The notes under the pieces were generated by a model, which was given only the letters and a program-made list of their open reading frames with translations, was not told the origin of the DNA and made no database searches. Both the position numbers and the translations under genes were made by a program. Shown here in pieces: positions 1 through 64,000 of a stretch of 64,000 nucleotides of DNA; the stretch's first letter is position 1, and every line of letters begins with the position of its first letter. Origin of the DNA: Tilletia caries (lineage: Eukaryota > Basidiomycota > Exobasidiomycetes > Tilletiales > Tilletiaceae); the NCBI GenBank assembly GCA_032718865.1, contig JALUTQ010000005.1, forward strand, positions 248,001-312,000. Reading direction: 5' to 3'.

Positions 1-588
1 AGACCCTCACCATTCCCTCTTCCGTACCTCAGCTGACCCTGCGCTTAATCTCCCTCCAGGCCCACATGTCCGACTTTTACCACTGCCGCTGGCCCGTCAA
101 CTTCGTCATGGCCGCCGGTTGCATCCTCTCCGCCATCCTGATCCTCATCTGGGACATCCCCTTCGCTGCCAAGTTCTTTGCCTTCTCGCTCGCAGGTATC
201 GGCTATGCGGGCCAGGGCAGCAATTTCGCATGGGCCAACGACGTGATGAGGGACGACGACCAGGAGCGGGCTACGGTGCTTGCGTCGATGAACCTCTGGT
301 CCAACGTGGTGAATTCGTGGTGGTCGATTGTGCTTTACCCGGCCACGGACGCGCCCAGGTTCAGGAAGGGCATGATCGCTCTGATCTGTGTGGCAGTGGT
401 GAGTCGCGATGACCCCTTCTCCATCTCTGCGCCTTGCTACGGAACATGACTGACTGATCGTTTATTACACACCGCAGGTAACGGTTATCATCACTCTTGC
501 GACACGTCATCTCGACGTGCGGGAGAGGAAAAGATATAGGGGCGACGCAGTCTCAAGACTGAGCGATAACGTAGAAGCCCCCGTTTGA
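1..588 (+). CDS. Pantothenate/allantoate-type MFS permease, C-terminal part (5' end outside window)
   Basis: This is the last part of a plasma-membrane major facilitator transporter; the rest lies upstream of base 1. An intron ends at about 59, an exon runs 60-398, a second intron (gtgagt...cgcag) covers 399-477, and the last exon 478-588 ends in TGA. The 150 visible residues hold about three membrane segments, then the block ERATVLASMNLWSNVVNSWW and the motif TDAPRFRKG, which are typical of the fungal Dal5/Liz1/Fen2 anion:H+ symporter family. The tail is short, basic and cytosolic. By family the substrate would be pantothenate, allantoate or a related carboxylate; the visible part does not decide which. 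No break is seen. Confidence 0.75.
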
Positions 589-641
589 CATATCAGTGAT
601 GCGGATTAAGATGATATCACCCTCTCGAATTCACATCCAGC

Positions 642-1432
642 ATGAGCAAAAAGGCGCAGCAGCCCATCATCGACCTAAATACATACCCCCCGGATGGCAA
701 GCCGCCAAACTCATCCTCAACGAACGCGTCACCCACCCATCCCACTTCCAGGACGTCCGCGCCATCGAGTGGGAATGTCCCGATGGGTGCTCCCATCTCC
801 TATACGCCCGGCGACGTCGCCTGTCTCCTGCCGGAGAACGACCTGAGGGAAGATGAGAGACTTCTCAGGAGGATGAAATGGGAGGAACACGCCCGCCGCT
901 CCTCCTTCGCCCTCGCCCGCAAGTTCACCCCACCAAGCCACCTCGGCGACGATAAACTGGCCGAGTTCCTCACACCTGACGAGGGCACCGACAAGATGGT
1001 CGAGTATACGCAGCGGGTGCGGAGGATTGGGGGGGGGGTAACAGGTGTCGGGGTGGAGTGGGCTTTGGAGATGTTTGGGTGGATGCAGGAGAGGCAGTCC
1101 TCCATTGTCAGTGCGCCTGCGGTGAGTTCCTTACACAATGATCTTACAGCCTCACGCCCCGGGGTGATCTGTTCCGATTTGCTCACATGGTTTCTCTTCT
1201 CCAGGTCGCCCCGAATACGATCGAGCTCGCGGTCGCCATCGTGAAGGACCGCACCCGTCTGCACTCGCCCCGCCGCGGGATCTGCGCCTCCTGGCTCCAA
1301 CGTCGGACACGTCTTCCCCTTCCCCATCGATCGCGGTACCCTGCGTCACTTCTTCCTCTGCCCCTTCCTCTGAAGAGACTCCGATGTGGTCGTTGGCTTA
1401 TCAGCGCTTGGTTCATAGGGTTCAACAATTGA
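642..1432 (+). CDS. Hypothetical protein, two exons
   Basis: I do not recognise this protein. The start at 642 opens a frame of 160 codons to 1121; an intron 1122-1204 (gtgagt...ctccag) joins it in phase 0 to an exon 1205-1432. The product is about 235 residues. The first 60 are rich in Pro, Ser and Thr and look disordered. Residues about 65-150 are charged and helix-prone (LREDERLLRRMKWEEHARR), followed by a Gly-rich stretch. The C-terminal exon is Arg- and Leu-rich and less convincing, so the end may be wrong. It converges on the coiled-coil gene at 1605-2178. No membrane segment or known motif is visible. Confidence 0.4.
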
Positions 1433-1604
1433 TATGTATACATTGATGTAAGATGGCGTGCCCGACAGAAAGAGAGAGAGAGAGAGGGCGCGGGAGAGAG
1501 AGGGGGGGGGGGACGAGATCGAGCGAAGAGTGAACAGAAGAAAAGGGAGATGTTCAAGGAAAAAGTGGGATAATATGAACGAAGAAGTGAACCGGTCCTA
1601 CGCC

Positions 1605-2178
1605 TCAATGTCCGTCTTCGTCCTCATCCTCGTCCTCGTCCTCGTCAGCCTGGACCAGCACCGTCTCCAACTCCTGTTCGAGGCGGACCTCCATCTCCAG
1701 GGACGCCGCGATGGACCGCTCAAGGTGGGCCTTGTAGGCCTCTATGTCGTTGAACCCTGCCGCGGCCATCCGGGCCGTCCGGACGGCGATCTCCTCCCTG
1801 ACCTCCCTGTTCTGCTGGACGCGCTTGGCGAGGTCTTCGTTCGCCTTCCGCATTGCCTCTGTCTCTCTGGGGTAGGAGGGACATGTCAGTGCGAAAGTGG
1901 GGAGGAGGGGGGAGGGGGGAGGGGCAGGGGCAGGATACTCACTTTTCCATCTGTTCAACTTGCTGGCGCAGGTCCTCCTCCTCCGCCGTCACAAACTCGC
2001 CTATGTCGGCCAAGGCTTGGAGAAGTTTCTGCTCGCGAGCGGCGCGGCGCCGCCTCTCGTTGCGGTTATCCTCCTCCTCCTCCTCCACCTCTTCCTCTTC
2101 CTCCTCGTCGACATTGCCGTTTGCGCCATCGCCCGCCTCACTAGCGCCACCGGCACCGCCGACGGAGGCGACGTCCAT
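1605..2178 (-). CDS. Acidic coiled-coil protein, directly downstream of a broken Rab frame
   Basis: Two exons (2178-1943 and 1866-1605, intron with gtgagt and cccag) encode about 165 residues. Residues 1-40 are a Gly/Ala then poly-Glu segment. The rest is a long charged coiled coil (RNERRRRAAREQKLLQALAD, then a second helical block), ending in a (DE)n tail. No catalytic motif is seen. The ATG used here is also the Met that would end the IKxRM helix of the Rab frame just upstream, and that frame is continuous through it except for one TAG. The coiled coil may therefore be a separate gene, or the C-terminal extension of a Rab fusion whose GTPase part has decayed. Neither reading carries a Cys-Cys prenylation end. 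Confidence 0.4.
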
Positions 2179-2190
2179 CCTGTCCTTGAT

Positions 2191-3019
2191 CTACTTTGCC
2201 ATGGTCAAGAAGGCCTGTTCTACGTTCTGCGCCGACTTGGCGGAGCTTTCGAGGAAGGGGATGGGCAGTTGGTCGGCGAACTCCTGTGGGATCAAAGGAG
2301 GAGACTGTCAGACTGTCATCAGTGCTTTTCCCGAGAAAGGATTCGCTACGAGCATTCGATGAATCTGACCTTTGCCACATCGTATTCGACCACCCTCTCG
2401 TCGGTCAGATCGGACTTGTTGCCGACGAGGAGCTTGTTCACGCCTTTAAGGGCACGTCGGTCGATGTCCTGCAAGATTCCCGTAACTCTGTCGAAAGTGT
2501 CTGCAACATCACGAGAGGGGGAGGGTCAGCAATCGGCCTCTTGAGAGAAGCGATCCGCGCGCCTTTGGACTTCAATTCTGACCTTGATCTGTGACGTCGT
2601 AGACGACGATGATACCGTCTGCGTCGGCGTGGCAGACGTGGTGGTTGCCCGGATCTGAAGCTTGACCGTCTTGCCCTCGAGCTCGATTGTCCTGACCTTG
2701 AAGTCGGCACCGATCGCTGGATGACGAGGAGACCAGGAAGAATGACAACGCAGCGTTAGTGGCTTCGAGCGACCCGATGGAGTCTGGGCAAGACTGAATG
2801 AGGGAAGGAGGGAATAAGCTCACTTGAGATGTGCGACTCGCTGTAGCTGTCGTCTGCGTAACGGAGCAGGAGAGAAGACTTGCCGACATCGGAGTCACCG
2901 ATGAGCACAAGCTGTCGAAGCAGGGAAAGTGCGTTATGAAGTCAGTATGAGTCGTTCTATCGCAGGTTCAGGTGGGACATAGTCGCACTCACCTTGAAGA
3001 GGTAGTCGTAGTCGGCCAT
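2191..3019 (-). pseudogene. Rab1/Ypt1-like small GTPase lacking the G3 motif, with in-frame stop
   Basis: Five exons with good splice sites (3019-2993, 2911-2824, 2716-2583, about 2504-2383, about 2286-2191) read as a Rab of the Ypt1/Rab1/Rab8 type. MADYDYLFK opens it. The P-loop GDSDVGKS, switch I ending TIGADFKVRTIELEGK, YDVTDQ, the guanine-binding NKSD and the SAK loop (ESSAK) are all present. Two lesions stand out. Between KLQI and GIIVVYD only 35 nt remain where Rab proteins need 63, so WDTAGQ (G3, needed for GTP hydrolysis) is gone and the frame shifts. The last helix then meets a TAG directly after LTMAK. As written it cannot make a working Rab. Sequence error is possible for either lesion, less so for both. 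Confidence 0.7.
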
Positions 3020-4069
3020 GCGGAGGGGTACTTCCGTGCGGAGAGAGCGAGAGAGTCAATGTGAGAACTGAGAGGCTGTGAGGAAAAAGAAGAAGGGGGG
3101 GACGAGACGGTGAGCAAACCGGGTTCTTATCACCCTTGCGATCTCGAAATGCCAGCAGATGATTCATATTGAGAATTCCTCCCGGTTGAGCGTCGAGTCC
3201 TGTACAGGCCTAAAAAAGAGAGAGGGGAGGGGGGGGAGAAGCTGGACCAGAGCTCTCTGGCGGAGCGCTGGAGAACATTGTGGTATACCTACCTTACCGC
3301 ACTCTCTTGCTCTTCCCCCTTATCATCTGCCCGCTCTCAGCTTTATGTTGACGCTTCGCCCGTGCGCCCAGCTCCATCAGGGTATCACTCACTCGTGTTG
3401 TTAACACCTCCTTTGCGAGCAGAGCAGAAGCGACGAAGGTTTCCGGCGCGATGCTGCAGTTTCCCACGCAAGCATCCTCTTCGGCGGGGACGACAAGAAG
3501 CTCGCCTTTCCTCTCCGTGCTTGCTCTTCTCTGGCGCAAGGGAGAAGGCCCTGACCTTCGTTGACGGCAGAGGTCCTGGGGGGAAGGGGAAAGGAAAAGA
3601 AAGGGAAGGGGATGGGAGGTGGAAAGAGCTCCAGGCGAACTCCTCTTCATGATCGATCCAAACCTGTTAGGGATCCTAGACATACCTGCACCGTTCCTTC
3701 ACCGACCTACGCAGGGCAAAAGGTGTCGGGATCTTCATTCTTCGGCTATCTCTCACATCTGTTGCTGCAGGAATTTGAAAGGGAAGACGTGGATGTCAGC
3801 GTGAGTCAGTCAGGTCAGTCTCGAAGTCAGCAATTACAAGCGTATTTCCCTTCTCGAAAACTTTTGATGTGCTTTCCGAATGCGATTCGAGCGAGAGCAT
3901 GTTCGCACTTTACTTACAAAGGACTGAATTCCTTCAATCCTGTCGTGTCCGGCCGGATGCATGAGTTAGGCGATGGTTACGAGCAAGCAAATTACAGATG
4001 ACGAGCGATCCCGAATGAAATGCGACCTTTTGGGGGCTGCTTGGAAAGAAGTCTTGAGGCCTCGGAGGA
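3020..4069. other. Interval without a supported gene
   Basis: This is the 5' flank of the Rab frame and the 3' flank of the membrane-protein gene. It has pyrimidine tracts on the minus strand and some splice-like signals (a cccccccag near 3580 and a gtgagt near 3400, minus strand). An open minus-strand frame of 129 codons (3683-3294) overlaps these signals but shows no recognisable domain, so I do not call it. Confidence 0.3.
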
Positions 4070-5545
4070 CTATGGCGATGGTGGGCTATCAAGGCTGGGT
4101 CTTCCCTCCCTATGCTCGTCGCCTTGCCTCTCCGCCGTCTTCTCAAGCTCGGCCAGCCGCTGCTGAGCCGGCTCCAGCAGACGCCCAATGGCCTGGATCC
4201 GATCTTCGACCGTCAACTCGGCACTCGTCCACTGATGCTGACTGAGCTGTCTCTTGCGAGCGGAGACTTGGGATCGGTAGGAGCGGAGGTAGAGTGAGAA
4301 GTCGGAGAAGCGGGCTGACCAGTCTTGGACGTCGTCCACCGCGACGGTGACTAGGTCGAGGTTTTTCTGTAGACGGAAGTTCTCGATGGCTGAGAGAGGC
4401 TTGGTGAGGCCTTGGTCGAAAGGTCGGCGTAGGGCGGTAAGGAAGGAACGAGCGCTCCGATCCTCGACGTCCTGTTCTTGCAAGTCGCTCTGCTCTGCGA
4501 AAAGCTTGCCGCGGAGCTGTCGTTGGAGGGCCAACACCCTCGACGCGCTCTTCTGCGCCGAGACGAGCTGGAGTTGGAGAGCCTCGAGCACCGAGTCCGT
4601 ATTATCGACCAGCCGATCGAGCCGTCTCTCCACCAAGTCAGCCGAGTACCGATTCGGCTTGGCGAGCATGTTCACGAGCTCCCGGTTCCCCGCCACCATA
4701 TCCGCCACTGCCACCCGACCCTGCACCTCCACCTCGATGACGCTGTCGACCATCTTCTCGGTCTCGTCCCCGATGCGTTCTAGATCGAGCGATATGAGCT
4801 CGGCCGAGGGCACTGTGGAGCGCATCTTGAAGGCCTGGGAGAGCGTGTGAGCACCGTTGGAGACTTGCTGGACGTACTGTGCCTGGGGCGTTTGGGCGAC
4901 GAGGTCGACCATGCCACTGGTAAACTTGACAACCAGCTCCGTACTCTCCGCAAGTCCTAACCTCCGACGAAGTTCCTGTGCCGATCGTTTCTGCTGCGCA
5001 CAGGCTGGAAAGCAGATCGAGGCCAGCGGCAAGACGCACACGTCCATTTTAGCCAACGTGGCATTGAGTGGCCCGGGAAGAAAGTTGCTGAAGCTCGGCA
5101 GATGAAAGCGACTGAGGAGGGAGCTGGCGAGATGTTGGAGGAGCATGGCGCCCAGTGCGAAGCCTGCGACGTAGAGAAGGACCGACCGGAACGTCCATGC
5201 GACCAAGAAGGCCATTTTGAAAGGTCGAAGCAGCCCGAAGAGGAAGTCCGCATGCGCCTGATCAACTTCCCCTTCCCGCTCGTCTTTCCTGCGCGACTTG
5301 GCCGATCTGGGTGCTTGATTCGTCTTCTCGCGAGGCTGCTGGGATCTCCGTTGTTCCTCGCGTGCCTTGCCCTCCGGTACCGATTTGCGAGGGGAGGAGG
5401 ACGACGAGCTTTTCTTATTGCGATGGCGGATGTCCTGGTCCTCCGGCGCGACCCTATCAGTCTGTCCCTCGACAACGCTTTCGACCGTCACCCCGCGCAC
5501 GGAGGACATCTCCGCCTGGAACGAGTCTCCGTTCAACGTCGACAT
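4070..5545 (-). CDS. Hypothetical single-exon membrane protein
   Basis: An intronless frame of 491 codons. Residues 1-105 are hydrophilic and rich in Ser, Arg and Lys (SSSSSSPRKS, then REEQRRSQQPREKTN), probably cytosolic and disordered. Residues about 108-140 form one or two membrane segments (FLVAWTFRSVLLYVAGFALG). The rest, about residues 175-475, is a mostly helical, charged domain with heptad-like leucines and no obvious catalytic motif. It looks like a fungal protein anchored in an internal membrane with a large coiled-coil domain. I do not recognise the family. The start at 5545 is the first Met in the frame. Confidence 0.65.
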   Translation of the reverse strand: MSTLNGDSFQAEMSSVRGVTVESVVEGQTDRVAPEDQDIRHRNKKSSSSSSPRKSVPEGKAREEQRRSQQPREKTNQAPRSAKSRRKDEREGEVDQAHADFLFGLLRPFKMAFLVAWTFRSVLLYVAGFALGAMLLQHLASSLLSRFHLPSFSNFLPGPLNATLAKMDVCVLPLASICFPACAQQKRSAQELRRRLGLAESTELVVKFTSGMVDLVAQTPQAQYVQQVSNGAHTLSQAFKMRSTVPSAELISLDLERIGDETEKMVDSVIEVEVQGRVAVADMVAGNRELVNMLAKPNRYSADLVERRLDRLVDNTDSVLEALQLQLVSAQKSASRVLALQRQLRGKLFAEQSDLQEQDVEDRSARSFLTALRRPFDQGLTKPLSAIENFRLQKNLDLVTVAVDDVQDWSARFSDFSLYLRSYRSQVSARKRQLSQHQWTSAELTVEDRIQAIGRLLEPAQQRLAELEKTAERQGDEHREGRPSLDSPPSP

Positions 5546-5939
5546 GTTGCTCAGTCGCTACTCTCGTTGGAAAACGAATGGATGTTGATGGCGAGCTCAG
5601 GCGCTTGAGGTTTCGTTCTTGCGCGAAGTTGAGTTCAGCCAGAATTCGTCGCTGCGACCCGCGCTTCCTTTCCCAATGTCAGCACAACGTCGACACCGTC
5701 GTGGTCTACAGGAAGGTACTTAGCAATGCAAGCGCTCTCGAGGCAGTCGTTTCAAGGGAAGAGGAAAGTAAAAGGCCGGGGAGGGGGGAGGACAGCATAC
5801 TTATGGGCGAACTTGACCTGGATCTGTCATTTTGGCGACGTCATCGAAATCTCAGAAACATTCCCACGCTCACACGAGAGCCGCTAGAGAACAAAGGGAT
5901 AGCAAGAGCAAAGCGCGTGTGCTTGGATTTCTTTCCCTC
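5546..5939. other. Short intergenic interval
   Basis: About 390 bp between the start of the membrane-protein gene and the 3' end of WDR5, both on the minus strand. It should hold the promoter of the former and the terminator of the latter. I see no further gene or motif. Confidence 0.4.
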
Positions 5940-7938
<1,999 letters not shown>

Positions 7939-7989
7939 CGTCCTGCTCGACTGGCTCGCTGCTGTTCTTCGCGCTCCTCACCGTCGGTC

Positions 7990-7999
7990 GCGTCTTCCC
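7990..7999. repeat. Left 10-bp target-site duplication of the 821-bp element
   Basis: GCGTCTTCCC directly precedes the TAGTCTGG terminus and is repeated exactly at 8821-8830, directly after the other terminus. Confidence 0.85.
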
Positions 8000-8820
8000 T
8001 AGTCTGGTCACACCAGACCGTCGACGCACGTGATGAGAGGACACAAGATCCCGTGGTGACGGTCTGGCACCACTCGACTCGATTTCATTGGGCACCTCCC
8101 TCACTCAGAGCCAAAGTTGTCTACTGTCAGAATTCGACCGGCCTTGCGTCCCGCTGGGCCCGGTCTGGCTTCCGATAACGCCAGTCGATGCGCGTGTTCG
8201 CACTGCAGAAGCTGCTATCCTATATCAGACCTGCTCGGTGGCTAGGGATGACACTTAGGACAACTATGACTGATTTCGATGATGGTTCTCTCTACGATGG
8301 CTAAGTCCAGCCTGTTTACAAGTGAGGTCCATTCTTCCACCCGTGCCACGCGAGCCAATCCCGCTAATTCACCCGGTCTCCAGGCCCGGGACGGACCACA
8401 TTTCTGACATCTACCTCATTTCGTCGCCCATTTCGCGCTTCCAGAGGGCTCGCGCACGGGCCCTCACCCACTCAAAACTCCCTTCGACTGACTGAGCAAG
8501 GCTGTTGCTATGCAGAGGAGTGGAAAAATAGGGCTGAGGTAGCAGATAAAGGAAGAGACCAGAAATGCGGTTGACAGAAGCGTCAGCTACGACCATGGGA
8601 AGTGCCGGAATACCAAAACAACACCTGGACTGTGTACTTTGGGTGTAACCCTCACAAGGCCGATGACTTTGTTCTGACATTGGTTGATGAGTAAAGGTGC
8701 TGTGAGGCATGGAAGTGTGCGTTGGTTGGATGCAAAAGGAAAATTTTGCGGGAGGTGTCACTCAAATTTCGTCGAGTGGAGCCAGACCGCGCATGTGCGC
8801 GGTCTGGTGTGACCAGACTA
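8000..8820. mobile_element. Non-autonomous 821-bp TIR DNA transposon (MITE-like)
   Basis: The ends at 8000-8020 and 8800-8820 are a perfect 21-bp inverted repeat starting TAGTCTGG. Further in, the two sides share an imperfect inverted block (CGGTCTGGC and CCACTCGAC on the left near 8062-8080, its complement on the right near 8771-8790). Exact 10-bp duplications GCGTCTTCCC flank both ends, which proves insertion. No coding frame of note lies inside, so it depends on another element for its enzyme. The TAGTCT terminus and the long target duplication match those of the 17-kb element at 17880-34954, so that family is the best candidate source. It sits between the WDR5 start (7938) and the VAP start (9244). 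Confidence 0.85.
8782..8807. repeat. Subterminal 12-bp-arm palindrome
   Basis: CCAGACCGCGCA and its exact complement TGCGCGGTCTGG are separated by two bases. The palindrome lies inside the right end of the 821-bp element and overlaps the terminal repeat. It could be a transposase binding site. Confidence 0.6.
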
Positions 8821-8830
8821 GCGTCTTCCC

Positions 8831-9243
8831 TTTGTTCACCAAATATCTACCCAGGCTTCCGGTGGGTGGAGCAGACCGACAGACCCTCGGCCGTAAGCCA
8901 GGGTGACTCGGCCAAGGTCTCAGGGCACGGACTAGACAATGGACGGGTATTTACCGAGGGGCATTGGGTGAGTGTGCTTGGACTGGGATGCCGGCGTGGA
9001 AGAATGCGGATGCAGCTGAGACTGGAAGATGGAGACTCCTGTGTGACCCGCAACGTGCAGGTGGGGCCGGGCCCGCTGGGTCATGGGTGGATGAGGGAGA
9101 TTCATTCGGTGTGTGTGTTCCGGTTCCCCGCCTTGGGACGCTCAGCATCCACGATCGTCACCTCGCCAGTCGCCAGTCGCCATCCACACACGCAGCAGAT
9201 CCACCCAGCCCACGACACCAAACACCGACCAGCCAGCCGCACC
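8831..9243. other. Upstream region of the VAP gene
   Basis: About 410 bp with no gene. The stretch directly before the VAP start is C/A-rich, as is common for highly expressed basidiomycete genes. No clear TATA box was found. Confidence 0.3.
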
Positions 9244-10889
9244 ATGTCTGTCGTGTGAGTATCAACAGCACACAGCGGCGCGCCCTGCCTCCGCTCGCGA
9301 CCCGTGCTTGCAGCCAGGCCCGCCCGTCGTGAGGGGCCTCCCTCAACGCGGCGGCCGGGCGCGGCGGGGCGGGGCGGGGGAGGAGGGGGGACGCGGAGGG
9401 GGGAGAACAGAGAGGATGGCTGGTTCCCCCCCGCTTGACTCTGTGTGACAGTCTCACTGACACGCTTCCTCTCTCTATGCTCTGGTTCACAGTCTCGATC
9501 CTCATGTTCAGCTCGGCTTCCAACGTGAGTATGCGCACCATCTCTCACTCACTCACTCTCTGTTCCACGCGTGCTCGCTGGGAGTCGTGTTTTGCTCACA
9601 TTCTCGTCTTCTCAACAACAGGGCCGCTGACTCAACTCGTCAAGCGCACGCTCCAAGTCAGCAACATGAACGCACAGCCCGTCGCATTCAAGGTTAAGAC
9701 CACAGCACCCAAGCAGTACTGCGTCCGACCAAACTCCGGGCGCATCGAGCCCGGAGAGAAGATCGAGGTTCAAGGTACGCACCGCTTGTGTCCCTCACTG
9801 CTGCTCAAAGTTGGCTCACACTCATTCTGACGATTCCTTCTGTTTACATCCGTCATTTCCTTGACCGCACAGTTCTCCTCCAGGCCATGAAGGAGGAGCC
9901 CTCCAGCACACAAAAGTGCCGCGACAAGTTCCTCGTCCAATCCACCATGATCACCCCCGAACGCGAGCAATACCAGCTCTCCGAGCTCTGGGGCGTCGTT
10001 GAGAAGGAGGACAAGAGCGCCATCTACGAACAGAAGATCCGTTGTGCTTTCCTTCCCGCCCCCACCGCACCCGTCCCAGAGGAGAATGAGAATGGCGACC
10101 AGAACGTCTCTCATTTGACCGAGAACGGTGACGACGTGAGTAGTCCCACATTTCGCCCTGCGCGTGAATAAAGGTGCATATATGCGCGCCTTTCCCACAG
10201 GAAAAGCTGACTTTTGAGTGCATTTATATTCTCTCCACGAAAAGACCAAGTACAACACCGTCCGCAACTCGTCTCCTCCAACAAACGACCGGCCCGCACA
10301 GCCATTCGCCCAAAACACCGACATCAACCCCGTCGCAGCCGCCCAGTCCGCGCTCGCCAGCCAACCGGCGGAAGCACCCATCACCGAGAAGGCAACCATC
10401 GTCGCCTCGGCCGCCGCAGCAGCCGCAGCAGCAGGCGCCGGCGCAGCGTACGTCGCCACACGGGATGCCGGTGCTCGTGCTGTCAACGGTACGGCCGAGA
10501 CGCTCGGCCTCGCGAACAACAAGCCCATCATCTCCACACCCGCCGCCGCGCCCAGCACCACCCAAAACACACTGGCGGTCCCGATCCCCGCGCTGTCAAG
10601 CAACAAGAACATCACCAACAGCAACAGCAACAGCAGCAGCAGCAGCAAGCCTGCTGCCTCCTCTTCCGGCGGGCCTGTCGCGGACGTCAAGGCGGCTGTG
10701 GCGACGGTGTCTGACAAGGGCTCTGACCAAATTGCTGCCCTCCAAAAGGAGTTGGCTGCCCTTAAGGCGCAGATTCAGCAACGATCGGGCAATGTCAACG
10801 TTGCGCAGCAGTCGGGTGAGGGTGTGCCGATCCACATTGTCGCGGCCATCGTGCTTGGTGTCTTCACCGTCACCTACCTCTTCATGTGA
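9244..10889 (+). CDS. VAMP-associated protein (VAP/Scs2), ER tail-anchored
   Basis: Five exons (9244-9254, 9492-9523, 9622-9774, 9873-10135, about 10245-10889) give about 367 residues. Exon 1 codes only MSV plus two bases, and the joined start reads as the classic MSP domain: LDPHVQLGFQ, then TQLVKRTLQVSN, the pocket block FKVKTTAPKQYCVRP, the PxxG loop IEPGEKIEV and DKFLVQS. MSP domains bind FFAT motifs of lipid-transfer proteins. Residues about 150-300 are low complexity (poly-Ala, Ser/Asn runs); a short coiled coil (ALQKELAALKAQI) precedes a C-terminal membrane anchor (VAAIVLGVFTVTYLFM). The protein would sit in the ER membrane at contact sites. The acceptor before the last exon is the least sure junction. 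Confidence 0.85.
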
Positions 10890-12071
10890 GGAAATTTGGT
10901 TTTGGAGGGTGGTGGTGGTGGTGGAGCGAGATGGGAGGAGAGGACAGGCGAGCGGGAAGTGGGGAAGGGAGACGAAGGGGGCGGGAAAAATCCCGTCTTG
11001 CACACAGGCTGGATATCGACCCGTGGTTGATGCGGAACTTCGGATTCAAGGCGGAACCCCAAAATCAACCTGCATCTAGGGACGGGCAACCCCTTTCCTC
11101 TCCCACCACAAGAGTTTTCGGGTGACTTTTCTACGATTTTCCAAATTCTTCAACTTTAGTCCCCCTTCGATTCGAGAGGGAGTCCGGTCCTCCTTCCTCG
11201 ACTTCCATTCTACCGTCGACATCCAAGAACGGCTCGAAACAGACGGCACGGGCGGATACTACCCGGCTTACCACTCTGCCAAACCACCGCTCTTCCATCC
11301 GCCCTTTCGTTTCTCTCCGATTCACAACACCCTGGTTTCCAACTTCACTCGAGCTACCTTCATCTGTCATATCTTTTCCCCCGCGAGTAGATACACTCCG
11401 CGACTTAGTCCCCTCCTTTTTTCTTCCTCCTCCTCCCTTTTCTGTGCTGTCCTTCTTCGTGTGTCCTCGGTCCTCCTCCATCTCAAAAAGGCTTCCCCTT
11501 CCAGTCTTCACCCCTTCTGCGTTGTCAAGCCCTTTGACAACTCATTCGTTCTCATTCTTGGTCCGCTCAGTACTTCTCGGTCTCTTTCACTACTCTTCTC
11601 TTCTCTCTCTCTCTCTCTCTCTCTTCCTTCAATCGTACCTCTCGATCGCGTCCACTTCACGACTCTTTCCTCCTTCAATCGAGACTTGTCTATTACCAAC
11701 GCGATGTCACGATTCAGGAAGCAAATGGAATGGGGGGTGACTGAGGTTGAGAGCTTTAATGCATGCTGTATGATGAACGAGAAATGGGTGAATGAAGGGG
11801 GAGAGTATATGGTCCTGGCCCGTCGAGGTAACCAGAAGTTGGGGATAAACAAATGAAGCCGAAGGAAGTCCCGAGACGAACGGGTGGACCTCGCGCCTGG
11901 AGTCCCCCCGTCGCGGGCCCATCTCGCATTGGAGGGGCCCAGACTTGTATGGGTTGTAAGGGGATGAGGCCAACCAGGCCAAGTTCCAGCAAAATGAAGC
12001 ACTCGGAGAGTCGGGGCCTGTATTTGTACAGGAGGGGGCCAGTGGGGTGCTCGGCACCCTGCGGAACAGTT
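10890..12071. other. Convergent 3' interval, no gene
   Basis: About 1.18 kb between the stops of VAP (+) and the Sok1-like gene (-). It contains long pyrimidine tracts (CT runs near 11420-11640). A 244-codon plus-strand frame here is dominated by Ser, Phe and Leu from these tracts and is not supported. Confidence 0.4.
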
Positions 12072-12666
12072 CTAGACCGTCGCACTCGCCAGATCGGACA
12101 AGTCAAGCCGCTCGTACAGGTTCCGAAACACACGCAGGTGGAACGCAGCCAACGTCGAGATCCGATCTCCGAGCAGTCGCACCTCCGCGCTGAACGGCTC
12201 CAGGCCCGATCGGGTCAATGCCGAGGGCCAGTCGCGCTCTTCGGGCGTCGAGGTCGTCCACAGCGGCGAGCGCGGGAGCGGGGTCATGGGGATGCTCGAC
12301 GCTGGCGTGAGTGGCGTTGGCGGGGTGGAGGAAAAGGGGGAGGTGGTACCGCTGCAGCCTCCTTGCTGCTGCTGCTGCTGTTGCTGCTGTTGCGCGTACA
12401 GGAGACGGTGAAGACTGATAGCCTGCTGTTGTGCCAGACTGTGACGGGATGAAGCCGAACCGGCAGTAGAAGGGGCGGGCGAGTCCGTCGGTGAGGGCAA
12501 GGTAGAAGACGAAGAAGTCGGACTGTTCGCAGAGCCTGTAAGAGTAGAGGCAGAATTGCTGTGGTCGACCTTGAGCTTTTTGGAAGGGTGGCCACACTCC
12601 TCTTCATGACCAATCTGTCCAGCTCGGCGCACTCCACTCGCGGACGTGCTCGCCGCCGGAGCTGAG

Positions 12667-12698
<32 letters not shown>

Positions 12699-15600
12699 TC
12701 CCGCCGTCGAGATCTTAAGCGCACGCTCCTTGGCTTCCTCCTTGCGCCGCACAGCCGCCTCGGCAGCCGCCACAGCCGTAGCCATGCTAGCAGGCGGGCT
12801 GCCCGCGAGCCGATCGACCAGAATAGCCAGGACGACTTCTCGCAAGCGAGACTGGCAGAGCTTGTGGAGCGGAGAGTTGACACGGAGGTTGGTGTCCATC
12901 CAAGAGTTGAGCATGGCCAGAACCCGTTCCGAAGGCGGGTTCGCCGCCGAGTTGTACTGCTGGCCACCGTCAACATCGGCTTCGTCCATGACAACATCGT
13001 CTTTGAGGAGCTCCATCTCGCTGTCCTCCTTGGCCTTGCCCTGTCCGCACGCCATGACATGGGCCGCATGTTGCGCAGCCTTCTGCACAGCAGTCGCTTG
13101 CGCGGCTACCTGCAAGAGAACATCCTTGACACCCTCCCGCCAAGTGGCGTTCTCGAATTTGATGCTGCCGAACACGAGTCCGGCGCTCGCCCGACCATTG
13201 GCACCGGCACCGGCTTGACCATTTGAGCGCACCGACACCCGAGGGCTGATACCGCCGAATTTGCTCTGAGCCCCGACTTTGGCGTTGGCTTCGTTGAGCA
13301 GACACCAAATGCGATTCTTCATGTTTTCTAGCTCATTACTGGCCAACAAGGCCGCCTGCGCACGAATGGCAGCCGGAGATGCTTGACGAGTCGTGTTGGG
13401 TGTAGTCTCCTTGCCCTTGCCGAAATCAGCAGCAGCCTCGAGAGGTGAACAGGCAAGCTGTCGGAAGAGCAAGAGGAACATGTAGACGACGCTCAAGTCC
13501 GTGATGTCGTTATGGAACGTGATCAGCCGGTAGGCGTCGAACTGGAACGTCTCCGGGTAGCACGCAGTGTACGCCTGGTTCAGGCTGGAAGACGATGGAG
13601 CGATCCCGCTCGCCATGCCGGCCTTCCTGATGGCCACCAGTTCAGCGAAAGGCAGGGCGACGGGCGCTTCGAACAGCAATTGGAGAAAGCCTTCGTTGAA
13701 AGCACGGGAGATGAACTCCTTGCGCGACATGGCCGCATCGACATTGACTTTTGCGCTGAGCTTTTCCTTGGTGAGGCGACGGGCCAGAGTGAACCAGCGT
13801 GACGTCCTCTCGAGCGTGAGCGTGCCTTGTGCGACCTGGCTTCGGAACCATCGCACCTCAAAGTCGACGGCAGTCTCTACGAGTTCAGGACGTTTAGTTC
13901 GCAATTGGTGATTGGCAATGTCCTGTTGATCGCAGAGAAACAAGGTCAGCACTCTCTGCAACATATACAGATCAGAACAGGGCATTGAATGCTCACCAGT
14001 TTCATGAGCTCCAGAATCTCAAAGCACATACGGAGCCCGCGAACAACGTCCCCCTGATTGCACACCGCCGCCACCATTCGTTCTACCAGCTCATCCCGCA
14101 TCGGCGCGCAGTGCAATTTGAGTACCTTCGCCAAGAATCGGATCAGCCCTTCGAGATTCAACATGCCATGCTTCATCTCCTGGGTGATCTGCGCAGGATC
14201 GAGCAGCTGCAGCACAAGAGCGTGATGCGAGATCATCCGCTCGTGAGACATGCTGTTGGCGTTGGGATGCGCGACCGTCGGGAAACCGGAGAACCCCGAA
14301 GCGAGACTGCTCGGTCCGGCCCTCGCTTGAGAAGCATTCGCGTTCGAATTGGCGCCGCTGGTCGAAGTGTGACTTCGCATTTGCAGTGACGAGGACATCT
14401 GTGGGGTGAAGGCTGATGCTGAGGGCAGGATCGAGTCCAAGATGTCCCGAAGCGCGTCGATGAGGAAAGGGATGCGCGCCGGCCAGGAGATGTAGGGACC
14501 CTCCGTTGCCATGGTAGTGGCCGGAGACAAGGGCGAGCTGCGGAGCATGGTCGGTGGGCAGACGCATGGCATCAGCTGCCCGTTCTCGAACCGCAAGCAC
14601 GTACATCCATTCGCAATCTCACGCGCCACAGCTGCCCAGTACTGATCAGCGCTCTCGCGGACCTTCCTTCCGCGTTCGCCCTCAAAGTTAGGTCGGAACT
14701 GGACGTGCGGGTCAAAGACGACGTCATGCCGCAGCTGTGGGTTCCCGAGCATTTCGGATAGGTTGAGCTCGTTGAGCGTCTGCTTCGTGATCGAAGGGTA
14801 GAAAGAGGGCTGGACGATGTTGAATTCCGCGCCAACATGTGTTGGCACGACCGAGGTCCACTGAGTGGACACGTGAGCCGCGGGATGGCCGCTTTCTGTC
14901 GCAAGATGAGGACCGGTCGCGGCGGAAGATGAGATTTCCGTGGGCGAGACCGCCGTTGCGGACGAAGCCGCGGTGTCCGCCGGACTGGCCGCCACATTCT
15001 TCATCTGCACATCGGGATGAAGCGGTCCGCCGCGACAAGACGTTACTATGGCGAGGTTCGCAGGCGGGACGGCAACACCCTTGGAGAAATTTGGCGGAGA
15101 GTGCGAGTGCCTGGCCTGTTTCCAGATCTCCAGCGTCTTCCATGCGCTCAGATTGGGAAGACTGAGGGCTCGGCGAATGTCCAGACGGTGAATCCGGCGA
15201 ATTTCGGATGCCGGCCTTGTCAGGAAAGGACTGGTGGTGACGACGTTGGAATGTCCGCCCGAATGGCCGTGCATTGCAACAGGAAGCTGTGGAGTAGGGA
15301 GGGATGTTTCGACTTGTCGGCAAACTTGCTGCCTTTCGTCCTGCCCCAGAGGGGACCCGCCCTGAGTCGAGGGACGGATGGAAAGGTCGGAAGCAACTCC
15401 AGGTTCTTGGGCCGCGGCGCACCGCCGCAGCGTTGGCGCGGGACCAACAGACAGGGTAACTTCCTGCATTGCCTCGCTATCGTCCGCGATGGCTCGGGTC
15501 TGCGATAGTTCTCCGCCCTCTAGCGTATCCGCTTCGAGCAGCGGCAAATTCAGAGATGAGGTCGAAGCCATCTCGACGTCGTGGTCCGCCGTATCCTGAA

Positions 15601-16804
15601 AATGAAACAAAGGGAAGCTGGTGAGCACAGGCGAGCAGAAATGAAGATAAACAGCTGACTGGCGCAGGGTACTTACTGGATCCTTCAAGGCAGTCTCGGC
15701 GCCTTGCCTTTGATCGCCGCTGAGATCCGTTTTCCCCTTCACGATCTTTCTCCGCTTCCTGGCGGGCGGCACAGGCTGGAGCATGAACGGCTGCCGCGCA
15801 TCGGCCGATGCCTGTTGAGCTGACGCAGGATTCTCGGGGTCTTCTGGCGCTGATGCTTCTTTAGGCGTCGAGCCCAAGATGCTGCGAATCAGTCGAGCCG
15901 CAGGTCCACTCTTACTCGAAGATCCCTTTCTCTCGACCGCTCGCTCCGATCCTCCTCGCACTGGAAGTGCCCGTCCACGTGGCGGGCGTGCGACGACATC
16001 CTCTGCAGCAGCAACCGCACCATGGACCCGCAGTCGTAGTTCTGGAGCCTCTGCGGAGCTTTCGATGTCATCAGACGTGGTGCCGTCTGAGTTAGGGCCA
16101 GAAGTGCTTGAGTGGGGAGGTGTTCGCACATCGCTGTGTTGCGAAGCTGAAGGCCGTGGCTGTAATGTGGAAATTCGGTTCCGAGCCGTGCGAGTAGCTG
16201 CCGATGTGGGAGTCATCGGCGAGCGTGGCTCTTGGGCCGAGTACGAGGTCGCATGTGCGCTGCTGGAGGTGCTACTGTTGGTGCGGCTGCTGGAAGCAGC
16301 ATGCTGTTGCGACCGGGTTTGAGTCCGGGCCAAGTTGCTGCTGAGGAGCGCGTAACGGCCGAGTTCGCCGTTTCCCTCCTCGAGGGCAGTAGAGGTGTGG
16401 TGGGAGTGGGTCCCAGTGGAGGCCTGCCGTTCCGGAGAGGGAGATGTCCGTGGGCTGGAGTGCTGAGAAGAGCGTTTCCTTCTCCGCTTGCCCAGGTAGG
16501 ACGGAGCAGTGGCTGTGGTACCACCGCGTTGGCCAGACCGAGTGCGGTCGACCAGGTCAGACGTACACTCGGATGAGGTGGCAGCTGCTGCTGCACCGGC
16601 AAAGGCCTCGGCCATAGTCACAGCAGCGGCTGAGTCCGCCTCGTCGTTGGAAGGCGATACCTCGTTGGCAGTGAGATTGAAACGCAAAGAAGTTGGCTGG
16701 CGACTGTTCGTTGCGGAAACGGCCGCTGTGGTTGTCGCCGGTGCAGCAGCAGCATTGCTGGAGCTGCCGATGTTTCCGGGCCCGGCCCCAGACGAATTCA
16801 TCAT
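12072..16804 (-). CDS. TCP11/Sok1-domain protein
   Basis: Three in-phase exons (16804-15677, 15595-13997, 13922-12072) give about 1525 residues. The first 600 or so are low complexity (Ser, Thr, Ala). The conserved TCP11 region starts near residue 680 (VFDPHVQFRPN), runs through ITQEMKHGMLNLEGLIRFLA and HCAPMRDELVERMV, crosses the third exon (DIANHQLRTKRPELVETAV) and includes FHNDITDLSVVYMFLLLFRQ. In yeast, Sok1 is a high-copy suppressor of loss of protein kinase A; TCP11 in mammals also acts in cAMP signalling. After about residue 1130 the protein is again low complexity with poly-Gln and poly-Ala runs. The protein is long for the family because of these extensions. Confidence 0.8.
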
Positions 16805-17870
16805 GCCTTTGAGCCCGTTCGATAGGCTATTGTGATGCGTGGTGGGAAGGGTCGCTTCTCTGTTCGTTCACAAGGGTCGGGAAAGCAAAGTCAGAGAGAG
16901 GACAAGGGGATGGGAGGAAAAGGGAGGGAGAGGGGGGGCAGGTGGGACGACGGTATGGGCGGGAGCTCTGAAGCGTATAAATACACTTCATGCGGAAATG
17001 AGTAAATGAGTTGCGCCTCCTCCTTCCTTCTCGGTCGCCGGAGGCGTTCACTTTGAAAATTAAGGGATATGTGCTTCCAGAGTCCAGACTCACTGTTTGG
17101 CCTCTGGCAATTGGCCTTGTTTCCTTGTCTCCTTTGGGATTTGGGACGAGCGAAGATGAGGGGATCGATACGGGGGGTCGTTTGGCGCAAACAAAGTGAG
17201 TGGTGAGTGAGTAGTGAGTTGCTGGTGCTACTACCGACTACTATATGTACGGGATTCATAAATTATGAACGGTCGCACCTCCTGTGCTTTGTCTCTGCTA
17301 CCAGGCTGCTATGGGCTATGGTCCACTACTTCTACTTTCGTCTCGCCCGCTCTGATTCCGGTGGTGGGAGGTGGAAGGTGAGGCAGAGAGGCGCCCTTGG
17401 TCGCCATTCACGGGTTCACTTGTCTCAATTCCCAGCGCAATGGGCGGTCATCATAGTCGGGACGCTTGTGGTTTATTTTGTGGACGCATGCTGTGCGCTG
17501 AGTAGTGAGTGCTGACTATGAGGCGCTGAGTCCTGAGACCAAACGGATGCTGCATGCTCGTTCGGAGTCGATCAAAGGAAGGAGAAAAGCAGGGGAAGCC
17601 AGAAGCGAAGGAGGGGAGAACATGGAACATGGCACACTGAACTCAGAAAACAAAGAAACTCTTGAAGCACCGTTCTTCCCTCTTTCTATGTGCCTCGATC
17701 CCGTACCGCCTGCCGAGGTTCGAGAATCGAGGACCGCGCAGCAGTGAGTTGATGAGCATGTCTTGAGAACATGCCCCTCCGTCCAGTAATTCAGGAGCCC
17801 GGAGCCAACGAGCGACACCCGGTATCAGTATTATCAGTATAGTCGTCACAGCATCACATCTTCTTCGGAG
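16805..17870. other. Intergenic interval left of the 17-kb element
   Basis: About 1.07 kb holding the 5' flank of the Sok1-like gene. Short open frames overlap on both strands but none has a recognisable motif or splice pattern. It ends at the target duplication of the large transposon. Confidence 0.35.
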
Positions 17871-17879
17871 GCCGATCCG
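17871..17879. repeat. Left 9-bp target-site duplication of the 17-kb element
   Basis: GCCGATCCG directly precedes the terminus TAGTCTCATAG and recurs exactly at 34955-34963 directly after the opposite terminus. Confidence 0.85.
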
Positions 17880-18030
17880 TAGTCTCATAGTTCAGACTAT
17901 CGTTACGGTCGAGTGTGCGTGAGCTGTGTGTGAACGCGTGATCTTGTTGTGTGGTGATCACGCGTCACAGTGTGTCACGTGGCAGCAAAAGCAAACGCCG
18001 GAAGCTGCCAGTGACAGCACACTGCACTGA
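17880..18030. repeat. Left terminal inverted repeat of the 17-kb element
   Basis: Imperfect inverted repeat. The outer 18 bp are identical to the right end once the nested MITE is removed. The inner block around 17950-18010 (GTGTCACGTGGCAGC, GCCGGAAGCTGCCAGTG) is nearly identical to its inverse counterpart near 34370-34430. Confidence 0.8.
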
Positions 18031-18090
18031 CCGTAAGGTAGTCTGATCCCAACCCTCAATGGAATCGACACTTTTCACCACCACGACCCA

Positions 18091-21000
18091 ATGTCCCAAG
18101 CAAGTCACACAGGTCAACGCGCTGGGTTCCAAAACCCTCCCTCCCCAAGTTTTGAGCCGATCCGATCACAGGATGGCGAGATATGGACTTTTGACTCCAG
18201 GTGAGTAGTAGCCTGTAGCTGAGACCTAGGTGAGAATGGCTTGACCGCTGAGCAGCCTTTGATCCTCAACAGAGACGTAGGTAGCGGCACTGAGAGCAGC
18301 AGCAATAGCAGCTCAAGTGAATGCCACCAAGCCCAGGACGGCAATTGGCTCGATTCGGACGAGGAGATGGCCGACGATCCCGACCAGCTTTCCTCGCGGC
18401 GTCGACTACAGAATCCCGACATCAAACACTTCTTCAAGTACCTAGACGACAGGAACATCAGCTGCGGAACGCTCATCCGGAACCTGTTCGACGTGGACGC
18501 ATCAAGATATTGCCCTGAGGTTCGGAATCTGCTGCAAGTACACGTCAAGCCCTTCTTCCACTCTCAGTCAGCCCACGCGTTCGTCGCCGCGTCCAAAGGC
18601 GCAAAGAAGGTCGCGCTGGGGTCTGTTGTCGACGAGATCAAGCGCGAAGGGAAGCGCGCGGCCCGGATGCCCGAGATTCGCCGACCTCCGTCAATGGATC
18701 GAGCAGAGGACATCAGGACGTACCGATTCGCCGACGCCATGGACGACATCGCTCGCACCATGCCCTTCACGAAAGCCGTCATCGCCGCCATTGCGACGTC
18801 AAGCGAGGACGAGGAAGAAGCACCGAGCGCAGACCTCGTAGCTGTCGCGCAGTCCTTGGCCGACCTACCTAGGTCTTCCACTCCGCCGCCGGTCGAGCGC
18901 AAGGCGGACGTCGACATTTCTGCAACAGCACTGGATCAGATGCGCGAAGCGTGGGAGGATGTGGAGGATCTCGAAGAGGATTCCAACCAGAATGCGGAGG
19001 ACGGTCGGGACGATCTCTCACAACAGGAGCCCGATAAACCGAAAGCGGTGAAGGGAGCCACAGTCTTGCGGCGAGGCAGTCGATCTCCGAACATAGTGAG
19101 TCCTACTCCCTTTCCTCCTGTCGAAACGCTTCAACTGTGGCTGATACTCATGCTTACGCTCACGTTCTGATCGGCTATCTAAGATCTGCACTGCTGCCAC
19201 CCTCTCGCTCCTGTTCTCCAGACACCAACGAAATTCACGATTCGCTCTCACCCTCAGCCTTTTTCTTTTTGCATCGCGAACTCCACGACGGGTGATCGAA
19301 GTCCTGAGTCGACTGGGCATGTGTGTGTCATACATGACAGTCCTCCGAATAGTCAACGATCTGTCACGAAAAGCACAGAAGCAGGCACGGTCGGCGCTCC
19401 TCGACAAAACAAAAATCCACGTCTTTGGATACGACAACATTAACTGGCAGCAAAAAGGTCAACAACGTCGGCACCGGCCACACCACGTCGATGAAGGCAG
19501 CGACTCACGGCACGATCTACGAGGTGGATCCATCGACCAAGCTTCACGAAGGTCCGATTCACCCGGTCTGTCATCCTCAAGTCTTCAAAGACTTGTTCGG
19601 CGAGGACATGCCGCATCCAACCACAACTCCGACAAGTCTGGTGGCTCCCGAGGATCCTGCCCTCATGCTCAAACTGCGAAGGAAGAGGGATCAGATGCGC
19701 AAGCAAGCACTGCCCGCCCAGCTTCAGCCCGCCGACATCTTGCTCGGAGACGAAGACGACGAGCACATTGTGCTAGCAATCCTCAGTCACGTCCGGAAGG
19801 AGTTTCTGCAGCGGCACTCCTCGATCGAATTCGACCCAGAGAAACAGCCCATTCCTGAGCCCCCACAGGTGTGGCCGCAGATGCTCCGCAAGACCAAGGT
19901 GATCCCCTTACCGGTACTCGACGTCGACGAGGGCACGACGAAAGGGAACCTTGAGGTTTTCAAGCAGTACTTCCGGTTCCAACTCCAAATTCCCGACTCG
20001 TTCTGGCGAGAGAACGTGTTGTTCACCTCCGCAGATGTCTACTCCGTCGAGAAGCTCAAGACGGGGCAAAAAGGTCGGCAACTAGACCGCTCATCGCAAG
20101 AATTCGACCGCTTCTCTGCACAGCATCCTCTCGCTGCTCCCTGGCATCTGATGGTAAGTGTGTCTGATCAGGCATCGTCATTCTTCATGCATTTTTGACC
20201 ATGCTCTCTCCCTTCCAGTATGCATACATGCGCTGCCTCTTCTCGACATATGGAGGCTCGAAGGAGAACGCCAGTTTCATCAGCTTTCGACATCTTTCAG
20301 AACGAAATGGCTTCCGGCACCTGCTTTCCATCCCACACAACTTCCACGACGGTAATCGCTTCCTACACTTCTGGTTCTCTGCTGCGAGTGTATCTGTTGT
20401 CGCCAACGCTCTCCGCAAGCACCGGCAGCCTCCAGAAGAGAACGACGGCCAGCAAGGCGAACCTGCACCGGCGCGACGAGCAGGTACACAGCGTCCCGAG
20501 GAGGCTGTTTCTCCTTCGACAGGTCTTCAAGAATGCGAGCATCCAAAGGACGAGTTTGACGACCTCGATTACGAAACATTCATGCGAATCAGCGAGGAGG
20601 CCGTACGGAATATGATTGGGACAGGATCTTCCGACATGGTGGACGAGCATGAGCACCAAGACGACTTTGCCTTGCAAAGCAGGTTGATGCTCCTCGACAT
20701 TGGTCTGTTCATCGAGCTTCAGCACGCGATCAAGAACGGCGATCCAGGACGGATGCTGGTGGTCATCAAGCAGCTGGTTCCACGATTCCAGGCATCTGGC
20801 CAACACAACTACGTCGCCGAACTGCTGGATATCCTTGTGACGATTCGTTACGAGCTACCTCCCCCTCTGCGTGCCGTCATGCTCTCAAGTTTTCTCGTCA
20901 ATCCTAAGGGCAAGCCGGACACGTTCACTCCCATCGACCACGTTCAAGAAAACTTCGTCTTCGAGCTCAAGAACTCGTGGCCTGTGGGAGGAACCACGAA

Positions 21001-21562
21001 GTCACTCCAGTACAAGAGTGTTATCGGCTCGCTGCTGGAGGTCCTTTCGAACTTGAAGATGGGCTTCTGGAAGGACTTGGGTATCAGTGGCCAAAACCAA
21101 GAGCATTCGGACAAGAAGAGGAACGCTACCATCGACTCTCTCCGGATCGACTTCGATCGTTATGCGGTCTTCGAATGGGATCAAGCGGGACGGAGCTGTG
21201 ACACCTTCGAGGTACTGCGCGGCGATACTGTCAAGGAAAAGAAGGACCGACTGAGGAAGCAGGGCAGGCCAGTCGGACGGGTTCGGCAGTTCAAGAACGT
21301 GGCCTGCGACATGTTTAAGACCGGTATGCTCGCACTCGAAGGCAAGACAAGTGCCACCGGCACGTTTCAGCGATGGGTCAGGCGTCGAGCAGCAGCGATG
21401 AACAAGGAGGGAGCTGCTTCCATCACGATTGACGATCAAGACGCTGTCGACATTCCTGACGACGATGACGACGACGTTGTCGATGGAGAACCTTTCGGTA
21501 TCAGCGTTGTATCGGGTAACGTCGACGAGTTCGAGGAGCTGGGAGATGACAATGGAATCTAG
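18091..21562 (+). pseudogene. DUF6589-like basidiomycete protein, possible transposase, with one frameshift
   Basis: Exons 18091-18200, 18273-19095, 19184-20153 and 20219-21562 fit in phase apart from one extra A in the A-run 19452-19456. The product would be about 1081 residues. Residues 1-310 are acidic and disordered. From ICTAATLSLLFSRHQRN a conserved domain runs through RVIEVLSRLGMCVSY, HVFGYDNINWQQK (a D-N-[IL]-N block usual in this family), QHNYVAELLDILVTIRYE, LVNPKGKPDTF and EHSDKKRNATI to FKNVACDMFKTGMLALEGK. I know this order from uncharacterised DUF6589 proteins, abundant in basidiomycetes. The Asp and the RNase H-like spacing suggest a transposase but this is not established. The tail is acidic. 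It stops 19 bp from the end of the helicase gene. Confidence 0.6.
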
Positions 21563-21581
21563 TGCATTCCAAATACGCAGA

Positions 21582-24324
21582 CTACTTCTTCTTGGTCTGG
21601 ACGGTCCTCTGTTTCCTCGAAGTAGCTCGAGCATACAGTCCAGCCATCCACATCTCTGCCCAGGTCTCTCCTTCCTCCGGCTTTCGTTGCTCGAGCCATG
21701 CCTTGGATGGGCATACTTTGTTATCACCTGTAGAACCCCAAGGTGAGTATCATGAACGAGGTAGTGTGAAGGCACACAGCGCCATACTCACTTCGATGGC
21801 CTCTTCCTTCCACCGTACCAGCACCAGTTCTGCGGTTGATCTCCTTGCCGATCGTGCACTCGGAGACCTACGGCGGCAAAGGATTCTGATCAGATGGGCA
21901 TTGTAGGAGAAGTCGCTGCTGCTGAAGGTATGTACTCACGGTTGTGTTGGATCCCGACGCTTCTGCCTGCTGAGCTTGCTGAACAGCTTGCTGCACGCGC
22001 AGTTGACGATCTCTCTCCGCACGCAGCATCCGCTCTGCTTCTCTCTTCTTGCGAATCTCCTCCGCCCTCTGCTGAGCCGCTCGCTGAACTTCTTCCCGCT
22101 CCTGCTCCCTCCTCTCCCGGTCTTCCCGCAGCAGATCCTCAACTACGACTTGGAGCTCCGGCAACACTTCCGACTTGAAGCGCATGTTGACGAACGAACT
22201 CAAACGTGAGTCGCCTTGCTCGATATTGTGGGCAATCGTCTTGAGGTTGCTGACGACGGATTCGATGGCTTGCATGCTCAGGAAGGCATCGATGCCCATT
22301 CTGCCTGCTCGGTTGGTTCCTTTCCATTTCGTTCGCCACTGCTCTGCCCGCCACTCCTCAAGGCGGACCTGCAAGGCCTTTTGAAGAGCCATTACTCCGG
22401 GGAGGGCGGGAATCACTGGAGGCGGTGGAGGCTTTCGTTCGTAGGGAAGGTCGGGCAAGGGTTCAGGATTGCAGGTTGTGCAGCAACGCAGCTTTCGATC
22501 ATCAGGTACGTGACGACTGGAAGAGTATAGCTCGCTGTGCGTGGGTAACAGCTCTTTCTCCGGTTGCTGCAGATAATCGAGAACGAGCTGTCGGATGCAT
22601 GCGGTACGGGCAAGCCCGTGAGCGGACAGTGCGAGGAGCTCGTCATCTACCATCTTGCGCGCCGCTGGCGCCTCCTTCTCGCCGGCTCGCATCACTGCTG
22701 CGTCTTTGGCCAAGGACGGAAGGTCGTCCAGGTGCTGAGGGGCGGGCGGATCTTGAATGGGGAGAAGCTGTCCGGTTGTCGCGAGGGCCTTCTTCGTTTC
22801 CGGATCGATATGCGTCGGTTCGACAAAGCAGATCTCTTCCGCCTCGTCCGCAAAGTCCCTACCGGCTCGACCCGCACGCTGCCACCATGCCGAAACGCTG
22901 CCGAAAAGCTTGGGCTGGATCACCCTCTTGACCGGACGACAATCGGCGCCCATACCGAAGGCATCGGTACAGATCGCGATTAGAGTCTTTCCCGTCAAGA
23001 TTCGAGAATGAACCACTTCGAGGTGCTCTTCCGACATATCGGCGTGGTAGACATCAACGGCATCGTCGAAACCGGCGCGCACACACCACTCGTTGATGAC
23101 GCGGTGCATTGATGTAGCTAAGTCCTTGTTGTTGATATAGATCAACGTGACAGGGAACTGACGCGTTCTTTCCTCTACAGATGCAGCTGAATCGACGCCG
23201 TGCCACAGTTCCGGCATGACGGATAGGATATCGAGGAAGGACGCGGCCGGATAGCGCATCGGCAAGATCCGCAAGAACAGGTTCGGTCGATCGGTGCCCA
23301 CATCGATGACAGATGGATTACGCAGGTTGAGTGTCGATTGGCAGGCCTCCCGTGCTTCTGGTGTCAATGTTGCTGACATGATCAGGACAGGGACCGACAG
23401 GTGTCTGCGTACTTGTCCAAGCTGGAGGAACTTCGGACGGAAGTCGCGACCCCACTGGTCGAGCGTGTGTGCCTCGTCGAAGATGAATGCGACGGCTCGT
23501 TGACGGAAACGATCATTCCGCAAGACGATGTCGAGGAAATCGCCTTCAGTCGCGGTCTCGGCGGTCGTGAAGACGAGGCGATACTCGCCATCCCGGATGG
23601 ATCGCAGGTGGGCTGGGCTCTTGTTGGTGCTGTCCGCGTAGGTTGCACGGTCCTTGAATCTGTTGAAGGAGGGAAGCATTTAGTGAGTTATGCGGCTCAA
23701 GATGATGTCAAGACTGAAGGGTTGGATCGCTAACCTTTCTGCCATCTCTGAGGTCAACGACTGCAGGGGCTCGATGATCACGATAACCTCGTCTGGGAGC
23801 AGGTGATCCAGATGCTCGAATGCTTGTCCTTTGCCGGTGGACGTCGGAGAAATGTAGATCGTATCGCGGCCCATTCGCACGCTGTCGGCAACCACAATTT
23901 GACTGGGTTTCGGAGGATGGTGAAGATCTGATCGGGCGAGGATGGCGATAGTCTCTGGGCACAGCTGTGGAGAGGGAGGATATCATAAGAGTTCATTGGG
24001 GAAAACGAGGAAGAAGCAGGAAGAAGATGTCAGTACTGTTCAGAATAAATGAAGATAAGTTCAGCATCGTCTCCATTCTCATCAATGGTTTACCTTCGCT
24101 CGCTTCGCCCATCTAGTTTCTTCATTCCCGCCCTCGTCTGCGCGCATTCGTTTCCCGAGACTGCCTTTAGGAATGATCGCGCTGCCGCTATGTGAAGTCC
24201 TCGATTGTTGCGGTCGTTGCTGTGCCTGTAATGGCATACATGCGCTCGAATTGGCTCGAAACGGGAATACATGAGCACCAAGAGATGCTCGAGACCTCCA
24301 GCTATACATTACCGTGCTCGGCAT
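21582..24324 (-). CDS. RecQ-like superfamily 2 DNA helicase
   Basis: Five exons (24324-24094, 23964-23735, 23659-21940, 21867-21792, 21727-21582) join in phase to give about 800 residues. Residues 1-77 are basic with a likely nuclear signal (GKRMRADEG). The helicase core shows motif I as ISPTSTGKGQ, motif II as FDEAHTLDQWGRDFRP (DEAH plus the RecQ aromatic-loop region), motif III SATLT, motif V GMGAD and motif VI QRAGRAGRD. Motif I ends GK-Gly instead of GK-Ser/Thr, which would weaken Mg-ATP binding. After the core come a CxxC pair (CCTTCNPEPLPD) and a long Glu/Arg/Gln coiled coil. It is tail to tail with the DUF6589-like gene, which suggests joint function in moving the element. Confidence 0.75.
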
Positions 24325-24864
24325 CGTTCCTGTTGGTAGTAGTGGAGTATTTGAACTGTGTTGAGGAGGATAATGATGACGGGAAGGTCAAGGTCTGCGA
24401 ACAGGTCAGCTAGCACTCTGAGAGGGTCAGCTTTCATCCACCATAACTCGACAACCACTGATCAGAATGAGCTCAGACTTGGGCAGCATACGTTTGAGCA
24501 CATGTATAATCTATTACTGGAGTTTGAGGTCATTCTAGATTGGTCGTTGCAATCTCTAATGGGCACCTTTGGAGTGGGATCAGACTGCCTACACTGCTAG
24601 AGGTTCGCGTATGTCGTTGGACTATCGTGGTGGCGATATCCTACGCCACCGCCGAGGACTGCTGAGGATCATCGTCGGGCCTCACCCATGCTCTCATAGT
24701 CTGCGAGCTCCGAGGAGACTCTCACACTACCTCCTACGATCACCTGACTCCCACGAGACCCAGCGATGATTACTTCCAGTTCCACTTGTGATACACACGG
24801 TCACACGCATGAATCTTCCAGCATCCAAACAGCTGCGCACAATTGCATTAAAGGAGATTCAGAT
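24325..24864. other. Spacer inside the 17-kb element
   Basis: About 540 bp between the 5' end of the helicase gene and the 3' end of the zinc-finger gene. I see no gene. Confidence 0.35.
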
Positions 24865-27800
24865 TCAAAGGTCTAGCGCTTCCGGTCTGTCATTAGGGGC
24901 CTCCTCGTCGTCGCTGCCAGATTCGGTCCAAAAGTCATCGTCTTCGTCCTGGTTTTCATGTCGTTCGGCTCGCGCATCATTCTGCCCTATGTCGTCTTGC
25001 TCGTCCATGATTTCAATAGCTAGTTCTGCGATCTCTTGTTCTGTGGGGGGGGGCGTCTGGAAGTGCTGGATAACACAATGAGAGCTCGAGAGCCGAGCGA
25101 AAAAGGCAATGATTCAGTAGGTATTGTTGTCGGCCTTCCTCGCTGTGGATGACGCCTGCATCCGTGAAGGTCGTCTCCTCTCGCTCCATGCGGACTTGAT
25201 TGGCGTCGCCGACCACCTTGCATCCATGGTGATGGCAGTCGTGCATGGCATTGACGAGTCGTTCAAATCCCTGGAAAGATATGATGAAAAGAATCTTGTG
25301 AGAATAAGAATACGAAGGCGAGATAGGGAAATGATAGCAAGTATGGCTCATTTACCTCAATGCCTACGATCTCTTGTCTATCCTCTTGAAGAATGCTTGG
25401 CTGCAGTCCCAGATCTTCGCCCCAGTGCATGACCATCACTTCTACCTGGAGCTGAGTGCTCACTGTAAAAATTCGATCCACCCGGACGATCCTCCCGTCA
25501 CCAGTTCTGTGATCAAACCAGGAGGTGGAGAACTCGCCAACCCTCACTCGATCCCCTGCTGATGTGATGATCCTCTTCACCGAAGAGACCGCCTCGTCCT
25601 CCTCCGTAGAAAGGCCGTAAAGTTTTTGCAGACTGGAAGGCATTAGTGAAAGCAGATTGGAATCCGGCCTGTGAACGATGCCGTCTTTGACCCAGCTACC
25701 TCCAGCCGCCAAGTGCTGAATGGCTTCTTGATCCATCATGCGCTGCAGAATGTCTTTCGAGGGAGCAGAGCGATTGCTCTTGATGGACGCATCCCGGACC
25801 GCAGAGTTAAAGGATTCATATCGTTCCGATGTAAATCCCTTGGCCGGTCCATATGCTTCAATGTTGTCGACTATGTGAAGTAGAATATGAAACTTTGGTT
25901 TGCCTGTGAGTTTGGAAGGGAAAACTGCCGCTGCGGCGGCATAGAAGATCATGAGGGCGGCCTTGACATCTTCCTGAAAGAAGAGGAGAAAGCAAAGAGC
26001 CTTATCAATATACATTGCAGGTGAATTGTCGCCTGCTACTCACTTTGTATTGACCCATCTCTTCCCATGAAATCTCTTCAACAAAGAGGAGACGTCCCAA
26101 AACACCCAGAGCACTCCATGCCATCCACAGTTCCAGGGACATTGTCTCCGCTTTCATCAACGGGTAGAATGCAACTGCCGCAACTTGTACGATCTTCTTG
26201 AGGTCCTTGCCGATGAGACCGCCTGCATTGTCAATCAGCCATTTTCCCGGTAGGCACTTTGCATTGACCACACCCGAGAGAGACACAGCCTGAAGCCGGG
26301 CAACAGCGTCTCGCTGGGTGGAGCTAAACTTTGTCCCACCGATGCTCGATACTGTGTGAATCCACAAGTACTTTGCGACGCCGAGCAGAAAGGTGTGGAG
26401 CAGGTCCACTGGCGTAGCGGCACAGACGTCGAATCCCGTCTCGTCTTTGTAGAGAGCAGAGATTGACGTTAGCGAGATTCAGAAATCGGAGAGGTGAACT
26501 CAAGGAAAGACACATGAGACCCGTAAGATACGTACCGTACAGCCGCAACAGCGGAGAGTGCCATTTTTCCCTCAAGCATCTCCTTTCGTCGTGCCTTCAC
26601 AGCTTCGTCATGGTGTCGGTCTGGTTTCGATTTGGATAGTGCAAGCAATTCATCACACAGCACAGCAGTCACCCCGTCCTTGATTCCAGTATCGCGTTGT
26701 CGATTGGACAGCGTCGATGCCACGCCTTTGGCAGCCAAGTTGATTTGTTTACGATTCTCTTTGATGACATCGACGCTGTTCTTCTTCGCTCCGAGCTGAA
26801 ATGCATACATGGAAGTAGATCAATCAATATCTGGTCACGCTCAGGTTGACAGTCAAAGTGTCCGTCATCGTCTCCCGTGCCATAGCCGATGCTCCTGACG
26901 ATAGAGCTCACCTTTAAGAAGTTGGCAAACCCTAGCACCTCTTTCATCTGTCTCCTCGTCCCTCCCGCTCGACAGCATCGGCACGCATGAAGACCGGACA
27001 TCCCGATGGATGCTGAAAGCATAGCCGCCATCGGGTTGTCGGCAACGCAAAAGATCAAAATCGGTCTGACGAGTGCTTCTTCGTTTAAGAAACGATCATG
27101 GACCGGGAAGGGATCGTTGTGTAGTGCACTGAGAGCGTTGAGCCATTGAGTATATATCAAGCGTGTCAGTGATACGTGAACATACTCGAGAGTTGAAAGG
27201 CCCATGCTCCGACGGAACTCACATCAACTCGTCAACCGCAGCACTCATCAGGTCGTGTCCGCTGACCTTGGTGCTGACGGACAACAGCTTGACGTTGATG
27301 CGCTTGTCCATCTCGGCTCTGGGTAATGCTGCGTTGGACATGTAGATTCCGATGTGTTCATTCCAACGCTTTGTTGTCGAACCAGACGTCTCATCTTCGA
27401 ACAGGATAACAGGAACCTGATAGACAAGGCGATTGCCGGCCTTCAGGCGGAGGTGATTGATTCGAGGCAAATTTGTCCCGTGCTGATCGACTGGAGAGGA
27501 CTGGATGGTGATCAGAGAGAAGCATCGTGACGTGTTCGGGATATTGAAGGAGTGGAGGACTCACAGACATCAACTTCGTGAAGTACTGAGCGTTCCCAGG
27601 TCTCGATTGTCTCGGGATCGAACTCGACGGGAGACACGCCTTGAATATATGCCTCAAAGTGATCGCCGCGCCGAATCACTTGCCATGCCTCACATCTCGG
27701 GTCGCCCTCTTCATTGATGAAGAATGTATAAGGCCGCAGAAGCTGGCCACCAGTGACCTGTACAACCTCATCGGTAAAGACAGTCTCACCGTTGCTGAGG

Positions 27801-28962
27801 CGAAAGCAGGGCGGTGTCTTGCGCGTATCCGTCTGATGCGCCATCTCGTTCCCGTGAAACACCTCCCTCATTGATTGATCCCGAACAGGCAGCAGTATCA
27901 TCTTCGTGCGCGTAATGGGATTGGCAAAGTCCTGCAGAATGCAGGTGGCCAGATCGCCAGACACAACAGTCACAGAGAAAAATACAGCGTTGAGGTTTAG
28001 AAATGATCAGCGAGAGCCAAAGGGTGGAGCCTGAATATAATAGACTTCAGCAACTCACGTTACGGATCTTATCCTCCACGCTGCTTGAGAAGAAGATCTT
28101 ATTGTCCGAAGTTGTGTGACGATAAAGGGGAGGGGACACATCCGATCTGATGAGCTTCATGGCTTGAGAGCAGGCGTACGCAGACGGAGTTCCGCGCGCA
28201 TCCAACGCGTTGGCAAAGTCGAGGGCGAAGCCCAGCGACGCCTCGGACAGGACGTGTTGAGGCGAGTTCTTCAGGGAAAGGGCAAGGAAAATCTGACAGT
28301 ATAGTTGTATCGATTAGCAAAGCAAGTATCTGGACTCTGCTGATCATCAGAGACTCACCTCCTTTGACTGAAAGGGGAATGCATCGTCGCTGCCTCCGTT
28401 GTGCCTCCGATGATCGTTGTCCTTGCTTATCTCCTGCGTGAACGCTTCATCTTCCTCCTGCATGGCCAGTCCCTCCTCCACCAAAGACGCCATGTCGTCG
28501 TCAAGGTCCATGCGACGAAAGAAGTCCTCCTTTGCATGGTCGTTTGGATTATCAATCAGCAGGTGATCCTCTCCCGACTCGAAGAAGGGATCGGTCACTG
28601 GCGTCGCACTCCTGTCCTGCTCCAACTCCTGATCATGTTGCTGCAGAAGGTACCGTGAATGAGCACAGAACGATCCACCTACACGCGCAAGAGACTTACC
28701 CATGTTGACTTGTTACGTTGATGACGGCCACTCGACGCGTGCTGACCGAGGTGCTTTGGCACGAAAGGTCGTCTTCCATCTTCATCGCAGGCCAAACACA
28801 CGATCCGCGACGGGGTGCCGTCCAAGAGACGGAACTCTGTCAAGAGAAGAGGGGATCAGTGACACTGACAGACAGCGGACAAGTATGAGGTGAAGAGCAG
28901 AGCCACTCACCCGGACCAAGCTGCGCCTGAATCGCCCCTGCTGTTTTGCGGTACGCAGGCAT
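24865..28962 (-). pseudogene. Large zinc-finger transposon-associated protein, C-terminal frame shifted
   Basis: A multi-exon minus-strand gene. The first exons (28962-28911, 28836-28700) encode MPAYRKTAGAIQAQL and a C2H2 finger (IVCLACDEDGRRPFVPKH followed by HASSGHQ). Later exons carry VPVILFEDETSG with RWNEHIGIYMSNAALPR, then FCVADNPMAAMLSASIG with HACRCCRAGG, then VDLLHTFLLGVAKYLW, LPGKWLIDNAGGLIGK, and KPKFHILLHIVDNIEAYGPA with FTSERYESFNSAVRDASI, and finally MHDCHHHGC. This block order is one I recognise from many uncharacterised large basidiomycete proteins linked to transposons. The last frame slips at a G9 run (25045-25053); one base less would continue it as an acidic tail to a stop at 24865. 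It could be the DDE-type enzyme of the element; I cannot place catalytic residues. Confidence 0.6.
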
Positions 28963-29196
28963 GTCGATTGCTGCTGCTGTATCATGTATGACTTCGTTGT
29001 GTGGATGTGGACTCTGGAATGCGGAATGTGTGGGTGAGGGAATGGGTAATGTGTGCCCGTGCGTCAGTGCGGCGGAGGAGTGTGGTCGCGTGATGTGATG
29101 TGGCAAAAGGACGAGCGTTTCTCTCTTCGGTTCTTCTCTCTCACAACCACACCCTCACCATCACACCCCTTTTTTATCACAGATTTGCCATTCCAT
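28963..29196. promoter_or_regulatory. Divergent promoter between two transposon genes
   Basis: About 230 bp separate the start codons of the zinc-finger gene (-) and the coiled-coil gene (+), so both must be driven from here. A pyrimidine run (cccctttttt) precedes the plus-strand start. No specific site was identified. Confidence 0.4.
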
Positions 29197-31090
29197 ATGC
29201 CCAAGTCACGCAAGCCGGTCGTTGCAGCCGTCCGATCGATTACATCGCTCGGCGAGTCATTCTCTGCTGCCGAAGACGACGATCGAGATGCTGTCCATCT
29301 TCCCACTGCAGAAGATGTTTTGGATGCTGCTCGAAACCGAAGCCAGAAGAACTCAAATGCGCGCCAGAGTTCAGAGCCTGAGGAGGACGAGGAGGATTTT
29401 GGATCCGCTGATGAGGATGAAGACGATCAGCCGAGCAACAAACGACAGCGAGCTCAAGCAGACGAGGCAATGCGTCCAGAGCAACAAGCAGCTGTTCCTC
29501 CATTACTGAGGCAGTGGGCTCAGCGTTTCCGACTCGGGCCTGAAGCAAGAGATCTACTTGAGGATCGGTATCAGCTGCAGATGTCGGTGAGTGATGTATA
29601 GGATGAATTGGCATTCTTTCACAGTTGCATTGACTTCAGGATTTTTCTTAGTATGGTGATGACCCACCAACAGTTGCCGACATTTTTGACTGGGCCCGCG
29701 ACCTTTCTACCTGGGAAACTTCGACCCAATCCGGACAAATGTTGGAGCAGGTCATGCGAAAGATCGATCAGCTAAAGGATGACGTCGAGAAGCTCAAGAA
29801 AGGAACGGGAATACTGACGAAGGGAGACTTGGTGAGCTGTTGAAAGTGGCTCAGCAGCGTTTATACTCAGCCCTCAGGTGTCGCTGTAACTGATGACAGG
29901 TGACCAATTGACCCTTGCATTTTCTTCATGCTTTATAGAACAAGCTCGGCCAGGCTGTAGCCTTCGTGTTCTTCAGCAGTCAAATTACAGAGTACAGCGC
30001 GGACTCAAGTATTGCTACGCGCACAATGGTGAGCGTTCCTCTCCACACCCACTCCCTCTTCTCCGGCTCTCGTCCCCAAGCTCTAATGAAGAGGACAGCG
30101 CGATAGAGAAATAATGATTTATAAAGCCGTGTTCATTGCGATGATTGATCAGTGTCCAGTGATAGCTGATGCGTTTCGATCGTCTTTCCCATCTCTCACG
30201 CGCCGCAGAAATTCCTTAAGGCAAATCCTCATCAAGTCGGTCAGCATTTCAAAGAGCTGGTGGAGGATCCGGAGACGTGCGATTGCCACGTCGAGCCAAA
30301 AGTCAAACAGCTCCTGAATCGCATGAGAGACATGTGCGCAACAAGAGTGAGTATTTTTACAAGGTGCACGTTTTTGCTCTCGCGAGTACCGCCGCTTCCC
30401 TGACGATTGGTTTGTTGTCTGCTGATACGATTCGTTTTTTTGCTTGCTGCTGGTAAGGTGCACAAATCGATGGGAGTGGACGACGATACGGAGGTACAGA
30501 GCGGAGATGAATTGTGGGACACCATTTGCAAAGGATACAAGGTTCCCTTCACCAAGAAGCGTGCGATGCGGCTCCTTTACATTGTAAGTATTTTCCAGTT
30601 CCTAGTCCCTACATCTTGACTCTGAAGTCTGAGTTTTGGATGCGTTATGATTTGCATTGAACTGATGAATATATCCTTTTCTCGTTTCAGCGCTTTGTCG
30701 CGACTCAGCATGCGCCTCGTGAGAAGAACGGAAAGCCAGTGGGAGACTTTTGGGAGACCGTGGACGCGACGCTGAAGGAGTTCCGCCAGCTTCAGGACCG
30801 TGATCCTGATGCTGCCAAAAAGTGAGTGTTTGAGCTTTGAGCGTGTTCCTACAATACTACTTTCTGCTGTGGACCAGCCATGTGTTATGTGTGAATTTTT
30901 ACGAGAGCTGACAACGTTATCTGTCAACTTCATTCATCCACACTCGGCACTCCACGATCTGCAACGCAGGGAGCTCGAAGCCGTGTGGGTGAATGACAAA
31001 AAGCGTTTCGGAAGTTTCGATGACAGGGCGATGACCAAGGCGGACGAGAAGCGAGAGGAGGCCCTCGCCAATGCAGTGCGATCAAAGTGA
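29197..31090 (+). CDS. Coiled-coil accessory protein of the 17-kb element
   Basis: Seven exons (29197-29586, 29652-29831, 29939-30028, 30209-30346, 30458-30583, 30691-30821, 30970-31090) join in phase into about 391 residues with no break. Residues 1-90 are Ser/Glu/Asp-rich with a basic start (MPKSRKPVVAAVRS) and a likely nuclear signal (NKRQR). Near residue 150 a short coiled coil follows (MRKIDQLKDDVEKLKKG). The C-terminal half is helical and basic (KVKQLLNRMRDMC, TKKRAMRLLYI). I do not recognise the family. Its intact frame and its promoter shared with the zinc-finger gene suggest it is needed by the element, perhaps in DNA binding or assembly. Confidence 0.6.
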
Positions 31091-32242
31091 GGCATCGACC
31101 AACACTCGACACCGATTTCTCAGCCTCCGACCTCTATTACGATCACTCCGAGTCACAATCACATTTTCTCTTATCCCTTTCCCCCTTTCTCTTTCCCCTC
31201 ACGAATATCTGGAAGATCACCTCTTCTTTGACGCGCTGAACATTGACCATCACCTTTTTCGCCTATGACCCACATACTGACACTCCATGCGTTACTTTCT
31301 CTAACGTTCCTCAGCCATCCTACATATTTCTCTTTGCAGGAAGCTTACTCGTAACTCGGGGCAGGATGCAGTCGCAGGAAGAGGACTGTGCTCTGCCAAC
31401 GTCGGTCATCACGCCATCCGTCATGCGCAGCACGGCCAATCACACTCCAAAGCTGCGCAGCTGGCAAGATCGTCAGGTTCCTTCACTTAGGCCGTCCATT
31501 TGGTACGTGTCGTGGCTGTCCCCGTTGAGGCGTGAGGACCGAAGGGAAAAACTGATCGTGACCGCTCTGATTTCTCATAACAGATCATACACGGTGGAGT
31601 CTCGGCTACATCCTTTACGCCCTGTCGCTCTCCTCTCCGGCCACTTGCCCTTCGTCGGCAGTTTCAAGCTGCGGTTGCAGGCGAAGATCGTAAAGGGGAA
31701 GTGGGAGATGCAGAACGGCGGCTGCGTCGGCTATGGGTGCCTCAGATCCATAGCTCAGGCCAACACGCCTGCAGGACGGCTCATTGAGACACTCCCAGTG
31801 AGTTCTTTCCCTCTCCCCCCTGGTGCCTCCTGTTGTCACACTGACCTCGTCTTTCTGTCCGAAACACTTCTTTTCGGTCCATTCCGTCTGCTTCCTCATC
31901 TGCTTCCCCTCCTTCAGCCTCCCGTACTTTTTCTCTCAGATGTTACCCTCTGTCTCTTCAACTACAGCCGACACCGCTGAACACACGCCGAGCTCTCTTT
32001 CTCTTTCTCCATCTTGTCCCTGCAGATCCACTTCGGCGTCCTTTCGGCCCGCCATGCCTTCGACCAGCTCCTCGCTATTCCAGCAGTCGTGTCTGGGTGA
32101 CCGGACTACGAGGGTTTGCCGTTTCCGTCTGCTTCCCCGCCCTCCCATCGACTAGTGCGCCTTCTGATCTCTCTTGCACCTGGTACAACACATATCTCGT
32201 GCCTTTGCTGACCCTCGTCCTACCTTCTGTCCCTCCTGCCAG
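31091..32242. other. Decayed exon-like fragments inside the element
   Basis: Pyrimidine-rich spacers alternate with exon-like pieces bounded by plausible splice sites: about 31351-31502 (after tttgcag, before gtacgt) and about 31585-31799 (after ataacag, before gtgagt). Frames in them contain stops or show no known domain. They look like remains of a spliced gene. Confidence 0.3.
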
Positions 32243-32940
32243 GCCCTCGGCGAGCTGCCGAGCTCACCAGCACGCTCGGCTCGTTCCTCAAGAAGAAGCT
32301 GAGTGCCAGAAGGCGCTCGACATCGTTCAGATCCCTGAGCGCATCATCACCTTCCGGTTAGTCCCTTTCCCATGCTGTCACTCTGCCCTTTTCTTGACGC
32401 GCTGCTGACCTTCTATACACTTGCCTTACCGTTGTCTCGTAAGACGACAAGGGCAAATGCCACGTCAACCGCAGTTGCCGTTCTCAGGTAGGTCGTTAAC
32501 CGCGTAGACGCGGGAAAAGAGGGACGCGCGACGCGTCTCATCCTCGTGCTTACGATGTCACATACTCTCAATCATCGCTTCCAGTTCAACTCCGCTCTCG
32601 GTCCTTACAAGGGTGAGCTCGTGATGAACGCGAGACGCGTTCATCGATTACGAGCTGACGATCTTTTTCTTTCAACATCTCGACGCGCCTCGGTATTCTC
32701 CGCTGCCACCCCACTGTGAACTTGATCATCCTCAAGTGAGTTGCCATCGAGAGCGCGTCTTCTCACCCTTGTGCTCTGATCATGACAATTTTAGTTCTCT
32801 ATTCCTTCCCAGGGTACGCGTCTGACGAGCAGTATCCGTCTTGTGGAAAGAAACTGAATTGGCTCAATACGCTCATCTTCATGTCATTCTTGAACAGTTT
32901 CCTTGCAGCCTTACAGGTCTGCCCACGGGCGGCGGCATAT
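32243..32940 (+). pseudogene. NADP-type glutamate dehydrogenase remnant (N-terminal half)
   Basis: Five short pieces, each next to splice-like signals, follow the order of fungal NADP-glutamate dehydrogenase. They are ELTSTLGSFLKKK then ALDIVQIPERIITFR (to about 32356), DDKGKCHVNRSCRSQ (about 32446-32489), FNSALGPYKG (about 32583-32611), RCHPTVNLIILK (about 32696-32736) and LTGLPTGGG (about 32911-32938). The first piece has a one-base loss after AAGAAGAAG. After GGG, where the enzyme has the Lys-Gly-Gly-Ser-Asp block, a stop follows. A possible further scrap (DTPDAGD, near 33440) may match the DVPAGD block. The enzyme would make glutamate from 2-oxoglutarate and ammonium; this copy cannot. 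It lies inside the transposon, so it is captured cargo. Confidence 0.65.
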
Positions 32941-34354
32941 GATGCATCTTCTGACGTGCTTCCCTTCTCTTCTCCAGTACATCCACCTCATCACCCACTC
33001 CCAACCACTGGCTCGGCAAGTGATACGGGTAAATTCCAGTTATTCAGTAGAATAACTGCGAGTAAGAATAAGGTCGCTTCGGCTGTTTTGGTGAAGATGC
33101 GCGCTGACTTCAATGCGGGCAAGAATTGACGTGTTTCTCTGACTCGTCATTTGTCGTTGCTTGAGTCTGACTCTCTTTTAAATTTTTCGGAAGCGACAGC
33201 TGGAGGAACCGCTTCGAAAGCTTCAAAAGAGCGAAGTACTGATGACGCGCATGCTCGCTGCTCACTGTCTGAAGCCCCGTAGTTGCCCCTGCTGAATGCT
33301 GACTGACACCCTTCTTCCTCCGCTCCGCTCTCCTCCTTTGCCTCTTTCTTTTTCCTGTAAGCAGTCCTCATCCTGGTTGGAACCTTCGTTCTCGCAGTCC
33401 GGCGCGTCAGTCGCCAGGAACACGCACCAGAAACGCGTATCCGACACGCCTGACGCTGGTGACATGGCGCGCATCACCCTCCGAAGCGGAATCTCGTTCC
33501 CCCACCGCGCCTTTCGATCTCACTAGTGAGGTACAGCCCTTTTCTCCCCCTTCAGCAGGAAGGCTGCTGCCCCTGTGAAGTGTGAACCCACAAATGCTGA
33601 CTGCCATTTTTTTGAACTTCTGATGAACCAGTCCTCTACATCCCTTACATTTGATTGGAGATCCGGTTCACAATCTGCTCGTCAAGCGCGTCGGACCTGG
33701 CCGGTGAATCCCGTTCTTCGTCACCTCCAGGGGAATCGTGTCCACCTTGCAACTTGCAAGGTATCGTCGAAAGTCTACGGTTGACGGTGAGTGTCCTGTC
33801 ATTTTGCCTGCCCCCTTTACCCCCTCTGGTTTCCTTACCTTCCTCTAACACCTCCTCTCAGTTCGCACCGCGGGGTGGTCCGCATCTCTCGTCTACCGCC
33901 CCTCTCCTCCCTTCCAGCCGTGCCTCATCGTGCATCCTCCGTCGGCGACCGTTCGACCTGGGCGCGCATCGGAGATTCGGAGCCCTCCTCACCCTGCGAT
34001 CTGTTCTATGATCCTTCTGAATCGTCATCTGAAATTGTCTACATGTCGCACGCGTGTGGAATGATATGCTGCTACACATTACTGGCATTGTCCTCCTGGT
34101 TTGTCCGAAGCGTTCCAAAGCTGTAGAAGGGGATAGAGTCTGTGAGGGTGATGAACTGCTGAACGACATCATGGGCGAGCTCCTACGAGAGCTCCAAGAG
34201 ATCTCAGGACATCGCCCTTTGTGGGTCTCCTAGAAGTTCCAACGATTAGGCCTAAAAAGCTCGTGGGATATCCTCCTCATTAGTATCACGACTGTCCCGA
34301 GATAACCTCACGACGCACGCAGACTGTCGCAGCCGACTGGCAGTGTACGCGGAC
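32941..34354. other. Right inner part of the 17-kb element, no intact gene
   Basis: About 1.4 kb of mixed pyrimidine-rich sequence with splice-like signals and short frames. Apart from one possible glutamate dehydrogenase scrap near 33440 I see nothing that codes. Confidence 0.35.
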
Positions 34355-34954
34355 ATCCAAGTGTTGACACTGGCAGCTTCCGGCATTTGCTTTTGCTGCC
34401 ACGTGACACACGAGTGATCACCACACATGCTGGTGATCATCACATGTCCGCAACGGCTGTCTGAACTACGAGGTGGAGGACGAAAGTCTTCGGATTTCTG
34501 AAATACTTAGTGTTTACACTCAGAATCTTCAAACTTGGCTCTCAATTGAAGTCCACAACCAGTCAAACAACTTGTGAGCTGAAAGGTGGTAAGCATAGAA
34601 CACACGAATAGGCACCTTTTTGCTCTTCAGAGCTGACTGCTTTTTGTCTGCGAATGGGTACGTGAGCAAAGTGTGAAAATCCGAGATTTTTATTCAATTA
34701 GTAAATTATTAAGTGATTTCATTTTGCTCCTAACCCTATTGAGAGTCGTCTTTTTCCCAGACAGAAACCGGTCCGACAACTTAAGAACAAAAGTTGCTCA
34801 AGTACACGCTGTATGATTTCCAGCTTTCCGCTCGCAAGTTGTTGTATTGGTTGTGGACTTCCTTTGAGAGCTCCGAAGGAGCGATTTGAGTGTAAACACT
34901 AAGTAAAATTGAGGTGCGTTCGAAGACTTTCGTCCTCCACCTCGTATGAGACTA
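34355..34954. repeat. Right terminal inverted repeat of the 17-kb element, split by a MITE
   Basis: From about 34368 the sequence is the inverse of the left end (TGGCAGCTTCCGGC, TTTGCTTTTGCTGCCACGTG, GTGATCACCACACA). It reaches GTCTGAACTA at 34468, is interrupted by the MITE, and resumes as TGAGACTA at 34947-34954. Confidence 0.8.
34469..34944. mobile_element. 476-bp Tc1/mariner-like MITE
   Basis: The ends CGAGGTGGAGGACGAAAGTC and its complement are inverted repeats, and similarity continues inward for about 130 bp (shared CTTAGTGTTTACACTCA, GAAGTCCACAACCA, ACAACTTG). A TA dinucleotide flanks each end (34467-34468 and 34945-34946), the target duplication expected of Tc1/mariner-type elements. 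Removing it restores the left-end sequence GAACTATGAGACTA exactly. It has no coding capacity. Confidence 0.85.
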
Positions 34955-34963
34955 GCCGATCCG
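34955..34963. repeat. Right 9-bp target-site duplication of the 17-kb element
   Basis: GCCGATCCG directly follows the right terminus TGAGACTA and equals 17871-17879. Confidence 0.85.
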
Positions 34964-37708
34964 CTGGGTGTGAGATTTCGTGTATAGTGTCGACGGGACA
35001 CGGGAGTAGTAGTAGTAGTGGGGGCGTTGAGAATCGAAATGGGAGTCAGCGAGGTTTTTATATCTCAGCTGGAATTTATATGGAACCTTCTTACTGCTTG
35101 CTGGACCTTGCCCTTGGCTAACATCCATAAATAATATAATCCTTTAAATTTTAATCAGTGATCGATGATAAAAAACAGCCAGGGATTGGGTATTGGGAAT
35201 TGGGGATAGATAACCATATTTTCGCTGCACCGGCTCCGTCTCTCTCGCTCCGAGCATGTTAGCTTTGTTGAGAAGCCTACCTCCTTCGATAGACGCTCGC
35301 AACTCGCTGATATATACATGATGCTACTAATAAAAGCGCTGAGCGCAGTATGAAGCACCATGACTATTAGATACTGATTTATGTACGATGAAAGTCGACC
35401 GGTTGCGGTTCTAGCTGTTGTCAGGTGAGTGTCAAGTGAGACGGCTGTAAGTCTGTTTTGACGACCTGGCCGCTGGCGAGGGCGATTTCATGGACAGGCG
35501 GTGAGATTATTGAGCATCGTGGACGAGGTCTAAGATCTAAGCACAAGGCAGTGCAAGTGTAAGGGAGGCCATAAACGCGCAGGAAGTGATACACTTGATG
35601 CTTGATGAGCGATGAGTGAGGATGATGAAGCGATGTCCTTGTTTACCAGCGCACGAGCCTGCTTGGCACACTCGACCTCTATGAGGTTCACGCGGTCGAC
35701 GCGTTCGACGACGGGACCGATGTTTTGTTCTTCCAGCATAGTGCCACCATGTCTTTCCCCAACCGGACCTTGCCCGCCGCCTGGGATTTGGGAAACAGTT
35801 TCCATTCGCTTTTGTCACGCAGTAGTGCGATTATGTGCTACTACTACTATACTGCTCTATCTATGGGTTCTGGACCATACATAATATGGAGGTGTTGACA
35901 CTTGCTTGACACTCGACATCACTAATCACTTGACAGCTTGACACTTGACAGCTTGACACATAACGACGCCGCATGGCTTCGCATATGGACATGTGATTAT
36001 TATTGACAGATAAACCGCTCGATCAATGATAGCAAGACGGTGAATATATGTATGTATGTAATGGTGATGGACCACGAACCCCCACTACGCATTCACTCTC
36101 AGGCCAACGGATGGACGCCAGGTAGGGACTTTCAGGTGCCACCTCCCAATTCCCAGCATGCTTTCGGGTGCTAATCGTCGCTCGTGGCTCGGACGGCGGA
36201 CATTCATAATAAACCATGACTATTTCGGCCCAAGGTTTATGTCGCCGGAAGTCCTCCCAAATTTATCCGATGCAACTCACCTGCAGTCGGCACTTGCCTT
36301 CGTACTTAGATAGCCGGTAGAATTATCATCACCGCATCACCCATCACCCAGCGGTCATAGAAAAATCCGAATGCATCCTCCTTCCTACCTTCACCGCCAA
36401 GAGTACATATGTATACTGGTCAGTGAGCAAGGGATCAAGTCGAAAGCAACCCACTTATTGCCGACCGCTCGTTCACGAATATTCACGCGCAGGGACAGAC
36501 TGCGACATATCGACAGTCGTTGGGACCAGAAACTTCTTGCGTGAGCCGGAAAAGCGTGAGACCTTCTTCAGTTCGGGAACTCTAGATGTGCGAAATCCTT
36601 AAGGAATTGCTGCGAGTTGCGACACCACTCTACTCCCACGCACAATAAGCACAAACATCATCTGCCCCACGGACAAGTCCCCAGCGATACACTACTACAC
36701 GTTACTCCATTATGTATGTGAAAGAACGAAATCGACATTCACTGCATCGTTACCGCCTATCATACCCTCTCCCTTTATTTTAAGTTCTGACGCTCGACGA
36801 CGATGAGTTCCACCCTTTCAAGTGTGGGACGTATGCTATGCATGCACTGGCTGCCCAGCGCATGTATATGTGTGCTGAGCGCAACGAGCAGGATGGAGGG
36901 CATTATTCTTGCCGGCTCTGTCTGGTACCTTGTTTCAACGTAGATAGTTATTTTAACGAGCTTGGCTCGAACTCGCGTTCTCTCAGGCCGGGCCGGGGAG
37001 ATGCTGCACGTAACTTATACATAGGCGACAACTGACCGCCAACCAGGGCTGCGAAGTGCGATCGCATTCTGATAGATCACCGACATTCAATTTCAATGCG
37101 CGAAGTCTTGTACATACGTAACAGGTTCAGCCTCGCGAATATCGACTTGAGACGCGCGTTCCTGTGCTGGCTTCTGAATTTCTTCACGAGAGTATGAGCA
37201 TGAGACCGCCAGTAGTCCTCCCAAGTCCCAGCAGGTCCGCACCCAATCCAGCTACCCCTTCACTTGCGCAGAAACCGACACCAGCTGACTTCACCTTTCA
37301 CACCTTGCTCTTTGGCGAAAAAACGTTGGGCAAGAGAAATGCGCAGGACGTTCTGTCTGGGACGTTTTTGGGTGGTCTCATTTTCCTTACGTAATTGGCG
37401 TAACGCAACTGAATAATTGAAACGTTCCGAACAAACAAACTCCGCCCCGTTCCTGGCGGATTCATTGATATGCGAGCCAGAATTTTGAAACCAAAAACGT
37501 CGCACTTCTTCTGCAGACCTCGGTATAGTCGCGGTCGGCTCAAGCCTCACTGCTGCGGGCTGGCTGCATAGCAACAGGCGATGCAGCCTGGCCCCCTTGG
37601 GATGAGAAGAAGCGCGGACGTGCGAACTTCGAACACGTCGGCCATCTGTCCTGACATCTAACCACTTCCAACGTCCGCTGCGCTCCCTGCACAGAAACGT
37701 AGACGAAC
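34964..37708. other. Gene-free region of 2.7 kb
   Basis: More AT-rich than its surroundings, with short simple repeats (TAG units near 35007, TATG units near 36045) and a CTTGACA-type repeat near 35894. Small open frames occur, for example a 91-codon minus-strand frame at 35805-35530, but none has a motif or splice support. The last 200 bp should hold the promoter of the acetyl-CoA transporter. Confidence 0.4.
35894..35970. repeat. Short degenerate tandem repeat of TTGACA units
   Basis: About seven copies of (C)TTGACA(C/G) in 75 bp, spaced by 4-10 bases. Direct repeat by inspection; function unknown. Confidence 0.5.
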
Positions 37709-40031
37709 ATGGCGAGCTCGTCCACACAGCCCGTCGCCGATTCCACGGCGGACACCCTGCGTCAGCGCGGGACCGGCGCCGCTGCAACGGACAACGACGG
37801 CGCTTCTCACCACCTCCTCAACCGTGCGCAGGAGCACTCCTCTGGTCTGACCAGTCCCGACGGTGCCAGCGCGCTCGGCCTGGGCGGCGGCTCGCTGGCG
37901 GTCGAGAAATCGGCAGGTTCTGATGGAGCTGCGGCGTCTGGCCAGGGCCTCAGCGCGAAGGATAAGCAGGCGATTGCGCTCCTAGTGGTACTCTGTGAGT
38001 ACGCTTTTCTTTGTCGAGCCGTGGATGAGGGTGACAGAATCGTGAGCTGACGGCGAGGAATCTCTCGGCTTAATCCGAATGTACAGACCTACTCCAAGGT
38101 GTCCCTGTCGGTCTGGCGTTCGGCACGATGCCGTACCTGCTCAAATCTCGCGTGTCGTACTCGGACATCGGCACCTTCGCATTCAGCACCTGGCCTTACA
38201 GTCTCAAGCTGCTCTGGAGTCCCATCGTCGACAGCCTCTTCGTCGAATCTCTGTACGTGCTCTTTCAACCTTTCCCCCGACGCGCTCGTGTCTGATCAAC
38301 TGAGCTCTTTCCTCGTACTTCATGCAGAACAATTCCATTGCTAGGGACCAAACTGTCGCTGGGGAGAAGGAAAAGCTGGATCGTTCCCTTCCAGCTTATC
38401 ATCGGCGCCATGATGTACTACCTCGGGGGCAATGTGGATAAGCTCCTTCTCACGGTGAGACCGTGGCAGCAGGAAAACACCACTCGCAGAGATTTGCTCA
38501 TGTCTTCATCCTTCTCTTTCCTTCAGGATCATCCCGACGTAAACTACATCACCCTTCTCTTCTTCCTGCTGGTCCTTTTTGCCGCTACTCAAGGTGAGTG
38601 AGTCTTTCAGTGTGTGATTTGTCCAAATTGGGTCTAACCAAATCTGTCCTTCGATACAGACATTGCGGTCGACGGCTGGGCTCTGACGCTGCTCTCACAA
38701 GAAAGCGTCGGATACGCAAGTACCGCCCAGACGTTCGGGCTGAACACCGGCTATTTCCTCAGTTTTACCGTCTTCTTGGCGTTTAACAGTATCGAGTTCA
38801 GGTATGTCTTCGTTGCCATGTCAGCCAGCAAAAGTCTTAGAGCACTGACACGCTATTCCCACTGCAGCAACAAATACTTCCGATCGGAGCCTTTGGATTA
38901 TCCTCTCATAACCCTTGGTGGATACATGCAGTTCTGGGCGTTCGGGTTCCTCATCGTGACCACCTGGCTTTTGTTCATGAAGAAAGAGGTCAGTGACGTC
39001 CGGATTGACGTGTCAAACGTGCGACATGCTGATCCTGTTCTTCATACGCAGGATCCTGATGATGAGTCAGATGACATGGGCGTCAAGGGCGTGTACAACA
39101 TCATGTGGAGAATTATGAAGCTCAAACGTGAGTAGGAACCAGGGAAACGCCAATGAAGTTTGAGTAAGTCTAGCGTCTCACGCGCCTCTCCCTCACTTCC
39201 TTATCTTTTTTTCCAGACGTCCGGGCCTTCATAATCGTGCACCTCGTGTCGAAGATCGGCTTCCAGGCGAACGAAGCGGTGACAGGCTTGAAGCTTGTCG
39301 AAAAGGGGTTCGGCAAGGAGGACTTCGCCCTGACCGTCCTCATCGACTTCCCCTTCCAGCTCCTCTTCGGCTATCTAGCAGCCAGATGGTCGCAGGGCTC
39401 GAACGCGCTCCGACCCTGGATCTGGGCCTTCTTTGGCCGACTCGCCTTTGCGGTGATCAGCATGGGAATGGTCTACTACGTCCCCTCTTCGCCCATACCA
39501 TACTCGTACTTCGCCCTGATCATCTTTGTCACCGTTGCCTCCGGCTTCGCATCTACGGTCCAGTTTGTCGGCATCACCGCGTTCCACACCCAGATTGCCG
39601 ACCCGGTCATTGGGGGCACGTACATGACCTTGCTCAACACGGTGTCCAACATGGGCGGGACGTGGCCGCGCTCGTTTGTGCTCAAGGGCGTCGACCTCCT
39701 CACCGTCGCCAACTGTCAACCGCCGTCGTCGCTCAAGGGCGGCGCAGCGTCGGAGCTATGGAACGACCCGACTCTTCAGCCGGCCGGGTTCACGAAGGAG
39801 TGCGTGACCGATGCGGGTAAAGCGCTGTGTGACAGTGCGGGTGGGGAGTGCGTCATCGAGCGGGACGGCTACTATGCGACGAGTGCGGTGTGTGTGGGCA
39901 TTGGGTTCGTGTTGCTCGTGGGATACATTATCCCGGTCTGTCGCAGACTGCAGTCGTTGCCCATCCAGGAGTGGCGAGTCAGCATGGGTGGCGTACCAGG
40001 ATCTGCGGCCAAGGGCGGTAAAGCTTCGTAA
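37709..40031 (+). CDS. Acetyl-CoA transporter of the ER membrane (SLC33A1/AT-1 family)
   Basis: Eight exons (37709-37994, 38087-38252, 38328-38454, 38527-38593, 38660-38801, 38868-38988, 39052-39127, 39217-40031) join in phase into about 599 residues. After a Ser/Ala/Gly-rich tail of 85 residues come about 11-12 membrane segments. Diagnostic blocks are YLLQGVPVGLAFGTMPYLL, YSLKLLWSPIVDS, GRRKSWIVP, ATQDIAVDGWALTLL, GFQANEAVTGLKL, and TAFHTQIADPVIGGTYMTLL. The family imports acetyl-CoA into the ER/Golgi lumen, where it feeds acetylation of proteins and sugars. A Cys-bearing lumenal loop (ECVTDAGKALCDSAGGEC) precedes the last segment. Length agrees with fungal members. No lesion is seen. Confidence 0.9.
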
Positions 40032-40151
40032 AGCTTTCACTACCAAGCAACCTTGTGAACTGTCTAAAGTGAGGGTCAATTTGGAATCTATCATGCTAGC
40101 AAATGCATACATGTCTTCCATATTCGCGAAAGGAAAGGGTGGGGATACGGT

Positions 40152-42536
40152 CTATTCCGACATGTACACAACAACGTGTTCTTGATCCGGCATTGAGAAA
40201 AGAGGCGAAGAGGAGCGCAAGCAGTCCCCCGTCGCACCGTGACTCCATTGAGGGCCGTCTTCGTCGTCCGAGTCCCGCATGAGCGCACAGTTCGGTGTGC
40301 TCGAGGCGTGAGTGTCCATGCTCATCAACGTGTCCGCCAATCTTGGGGGCGAGTCGAAGTTGTGTTGGTCCATATCGTCTTCCGAGAGAAGCGGCATGGT
40401 GGCGTACTTGGGAAAGGACTGGTTGAGTTCCTCGTCTGACCCCATCGCTTCCAGCTCACTGACTACTTCCTCCTGCTCTTTCTCCTTCTTCTCCTGTCCT
40501 AACCCCTGATCCTCCCCTTCTATCCCCACCCGACCGCCCGCTTCCGTGGGATTCCAATCGAAGAATGGGCTGAAACTTGATCCCGGCGGTGAGTCCGTCG
40601 CGAGCAGGAACGGCGACGAGGGTTGTGCTGGAGTGATGGCCGGAGGCGCTTGCGCTTGCGAATGCGTGGTGAAAGCCATGTCCGCTTGAAGTCTCGCCCA
40701 ACTGCAACTGTCTTCAACGTCGGCAAGGACACCAGCGTCAGAATCCGGCTCATCCCAGAACATGGGCACATCGCTTGCCCTTGCTGAGCTCGGCTCGGAC
40801 GAAGCGACTGGGAAATTGATGATGTCGACTCCGAAGCGTTCGTCCTCATCAGCCTCAGCTGGCTGAGCAATCGGAGACGATGCCGGTGCTAGACGGGGAG
40901 AGATCGTAGCCTGCTTCTGCAGCGTTCGCGTGGCTTGTTCGAAGGAAGACTGAGAGATGCGGTCGACGAGCTTTGGCTATGGACAATGAGAGTGAGTGAG
41001 TGAGTGAGTGAGTGCCAAATTGTGTTCGGGACGCCACAGTTCTTACTGACCTTGACCAGCTTGTGAGTGAACTGGGCATAGTCACTTTGTCGAAGTGTGT
41101 TGAGGATAGATAGAAAGCGTAGGTCGGCATCTGCTTCATCAAGGCCCGCGGAATCGAGACCGGAAACGCGCTGAGCACCTAGACCAATACGCTGCTCGTC
41201 CATAGGGAAGTGAAAGGAGACTGATGAGTTTAGAGCTTTGTTTGATGAGCATGTGTAGTAACCAGGAGGTGAATCGCACCTTTTCGATATCTTTCCATCT
41301 GCGGACAAGGGGACTGTCGGCGCTTGTCTGGGCAGCATTTTGATGGCGCCGGTCCGCGCTGCGGCTGATGTTGGTCAAAGATTGAGCAAGCGATCTGAAG
41401 AGAGGCACCATGCTCTCCTCACGCTGCGAGTGAGCGGGCAGACGGCGACCAGAGTATCAGTATGTTGGCATCGTTGTAGCGCCAGCGAAAACGACTCACG
41501 TCCAGCCACACGCCGTTGAAGAGGGGGAGCTCCATCCTGTGCTCCACGATTTCCGAGCCCGTGTCACCGCCGCATGCCAAGAGCGGTCTCTCGCGAACAA
41601 GGAGACATATCTTGACATCTTGCAGTAGACTATTGCACAGAGTCTGACGGAGGGCATTCATAAGGGGCGCGAGGAGAGGAGCTGGAACTGCACTGGTTTG
41701 TGCGAGTGCATGCGACAGGGATGCGAAGTCTGATTCACGATGTGAGCGGTCAGCATGAGGACTCCCTTGTGAGCAGAGTTCTAGGCATTGTTTCCTCACC
41801 GCTTTCCTTGACACGATCCGGTCGTGTCCGTTTCTGGTGCGTGGACCAGATCAGGTCCACACCAAGGCGCAACGTTGGGGATGCAGTTTCGTCTGAAGGA
41901 TCAGCGGGATGACCTTCGGAGGCGGCACTGCTGTCCTCATGGGGTCGAAGTGGCGTGGCAGTAGCAGCCAATGTATGCAGTCTTCGCAGCTTGGTTTTGA
42001 GAATTACTGTGAAGCAAGTGGCATTTTAGCCCCACTCTGGCGCATGATCGGACTTGCCCTCGTCTTGCTCACGATGTATGCACTCATCCGACTCATTGAC
42101 CGCGTCCGAAAGAGAAACCTCGCGGAGGTTGAGCTGATCTGCATTCTGTGCCGGTACGATATGAATCAGTGCGTAAGCCTCTTCCCATCACTGCTTGACT
42201 GAAGAGGTGAGCACATACCGCATACAAGAAGGCAACCATGACTTTGAGGATTGCAGACGCTCGGAGCGTGGACGAGTCGAGACACTGAGCGGTTGACGAC
42301 CGAGCCATACGTGCACCCAGTCGCACGGTGAGCTGTAGAGCGGGCAAGGCGACACGAGAATGGAGAACGCGCTGAGCTGCGTCTGTCCCGAAGCCCATCC
42401 GGTTGGATTTTGGGACGAAATGGTCGATGGACCGGGACGAGACGAGGTCGAGCACGGGAAGCTCGTTGACTTGGAAGGTTAGGGACTGCGATGCCGACTT
42501 GTGTACGGCGTACTTCGTTGAGGGAGGAGCGGCCAT
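40152..42536 (-). CDS. Unrecognised multi-exon protein
   Basis: Seven exons are supported by splice signals: 42536-42219, 42145-42073, 42006-41800, 41729-41500, 41423-41280, 41220-41051 and 40976-40152, about 655 residues. The N-terminal 350 residues are compact (KYAVHKSASQSLTFQVNELP, LILKTKLRRLHTLAA, LGVDLIWSTHQKR, ELPLFNGVWLD) and look globular. The C-terminal 250 are acidic and Pro/Ser-rich. The junction between exons 5 and 6 is out of phase by one base, so a splice site there is misread or a base is wrong. I do not recognise the family and see no membrane segment or catalytic motif. It is transcribed away from the kinase gene at 43470. Confidence 0.55.
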
Positions 42537-43469
42537 CTTTTGGAGACTTTAGGAATTCAAGAGCTGGGTGGGAGGGAGGGGTAGGAGGACATGGTGGTCT
42601 GAAGGGAGAAAGGCATCAGCACTGGAACAGCAGCAGCAGGATGAAGACTGCTCATCAGAATCGGAGAGAGGGAGACGAGGTCAGCGAGCTGCACACGACA
42701 CGGGGTCCACTGATGCTCAAGGTCTGGCTCCCAGCAAAGGACAGAAGGCAGGGGAATCACGAGTGCGGAGTGAGTAAGCGGCCTTTGCATCGCGATTGAC
42801 CCCCACTTGGACAGAAATGCAGGACGCAGATCATCAACCCACTCGGTATTGAACTTTCATCGTTCATCCCAGCCAGAGACCATCCCACACGTCCGCAGCA
42901 GTCCGCTGCCACCCCTCTCCCGCCTGCTCATGGCGAAGATGGTGGTGCTCATCGTCGCCTTGCCGTCCTTGCGCATGCTGGGGAGATCGGAGGTGAACGG
43001 AGCAGCACGTGATGTGCAAGTGGCTGTGCGTTCGATCCTCGCTCTCCTCTCCTCATCGTCGCCGGCACTGGCTGGAGCGACGACCATCGTTGGGACATCG
43101 CTCTGCCAGCATCGCATCGCATCGCATCGAGTTCGGAGCTGCAGCACGCGTCCACCACAGCCGGGAGAAGAACAGCACGCGCGGACCGCGGTACACATCG
43201 CGCAAACAGGAGTCCAGTTCGAGAAAGTACCAACAGCCCTGTCGCGTGCGCATTTCATTGTCGCACAGGTCCTCGTCACCACCACCATCACCATCACCCA
43301 CACCTCAGCCTCGGACACGCTTCCCACGCGCACAACCTCTGAGTCACAGAGACGCGCGGCATTAGAATCCTCACACCCGCTTCATCGGCTCTACACGTTC
43401 TCAACCGCGCAACCCCTCGTCGGGGCCGAGATAGCCACACACTAACGGAGGAATACACTTGAGCTCAAC
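42537..43469. promoter_or_regulatory. Divergent upstream region of Pkc1 and the unrecognised gene
   Basis: About 930 bp between two divergent start codons. It contains A/C-rich stretches directly before the kinase start and a short direct repeat of CATCG (near 43112-43130). No gene is supported; frames here are composition-driven. Confidence 0.35.
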
Positions 43470-46400
43470 ATGTCGGTGAGTAGCACTCGAATGTCGCAGC
43501 AGGCTCACACGCGCGCAGTCTGACATCCCTCTGTATCTACAGGACCCAAAAAAGATATCAGAGATCTACGCCAAGATCCAGACACAACGCAACACCATCA
43601 ATGGCGCTCAGATCATGCGTCGCCAGACCGGCAACCAGGACGTCATTCGCCAGGCTGAGACTGTCATCCGCGACGCACAAGCCAACATCTCCTACCTCGA
43701 GAGTCAGCTCCAGACTCTCCAGTCCAGAGGAACAACCCCCTCGTCCATGGGCTCGTCGAGCAGCGTCGACTCTCGCCGGACCACCGTTGACTCCTTCTCC
43801 CAGTCCTCAAACTCCCATGGCGGGTCAGGTCCGTACGGGGGTCAGCCAGGCTTCGACGGAGCATCACATCTATCCAGCACTCCATCGCATTCACCCTCTG
43901 TGGGACCTCGTCGCTTTGATGGTCGACCGATGCCAAACGCGCCAGGGCCCGGAGATGGGTACGGCGCATCATATACGCAACAGCAGCCAGGCTACGGACA
44001 GCAAGCAGCGTACGGTCAACATCCTGGTATGCATCCCAATCAAGCCGCACATCAACCCGAGGATAATTCCTGGCAACGAGGCATGGATCGCGCTCACACC
44101 ACCGCGCGAAAAGCATACACTAACCTTGGTACGTATATCACGCGCGCCGCGCTTATCAAACTTAGAGTGCATGTGGTCCGCTGACAAGCTCGATCGCCGA
44201 AAATCACCCTCTGCCTCATCCAGACTTGATCAAGTACGAAACCCCCCTCACCTCGGCGAAGATCTCACGAATGCTGCACCAGCTTGAGTTCAAGCTGCAG
44301 ATCGAGAAGCAGTACCGCAACGGGTTCGAGAAGATGATCAAGCTGTACCAAGCCGAGGGGGACAGGAAAAGCAGGCAAGACGCAGAGTCCAAGGCAAAGG
44401 AGAGTCACAGCAAGATCATGCTACTCCAACAGTCGCTGAAGCGATATCAACAACTTAATGTTGTTGAAGACGCAGAAGACGCTGATAAGTGTGAGTGTCC
44501 GCTCTTTCTATTCCGGAGCGGTATTCCCGCACATGTGGAGCTGACGACGTTCATTCGACCTGCAGCGGGCTCACTTGAGGACCGCCGGAGAGACGCACGC
44601 AAGCCTATCTCTGGTACCCTACAAGTGTCCATCCGCTCGGCGCGCGACATCGATCATGCTACTGTTCACGGCGGATCTCGCAGTGTCCGCGAGACAACGG
44701 CTGTGATCAAAGTGGAAGATACGCCCCGCGCGCGGACCCAGCCAACGCGAACCGACCGGTGGCAGGAAGACTTCGAGATCGCCATCGATAACGGCAATGA
44801 GATCGAAGTCACCCTCTACGACCGCGTCAGCAGCAAGGAATCGCAACCAGTGGGCATGCTTTGGGTCCGCATCAGCGATATTGTCGAAGAAATGCGAAAG
44901 AAGAAGTTCGGACAAGCTCCCGGAGCGCCTCCAGGCCAGCCGCCAGCTGGTGGCCCACCTGGCGGACCGCAAGGAAGCTGGCTCACAGCCGATGGTGTCC
45001 AACAGCAACGCGGTCCTGGGCCTCCCAACTCTGAATTCGCTAACTCGACTGGCCCCGGATACGGTGCTGCGGCAGGCGGCGATCATCCAGACGTGGACAA
45101 CGGCGTGGAGGCCTGGTTCGCCGTCGAGCCGGCTGGAGCCGTCTTCCTTCGTCTCAACTTTGTCAAACAGAACGTGCGCAAGAGACCGTACGATGCTCGC
45201 CTGGGTCGCCAGGGTGCCGTCAGGAAGAAGAAGGAAGACGTGGCCGAGATCAACGGTCACAAGTTCGTCAGCCGGCAGTTCTACCAGATCATCCGGTGCG
45301 CTCTCTGCGGAGAATTCCTGTTGCAAGGACAGGGCGCACAGTGCGACGACTGTCGTTACATGTGCCATCGCAAGTGCGCGCAGAAGGTGGTGACGAAGTG
45401 TATCAGCAAGAGCTACGCTGAACAGGTGAGCATAACTTGTCCTCTGCTCCTGTGTGCATGTGTACTGATATTCTGCCTCCCACCCACTAGGACCGAGACG
45501 AGGTCAAGATCAACCACCGAATCCCTCATCGATTCGAGCCGATCACGAACATCGGTGCGAACTGGTGCGCGCACTGCGGGTACATCCTGCCGCTGGGACG
45601 AAAGAATGCTCGCAAGTGCTCCGAGTGCGACATCACCTGCCACACGGACTGTGCCCACCTTGTTCCGGACTTCTGCGGAATGTCCATGGAGATGGCGAAT
45701 CAGCTCATCGAGACGCTGAACCTGAGCAAGAAGGCGCCCAGGCCCCCGATGCAGCAACCGCAGCAACCACCACAGCTGCAACAACAACAGCCACAGAACT
45801 ACGGCAACCAGGGTCCACCTCGGCTGCCTCCGGTGGGGACAATTCAAGGTCAGCAGCCACCGCCGCAACAGCAGCACCAGCAGCCTCAACCTGGCTATGG
45901 CCAACAGCGCGTCCCGCCAAATTACGGACCTGGGGGTGTACCGCCCAATGTCAACATGCTGGAGAAGAAGACGCAACAGATGTCGATGGGAGGTCCCCGA
46001 CCCCAGGACGGGTACGGCTCGCCGATGCCTCCTCAGGGCCAACAACAGCCAGGACCTGGCTATGGTGCGCAGTCGCAGCAGCCCCAGCAAGGTGGTCCGC
46101 CAGCAGGATACGGACAGGATCCGTCTCGCATGTACGGAGCTGGTCAGCAAGCTGGCTTTGTCCCTGGTCAGCCTGTGGATGACCCTCGAGCCCGGCCTCA
46201 GCAGCAGCAACATGGCTCGAGCGCATCTCTTGGCTTGGGTCAGCCTGCTTCTCCTGCTGGTGGTCGACCGGCGGCTCCTGGTGTTCCACCGCAACAAATG
46301 CAACAGGCACAGCAGAGCCAGGCGGAGATGCAGCAGAGGCCTGCGGCACCGCCGATCGCGCAGGCTCCGATTCAACAACAGCAACAGCACCAAGCCATGG

Positions 46401-47978
46401 TTGCACCGCCTCACATGCAGGGCGGCCAGCAGGCAGGTCCCCCTGGCGGCCGTCAACCGTCATCCCGTCGGAAGGTCGGGTTGGAGGACTTCAACTTCCT
46501 CGCTGTTCTTGGTAAAGGAAACTTCGGTAAGGTCATGTTGGCCGAGGAGAAGCGGACGGCGCGGTTGTATGCCATTAAGGTGCTCAAGAAGGAGTTCATC
46601 ATTGAGAATGATGAGATCGAGAGGTGAGAGAGGTTTGTTTCTCTATGTGTCCTTCGTAAGACCTGTACTGATCTTTGAGTTCTTTTTTGCCTTTACTTTT
46701 CGCAGCACTAAGTCCGAGAAGCGCGTCTTCCTTGCCGCTGCACGCGAGCGACACCCCTTCTTGGTGAACCTGCACTCGTGCTTCCAGACGGAGACCCGAG
46801 TATACTTCGTCATGGAGTACGTCAGCGGTGGTGATCTGATGCTCCACATTCAACGAGAGCCTTTCACGCCCCGTCGGGCCAAGTTCTACGCGACGGAAGT
46901 CTTGCTTGCGGTGGAGCATTTCCACAAGCAGGGAATCATATACAGGTCAGTGAAGCTGGGTGCATACGTGGCGACTCCGGGTGGTGTCCTCAAAGAGACT
47001 GACAATGAACATTCCGTCCCCGCTCATGAACACAGAGATTTGAAGCTCGATAACATTCTTCTGACCCTGGACGGTCACGTCAAGGTTGCCGATTACGGTC
47101 TCTGCAAGGAGGACATGTGGCTCGGTAGCACGACTCGCACGTTCTGTGGTACGCCCGAGTTCATGGCGCCAGAGGTATGTATTATCATTCTGATTCCTGT
47201 TCGAAGTTGGTGGCTCTGGCTGACAAGAAAAAACACCTCCGCACACCTGTACAGATTTTGCTTGAGCAAGCTTACGGCCTCGCCGTCGACTGGTGGGCCT
47301 TCGGCATTCTCATCTACGAGATGCTGCTCGGCCAAGCTCCGTTCCGTGGTGACGACGAAGACGAGATCTTTGACGCCATTCTCGAGGACGAGCCGCTGTA
47401 CCCGATCCACATGCCCAGGGACTCGGTCTCAATCCTTCAGAAGCTGCTGACCCGTGACCCGGCCCGCCGTCTTGGCTCGGGCCCGACGGACGCGGCGGAG
47501 ATCAAGGCGCATCCGTTCTTCCGAGACGTGAACTGGGATGATGTTTATCACAAGCGGGTGCCGCCGCCGTTCTGCCCGACGTTGAGCAACCCTAGTGACA
47601 CGAGCTGGGTGAGTGTTCTCCAATAGATACTGTAACTTCATTGCTTTAGCTGACTCAGATCTTGTGCCTCTAATCCCACCTCTCCCAGTTCGACACCGAG
47701 GTAAGCTTGCCCTTCACGAGCATCCCGTCTTCGAAAAGATCTGTGTACTGATTCCCCCGTCCTTTTCTGCAGTTCACAAGCGAAAAGCCAACCTTGACGC
47801 CAGTTCACACCGTCCTTTCGGCCCAAGACCAATCCGAGTTTAACAACTTCTCCTGGTGAGTATGATTCCCCTCATCCGGCCTTCCCGCCATTTCTTTTCC
47901 CGTCCGTTCTCCCGCTGACCCATGATCATCATCCTTGCGATTTGCGATAAATGTAGGACGGCTCCTGAGACCTTGTGA
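43470..47978 (+). CDS. PKC1: Protein kinase C (fungal Pkc1)
   Basis: Eleven exons join in phase into about 1233 residues; the first is six bases and the ninth only twelve (47689-47700). Order: HR1 repeat (residues about 1-75), Pro/Gly/Gln linker, second HR1 (about 200-285), C2 (about 300-420), two C1 zinc fingers ([20 protein letters not shown] and [18 protein letters not shown]), a Gln/Pro/Gly linker of about 240 residues, then the kinase. Seen motifs are [15 protein letters not shown] (catalytic Lys), RDLKLDN, DYGLCKE in the DFG position (usual in Pkc1), GTPEFMAPE and the hydrophobic motif FNNFSW. Pkc1 receives Rho1 signals at the plasma membrane and drives the cell-wall integrity MAP kinase cascade. 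No lesion. Confidence 0.95.
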
Positions 47979-49264
47979 AGAAGGGGTCCATCTTCCTTAC
48001 ACGGAATCGGAACGACGCTCCCCCCTCCAAGTCCCTATGCAGCAATATCCGCTTCATTTCCCCCAACAGGCTCCGCAAATACTTCTTGCACCCCTCCCGC
48101 CCCTGAGCGACGCTTTCACAACCCCCCTCATACACACACGTCTCGCAGGCGTGTTCGATTCATCGACCCTAGGCCGAATCAAGATTTCATTCCTCCTCCT
48201 CCTCCTCCTCTTCTCCATCGATCCTCTTCATACAAAAGGACATCTCCCACAATTCCTCTCCCTTCCCTTCCCTTCCCATTCCATTCCATTCCGTCCCACT
48301 TCTACTCCCTTCTCCCGCGCTGGAATTTTTCCTCCTTTGTTCCCCTCCCCCTTCTAGCTTTCCTCGGCCCTAAACATTTGCTTTTTTGGTTCATTCCCTG
48401 CCTACTTCTCTTCGCACACCTTCGTGATTCTGTTTGACGAGAAGACGAGTACGTATTTGAGCCCTGAGGAGACTCTAGGGCAGTTCACGCGCATCATTGG
48501 CCCGCTCTGACCCGCTTGACGCGCTCTGCCTGGAATCACACCAACTTCCTCGTCCTCTCCATGTCCGCCTCAACCGTCCAAAGCAAACCGCACCAAACGA
48601 TCAGACTTCGGAGCGCACGGCACGGCCTGGCACCGCAGATACTCGACCGTGACCTTGTTTGAACCTTGCGCGGGCGTCAAAGTGGCGGGTGCAAAGGTCG
48701 GAGGACAACTGACGCGATTTGAACAAAGCGAAGCCCTCCTCCCTCTCGCAGAACTCAGCTCAGCTCAGCACAATGCTCATCGGGGACTGCCTGCCTCAAT
48801 CGCGCCCTTTGTTCCGCCCTTCCGCTGTTATCAGTGTCCAGCCCTAGCAGCTTATATTCCCCTTTGTGCGTTCCGGCCGGCCGCCAGTAGCCCATGGCTG
48901 AAAGACCCCCATTCATTCCGTTCGTTCTGCATACCTTCCCATATCATCTGCAGCTGACTTCTTCCTTTCCCCCGATTGGTTTGCTTGTTCGGAGCTTGAC
49001 CACCAAACTCACATCTCCGCTTTGGTTCGACTCACCTCTGTCTCTTCCTCTGTCTCTTCCTCTGCCCCTCCTCTCTCTTTGATCTTTCTTTCAGCAGGGT
49101 GTTCCTTCCCTCTTTTCTTCTGATCGACAGTATAAGCCTCGACGGCCCTCACTGTGTGTTCATATTTTCGGATCCCCCCCTCCTCTTCTCTCTCAGGATT
49201 CCCTCCTTCCCTCTGTGCTTCTCCTTCCTTCACTCTACTCAGAACCCCAGAAACAAGTGAAACT
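47979..49264. other. Intergenic interval between Pkc1 and the secreted hydrolase
   Basis: About 1.29 kb with long CT-rich tracts (near 48190-48350 and 49030-49240). These would suit the 3' UTR of Pkc1 and the pyrimidine-rich promoter of the hydrolase gene. No coding frame is convincing. Confidence 0.35.
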
Positions 49265-50889
49265 ATGTCAACCTCCAACAATCCACCCCGCCAGCGAAAC
49301 ACCTTTCCAACTATCCTGACCGCCCTCCTGCTGCTCCTCCTCGCAAGCAGCTCACTGTCACACACTCACGCAGCCCGGATCTCCAACAACACCGCAGCCT
49401 TACCACCACTCCGACATGACCCGCTCGGGCGGATGTCGTACCGCACCTTCCAGGCTGGTGACACCCAGGGAGCCGAGTTCAACGTGAGCACGTACACGGT
49501 GGATACGGGGTTGGCTTCGAGGACGCGGTCGCCTTCTGGGATTTATGGGTGGAACTTTATTGTGAGCCTTTTGGAGGGACCCTCGCTTCTCCCCTTGCAG
49601 AGGGCCGTTGATTTCGTTTGTGCTCATTTTTCTCTCTTTGTTATGGGATCCTTTGCTGTTAAGTGGCGCGGCGAGGCGTATGATCCCTCTCGGCCTCTAA
49701 TGGTCTGGTTCGGCTCGTCTGCATCTAGATGGTACGCCCCCCCAAATCCACAGTCCTCCCAATAAACGAGAGCTAATTGCCGCTGTTCTAAATTTTAACC
49801 AGCAACAACGTCTCCGACCCTGGCTGCATCCTCTCCAAAGGCCTCTCCGAAGGCTGGCCCAAACGAATCGCCGCCCACAGCCCATACACCCGCACCCTCC
49901 TAACCGACGCCCACCTCTCCATCCTAACCATCGTCTCCCCGCTCTGCTACAACACATCCACCTCCTCCCCCCTTTCCAACCTCTGCGGCTCGCCCGTGCA
50001 GATGCACGCGTTGAAGCACTATCGGCCCGATTTGGTGCTGGGGATTATGCAGATTGTTAAGGATCAGTTTGGGTTTGATGAGGGGAGGGTTGTGGGTTCG
50101 GGGATGTCGATGGGTGGCAGGGGGATTTTGAGGTTGGGGACTTTTTGGCCGTTGAGGGCCGTTTCGGTCACGGGTGCGAATTTGGAGACGGCCCAAAGCA
50201 GGTACATGAAGACGTTACCGTACACTCCGTGAGTAACTCGACCTGGAGCATCTCTACAATCCATTACTGACGTACGTGCTGGGATCGTATCTAGGTGGGA
50301 CTCGGGCGAAGGGTGCTGGACACTCAAGAACCCCAACGTCGGCGGGGCGGCGTGCAACAATGCCGTACCGGCAACCTTACCCCTCGCGCACAGGTACGGC
50401 AACACCCGCGTCCAAATCTATGCGAGGTGAGTATACCTTCTTTAGGCTGTATGCTTGTCCGTACTGAATAGAAGACTGACCCGCCCCTTTTGACCTGCCT
50501 ACAGTCCAGGAGATACCATCGCGAACCTGACGTCTGAAATACGCCCAACATGCGACGCCATCAACCAAGCGTCCAGGTCCTCATCCTCATCCTCCGCCTA
50601 TACAGCCCCAGCAACCTCCCGCAAACGCGGCGCCCCTCTGGCACGCTGCACGATCAAAGAAATTCGCGGACCGTCCTCTTCGGCGCAGAATGGGACCACC
50701 ACCTCCTCCTCCTCATCCGCGCCCTCTTCCTCTTCTTCTTCCTCTTCCTCCTCGTCCGCGTCGTCGTCATCGTCATTGGGACCATCGCACGGGGCATTGA
50801 TGAAGTACGGCTATGGCGAGGGGGACTTGAATTTCTTGGTGGGTGGGTATGGGGGGCCTGTTGTTTCTTTCAAGCCCAATCGGGGGTGA
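49265..50889 (+). CDS. Secreted alpha/beta hydrolase, PHB-depolymerase/esterase type
   Basis: Five exons (49265-49561, 49664-49731, 49803-50228, 50295-50426, 50505-50889) join in phase into about 435 residues. The start at 49265 gives a signal peptide (TILTALLLLLLASSSLSHT, then Ala); an in-frame upstream Met at 49154 would bury it, so I reject it. The mature part has the nucleophile elbow GSGMSMGG near residue 225, a likely acid in SPGD and a late His in PSHG, arranged as in esterases of the LpqC/PHB-depolymerase type. Several Cys (CNNVSDPGC, PLCYN, NLCG) suggest disulfides. A poly-Ser stretch of about 35 residues lies near the end. It probably cuts esters outside the cell; the substrate is unknown. 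Confidence 0.7.
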
Positions 50890-51160
50890 GGATCTGTGCT
50901 GCGGAAGGGGGGAATATGTTACGCTGTTGACTTCTTAGGATGCTGTGCCTTTGCCTTTGTTAGATCTTTATACCATCCTTTGTGCTCGTGCTCTTGAAAG
51001 TGTTGCTGTTTGCGAACTGCATGCTGGTTACATTCTGGAATTGCATGCGAAGAGAGGCGAGAGAAGCGTGTTGGTACAACATGAACAAGGGAAATGTAGA
51101 TGGTGAGGTTGGCCGACGAGAGGGCCAAAGGAGAGAGGAAGGTGAAGACCCCAGCACCAT

Positions 51161-52550
51161 TCACCAGCCGAACTTGAGCTGGGCCCGAGTGAAGACTGGG
51201 GGCGTCCAGTTCAATCTCTCCGAAACGATCTTGCGTCTGCGTTTGCTCATCGCCCGATGGTACTGCTCCACCACCCCGTCCGACAGATTGAGATAGTGCT
51301 TCCCATCGACGAGCTTGAGCATGTTGAGCGCGGTACAGGTGTGCAGGATATCGCCGTGGGTGATGCTCGTCTTGTTCGCGAGGTCCTCAATCGACGTCTC
51401 GTTCTCTGCACCTTCGAGCTTCTCGAGCTCGAGGAGGAGCTCGACGATGGTCTCCATCCAGTAGGCGCGATAGCCCATCAGGCCCAAGTCGGAGAGCGGC
51501 TTCTCCGGCGAGCCGAGCTTGCCCTCGCGCTTGCTGAGTTCGTAGGAGAAGTCGATAAGGAGCCGGCCATAGCCTGATCGCTGATGCTGGGGCAAGGTGA
51601 GAATGCAGGCGAGATTGTAGTTCTCGGTGGACTCCTTCTCCTTGGAGAAGTAGCCAATGATATGTGCGCCGGTGTGATCGCGCCGGGTCATGACGTAGTA
51701 CAGGAAAGGGTCGACGTCGAAGTAGACTGTTTTGTGGTCGAGGAAGCACTTGGAGAGGAGGGAGAGGTTACGGCAGTATGTCTTCTGTCGGCGTCCGTCG
51801 ATCTCAAAGAAGGAGATGTCCTCGTGCCGATAGATCTCGTTCCCCGGCGGGTGAACGAGGGTGCACTTCACCCGATGCCGACGGAGGACGAAGGCAGAAG
51901 GGAAGTAGCCCAGACACATCTCGCAGATGTACAGAGTGTCGATGTAGGAGTATTCAATCGGGTACGGGCTGAAGTACCAGGTCTCGACCTCGAACTCGCC
52001 CATCTGGATCTTGTTCAGATTCTTGACGCGCGAGATCTCGGACACGGACTGGGTCATGCTTCCCGACGTGCGCAGTTTCTCGATCTCGGCCGCCTTGGAG
52101 AACGTCGCTGGCCCGTCGTCGTCGTCGTCGTCGTCGTCGTTGGTGGCAGGATTGGCGAGACCCGCTCCACCGCCTCCTGCGGCTGGATGTGAAGGGTCGA
52201 TCGGCTGGAGCTGGGAGGTGGAGTCTGTGTTGAGTTCTTGCTTGATGATGGCGCTGGCGGTGGTGGAGGAGGCCTGTGAGCCGAGGGTGAGGTCGGCCAT
52301 GAGGGAATCTCCGTCGGTATCGTCGCCTCCTGGAGCAGGCGTACCAGTGACGGTAGAACGATCCTCGTCGTCGTCACCTTCATCGGCGGCTGTTCCGACG
52401 ACCTCCATCTCGACGACAGCGCCATCTTCGCCTGCTATGCCACCTTGCTCTGCGATGATGCGGCGTGCGCGTGCTCTTGCGTGGGCTGTGCGACGTTGAC
52501 GAGCGGATGGGGTGCCGGAGTTGCTGATGAGTTCGGTGTGTACGTCGTCT

Positions 52551-52582
<32 letters not shown>

Positions 52583-53440
52583 ATCCTCTTCCGCGTCGTC
52601 ATCATCCTCATCGTCCTCGTCATCGGCCTGGCTTGCTCTGGCAGGTGAAGAAGCTGCCGCCGTGGAGGGAGCTTTCTGCGCTGTTCTCGATGTCGAAGCT
52701 GTTGCGACCGTCTTCTGTGCTGTTGCTCCTGCCGCTGCTGACCGGTGCTGGTTATGTTTGGCCTGTTGCTGGAGGGCTGCCTGTGTGGCTGCCTTCTTGA
52801 GCAAGTTGGTCTGCTGAGACGCAGCTGATCCTGCGTGTCGTGCTGGCGTGCCCGCTGCCGATGCCGCTGCTGTGGTCTTGCGCTTCTCCTGGGACGAGGC
52901 CGGCTGGGGCGCTGGTGCGGGAGGCAAGGGCCACTCGAGCTCCTTGGTCGTGATCAGGCGGGATCCCTTCACCCACTCGTCCAACCGCTTGTTGAACTCG
53001 ACATAGTGGACGTAGTACTCGGTCTGGTCGATCTCGTTGTCCTCGCCGCCTTCGCCTGCGCCGTCGCCGTCCTTGAGGCTGTCTTGCTCATCGTCCTCGC
53101 CGTCGTTCTCCTTCTTGACTCCGCCCTCTGTTGCTGCCTCTGCCTTTCGCTTCCTGCGTGCTCGGATGAGGGCAAGGCGCGAGTTGCGGGCGGTGCGGCT
53201 GGGAGGCTTCCTTCTGATGGAGAGGATCTCGGCTCTGCGCTGTTCGATGTCTCCCGTGTCTGGATCTGGCCGCTGCACGAAGATCTTGCATCCCGCGATG
53301 ACATCTTGGAGAACGTATGAGCCCGGTGCGCTGATCACCGGCTCGATGGTGGCATGGCTGCTCTCAGCTGCATGCGCATGGGCACTGTTCTGACTGCTGC
53401 TGCCTTGACTACTGCTGCTTGTGCTGTTCCGCGGTGCCAT
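51161..53440 (-). CDS. ESA1: MYST histone acetyltransferase Esa1 (NuA4 catalytic subunit)
   Basis: One intronless frame of 759 codons. Residues about 40-165 form the tudor-knot/chromo-barrel domain (GCKIFVQR, then [16 protein letters not shown]), interrupted by an acidic insert. Residues about 170-460 are a long Ala/Ser and Asp/Glu linker, which makes the protein much longer than yeast Esa1 (445). The MYST domain follows: [14 protein letters not shown], a C2HC finger ([19 protein letters not shown]), the catalytic Cys in LACILTLP, the acetyl-CoA loop [18 protein letters not shown] and the catalytic Glu in [11 protein letters not shown]. Esa1 acetylates histones H4 and H2A in the nucleus. The end [17 protein letters not shown] is typical. 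Confidence 0.93.
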
Positions 53441-54369
53441 GGTGGATTGGTGAAGACGAGGCCAAGGATGAGGTCGGGGAGTATGTATGGAGCGCCGAAG
53501 TGATCACCTTTTTGATTTGATTTCTGATCTTGATTCTTGACCACCACACCCACCACACCCACCACCACATCACCTCGCGCGCACATCAAGTTCTCTGCAA
53601 GGGTATGTATTACGGTTGCTCTAGGAAACTCTTCTTTCGGTCTGCTGACATCTCCTTCTCTTCTCTTCTCTTCTCTGCTCATCAGTCTGCCACAGTGCCA
53701 CCGACGACTGTCCTTGGCCTGCTGCTCGTCCCCGTCGCTCGCCCACCGTCGCTCGCCCACCGTCGCTCGCCCACCGTCGCTCGTCCCCGCCCTCGCTCGT
53801 CCCCGCCTGCGCCCACCGTCGCTCGCTCGCCCGTCGCTCGTCGTCCGCCCGCTCGTCCCCGCCTCCGCTCGTCCCCGCCTCCGCTCGTCCCCGCCGTCGC
53901 TCGTCCCCGCCGTCGCTCGTCCCCGCCGTCGCTCGTCCCGCCGACGCTCGTGCTGCTCGTTGCTCGCCCGGCCGTCGATCGGCCCGCCGTCGCTCGTGCC
54001 GCTGCTCGTCCGCCTCGTGTGGCTCTCAGCCCGCCCTCCGTCCGGACTCGCCCGTCGGCCTCTCGGCTCTCGTCCGCGGTCCGGCTGCTCGTGCGATCCG
54101 CCCGTCGCGTCCGTTTGACGCGGCTGTCGCGTTGCTGTCTTCTTTCTCTGCGGCTGCTCTGGGGGTTTCTGTATTGCGTGAGTATTTATGGCAGCGCGTT
54201 CATTCATGAGTGTTTGCTGAATATGATTATGTTTCTGTTGATTGATCCGGCTCAGGGCTCTTCACTGTGTGGTTCTGCTCTCCTTCTCGTCTTTCTGGGC
54301 AAGCAAGGATCGTCGAAAACGTCGGCCCTGCTCGCGTGCGCGTCTGGTCAGACTCTTCACACCCTAGCC
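53441..54369. other. Interval with a GC-rich minisatellite
   Basis: The 5' flank of Esa1 (with CACACCCACCACAC repeats near 53545 and TCTTC repeats near 53660) leads into a minisatellite and then a T/G-rich stretch. Long open frames on both strands here arise from the repeat and are not genes. Confidence 0.45.
53735..54010. repeat. Minisatellite of CGTCGCTCG/CTCGTCCCCGCC units
   Basis: Direct repeats of 14 bp (CCCACCGTCGCTCG, three copies from about 53750) grade into 12- to 15-bp units around CTCGTCCCCGCC and GTCGCTCGTCCCCGCC up to about 53950, then degenerate copies. All units share GTCGCTCG. Confidence 0.7.
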
Positions 54370-56244
54370 ATGGCCCTAGCCATGGAAGACGCTGGTTCAT
54401 CTACACCTCCTGCGCCTCCTCATGTCTCCGCTGCTACCGACCCTCTACACTCCACTGAAATACGAGACTTAATCGGTCACACTGCGTCTGCTCTCGCCCC
54501 GTTTGAATCATTCATTGCCGATCCCAGCAGAGACGTTATGATGATTCCGGCCCATCTGCTCGCCTTACAAGAGCTGATCGACGGTTGGGCTTTGTGCGTC
54601 CACCTCCTCCCATCCCCTCAATACGATCCACTCATGCGAAAAATGCTTTTTGCCCGAGAAGAGCTAGATACGTTGGAGCGGACTATGCCCGAGACGCGGC
54701 AGCAGGCATTGTGGGAGCGTACTGCGCGAGGGCAGCTTCGACTCAACGTCAACACCGACACCCTCTGCGAGCTCGTGGAGCTTCAGTTCACCGACGCAAC
54801 AATCTCGATAATGTTGGGCGTCTCTGCGATAACTGTGAGGAGACGGCGGCGCAAACTGGGGCTCGTACGTAGGGGGACACAATGGTTTCCGACGAGGACT
54901 TGATAGCTGTGAGTATGATTCAACCTAGAGACCAGCTAGTCTTCCATGTTTGCTGACAAACCTTTATGCTCCTGCCTGTCCATCTCGATTCTGCTCGCCT
55001 CATCCTCATTTCCTCACCTCTGCTCTGTGCTACTCTAGGCCATCGAATCTACATATGGGATGGGCATGAGTGTTGGAGAGAGGGGAATGCGCGGTGCGTT
55101 ACGCGCAGTTGGAGTCAGTGTCAGTCGCGCACGTTTGCGGCTGGCATTGCAAGCAAACAATCCTCATCGTGTGCAGGCACTCTGGGCGAAGACGACCAAG
55201 CGGCGGGATTACTACGTCCCGTTCGTTAACAGTCTCTGGCACATCGATGGGCATCATAAGCTCATCAAATACAAGATCGTCATACATGGGGGGTGGATGG
55301 GAAGAGTCGGGTGGTCACGTTCATGCGCGCCAACTCAAACAACCGCGCCGACACCGTCGCCGACTGCTTCCTCGAAGCCACGGAGAGGTGGGGATGGCCG
55401 AGTAGGGTCAGGGCTGATCACGGAGGGGAGAATCTGGAGGTTATGAGGTTGATGGAGGAAGCTCGAGGTGAGATGATGAGGTTTCATGCTGCACTTAACG
55501 CGTAGTATGAAGCCAAACTGACGTCGTTCTTATCCATTCATCAGGACACAATCGCGGTTCGTTCATTCAGGGTCCTTCGACCCGTAATCAGCGCATCGAG
55601 AGGATGTGGGTCGATGTTCAACGATGGACCACGGCCAAATACAAAGCCCTGTTTCAGGCCATGGAAGAGAGCGAACTTCTCGACGTGAACTGCTCCATTC
55701 ACTTGTGGTGTCTTCATCTCGTATTTTTGCCGCAACTCAACAAGGCACTTGATCACTTTCAAGACGTGTGGAACATGCATCCTGTGCGGACAGCGGGCTC
55801 CAACTGGAGTCCTCAGCAAATGCACACGGCAGGTCAGTGAGAAGAGTGGTGTTGGGATTGCAACATACTGAATCATTTTTGTGACTTCCAGGTGTTCTGG
55901 AAGCCGAGCGCAAGGGTTTCGACCTCCGGACTCGACCTGCTGTGCTGGAAGAGGAGGAAGCTGCCGAGGATATCAGACAGCACGCTCTGAGAAATTTTGC
56001 GGAGTACGGAGACGATGTGGCACGAGAAGGGAGGGAACGGCGAGAGAATGATCCTCATGTCGTGCTGGATCCGGTAGAGCGGGATTTGCCGGCGCTGCTA
56101 CTGGATCCTGCCGTGCGAGAATGGGTCGAGGCGGAAGTGCCACTCCAGTGGCCTCCTGGTGAAGACATGGGGTTGGGAAGGTACACCAAGGTTTTTGGAG
56201 GTTGTTTCCGAATTGCTAGAGGCAGCGGAGGGGCAGGAAGGTGA
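54370..56244 (+). pseudogene. Integrase core-domain (DDE) protein with two one-base frame breaks
   Basis: Exons 54370-54908, 55039-55467, 55545-55832 and 55892-56244. The N-terminal part ends in a helix-turn-helix (TISIMLGVSAITVRRRRRKL). The integrase core follows: first Asp in WHIDGHHKL, second in RVRADHGGEN, Glu in NQRIERMW, with SFIQGPSTRN between. This is a cellular-type integrase family found in fungi and animals, related to retroviral and Ginger-type integrases. Two breaks exist: after GLVRRG at a G5 run (54872-54876) and after HGG at a G6 run (55288-55293). Adding one G at each would join the frames. The gene is therefore decayed or misread. The C-terminal acidic domain (VLEEEEAAEDIR) is intact. 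No inverted repeats were found around it. Confidence 0.65.
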
Positions 56245-56456
56245 AGGTTCAGTGGAACACTCCCACGCGTATCGTAGAGGCTGAAGTCAACGGGAAGAGA
56301 ATACCTACCGCATCAATGACGCCGAACAGCCTTCCTACCCAGTGTCACACACGCTCCGCACGTCCACAGACAGCCATCTCTGGGACGGTTCTCGTACTGC
56401 TTAAGAGGATCCTTTCGGCCGTTCTTGGGCCTGAACACCAAGCAGGCCTTGTGATA

Positions 56457-57640
56457 CTAGTTGATGTGGAACAATTGAACTTTCAGCGCAAGAATCACGC
56501 GCTGCGCGCAACTCTGGAGCCTGGAGGAGAAGGAAGGACTGACCCACTGCTGACACTCGGGAACATCGCACTGAACCCACTGCAAAGGAGAGCAGTAATC
56601 CAGAATGTCAACATATGAGTAATCAATCGATCTGCGTGAATCGTGATGAAGAGAAGAGAACCTCACATCATCAACTGGATCTCCCTCTCCCTCCTCCGCC
56701 TCGCTGAAAAGCTCTGGCGCTTGACGGCTGCAGCACACTGGACAAATCTCCAGCATGCCCAGCTTTGAGCTTCCGGCGGTGGAGTTAGGCTGGGCGCGGC
56801 GCGCATGTTCTGCCTTCCCCCCTTCCTCACTGCCTCGAGCCTTTCGCTTCCGTATCTCCGGGCGCGCTCGAGAGGGGATGGAGAGAGGAGGGGTTGAAGT
56901 ATCCTTCAAATGTAGAGTGTACAGTATCAGTAAAGCAGAACGAAATGACACGCCACTTTCCTCTCACCTTCCCCATTTGACCCACATCAGAGTCACTCTC
57001 GCCGCTCGAAATAGAGATCTGTAGAGAGTGCAGTTTGAATCAGCTTTGAGCTTGGGCTGGAACCGTAAAAAGGGAGAAGGAAGTAGCTCACTGCGTCGTC
57101 AACAGTATTGTTCATCTCTCCCGACAATCCTGGCTCCTGCTTCACACTACCTGGTTCGTGTTTGACTTTGTAGTCAGACCGGACACAGGTGTGCTGTGCG
57201 AGGACGTGGGGCGGCATACGAACGCGACAATGTTCGCACTGGTTCTTGCCTGTCTCTTTGCCTGGCCGAGAACCTGAAGCTGCTGCAGATCCCCCTCCCT
57301 CCCATCGCGACCTGTCGAACATGACCTCGAGAGGCGGGAGGTACGAAGAGGGAGGAGCAGCAGGGGGGGTTCATCACGGTTCCCCACCACGTAGGCCTGC
57401 TTGCCTGAGTAGATGGCGGCGAGGTCGGCTCCGGTGGGGAACAGAGGGGCTCCATCTTTGTCCCGTTCTTGCCACAGTCGCACAGCCGGGGGGGAAGCAC
57501 TGCACCACCTGATAAATGAGGTAGAGAAGGGTGAATCAGCAATCCTGACCGACAGCAGCTGAAAGCGTGTTAGTACAGCTGCTACGTACGTGAAACCCAA
57601 TGTCTCGATGTCTTTGGCAATAAGGTTGTCCCCGGAGTAA
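56457..57640 (-). pseudogene. Zinc-binding protein, 5' end cut off by repeats, one frameshift
   Basis: Exons on the minus strand: from about 57635 to 57590, 57508-57092, 57018-56968, 56903-56667 and 56579-56457. The first visible exon (NLIAKDIETLGFTW) runs directly into a GC-rich repeat near 57640, so the start is lost. It has a CxxC...H...C finger (NQCEHCRVRMPPHVLAQHTC), a CPVCC pair and a C-terminal WVQCDVPECQQW that resembles a CW or PHD-type zinc site. A C7 run (57363-57369 on the plus strand) breaks the frame; one more base would join it. The protein may be a nuclear zinc-finger factor; I do not know the family. Confidence 0.45.
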
Positions 57641-57786
57641 CGCGGAGGGCTCCGCCTCCGCACTTCCAAATTCCGCCGGAATTTTGACTTTCTGAGGCGA
57701 GCTCCGCCTCCGCAGACTAAGACAGAGCGGAAAAAAACCAGCTCCGCGTTCCGACGGAATTATACAAAAGTTGAAATCCCAGCTCT
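57636..57786. repeat. GC-rich hairpin repeat flanking the copia element (left)
   Basis: Repeated GGCTCCGCCTCCGC and GAGCTCCGCCTCCGC units with complementary GCGGAG and short inverted GGAATT/AATTCC segments. The same composition (CTCCGCG, GCGGAGCTCGGAATTCCGC) continues after the retrotransposon at 63925-64000, so the copia element landed inside an older repeat. Confidence 0.55.
57782..57786. repeat. Left 5-bp target-site duplication of the copia element
   Basis: GCTCT directly before the 5' LTR, repeated at 63920-63924 directly after the last LTR. Confidence 0.75.
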
Positions 57787-57866
57787 TGTTGGATATATGC
57801 ATCATCCATGACACTTGGGTCGAGACTGGTCTCACCTTTTAGTATAGTGGTAGAATGTTCACAACA
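57787..57866 (+). repeat. 5' LTR, 80 bp
   Basis: Begins TGTTGGATATATGC and ends GTTCACAACA (TG...CA). Identical by eye to 63642-63721 and 63840-63919. Confidence 0.8.
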
Positions 57867-57880
57867 GATTAAGAGTCTGA
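57867..57880 (+). other. Primer-binding site, complementary to a tRNA-Lys(CUU) anticodon arm
   Basis: GATTAAGAGTCTGA lies directly after the 5' LTR. Its complement TCAGACTCTTAATC reads like the anticodon arm of a tRNA-Lys with anticodon CUU. An internal (half-tRNA) primer is known for Drosophila copia. The same motif follows the extra LTR at 63722. Confidence 0.55.
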
Positions 57881-58433
57881 CTAGCTCTGCTCCTTTCTTC
57901 CCTCTGCTCCTGTCCGTGGACTTTCTTCTCGTCTTCGTCCTCGTCCTCGTCGATCTCGTCTCTGCCATCCTCGACCTCGTCTTCATCGATTTCGATTTTC
58001 GACCTTGTCCTCACGAATCGCTGGTTTCTCCACGATTGCTGTCGGTTCTCCGCTTGCCGCTGGTTCTCCGCCGCCTGCCAACCTACCACTCTGTTTTTCG
58101 GTGCTGCTTCTGGTCCTCCTCGCACACCTCGACCTTCGATCTCCACCTTGTCGGTCCTCCCAAGACGGATCCAAGGTTTTCTTCAAGCATCCAAGGCCCG
58201 AGCAAGACTTGCCTTTCGGCTTTCTCTCTTCGTTCTTGTGCCCTCGCTGGCCTCGACCTCCTCGACCGCGACTTCGAGAGCCTTTCTTCTGCTCTGCGTC
58301 GCCTTCGATCTCGTCCTGCGGTTTCTGCGTTATCGCTCCCGCCTCGTCCTCGACTCTCCAGTCTTCTCGACCTCCGATCCTCTTCTTTCTTCGGCCCTCG
58401 GTCTTCTTCCTTCTCTGCCTCTCTTCTTCGACA
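57881..58433 (+). other. 5' leader of the retrotransposon
   Basis: About 550 bp, CT-rich with repeated CTCGTC units. CTCCACCTTGTCGGTCCTCC near 58138 recurs near 63411, so part of the leader is duplicated in the 3' region. No gene. Confidence 0.45.
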
Positions 58434-61400
58434 TGGACGACACCAACTCCTCCGCCATCTCCGGCATTCCTTCCCTCGTCGGCCTCGAAAACTTCTTCGC
58501 CTGGCGAGAGGCAATCGAGCCCGTCTTCATCGGCATCCGCGCGTTCGACATTGTCCGCGGCGTCGAGACTCAGCCAACTCTGCCGCCCAACGCCACCTCC
58601 ACCGATGTGCGCCTGTCCGAGTCCTGGAAGGACAGGGACGCCAAGGCCATGTCCTACCTCCGCAAGACGGTCAGCGGGGCCCTCAAGGCCATGATTCGAG
58701 ACCTCTCCTCGTCCGCCGACATGTGGTCCCTCCTCGCCAGTCTTCACGACTTGGGTTCCTCGGATCATCGGAGCGCCATCAACCGCAAGATGGCGAACCT
58801 CTTTCTCGACGAGGGCGGAGACATGGTCCAGCACCTCAACTCCTACATGGAGCTGGTGGCTGAGGCGAGCGCGGCGGGTCTTCCTTGGGGCACGGAGGAC
58901 AAAGACAAGTGCGACCGTTTCCTCGACACCCTTCCTCATTCGCTCAGGGTTGTCAGGACGGAGTGGCGGCAGCTTCCGAAGGACGAGCGGACCTTTTTTT
59001 GCAGCTCGTCCGGGTCTACAACGAGGAGAACGCTTCTCAGAAGCACACGGCGGAGCGCAGCGCCAACGCCATGGCAATGGCCGCTGCCAGCCAACATCTC
59101 CACATCGCCATCAAGGGCGTGGCAAACAAGGCCCGCTCCGGCAAGTCCTCTTCGGGTGGCGGCAAGAAGAAGTCTTCTTCTTCGCCTTCTTCTTCTCAGG
59201 CGACCTCCGGCAGCAGCAAGGGCAAGGGCAACAGCAACGGCAACAGCAAGCGTCTGCTCTGCTACGGCTGTGGTGCTCGCGACCACGAACGTCCTGACTG
59301 TCCAGTCGCGAGCCACCTTCTTCCCGGCAATGGTCCGATCTGCTGGACATGTCACAAGCAAGGCCACGTCAAGTCCGAGTGTCCCAAGTCGACTTCGTCG
59401 TCCGGAAAGGCTGCCGCCGCCCTCGAGTCTTATCCAGACGCCGACGAGATGCTCGCAGCCATGTTTGAGCCCTCCGTTCTTGCCGCCTCCACGACGTCGA
59501 CCTTGATTCCCTTCATGATCGACTCTGGTGCATCACAGCACATTGTCGACCGACCCGAGCTGCTCCTCAACTCTCGGAAAGCGGACAAGACCTTGACCTT
59601 CAAGACGGTTGGCTCCAAGCAGGCATCCGACCACATCGGCGATGTCACTGGACTTCTTCCCTCCGGCCGCCGCGTCACTTTCCTGGACGTTGTGCTTCTC
59701 CCCGGCGCCGGAGTCAACTTGCTTTCGGAGGAACTGCTGCGCGAGCGTGGCTGGATCAAAGTCATCGACGAGGATGACAACGCCCACCTCCAGCACAAGG
59801 ACAACGCCTCTTGGCGCATGCCTTTGACCAAGCGTGGTCGAGCTCGATGGCTGCTGTTACACGTCGACCTTGCGGCCTCCACATCGTCTCCCTCAGCGAT
59901 GCTGGCACCAATGCAGCCCGCTCAGCGCGATCCCGCTCTCGAGGTTCACATTCGCCTCGGTCACTTGGGCTTCAGCACCATCAAGAAGCTCTTCCGTTCG
60001 GGTCATCTTCCTCCCATTCCTGGGCTGAACGATGCCACGCCTTGGTGCGATAGCTGCGAAGCTACCAAGGCTACCCGTCGACCGTTCAACGACGCGCCTC
60101 TCCACGCGAGTTCTCCGCTGGAGATCATCCTCACGGATGTTGGCGGTCCCTTGGTGACTTGTTTTTGGTGGTTTCCAGTACTACGCGACCTTCATTGACG
60201 AGTACACGGACTACACCAAGGTCGACTTACTCCGCTCCAAGGCCGAGGTTTTTGCTCGCCTTGTTGAGTTCGTCAAGGTAGCCGAACGGACTTTCGGCAC
60301 CAAGGTGCAAGTCATTCGCACCGACGGCGGCGGCGAGTACGTCAACAAGCACATGTCCACCTGGACTGCTTCTCAGGGCATCCTCCACCACATCACAACG
60401 CCCCACACCCCGGAACTCAACGGTGTGGCTGAGCGCAAGAATCGTACCCTCAAGGAGATGACCGCCGCCATGCTTCACAGTAGCGGCCTCCCGGTTCAGT
60501 GGTGGGGACATGCGATTTTATTCGCTGCGGTGTTGCTCATGAAGGTAACCTTCGTCAAAGACGGTCGGACGGTTTGGGAGTGGGTACACAAGCGCAAACC
60601 CTCCCTTGGCAAGACTCGAGCATTCGGTTCTCCATGCTGGGTTCATATTCCCGCCGCTAACCGCACCAAGTCGGACCTCACCACTCCCAAGGCCTGGAAG
60701 GGACGTTTGGTCAGCTGGCCGACACAGCGCAGCGGCTGGGGGGTGCACAACGAGACCACGGGGAAGATTGTCTTCTCCCGCAACGTCTCTTTCGGCCCCA
60801 AGCTCTCGTCCAAAGTCACCGAGGTCTCCGAGCCTTCCAACATCGTCCAGCTGGACGTGGAGCCTGGTGATCCCGGCTTCCTCGAGTACGACGAGGAAGA
60901 CATTTCCGACGATGACGCGGAGCCAGGTCCCGACGCCAATAATGTCGAACTTCTTCCTCTTGGCCGCAAACGCCCTGAGCCCGAGGGGGGGTGAATCATG
61001 CGCCCGGCAACAGTCCTGCCGTGGCCGATCGACCTCAAGGCATTCGCCGGCTTCCTGCGCGCGCTGGCCGCGGTCAACGTTCGTCTGCTTTTTCGGGACA
61101 CGTACGCAGCGTTCATGCAGGAGTCGGAAGGGTTTCTTTGCAAGATTGCCCTCGTCGACGACGACCCCACAAGCTACGGCGACGCCATGTCGAGTCCTGA
61201 ACGTCAGCAGTGGGCCAAGGCTTTCGAAGCGGAGCTGGAGTCTCTGATCAAGAACGAGACGCTCGAGGAGGTGGTCCTCCCTCCCGGCGCCAAGGTCGTA
61301 TCGACCAAGTGGGTCTGCAAGACTAAGAGGGACGCAGACGGCAACTACCTCAAGCACAAGGCTCGTCTTGTTGGTCGTGGCTTCACTCAGCGCTACGGCA

Positions 61401-62813
61401 TCGATTACGACGAGACATATGCGCCAGTCGGACGCATGACGAGCTTGAGGATCTTCTTTGTCGAAGCTGCGGTCCAGGGACTTATGGTCTGGCAGATGGA
61501 CGCCGAGACAGCCTTTCTCAACCCCAAAATGGATCGCGTCCTCTACATCAGCTTTCCGGAGGGGTGGAAGCAGCAAGATCCCAAGGCGACTGGGCTTCTT
61601 GTCCGCAAGGGACTCTACGGCTTCAAGCAGTCAGCTCGCCTCTGGTGGCTCGATGTCGTTTCCAAACTACGCGACCTCGGGTTTGTTCACAGCGACGCCG
61701 ATTGTTATGAACATTCTACCACTATACTAAAAGGTGAGACCAGTCTCGACCCAAGTGTCATGGATGATGCATATATCCAACACCGATTGGGGCATTTTCG
61801 TTCGCGTCGAACCCAACGGCAACCGCACGATCGTTTTCGTCTACGTCGACGACTTCCTGATCGCTGCGAAGACTCAGGCCCTCATCGACTCCGTTCGCGA
61901 AGGCCTCAAGGCCTCCTACAGAATGACCGACATTGGTCTCGTCAGCTCGGTACTTGGAATCAAGGTCCAGCAGCTCGACAACGGCTTCGCCCTCAGCCAA
62001 GGTCATTACATCGACACAGTCCTGGAGCGTTTCAACATGACCAACTGTCGCCCGGAGTCCTCTCCTATGGCGGTCGGAACTAAGCTCGTCCCAGAGGGAG
62101 TGCCTTTGACGGACGCCCAGCTTTTCCAAGCCCTGATCGGTTGCTTGATGTGGATCGCCCTCTCCACCAGGCCTGACATCAGCTTTGTCGTCAGCGCGCT
62201 CTCCCGTTTCAATGGCTGCCCGACTCAGGCTTATTACCAAGCTGCCCTTCGCGTCCTCCGCTACCTCAAGGCAACGCGAGACTTGGCACTGGTCCTCGCT
62301 CCCGTCAAGATCGACGGACAGCCCGAGCTTACTGGCTACTCCGACGCCGACTGGGCCGGAAACGTCGAAGACCGCCGCTCTCAGTCTGGGTACGTCTTCA
62401 AGCTGTACGGCGCAACCGTCAGCTGGGGTTCCCTTCGCCAGCAATGCGTTTCTCTGTCCTCAGTTGAGTCAGAGTACGTCGCCCTCACCGAGGCCGTCAA
62501 GGACGCCATCTGGCTTCGTACAGCCGTTCTCGCGTACGACCAGACCGCTCCTCAGGCTGTCGGCATTGTCCTGAAGGGCGACAACCAGGGTTCCATCGCC
62601 CTCGCACAGAACCCTGGATGGCATCGACGCACCAAGCACATCGACCTTCGCTACCACTTTGTCCGCTGGCAAGTTGAAGAAGGTGCGATCAAGCTTGAAT
62701 ACGTTGGTACTTCGGATCAAGTGGCCGACATCTTCACCAAGGCCACTCCGACTCCCGTCCTCGTCAAGCATCGGAGCAGTCTTGGTCTGCTCGACCCCGC
62801 CAACGTCGTCTGA
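58434..62813 (+). pseudogene. copia gag-pol polyprotein, interrupted
   Basis: Starts MDDTNSSAISGIPSLVG. Gag has two zinc knuckles (CYGCGARDHERPDC and CWTCHKQGHVKSEC). Protease is FMIDSGASQHI, the pre-integrase finger is HIRLGH...CDSCEATKA, integrase shows LTDVGGPL, IRTDGGGEYVN and ELNGVAERKNRTLKE, reverse transcriptase shows ARLVGRGFTQRYGIDY and VYVDDFLIAAK, and RNase H runs through GYSDADWAGN to DIFTK. Breaks: a T7 run at 58994-59000 (shift), a T5 run at 60162-60166 (shift), TGA near 60992, and a solo LTR at 61703-61782 with its 5-bp duplication. The frame offset across the insertion equals exactly 85 bases, so the insertion alone explains that break. Confidence 0.85.
61698..61787 (-). mobile_element. 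Solo LTR (80 bp, reverse orientation) inside the reverse transcriptase, with CCGAT duplication
   Basis: 61703-61782 is the inverse of the element's own LTR with one visible mismatch (TGTTATGAAC for TGTTGTGAAC). CCGAT lies at 61698-61702 and again at 61783-61787. Without it, the catalytic domain reads continuously through SDADWGIFVR. It shows that a related copy was active after this one inserted. Confidence 0.85.
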
Positions 62814-63641
62814 CGGTCATCACTCGACTTCAGCAACCACGCTGCGGTTGAGAGGGAGTGTTGAAGATTGCATCTTCATAGCAACCTCCACGTGGTTGTG
62901 ACCTTTCCACAGTCTTTCCTATATAGATGAGACCCTTAGTCTCATTTGTGACTCCACTTCCAGTCTCATCGATTCCTGCGTTTGTGACACGAAATCGTTG
63001 CGCAACGATGTGGCACACATTGTTCATTGCGCAATGGCTGTCCTCCCCCCTGTACCCACAAAGCTATATAAGCAGGCACTTTCCACCACCACCACTGTTT
63101 CCCCCCCGCTCCTATTGAAATTCACCACACACGTTCCTGCTTCCACTCTCCCTCGTCACCTCCTCACCTTTGACCTCGTCCTCCTCACCTTTGACCTCGT
63201 CCTCCTCATCTTTTACCTTCTCGCCCTCATCCTTGACTTCCCCGTCAAAGGTTGCATCCTTTCCGTATCTTCAGGCATAGGCTAGAGTTCTGGCAGCACG
63301 TCACTTCGCCCTCATTGCGAGGGGGGGGGTACTACGTAGCTGACCGTCCGACACCGAACCTGAGATACTGGGATTGCTCCTGCGACTCGTCAAGCGACGT
63401 CGGCCTCTCTCCTCCACCTTGTCGGTCCTCCCAAGGTGAGTAGTCGAGCACTGAGCACCTAGTATTTACAACAAGTTCGATTCCCGGTAACTCCAGACTT
63501 CTTTTCCGACCATTTTCTTGTCGGGTGCTTGTCGGGTTTTTCCACAGCACGTGCTCCGGGTACTCCGGGCCGAAAGAGTCTCACCCCTAGTCCTATGGGG
63601 TCTCGCGTCTCAGACCAAAGGGTCATGATGATGAGAGGGAG
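62814..63641 (+). other. 3' non-coding region of the retrotransposon with second purine tract
   Basis: Directly after the pol stop lies GTTGAGAGGGAG (62847-62858) followed by TGTTGAAGATTGC, the layout of a purine tract plus LTR start. A TATATAAGCAG box lies near 63064. Repeats of CCTTTGACCTCGTCCTCCT follow near 63165-63215. A GTTCGATTCCCGG motif near 63476 resembles a tRNA T-arm but no tRNA fold was found. This stretch may hold the original, longer 3' LTR of the element or that of a related family. Confidence 0.4.
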
Positions 63642-63721
63642 TGTTGGATATATGCATCATCCATGACACTTGGGTCGAGACTGGTCTCACCTTTTAGTAT
63701 AGTGGTAGAATGTTCACAACA
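63642..63721 (+). repeat. Extra internal LTR, 80 bp
   Basis: Same sequence as the terminal LTRs. Purine tract before it, GATTAAGAGTCTGA after it. Confidence 0.8.
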
Positions 63722-63839
63722 GATTAAGAGTCTGAACGACTCTGTCGTGAGCGCCGGGTACTCCGGGCCGAAAGAGTCTCACCCCTAGTCCTATGGGGTC
63801 TCGCGTCTCAGACCAAAGGGTCATGATGATGAGAGGGAG

Positions 63840-63919
63840 TGTTGGATATATGCATCATCCATGACACTTGGGTCGAGACTGGTCTCACCTTTTAGTATAG
63901 TGGTAGAATGTTCACAACA
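63840..63919 (+). repeat. 3' LTR, 80 bp
   Basis: Ends GTTCACAACA directly before the GCTCT target duplication (63920-63924). The purine tract GAGAGGGAG precedes it. Confidence 0.8.
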
Positions 63920-63924
63920 GCTCT

Positions 63925-64000
63925 GCGCTCCGCGTTTTTTCTGTGCGTTTTCGTAATGCTCCTCCGTGCTCCGTGTATGCGGAGCTCGGAATTCCGCGGA
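63925..64000. repeat. GC-rich hairpin repeat flanking the copia element (right)
   Basis: CTCCGCG and GCGGAGCTCGGAATTCCGC inverted segments, the continuation of the older repeat seen left of the retrotransposon. It runs off the window. Confidence 0.5.

Follow-up and report, generated by a model that had tools for sequence, protein, structure and literature searches.

The element that frames the 17-kb stretch studied here is, with a probability of about 0.92, a DNA transposon of the AcademH type, about 6.84 kb long, carrying a predicted DDE transposase (DUF6589) and a convergently oriented RecQ-like SF2 helicase, and later struck twice by other mobile elements. It is considered to be a new AcademH family in Tilletia, assigned by described features of the group. 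It lies in a window of 64,000 nucleotides (the whole stretch of Tilletia caries DNA that was analysed; GC content 56.2%) on contig C5 of a genome of 38.10 Mb in 40 contigs.

Ends and target duplication of the outer element

The outer element extends from position 17880 to 34954 of the window, which amounts to 17,075 bp including the two later insertions. Its terminus TAGTCTCATAGTTCAGAC, an 18-mer that is whole on the left, starts at 17880, directly after the 9-bp flank GCCGATCCG (17871-17879), and its other end, ...TATGAGACTA, stops at 34954, directly before a second, exact copy of GCCGATCCG (34955-34963). The earlier note on this DNA had described a DNA transposon with true inverted termini and a 9-bp target duplication, and both hold. 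The chance of a 9-bp flank match is about 4e-6, and the same ends occur with duplications of their own on C39 and C40; ends and duplication are therefore beyond chance. A Tcp11-domain gene has its open frame at 13946-16804 on the minus strand, and the insertion is situated about 1.1 kb upstream of it.

The left inverted terminal repeat (17880-18060, plus strand) was delimited from the inverted blocks and from the end-to-end alignment of the C40 copy, its inner border being approximate. In that copy, where both ends are whole, these align over about 180 bp, comprising 18 perfect base pairs, a weaker gapped stretch and then a well conserved block. The second inverted block noticed earlier further inside (17970-18020 against 34361-34411; 51 nt, 94% complementary) is real and belongs to this single imperfect terminal repeat, which is about 180 bp long. 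On the right, the repeat (minus strand) consists of an inner part at 34348-34468, the inner border of which is that of the nested insertion, and of its last 10 bp, TATGAGACTA, at 34945-34954. An inverted terminus at both ends, as first proposed, is thus found whole on the left, while the right 18-bp copy is non-contiguous: it is interrupted by a 476-bp MITE (34469-34944) with TA on either side, so that just the last 10 bp adjoin the duplication. The TA at 34945-34946 is common to the right terminal repeat and to the TA duplication of the MITE.

Two later insertions

The larger insertion is an EnSpm-like element at 24592-34345, foreign to the outer element, with CACTGC...GCAGTG ends and a TA on each side (24590-24591 and 34346-34347). 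The C39 copy of the outer element aligns with the window at 99.5% over 17879-24592 and then continues straight on from window position 34346; since the alignment skips from 24592 to 34346, the intervening DNA is an insertion in the window copy. In both the C39 and the C40 copies the site is uninterrupted and the inner 9.75 kb are missing. Furthermore, a separate copy of the nested element, again with TA at both ends, is found at C39:71444-82849, and end pieces are located on C3. Its tnp2-like transposase frames (25263-28006, minus strand) have a weak Transposase_21 match within 26669-27223 (22.8 bits, under the cut-off of 28.6) and contain the motifs CRCC and HILLH, recognised by eye; a Pfam scan of ten further frames of the element returned no family at E 0.01. 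These motifs, of the forms C(2)C and H(3)H, are as would be expected for the EnSpm-type clade described in section 3.1.6 of PMC12730594. Of the features of the EnSpm group (an EnSpm-type transposase, CA...TG ends and a duplication of 2-5 bp), the CAC...GTG ends, the TA duplication and the motifs fit EnSpm/CACTA, while the match of the putative tnp2-like transposase stays below the cut-off. The TA duplication resembles that of ESTA in the same paper, whereas the rust EnSpm families treated there make 3-bp duplications (PMC12730594).

The MITE at 34469-34944 has perfect inverted ends of 24 bp and is inserted at a TA inside the right terminus of the outer element, between GTCTGAAC and TGAGACTA. 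TA bounds the ends in 12 of the 12 copies with flanks examined, that of the window among them. Among the matches listed, 25 copies, including the one in the window, cover at least 476 of the 479 query bases at 98-100% identity; with so many near full-length, nearly identical copies, the MITE family is young.

Other copies in the genome

Searched against the genome, the first 200 bp of the outer element have 8 matches, and a piece of 121 bp from its right end has 9; as both ends resemble each other, the match lists contain opposite ends of each element. Both ends occur together on C5 (the window), C39 and C40, and also, far apart, on C1. C40 has an additional left end near 1467681, matching at 88% over about 105 bp. 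The search for further copies and their duplications that the earlier note had proposed was thus successful: the copy on C39 is an uninterrupted element of 6,839 bp with two genes and the exact 9-bp duplication GTTCGTTGG, and the copy on C40 measures 7,640 bp and is flanked by the exact 9-bp duplication CTGACAGCT. Together with the window copy, this makes exact 9-bp duplications in three of the three copies with both ends in place.

The C1 copy consists of two pieces (L020, C1:1394697, and L021, C1:1418261) in opposite orientation and about 23.6 kb apart, one of which stops at window position 19159 while the other starts at 19206. It appears to have been split by a chromosomal rearrangement with its breakpoint inside the transposon. 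The flanks directly adjoining the element are GTCAAAAGG and ATCAAAAGG, identical at 8 of 9 positions. The outer flanks match a locus on C40 (L022) contiguously, at 98% (115/117) and 96% (129/134), overlapping there by the nine bases ATCAAAAGG. This contiguity indicates a repeat of which one copy received the element and a sister copy is still empty; for this fourth insertion, therefore, the site can be seen in its unoccupied state.

The transposase gene of the C40 copy contains an insertion of 790 bp (L019:3494-4283), whose ends read TAAGGTTGTCCCCGGAG...CTCCGGGGACAACCTTA and which is flanked by a duplication of 8 bp, GTCGCCAA; this is another short non-autonomous element. Adjoining parts of it are matched by two further stretches of the window, 57618-57785 and 63918-64000. 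Positions 57808-64000 of the window are Ty1/copia-like, with a frame at 58885-60198 that matches gag_pre-integrs and Pol_BBD. As 57618-57785 and 63918-64000 match adjoining parts of the C40 insertion, the Ty1/copia-like stretch may itself lie inside such a short element.

The two genes

The DUF6589 gene occupies 18091-21562 on the plus strand (exons 18091-18200, 18273-19095, 19184-20153 and 20219-21562) and the helicase gene, coding for 750 aa, occupies 21868-24324 on the minus strand (exons 24324-24094, 23964-23735 and 23659-21868), the introns of both having been deduced from GT-AG sites and frame. In the C39 copy, the four-exon plus-strand gene is open over 1,081 aa and the three-exon minus-strand gene over 750 aa. 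In the window copy the helicase frame is open as well; the frame of the transposase is broken both there and in the C40 copy. Since its transposase frame is disrupted and its right end split, the window copy probably cannot move without help in trans.

The C39 transposase matches PF20231 (DUF6589) at 5.9e-62 and no other Pfam family at E up to 1, in agreement with the earlier view that the enzyme is of no plain Mutator or KDZ type, as Pfam gives no such match. The predicted model of the DUF6589 protein has an RNase H-like order. In the aligned rows with a letter, D387 is conserved in 88 of 88, D587 in 84 of 85 and E870 in 86 of 86. When the model was compared with the PDB by Foldseek, no match reached E 0.001; in a structural second look (VIA), rows 1-22 were all Hermes, P element, ISCth4, RAG1 or Mos1, which are DDE enzymes. 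The conserved D-D-E, the RNase H-like order and the structural rows lead to the prediction that DUF6589 acts as a DDE transposase. The helicase frames of the window match DEAD and Helicase_C, and the relatives with solved structure found by sequence are of RecQ type (WRN, BLM, RecQ), the best being WRN at 4.4e-27. Protein searches from the family of the window yielded few relatives (7, then 6), the closest ones coming from Tilletia (82% to T. indica); a search from the Galerina protein P0008 yielded at least 165 DUF6589 proteins at E 0.001, some of them from the saprotrophic mushroom Schizophyllum commune.

A recurrent gene pair

The combination of both genes is not restricted to the copies described above. 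Throughout the genome, 75 DUF6589 matches and 71 helicase matches collapse into 48 loci each, the number of helicase loci being a lower bound since 60 of 90 candidates were scored. A helicase match lies within 8 kb of 41 of the 48 DUF6589 loci, where about one such pair is expected by chance. The orientation is convergent in 39 pairs, the same in 2 and divergent in none, and each of the two same-direction pairs involves a helicase that also belongs to a convergent pair. This pairing count excludes the genome search with PF00270, in which 35 of 132 candidates were scored. At the distance of 8 kb, 9 of the 48 helicase loci are without DUF6589 and 7 of the 48 DUF6589 loci without helicase; these may be decayed elements or, among the helicases, host genes.

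The DUF6589 loci belong to several families, remnants included. A second family with the DUF6589-helicase pair is represented on C6 and C28 by two copies that are about 98% alike, with ends TAGTCTGG...CCAGACTA. The flanks of these two copies, from which its duplications are taken, show AGGATGGTA (9 bp) and GCGCCGAACT (10 bp).

Classification and alternative readings

AcademH, which belongs to the Academ superfamily, reportedly goes back to Kojima (2020), as cited by other papers. With regard to its enzymes, the outer element agrees with this group in having a helicase (DEAD, Helicase_C, RecQ-type relatives) and terminal inverted repeats around a DDD/E transposase, the fold of which is predicted and the D-D-E of which is conserved. 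Its duplication is 9 bp in three copies, and that of the second family 9 and 10 bp. By the account given in PMC10045372, AcademH makes duplications of 9 or 10 bp and is linked to a helicase, whereas AcademX, reported as part of the same superfamily, makes duplications of 3 or 4 bp and is linked to a nuclease instead. In PMC10799480, AcademH is described as a low-copy element of Basidiomycota, Ascomycota and Mucoromycota. Because its helicase, the 9-10-bp duplications and the fungal range match these descriptions, the outer element was filed as AcademH. Transposase and SF2 helicase, duplication length and fungal host are thus alike, as far as these sources describe the group; the TAGTCT...AGACTA ends and the occurrence in Tilletia are its own. 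The 48 DUF6589 loci exceed the 'low copy' reported in PMC10799480, yet they span several families and remnants.

The view of the earlier note, that the 17-kb stretch is one transposon of an undescribed superfamily in which all inner genes move together, is in keeping with outer ends and a duplication that surround everything. It is nevertheless extremely improbable, given that C39 and C40 possess both ends without 24592-34345, and that this segment has its own ends, its own TA flanks and another copy elsewhere. The enclosed genes do not form one mobile unit: a copy such as that on C39 has 6.84 kb and two genes, and what is added in the window is 9.75 kb of EnSpm-like element and 0.48 kb of MITE. 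The 17-kb stretch is therefore no new kind of transposon but an AcademH-type element of 6.8 kb hit by two other elements, and an undescribed superfamily finds no support, as the helicase and the duplication length of 9-10 bp are those reported for AcademH in PMC10045372. A Mutator-like element could be imagined as well, since MULEs make duplications of about 9 bp; this is just as improbable, because at E up to 1 the intact transposase has DUF6589 as its sole match and no MULE/IS256-type domain, and the frames of the other gene match helicase domains. For the KDZ group (Kyakuja-Dileera-Zisupton), an 8-bp duplication is reported for Zisupton and Dileera. It was rejected in view of the 9-bp duplications in three of three copies and of a Pfam match to DUF6589 and to no KDZ domain. 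KolobokH was likewise rejected, since its duplication is TTAA, which does not fit 9 bp. It is named in PMC10799480 as another helicase-bearing group.

Somewhat more weight, albeit still little, can be given to the idea that the DUF6589-helicase elements are a superfamily apart from Academ, which acquired the layout and duplication length of AcademH by convergence. It is favoured by a likeness to AcademH that is known by description, and by a literature search in which DUF6589 was not mentioned and PF20231 came up in an unrelated context only. Against it, the accessory enzyme, the duplication lengths and the fungal range are all as reported for AcademH in what PMC10045372 and PMC10799480 state about it. 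That the pair of DUF6589 and convergent RecQ-like helicase is an independent superfamily, to which a large part of the proteins called hypothetical in basidiomycetes would belong without having been recognised, seems equally unlikely.

Proposed mechanism and significance

In the transposition of such an AcademH element, the transposase would pair the inverted ends of about 180 bp and excise the element, most likely by cut-and-paste. It would then join the element to the target strands at points separated by 9 bp, and repair of the gaps would create the 9-bp duplication. For the helicase, a role in unwinding or remodelling DNA is probable, be it while the ends are processed, during strand transfer or in the course of repair. 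The window copy was afterwards struck by the EnSpm-like element (24592-34345) and by the MITE (34469-34944), in either order.

DUF6589-helicase loci seem to have gone unnamed so far in the genome papers on bunt fungi. Neither the T. caries genome paper (PMC10684912), the repeat table of which lists 283 DNA transposons, nor a three-species comparison of bunt fungi contains the string 'academ' in its main text. Instead of the new superfamily that had been claimed, there is now a resolved nest of three layers. The gain is a modest one: DUF6589, a Pfam family with hitherto no assigned function, can now be given a likely role, that of transposase in helicase-carrying elements of Academ type. Furthermore, the role of the helicase becomes testable with the clean copies, the empty site and duplications of both 9 and 10 bp.
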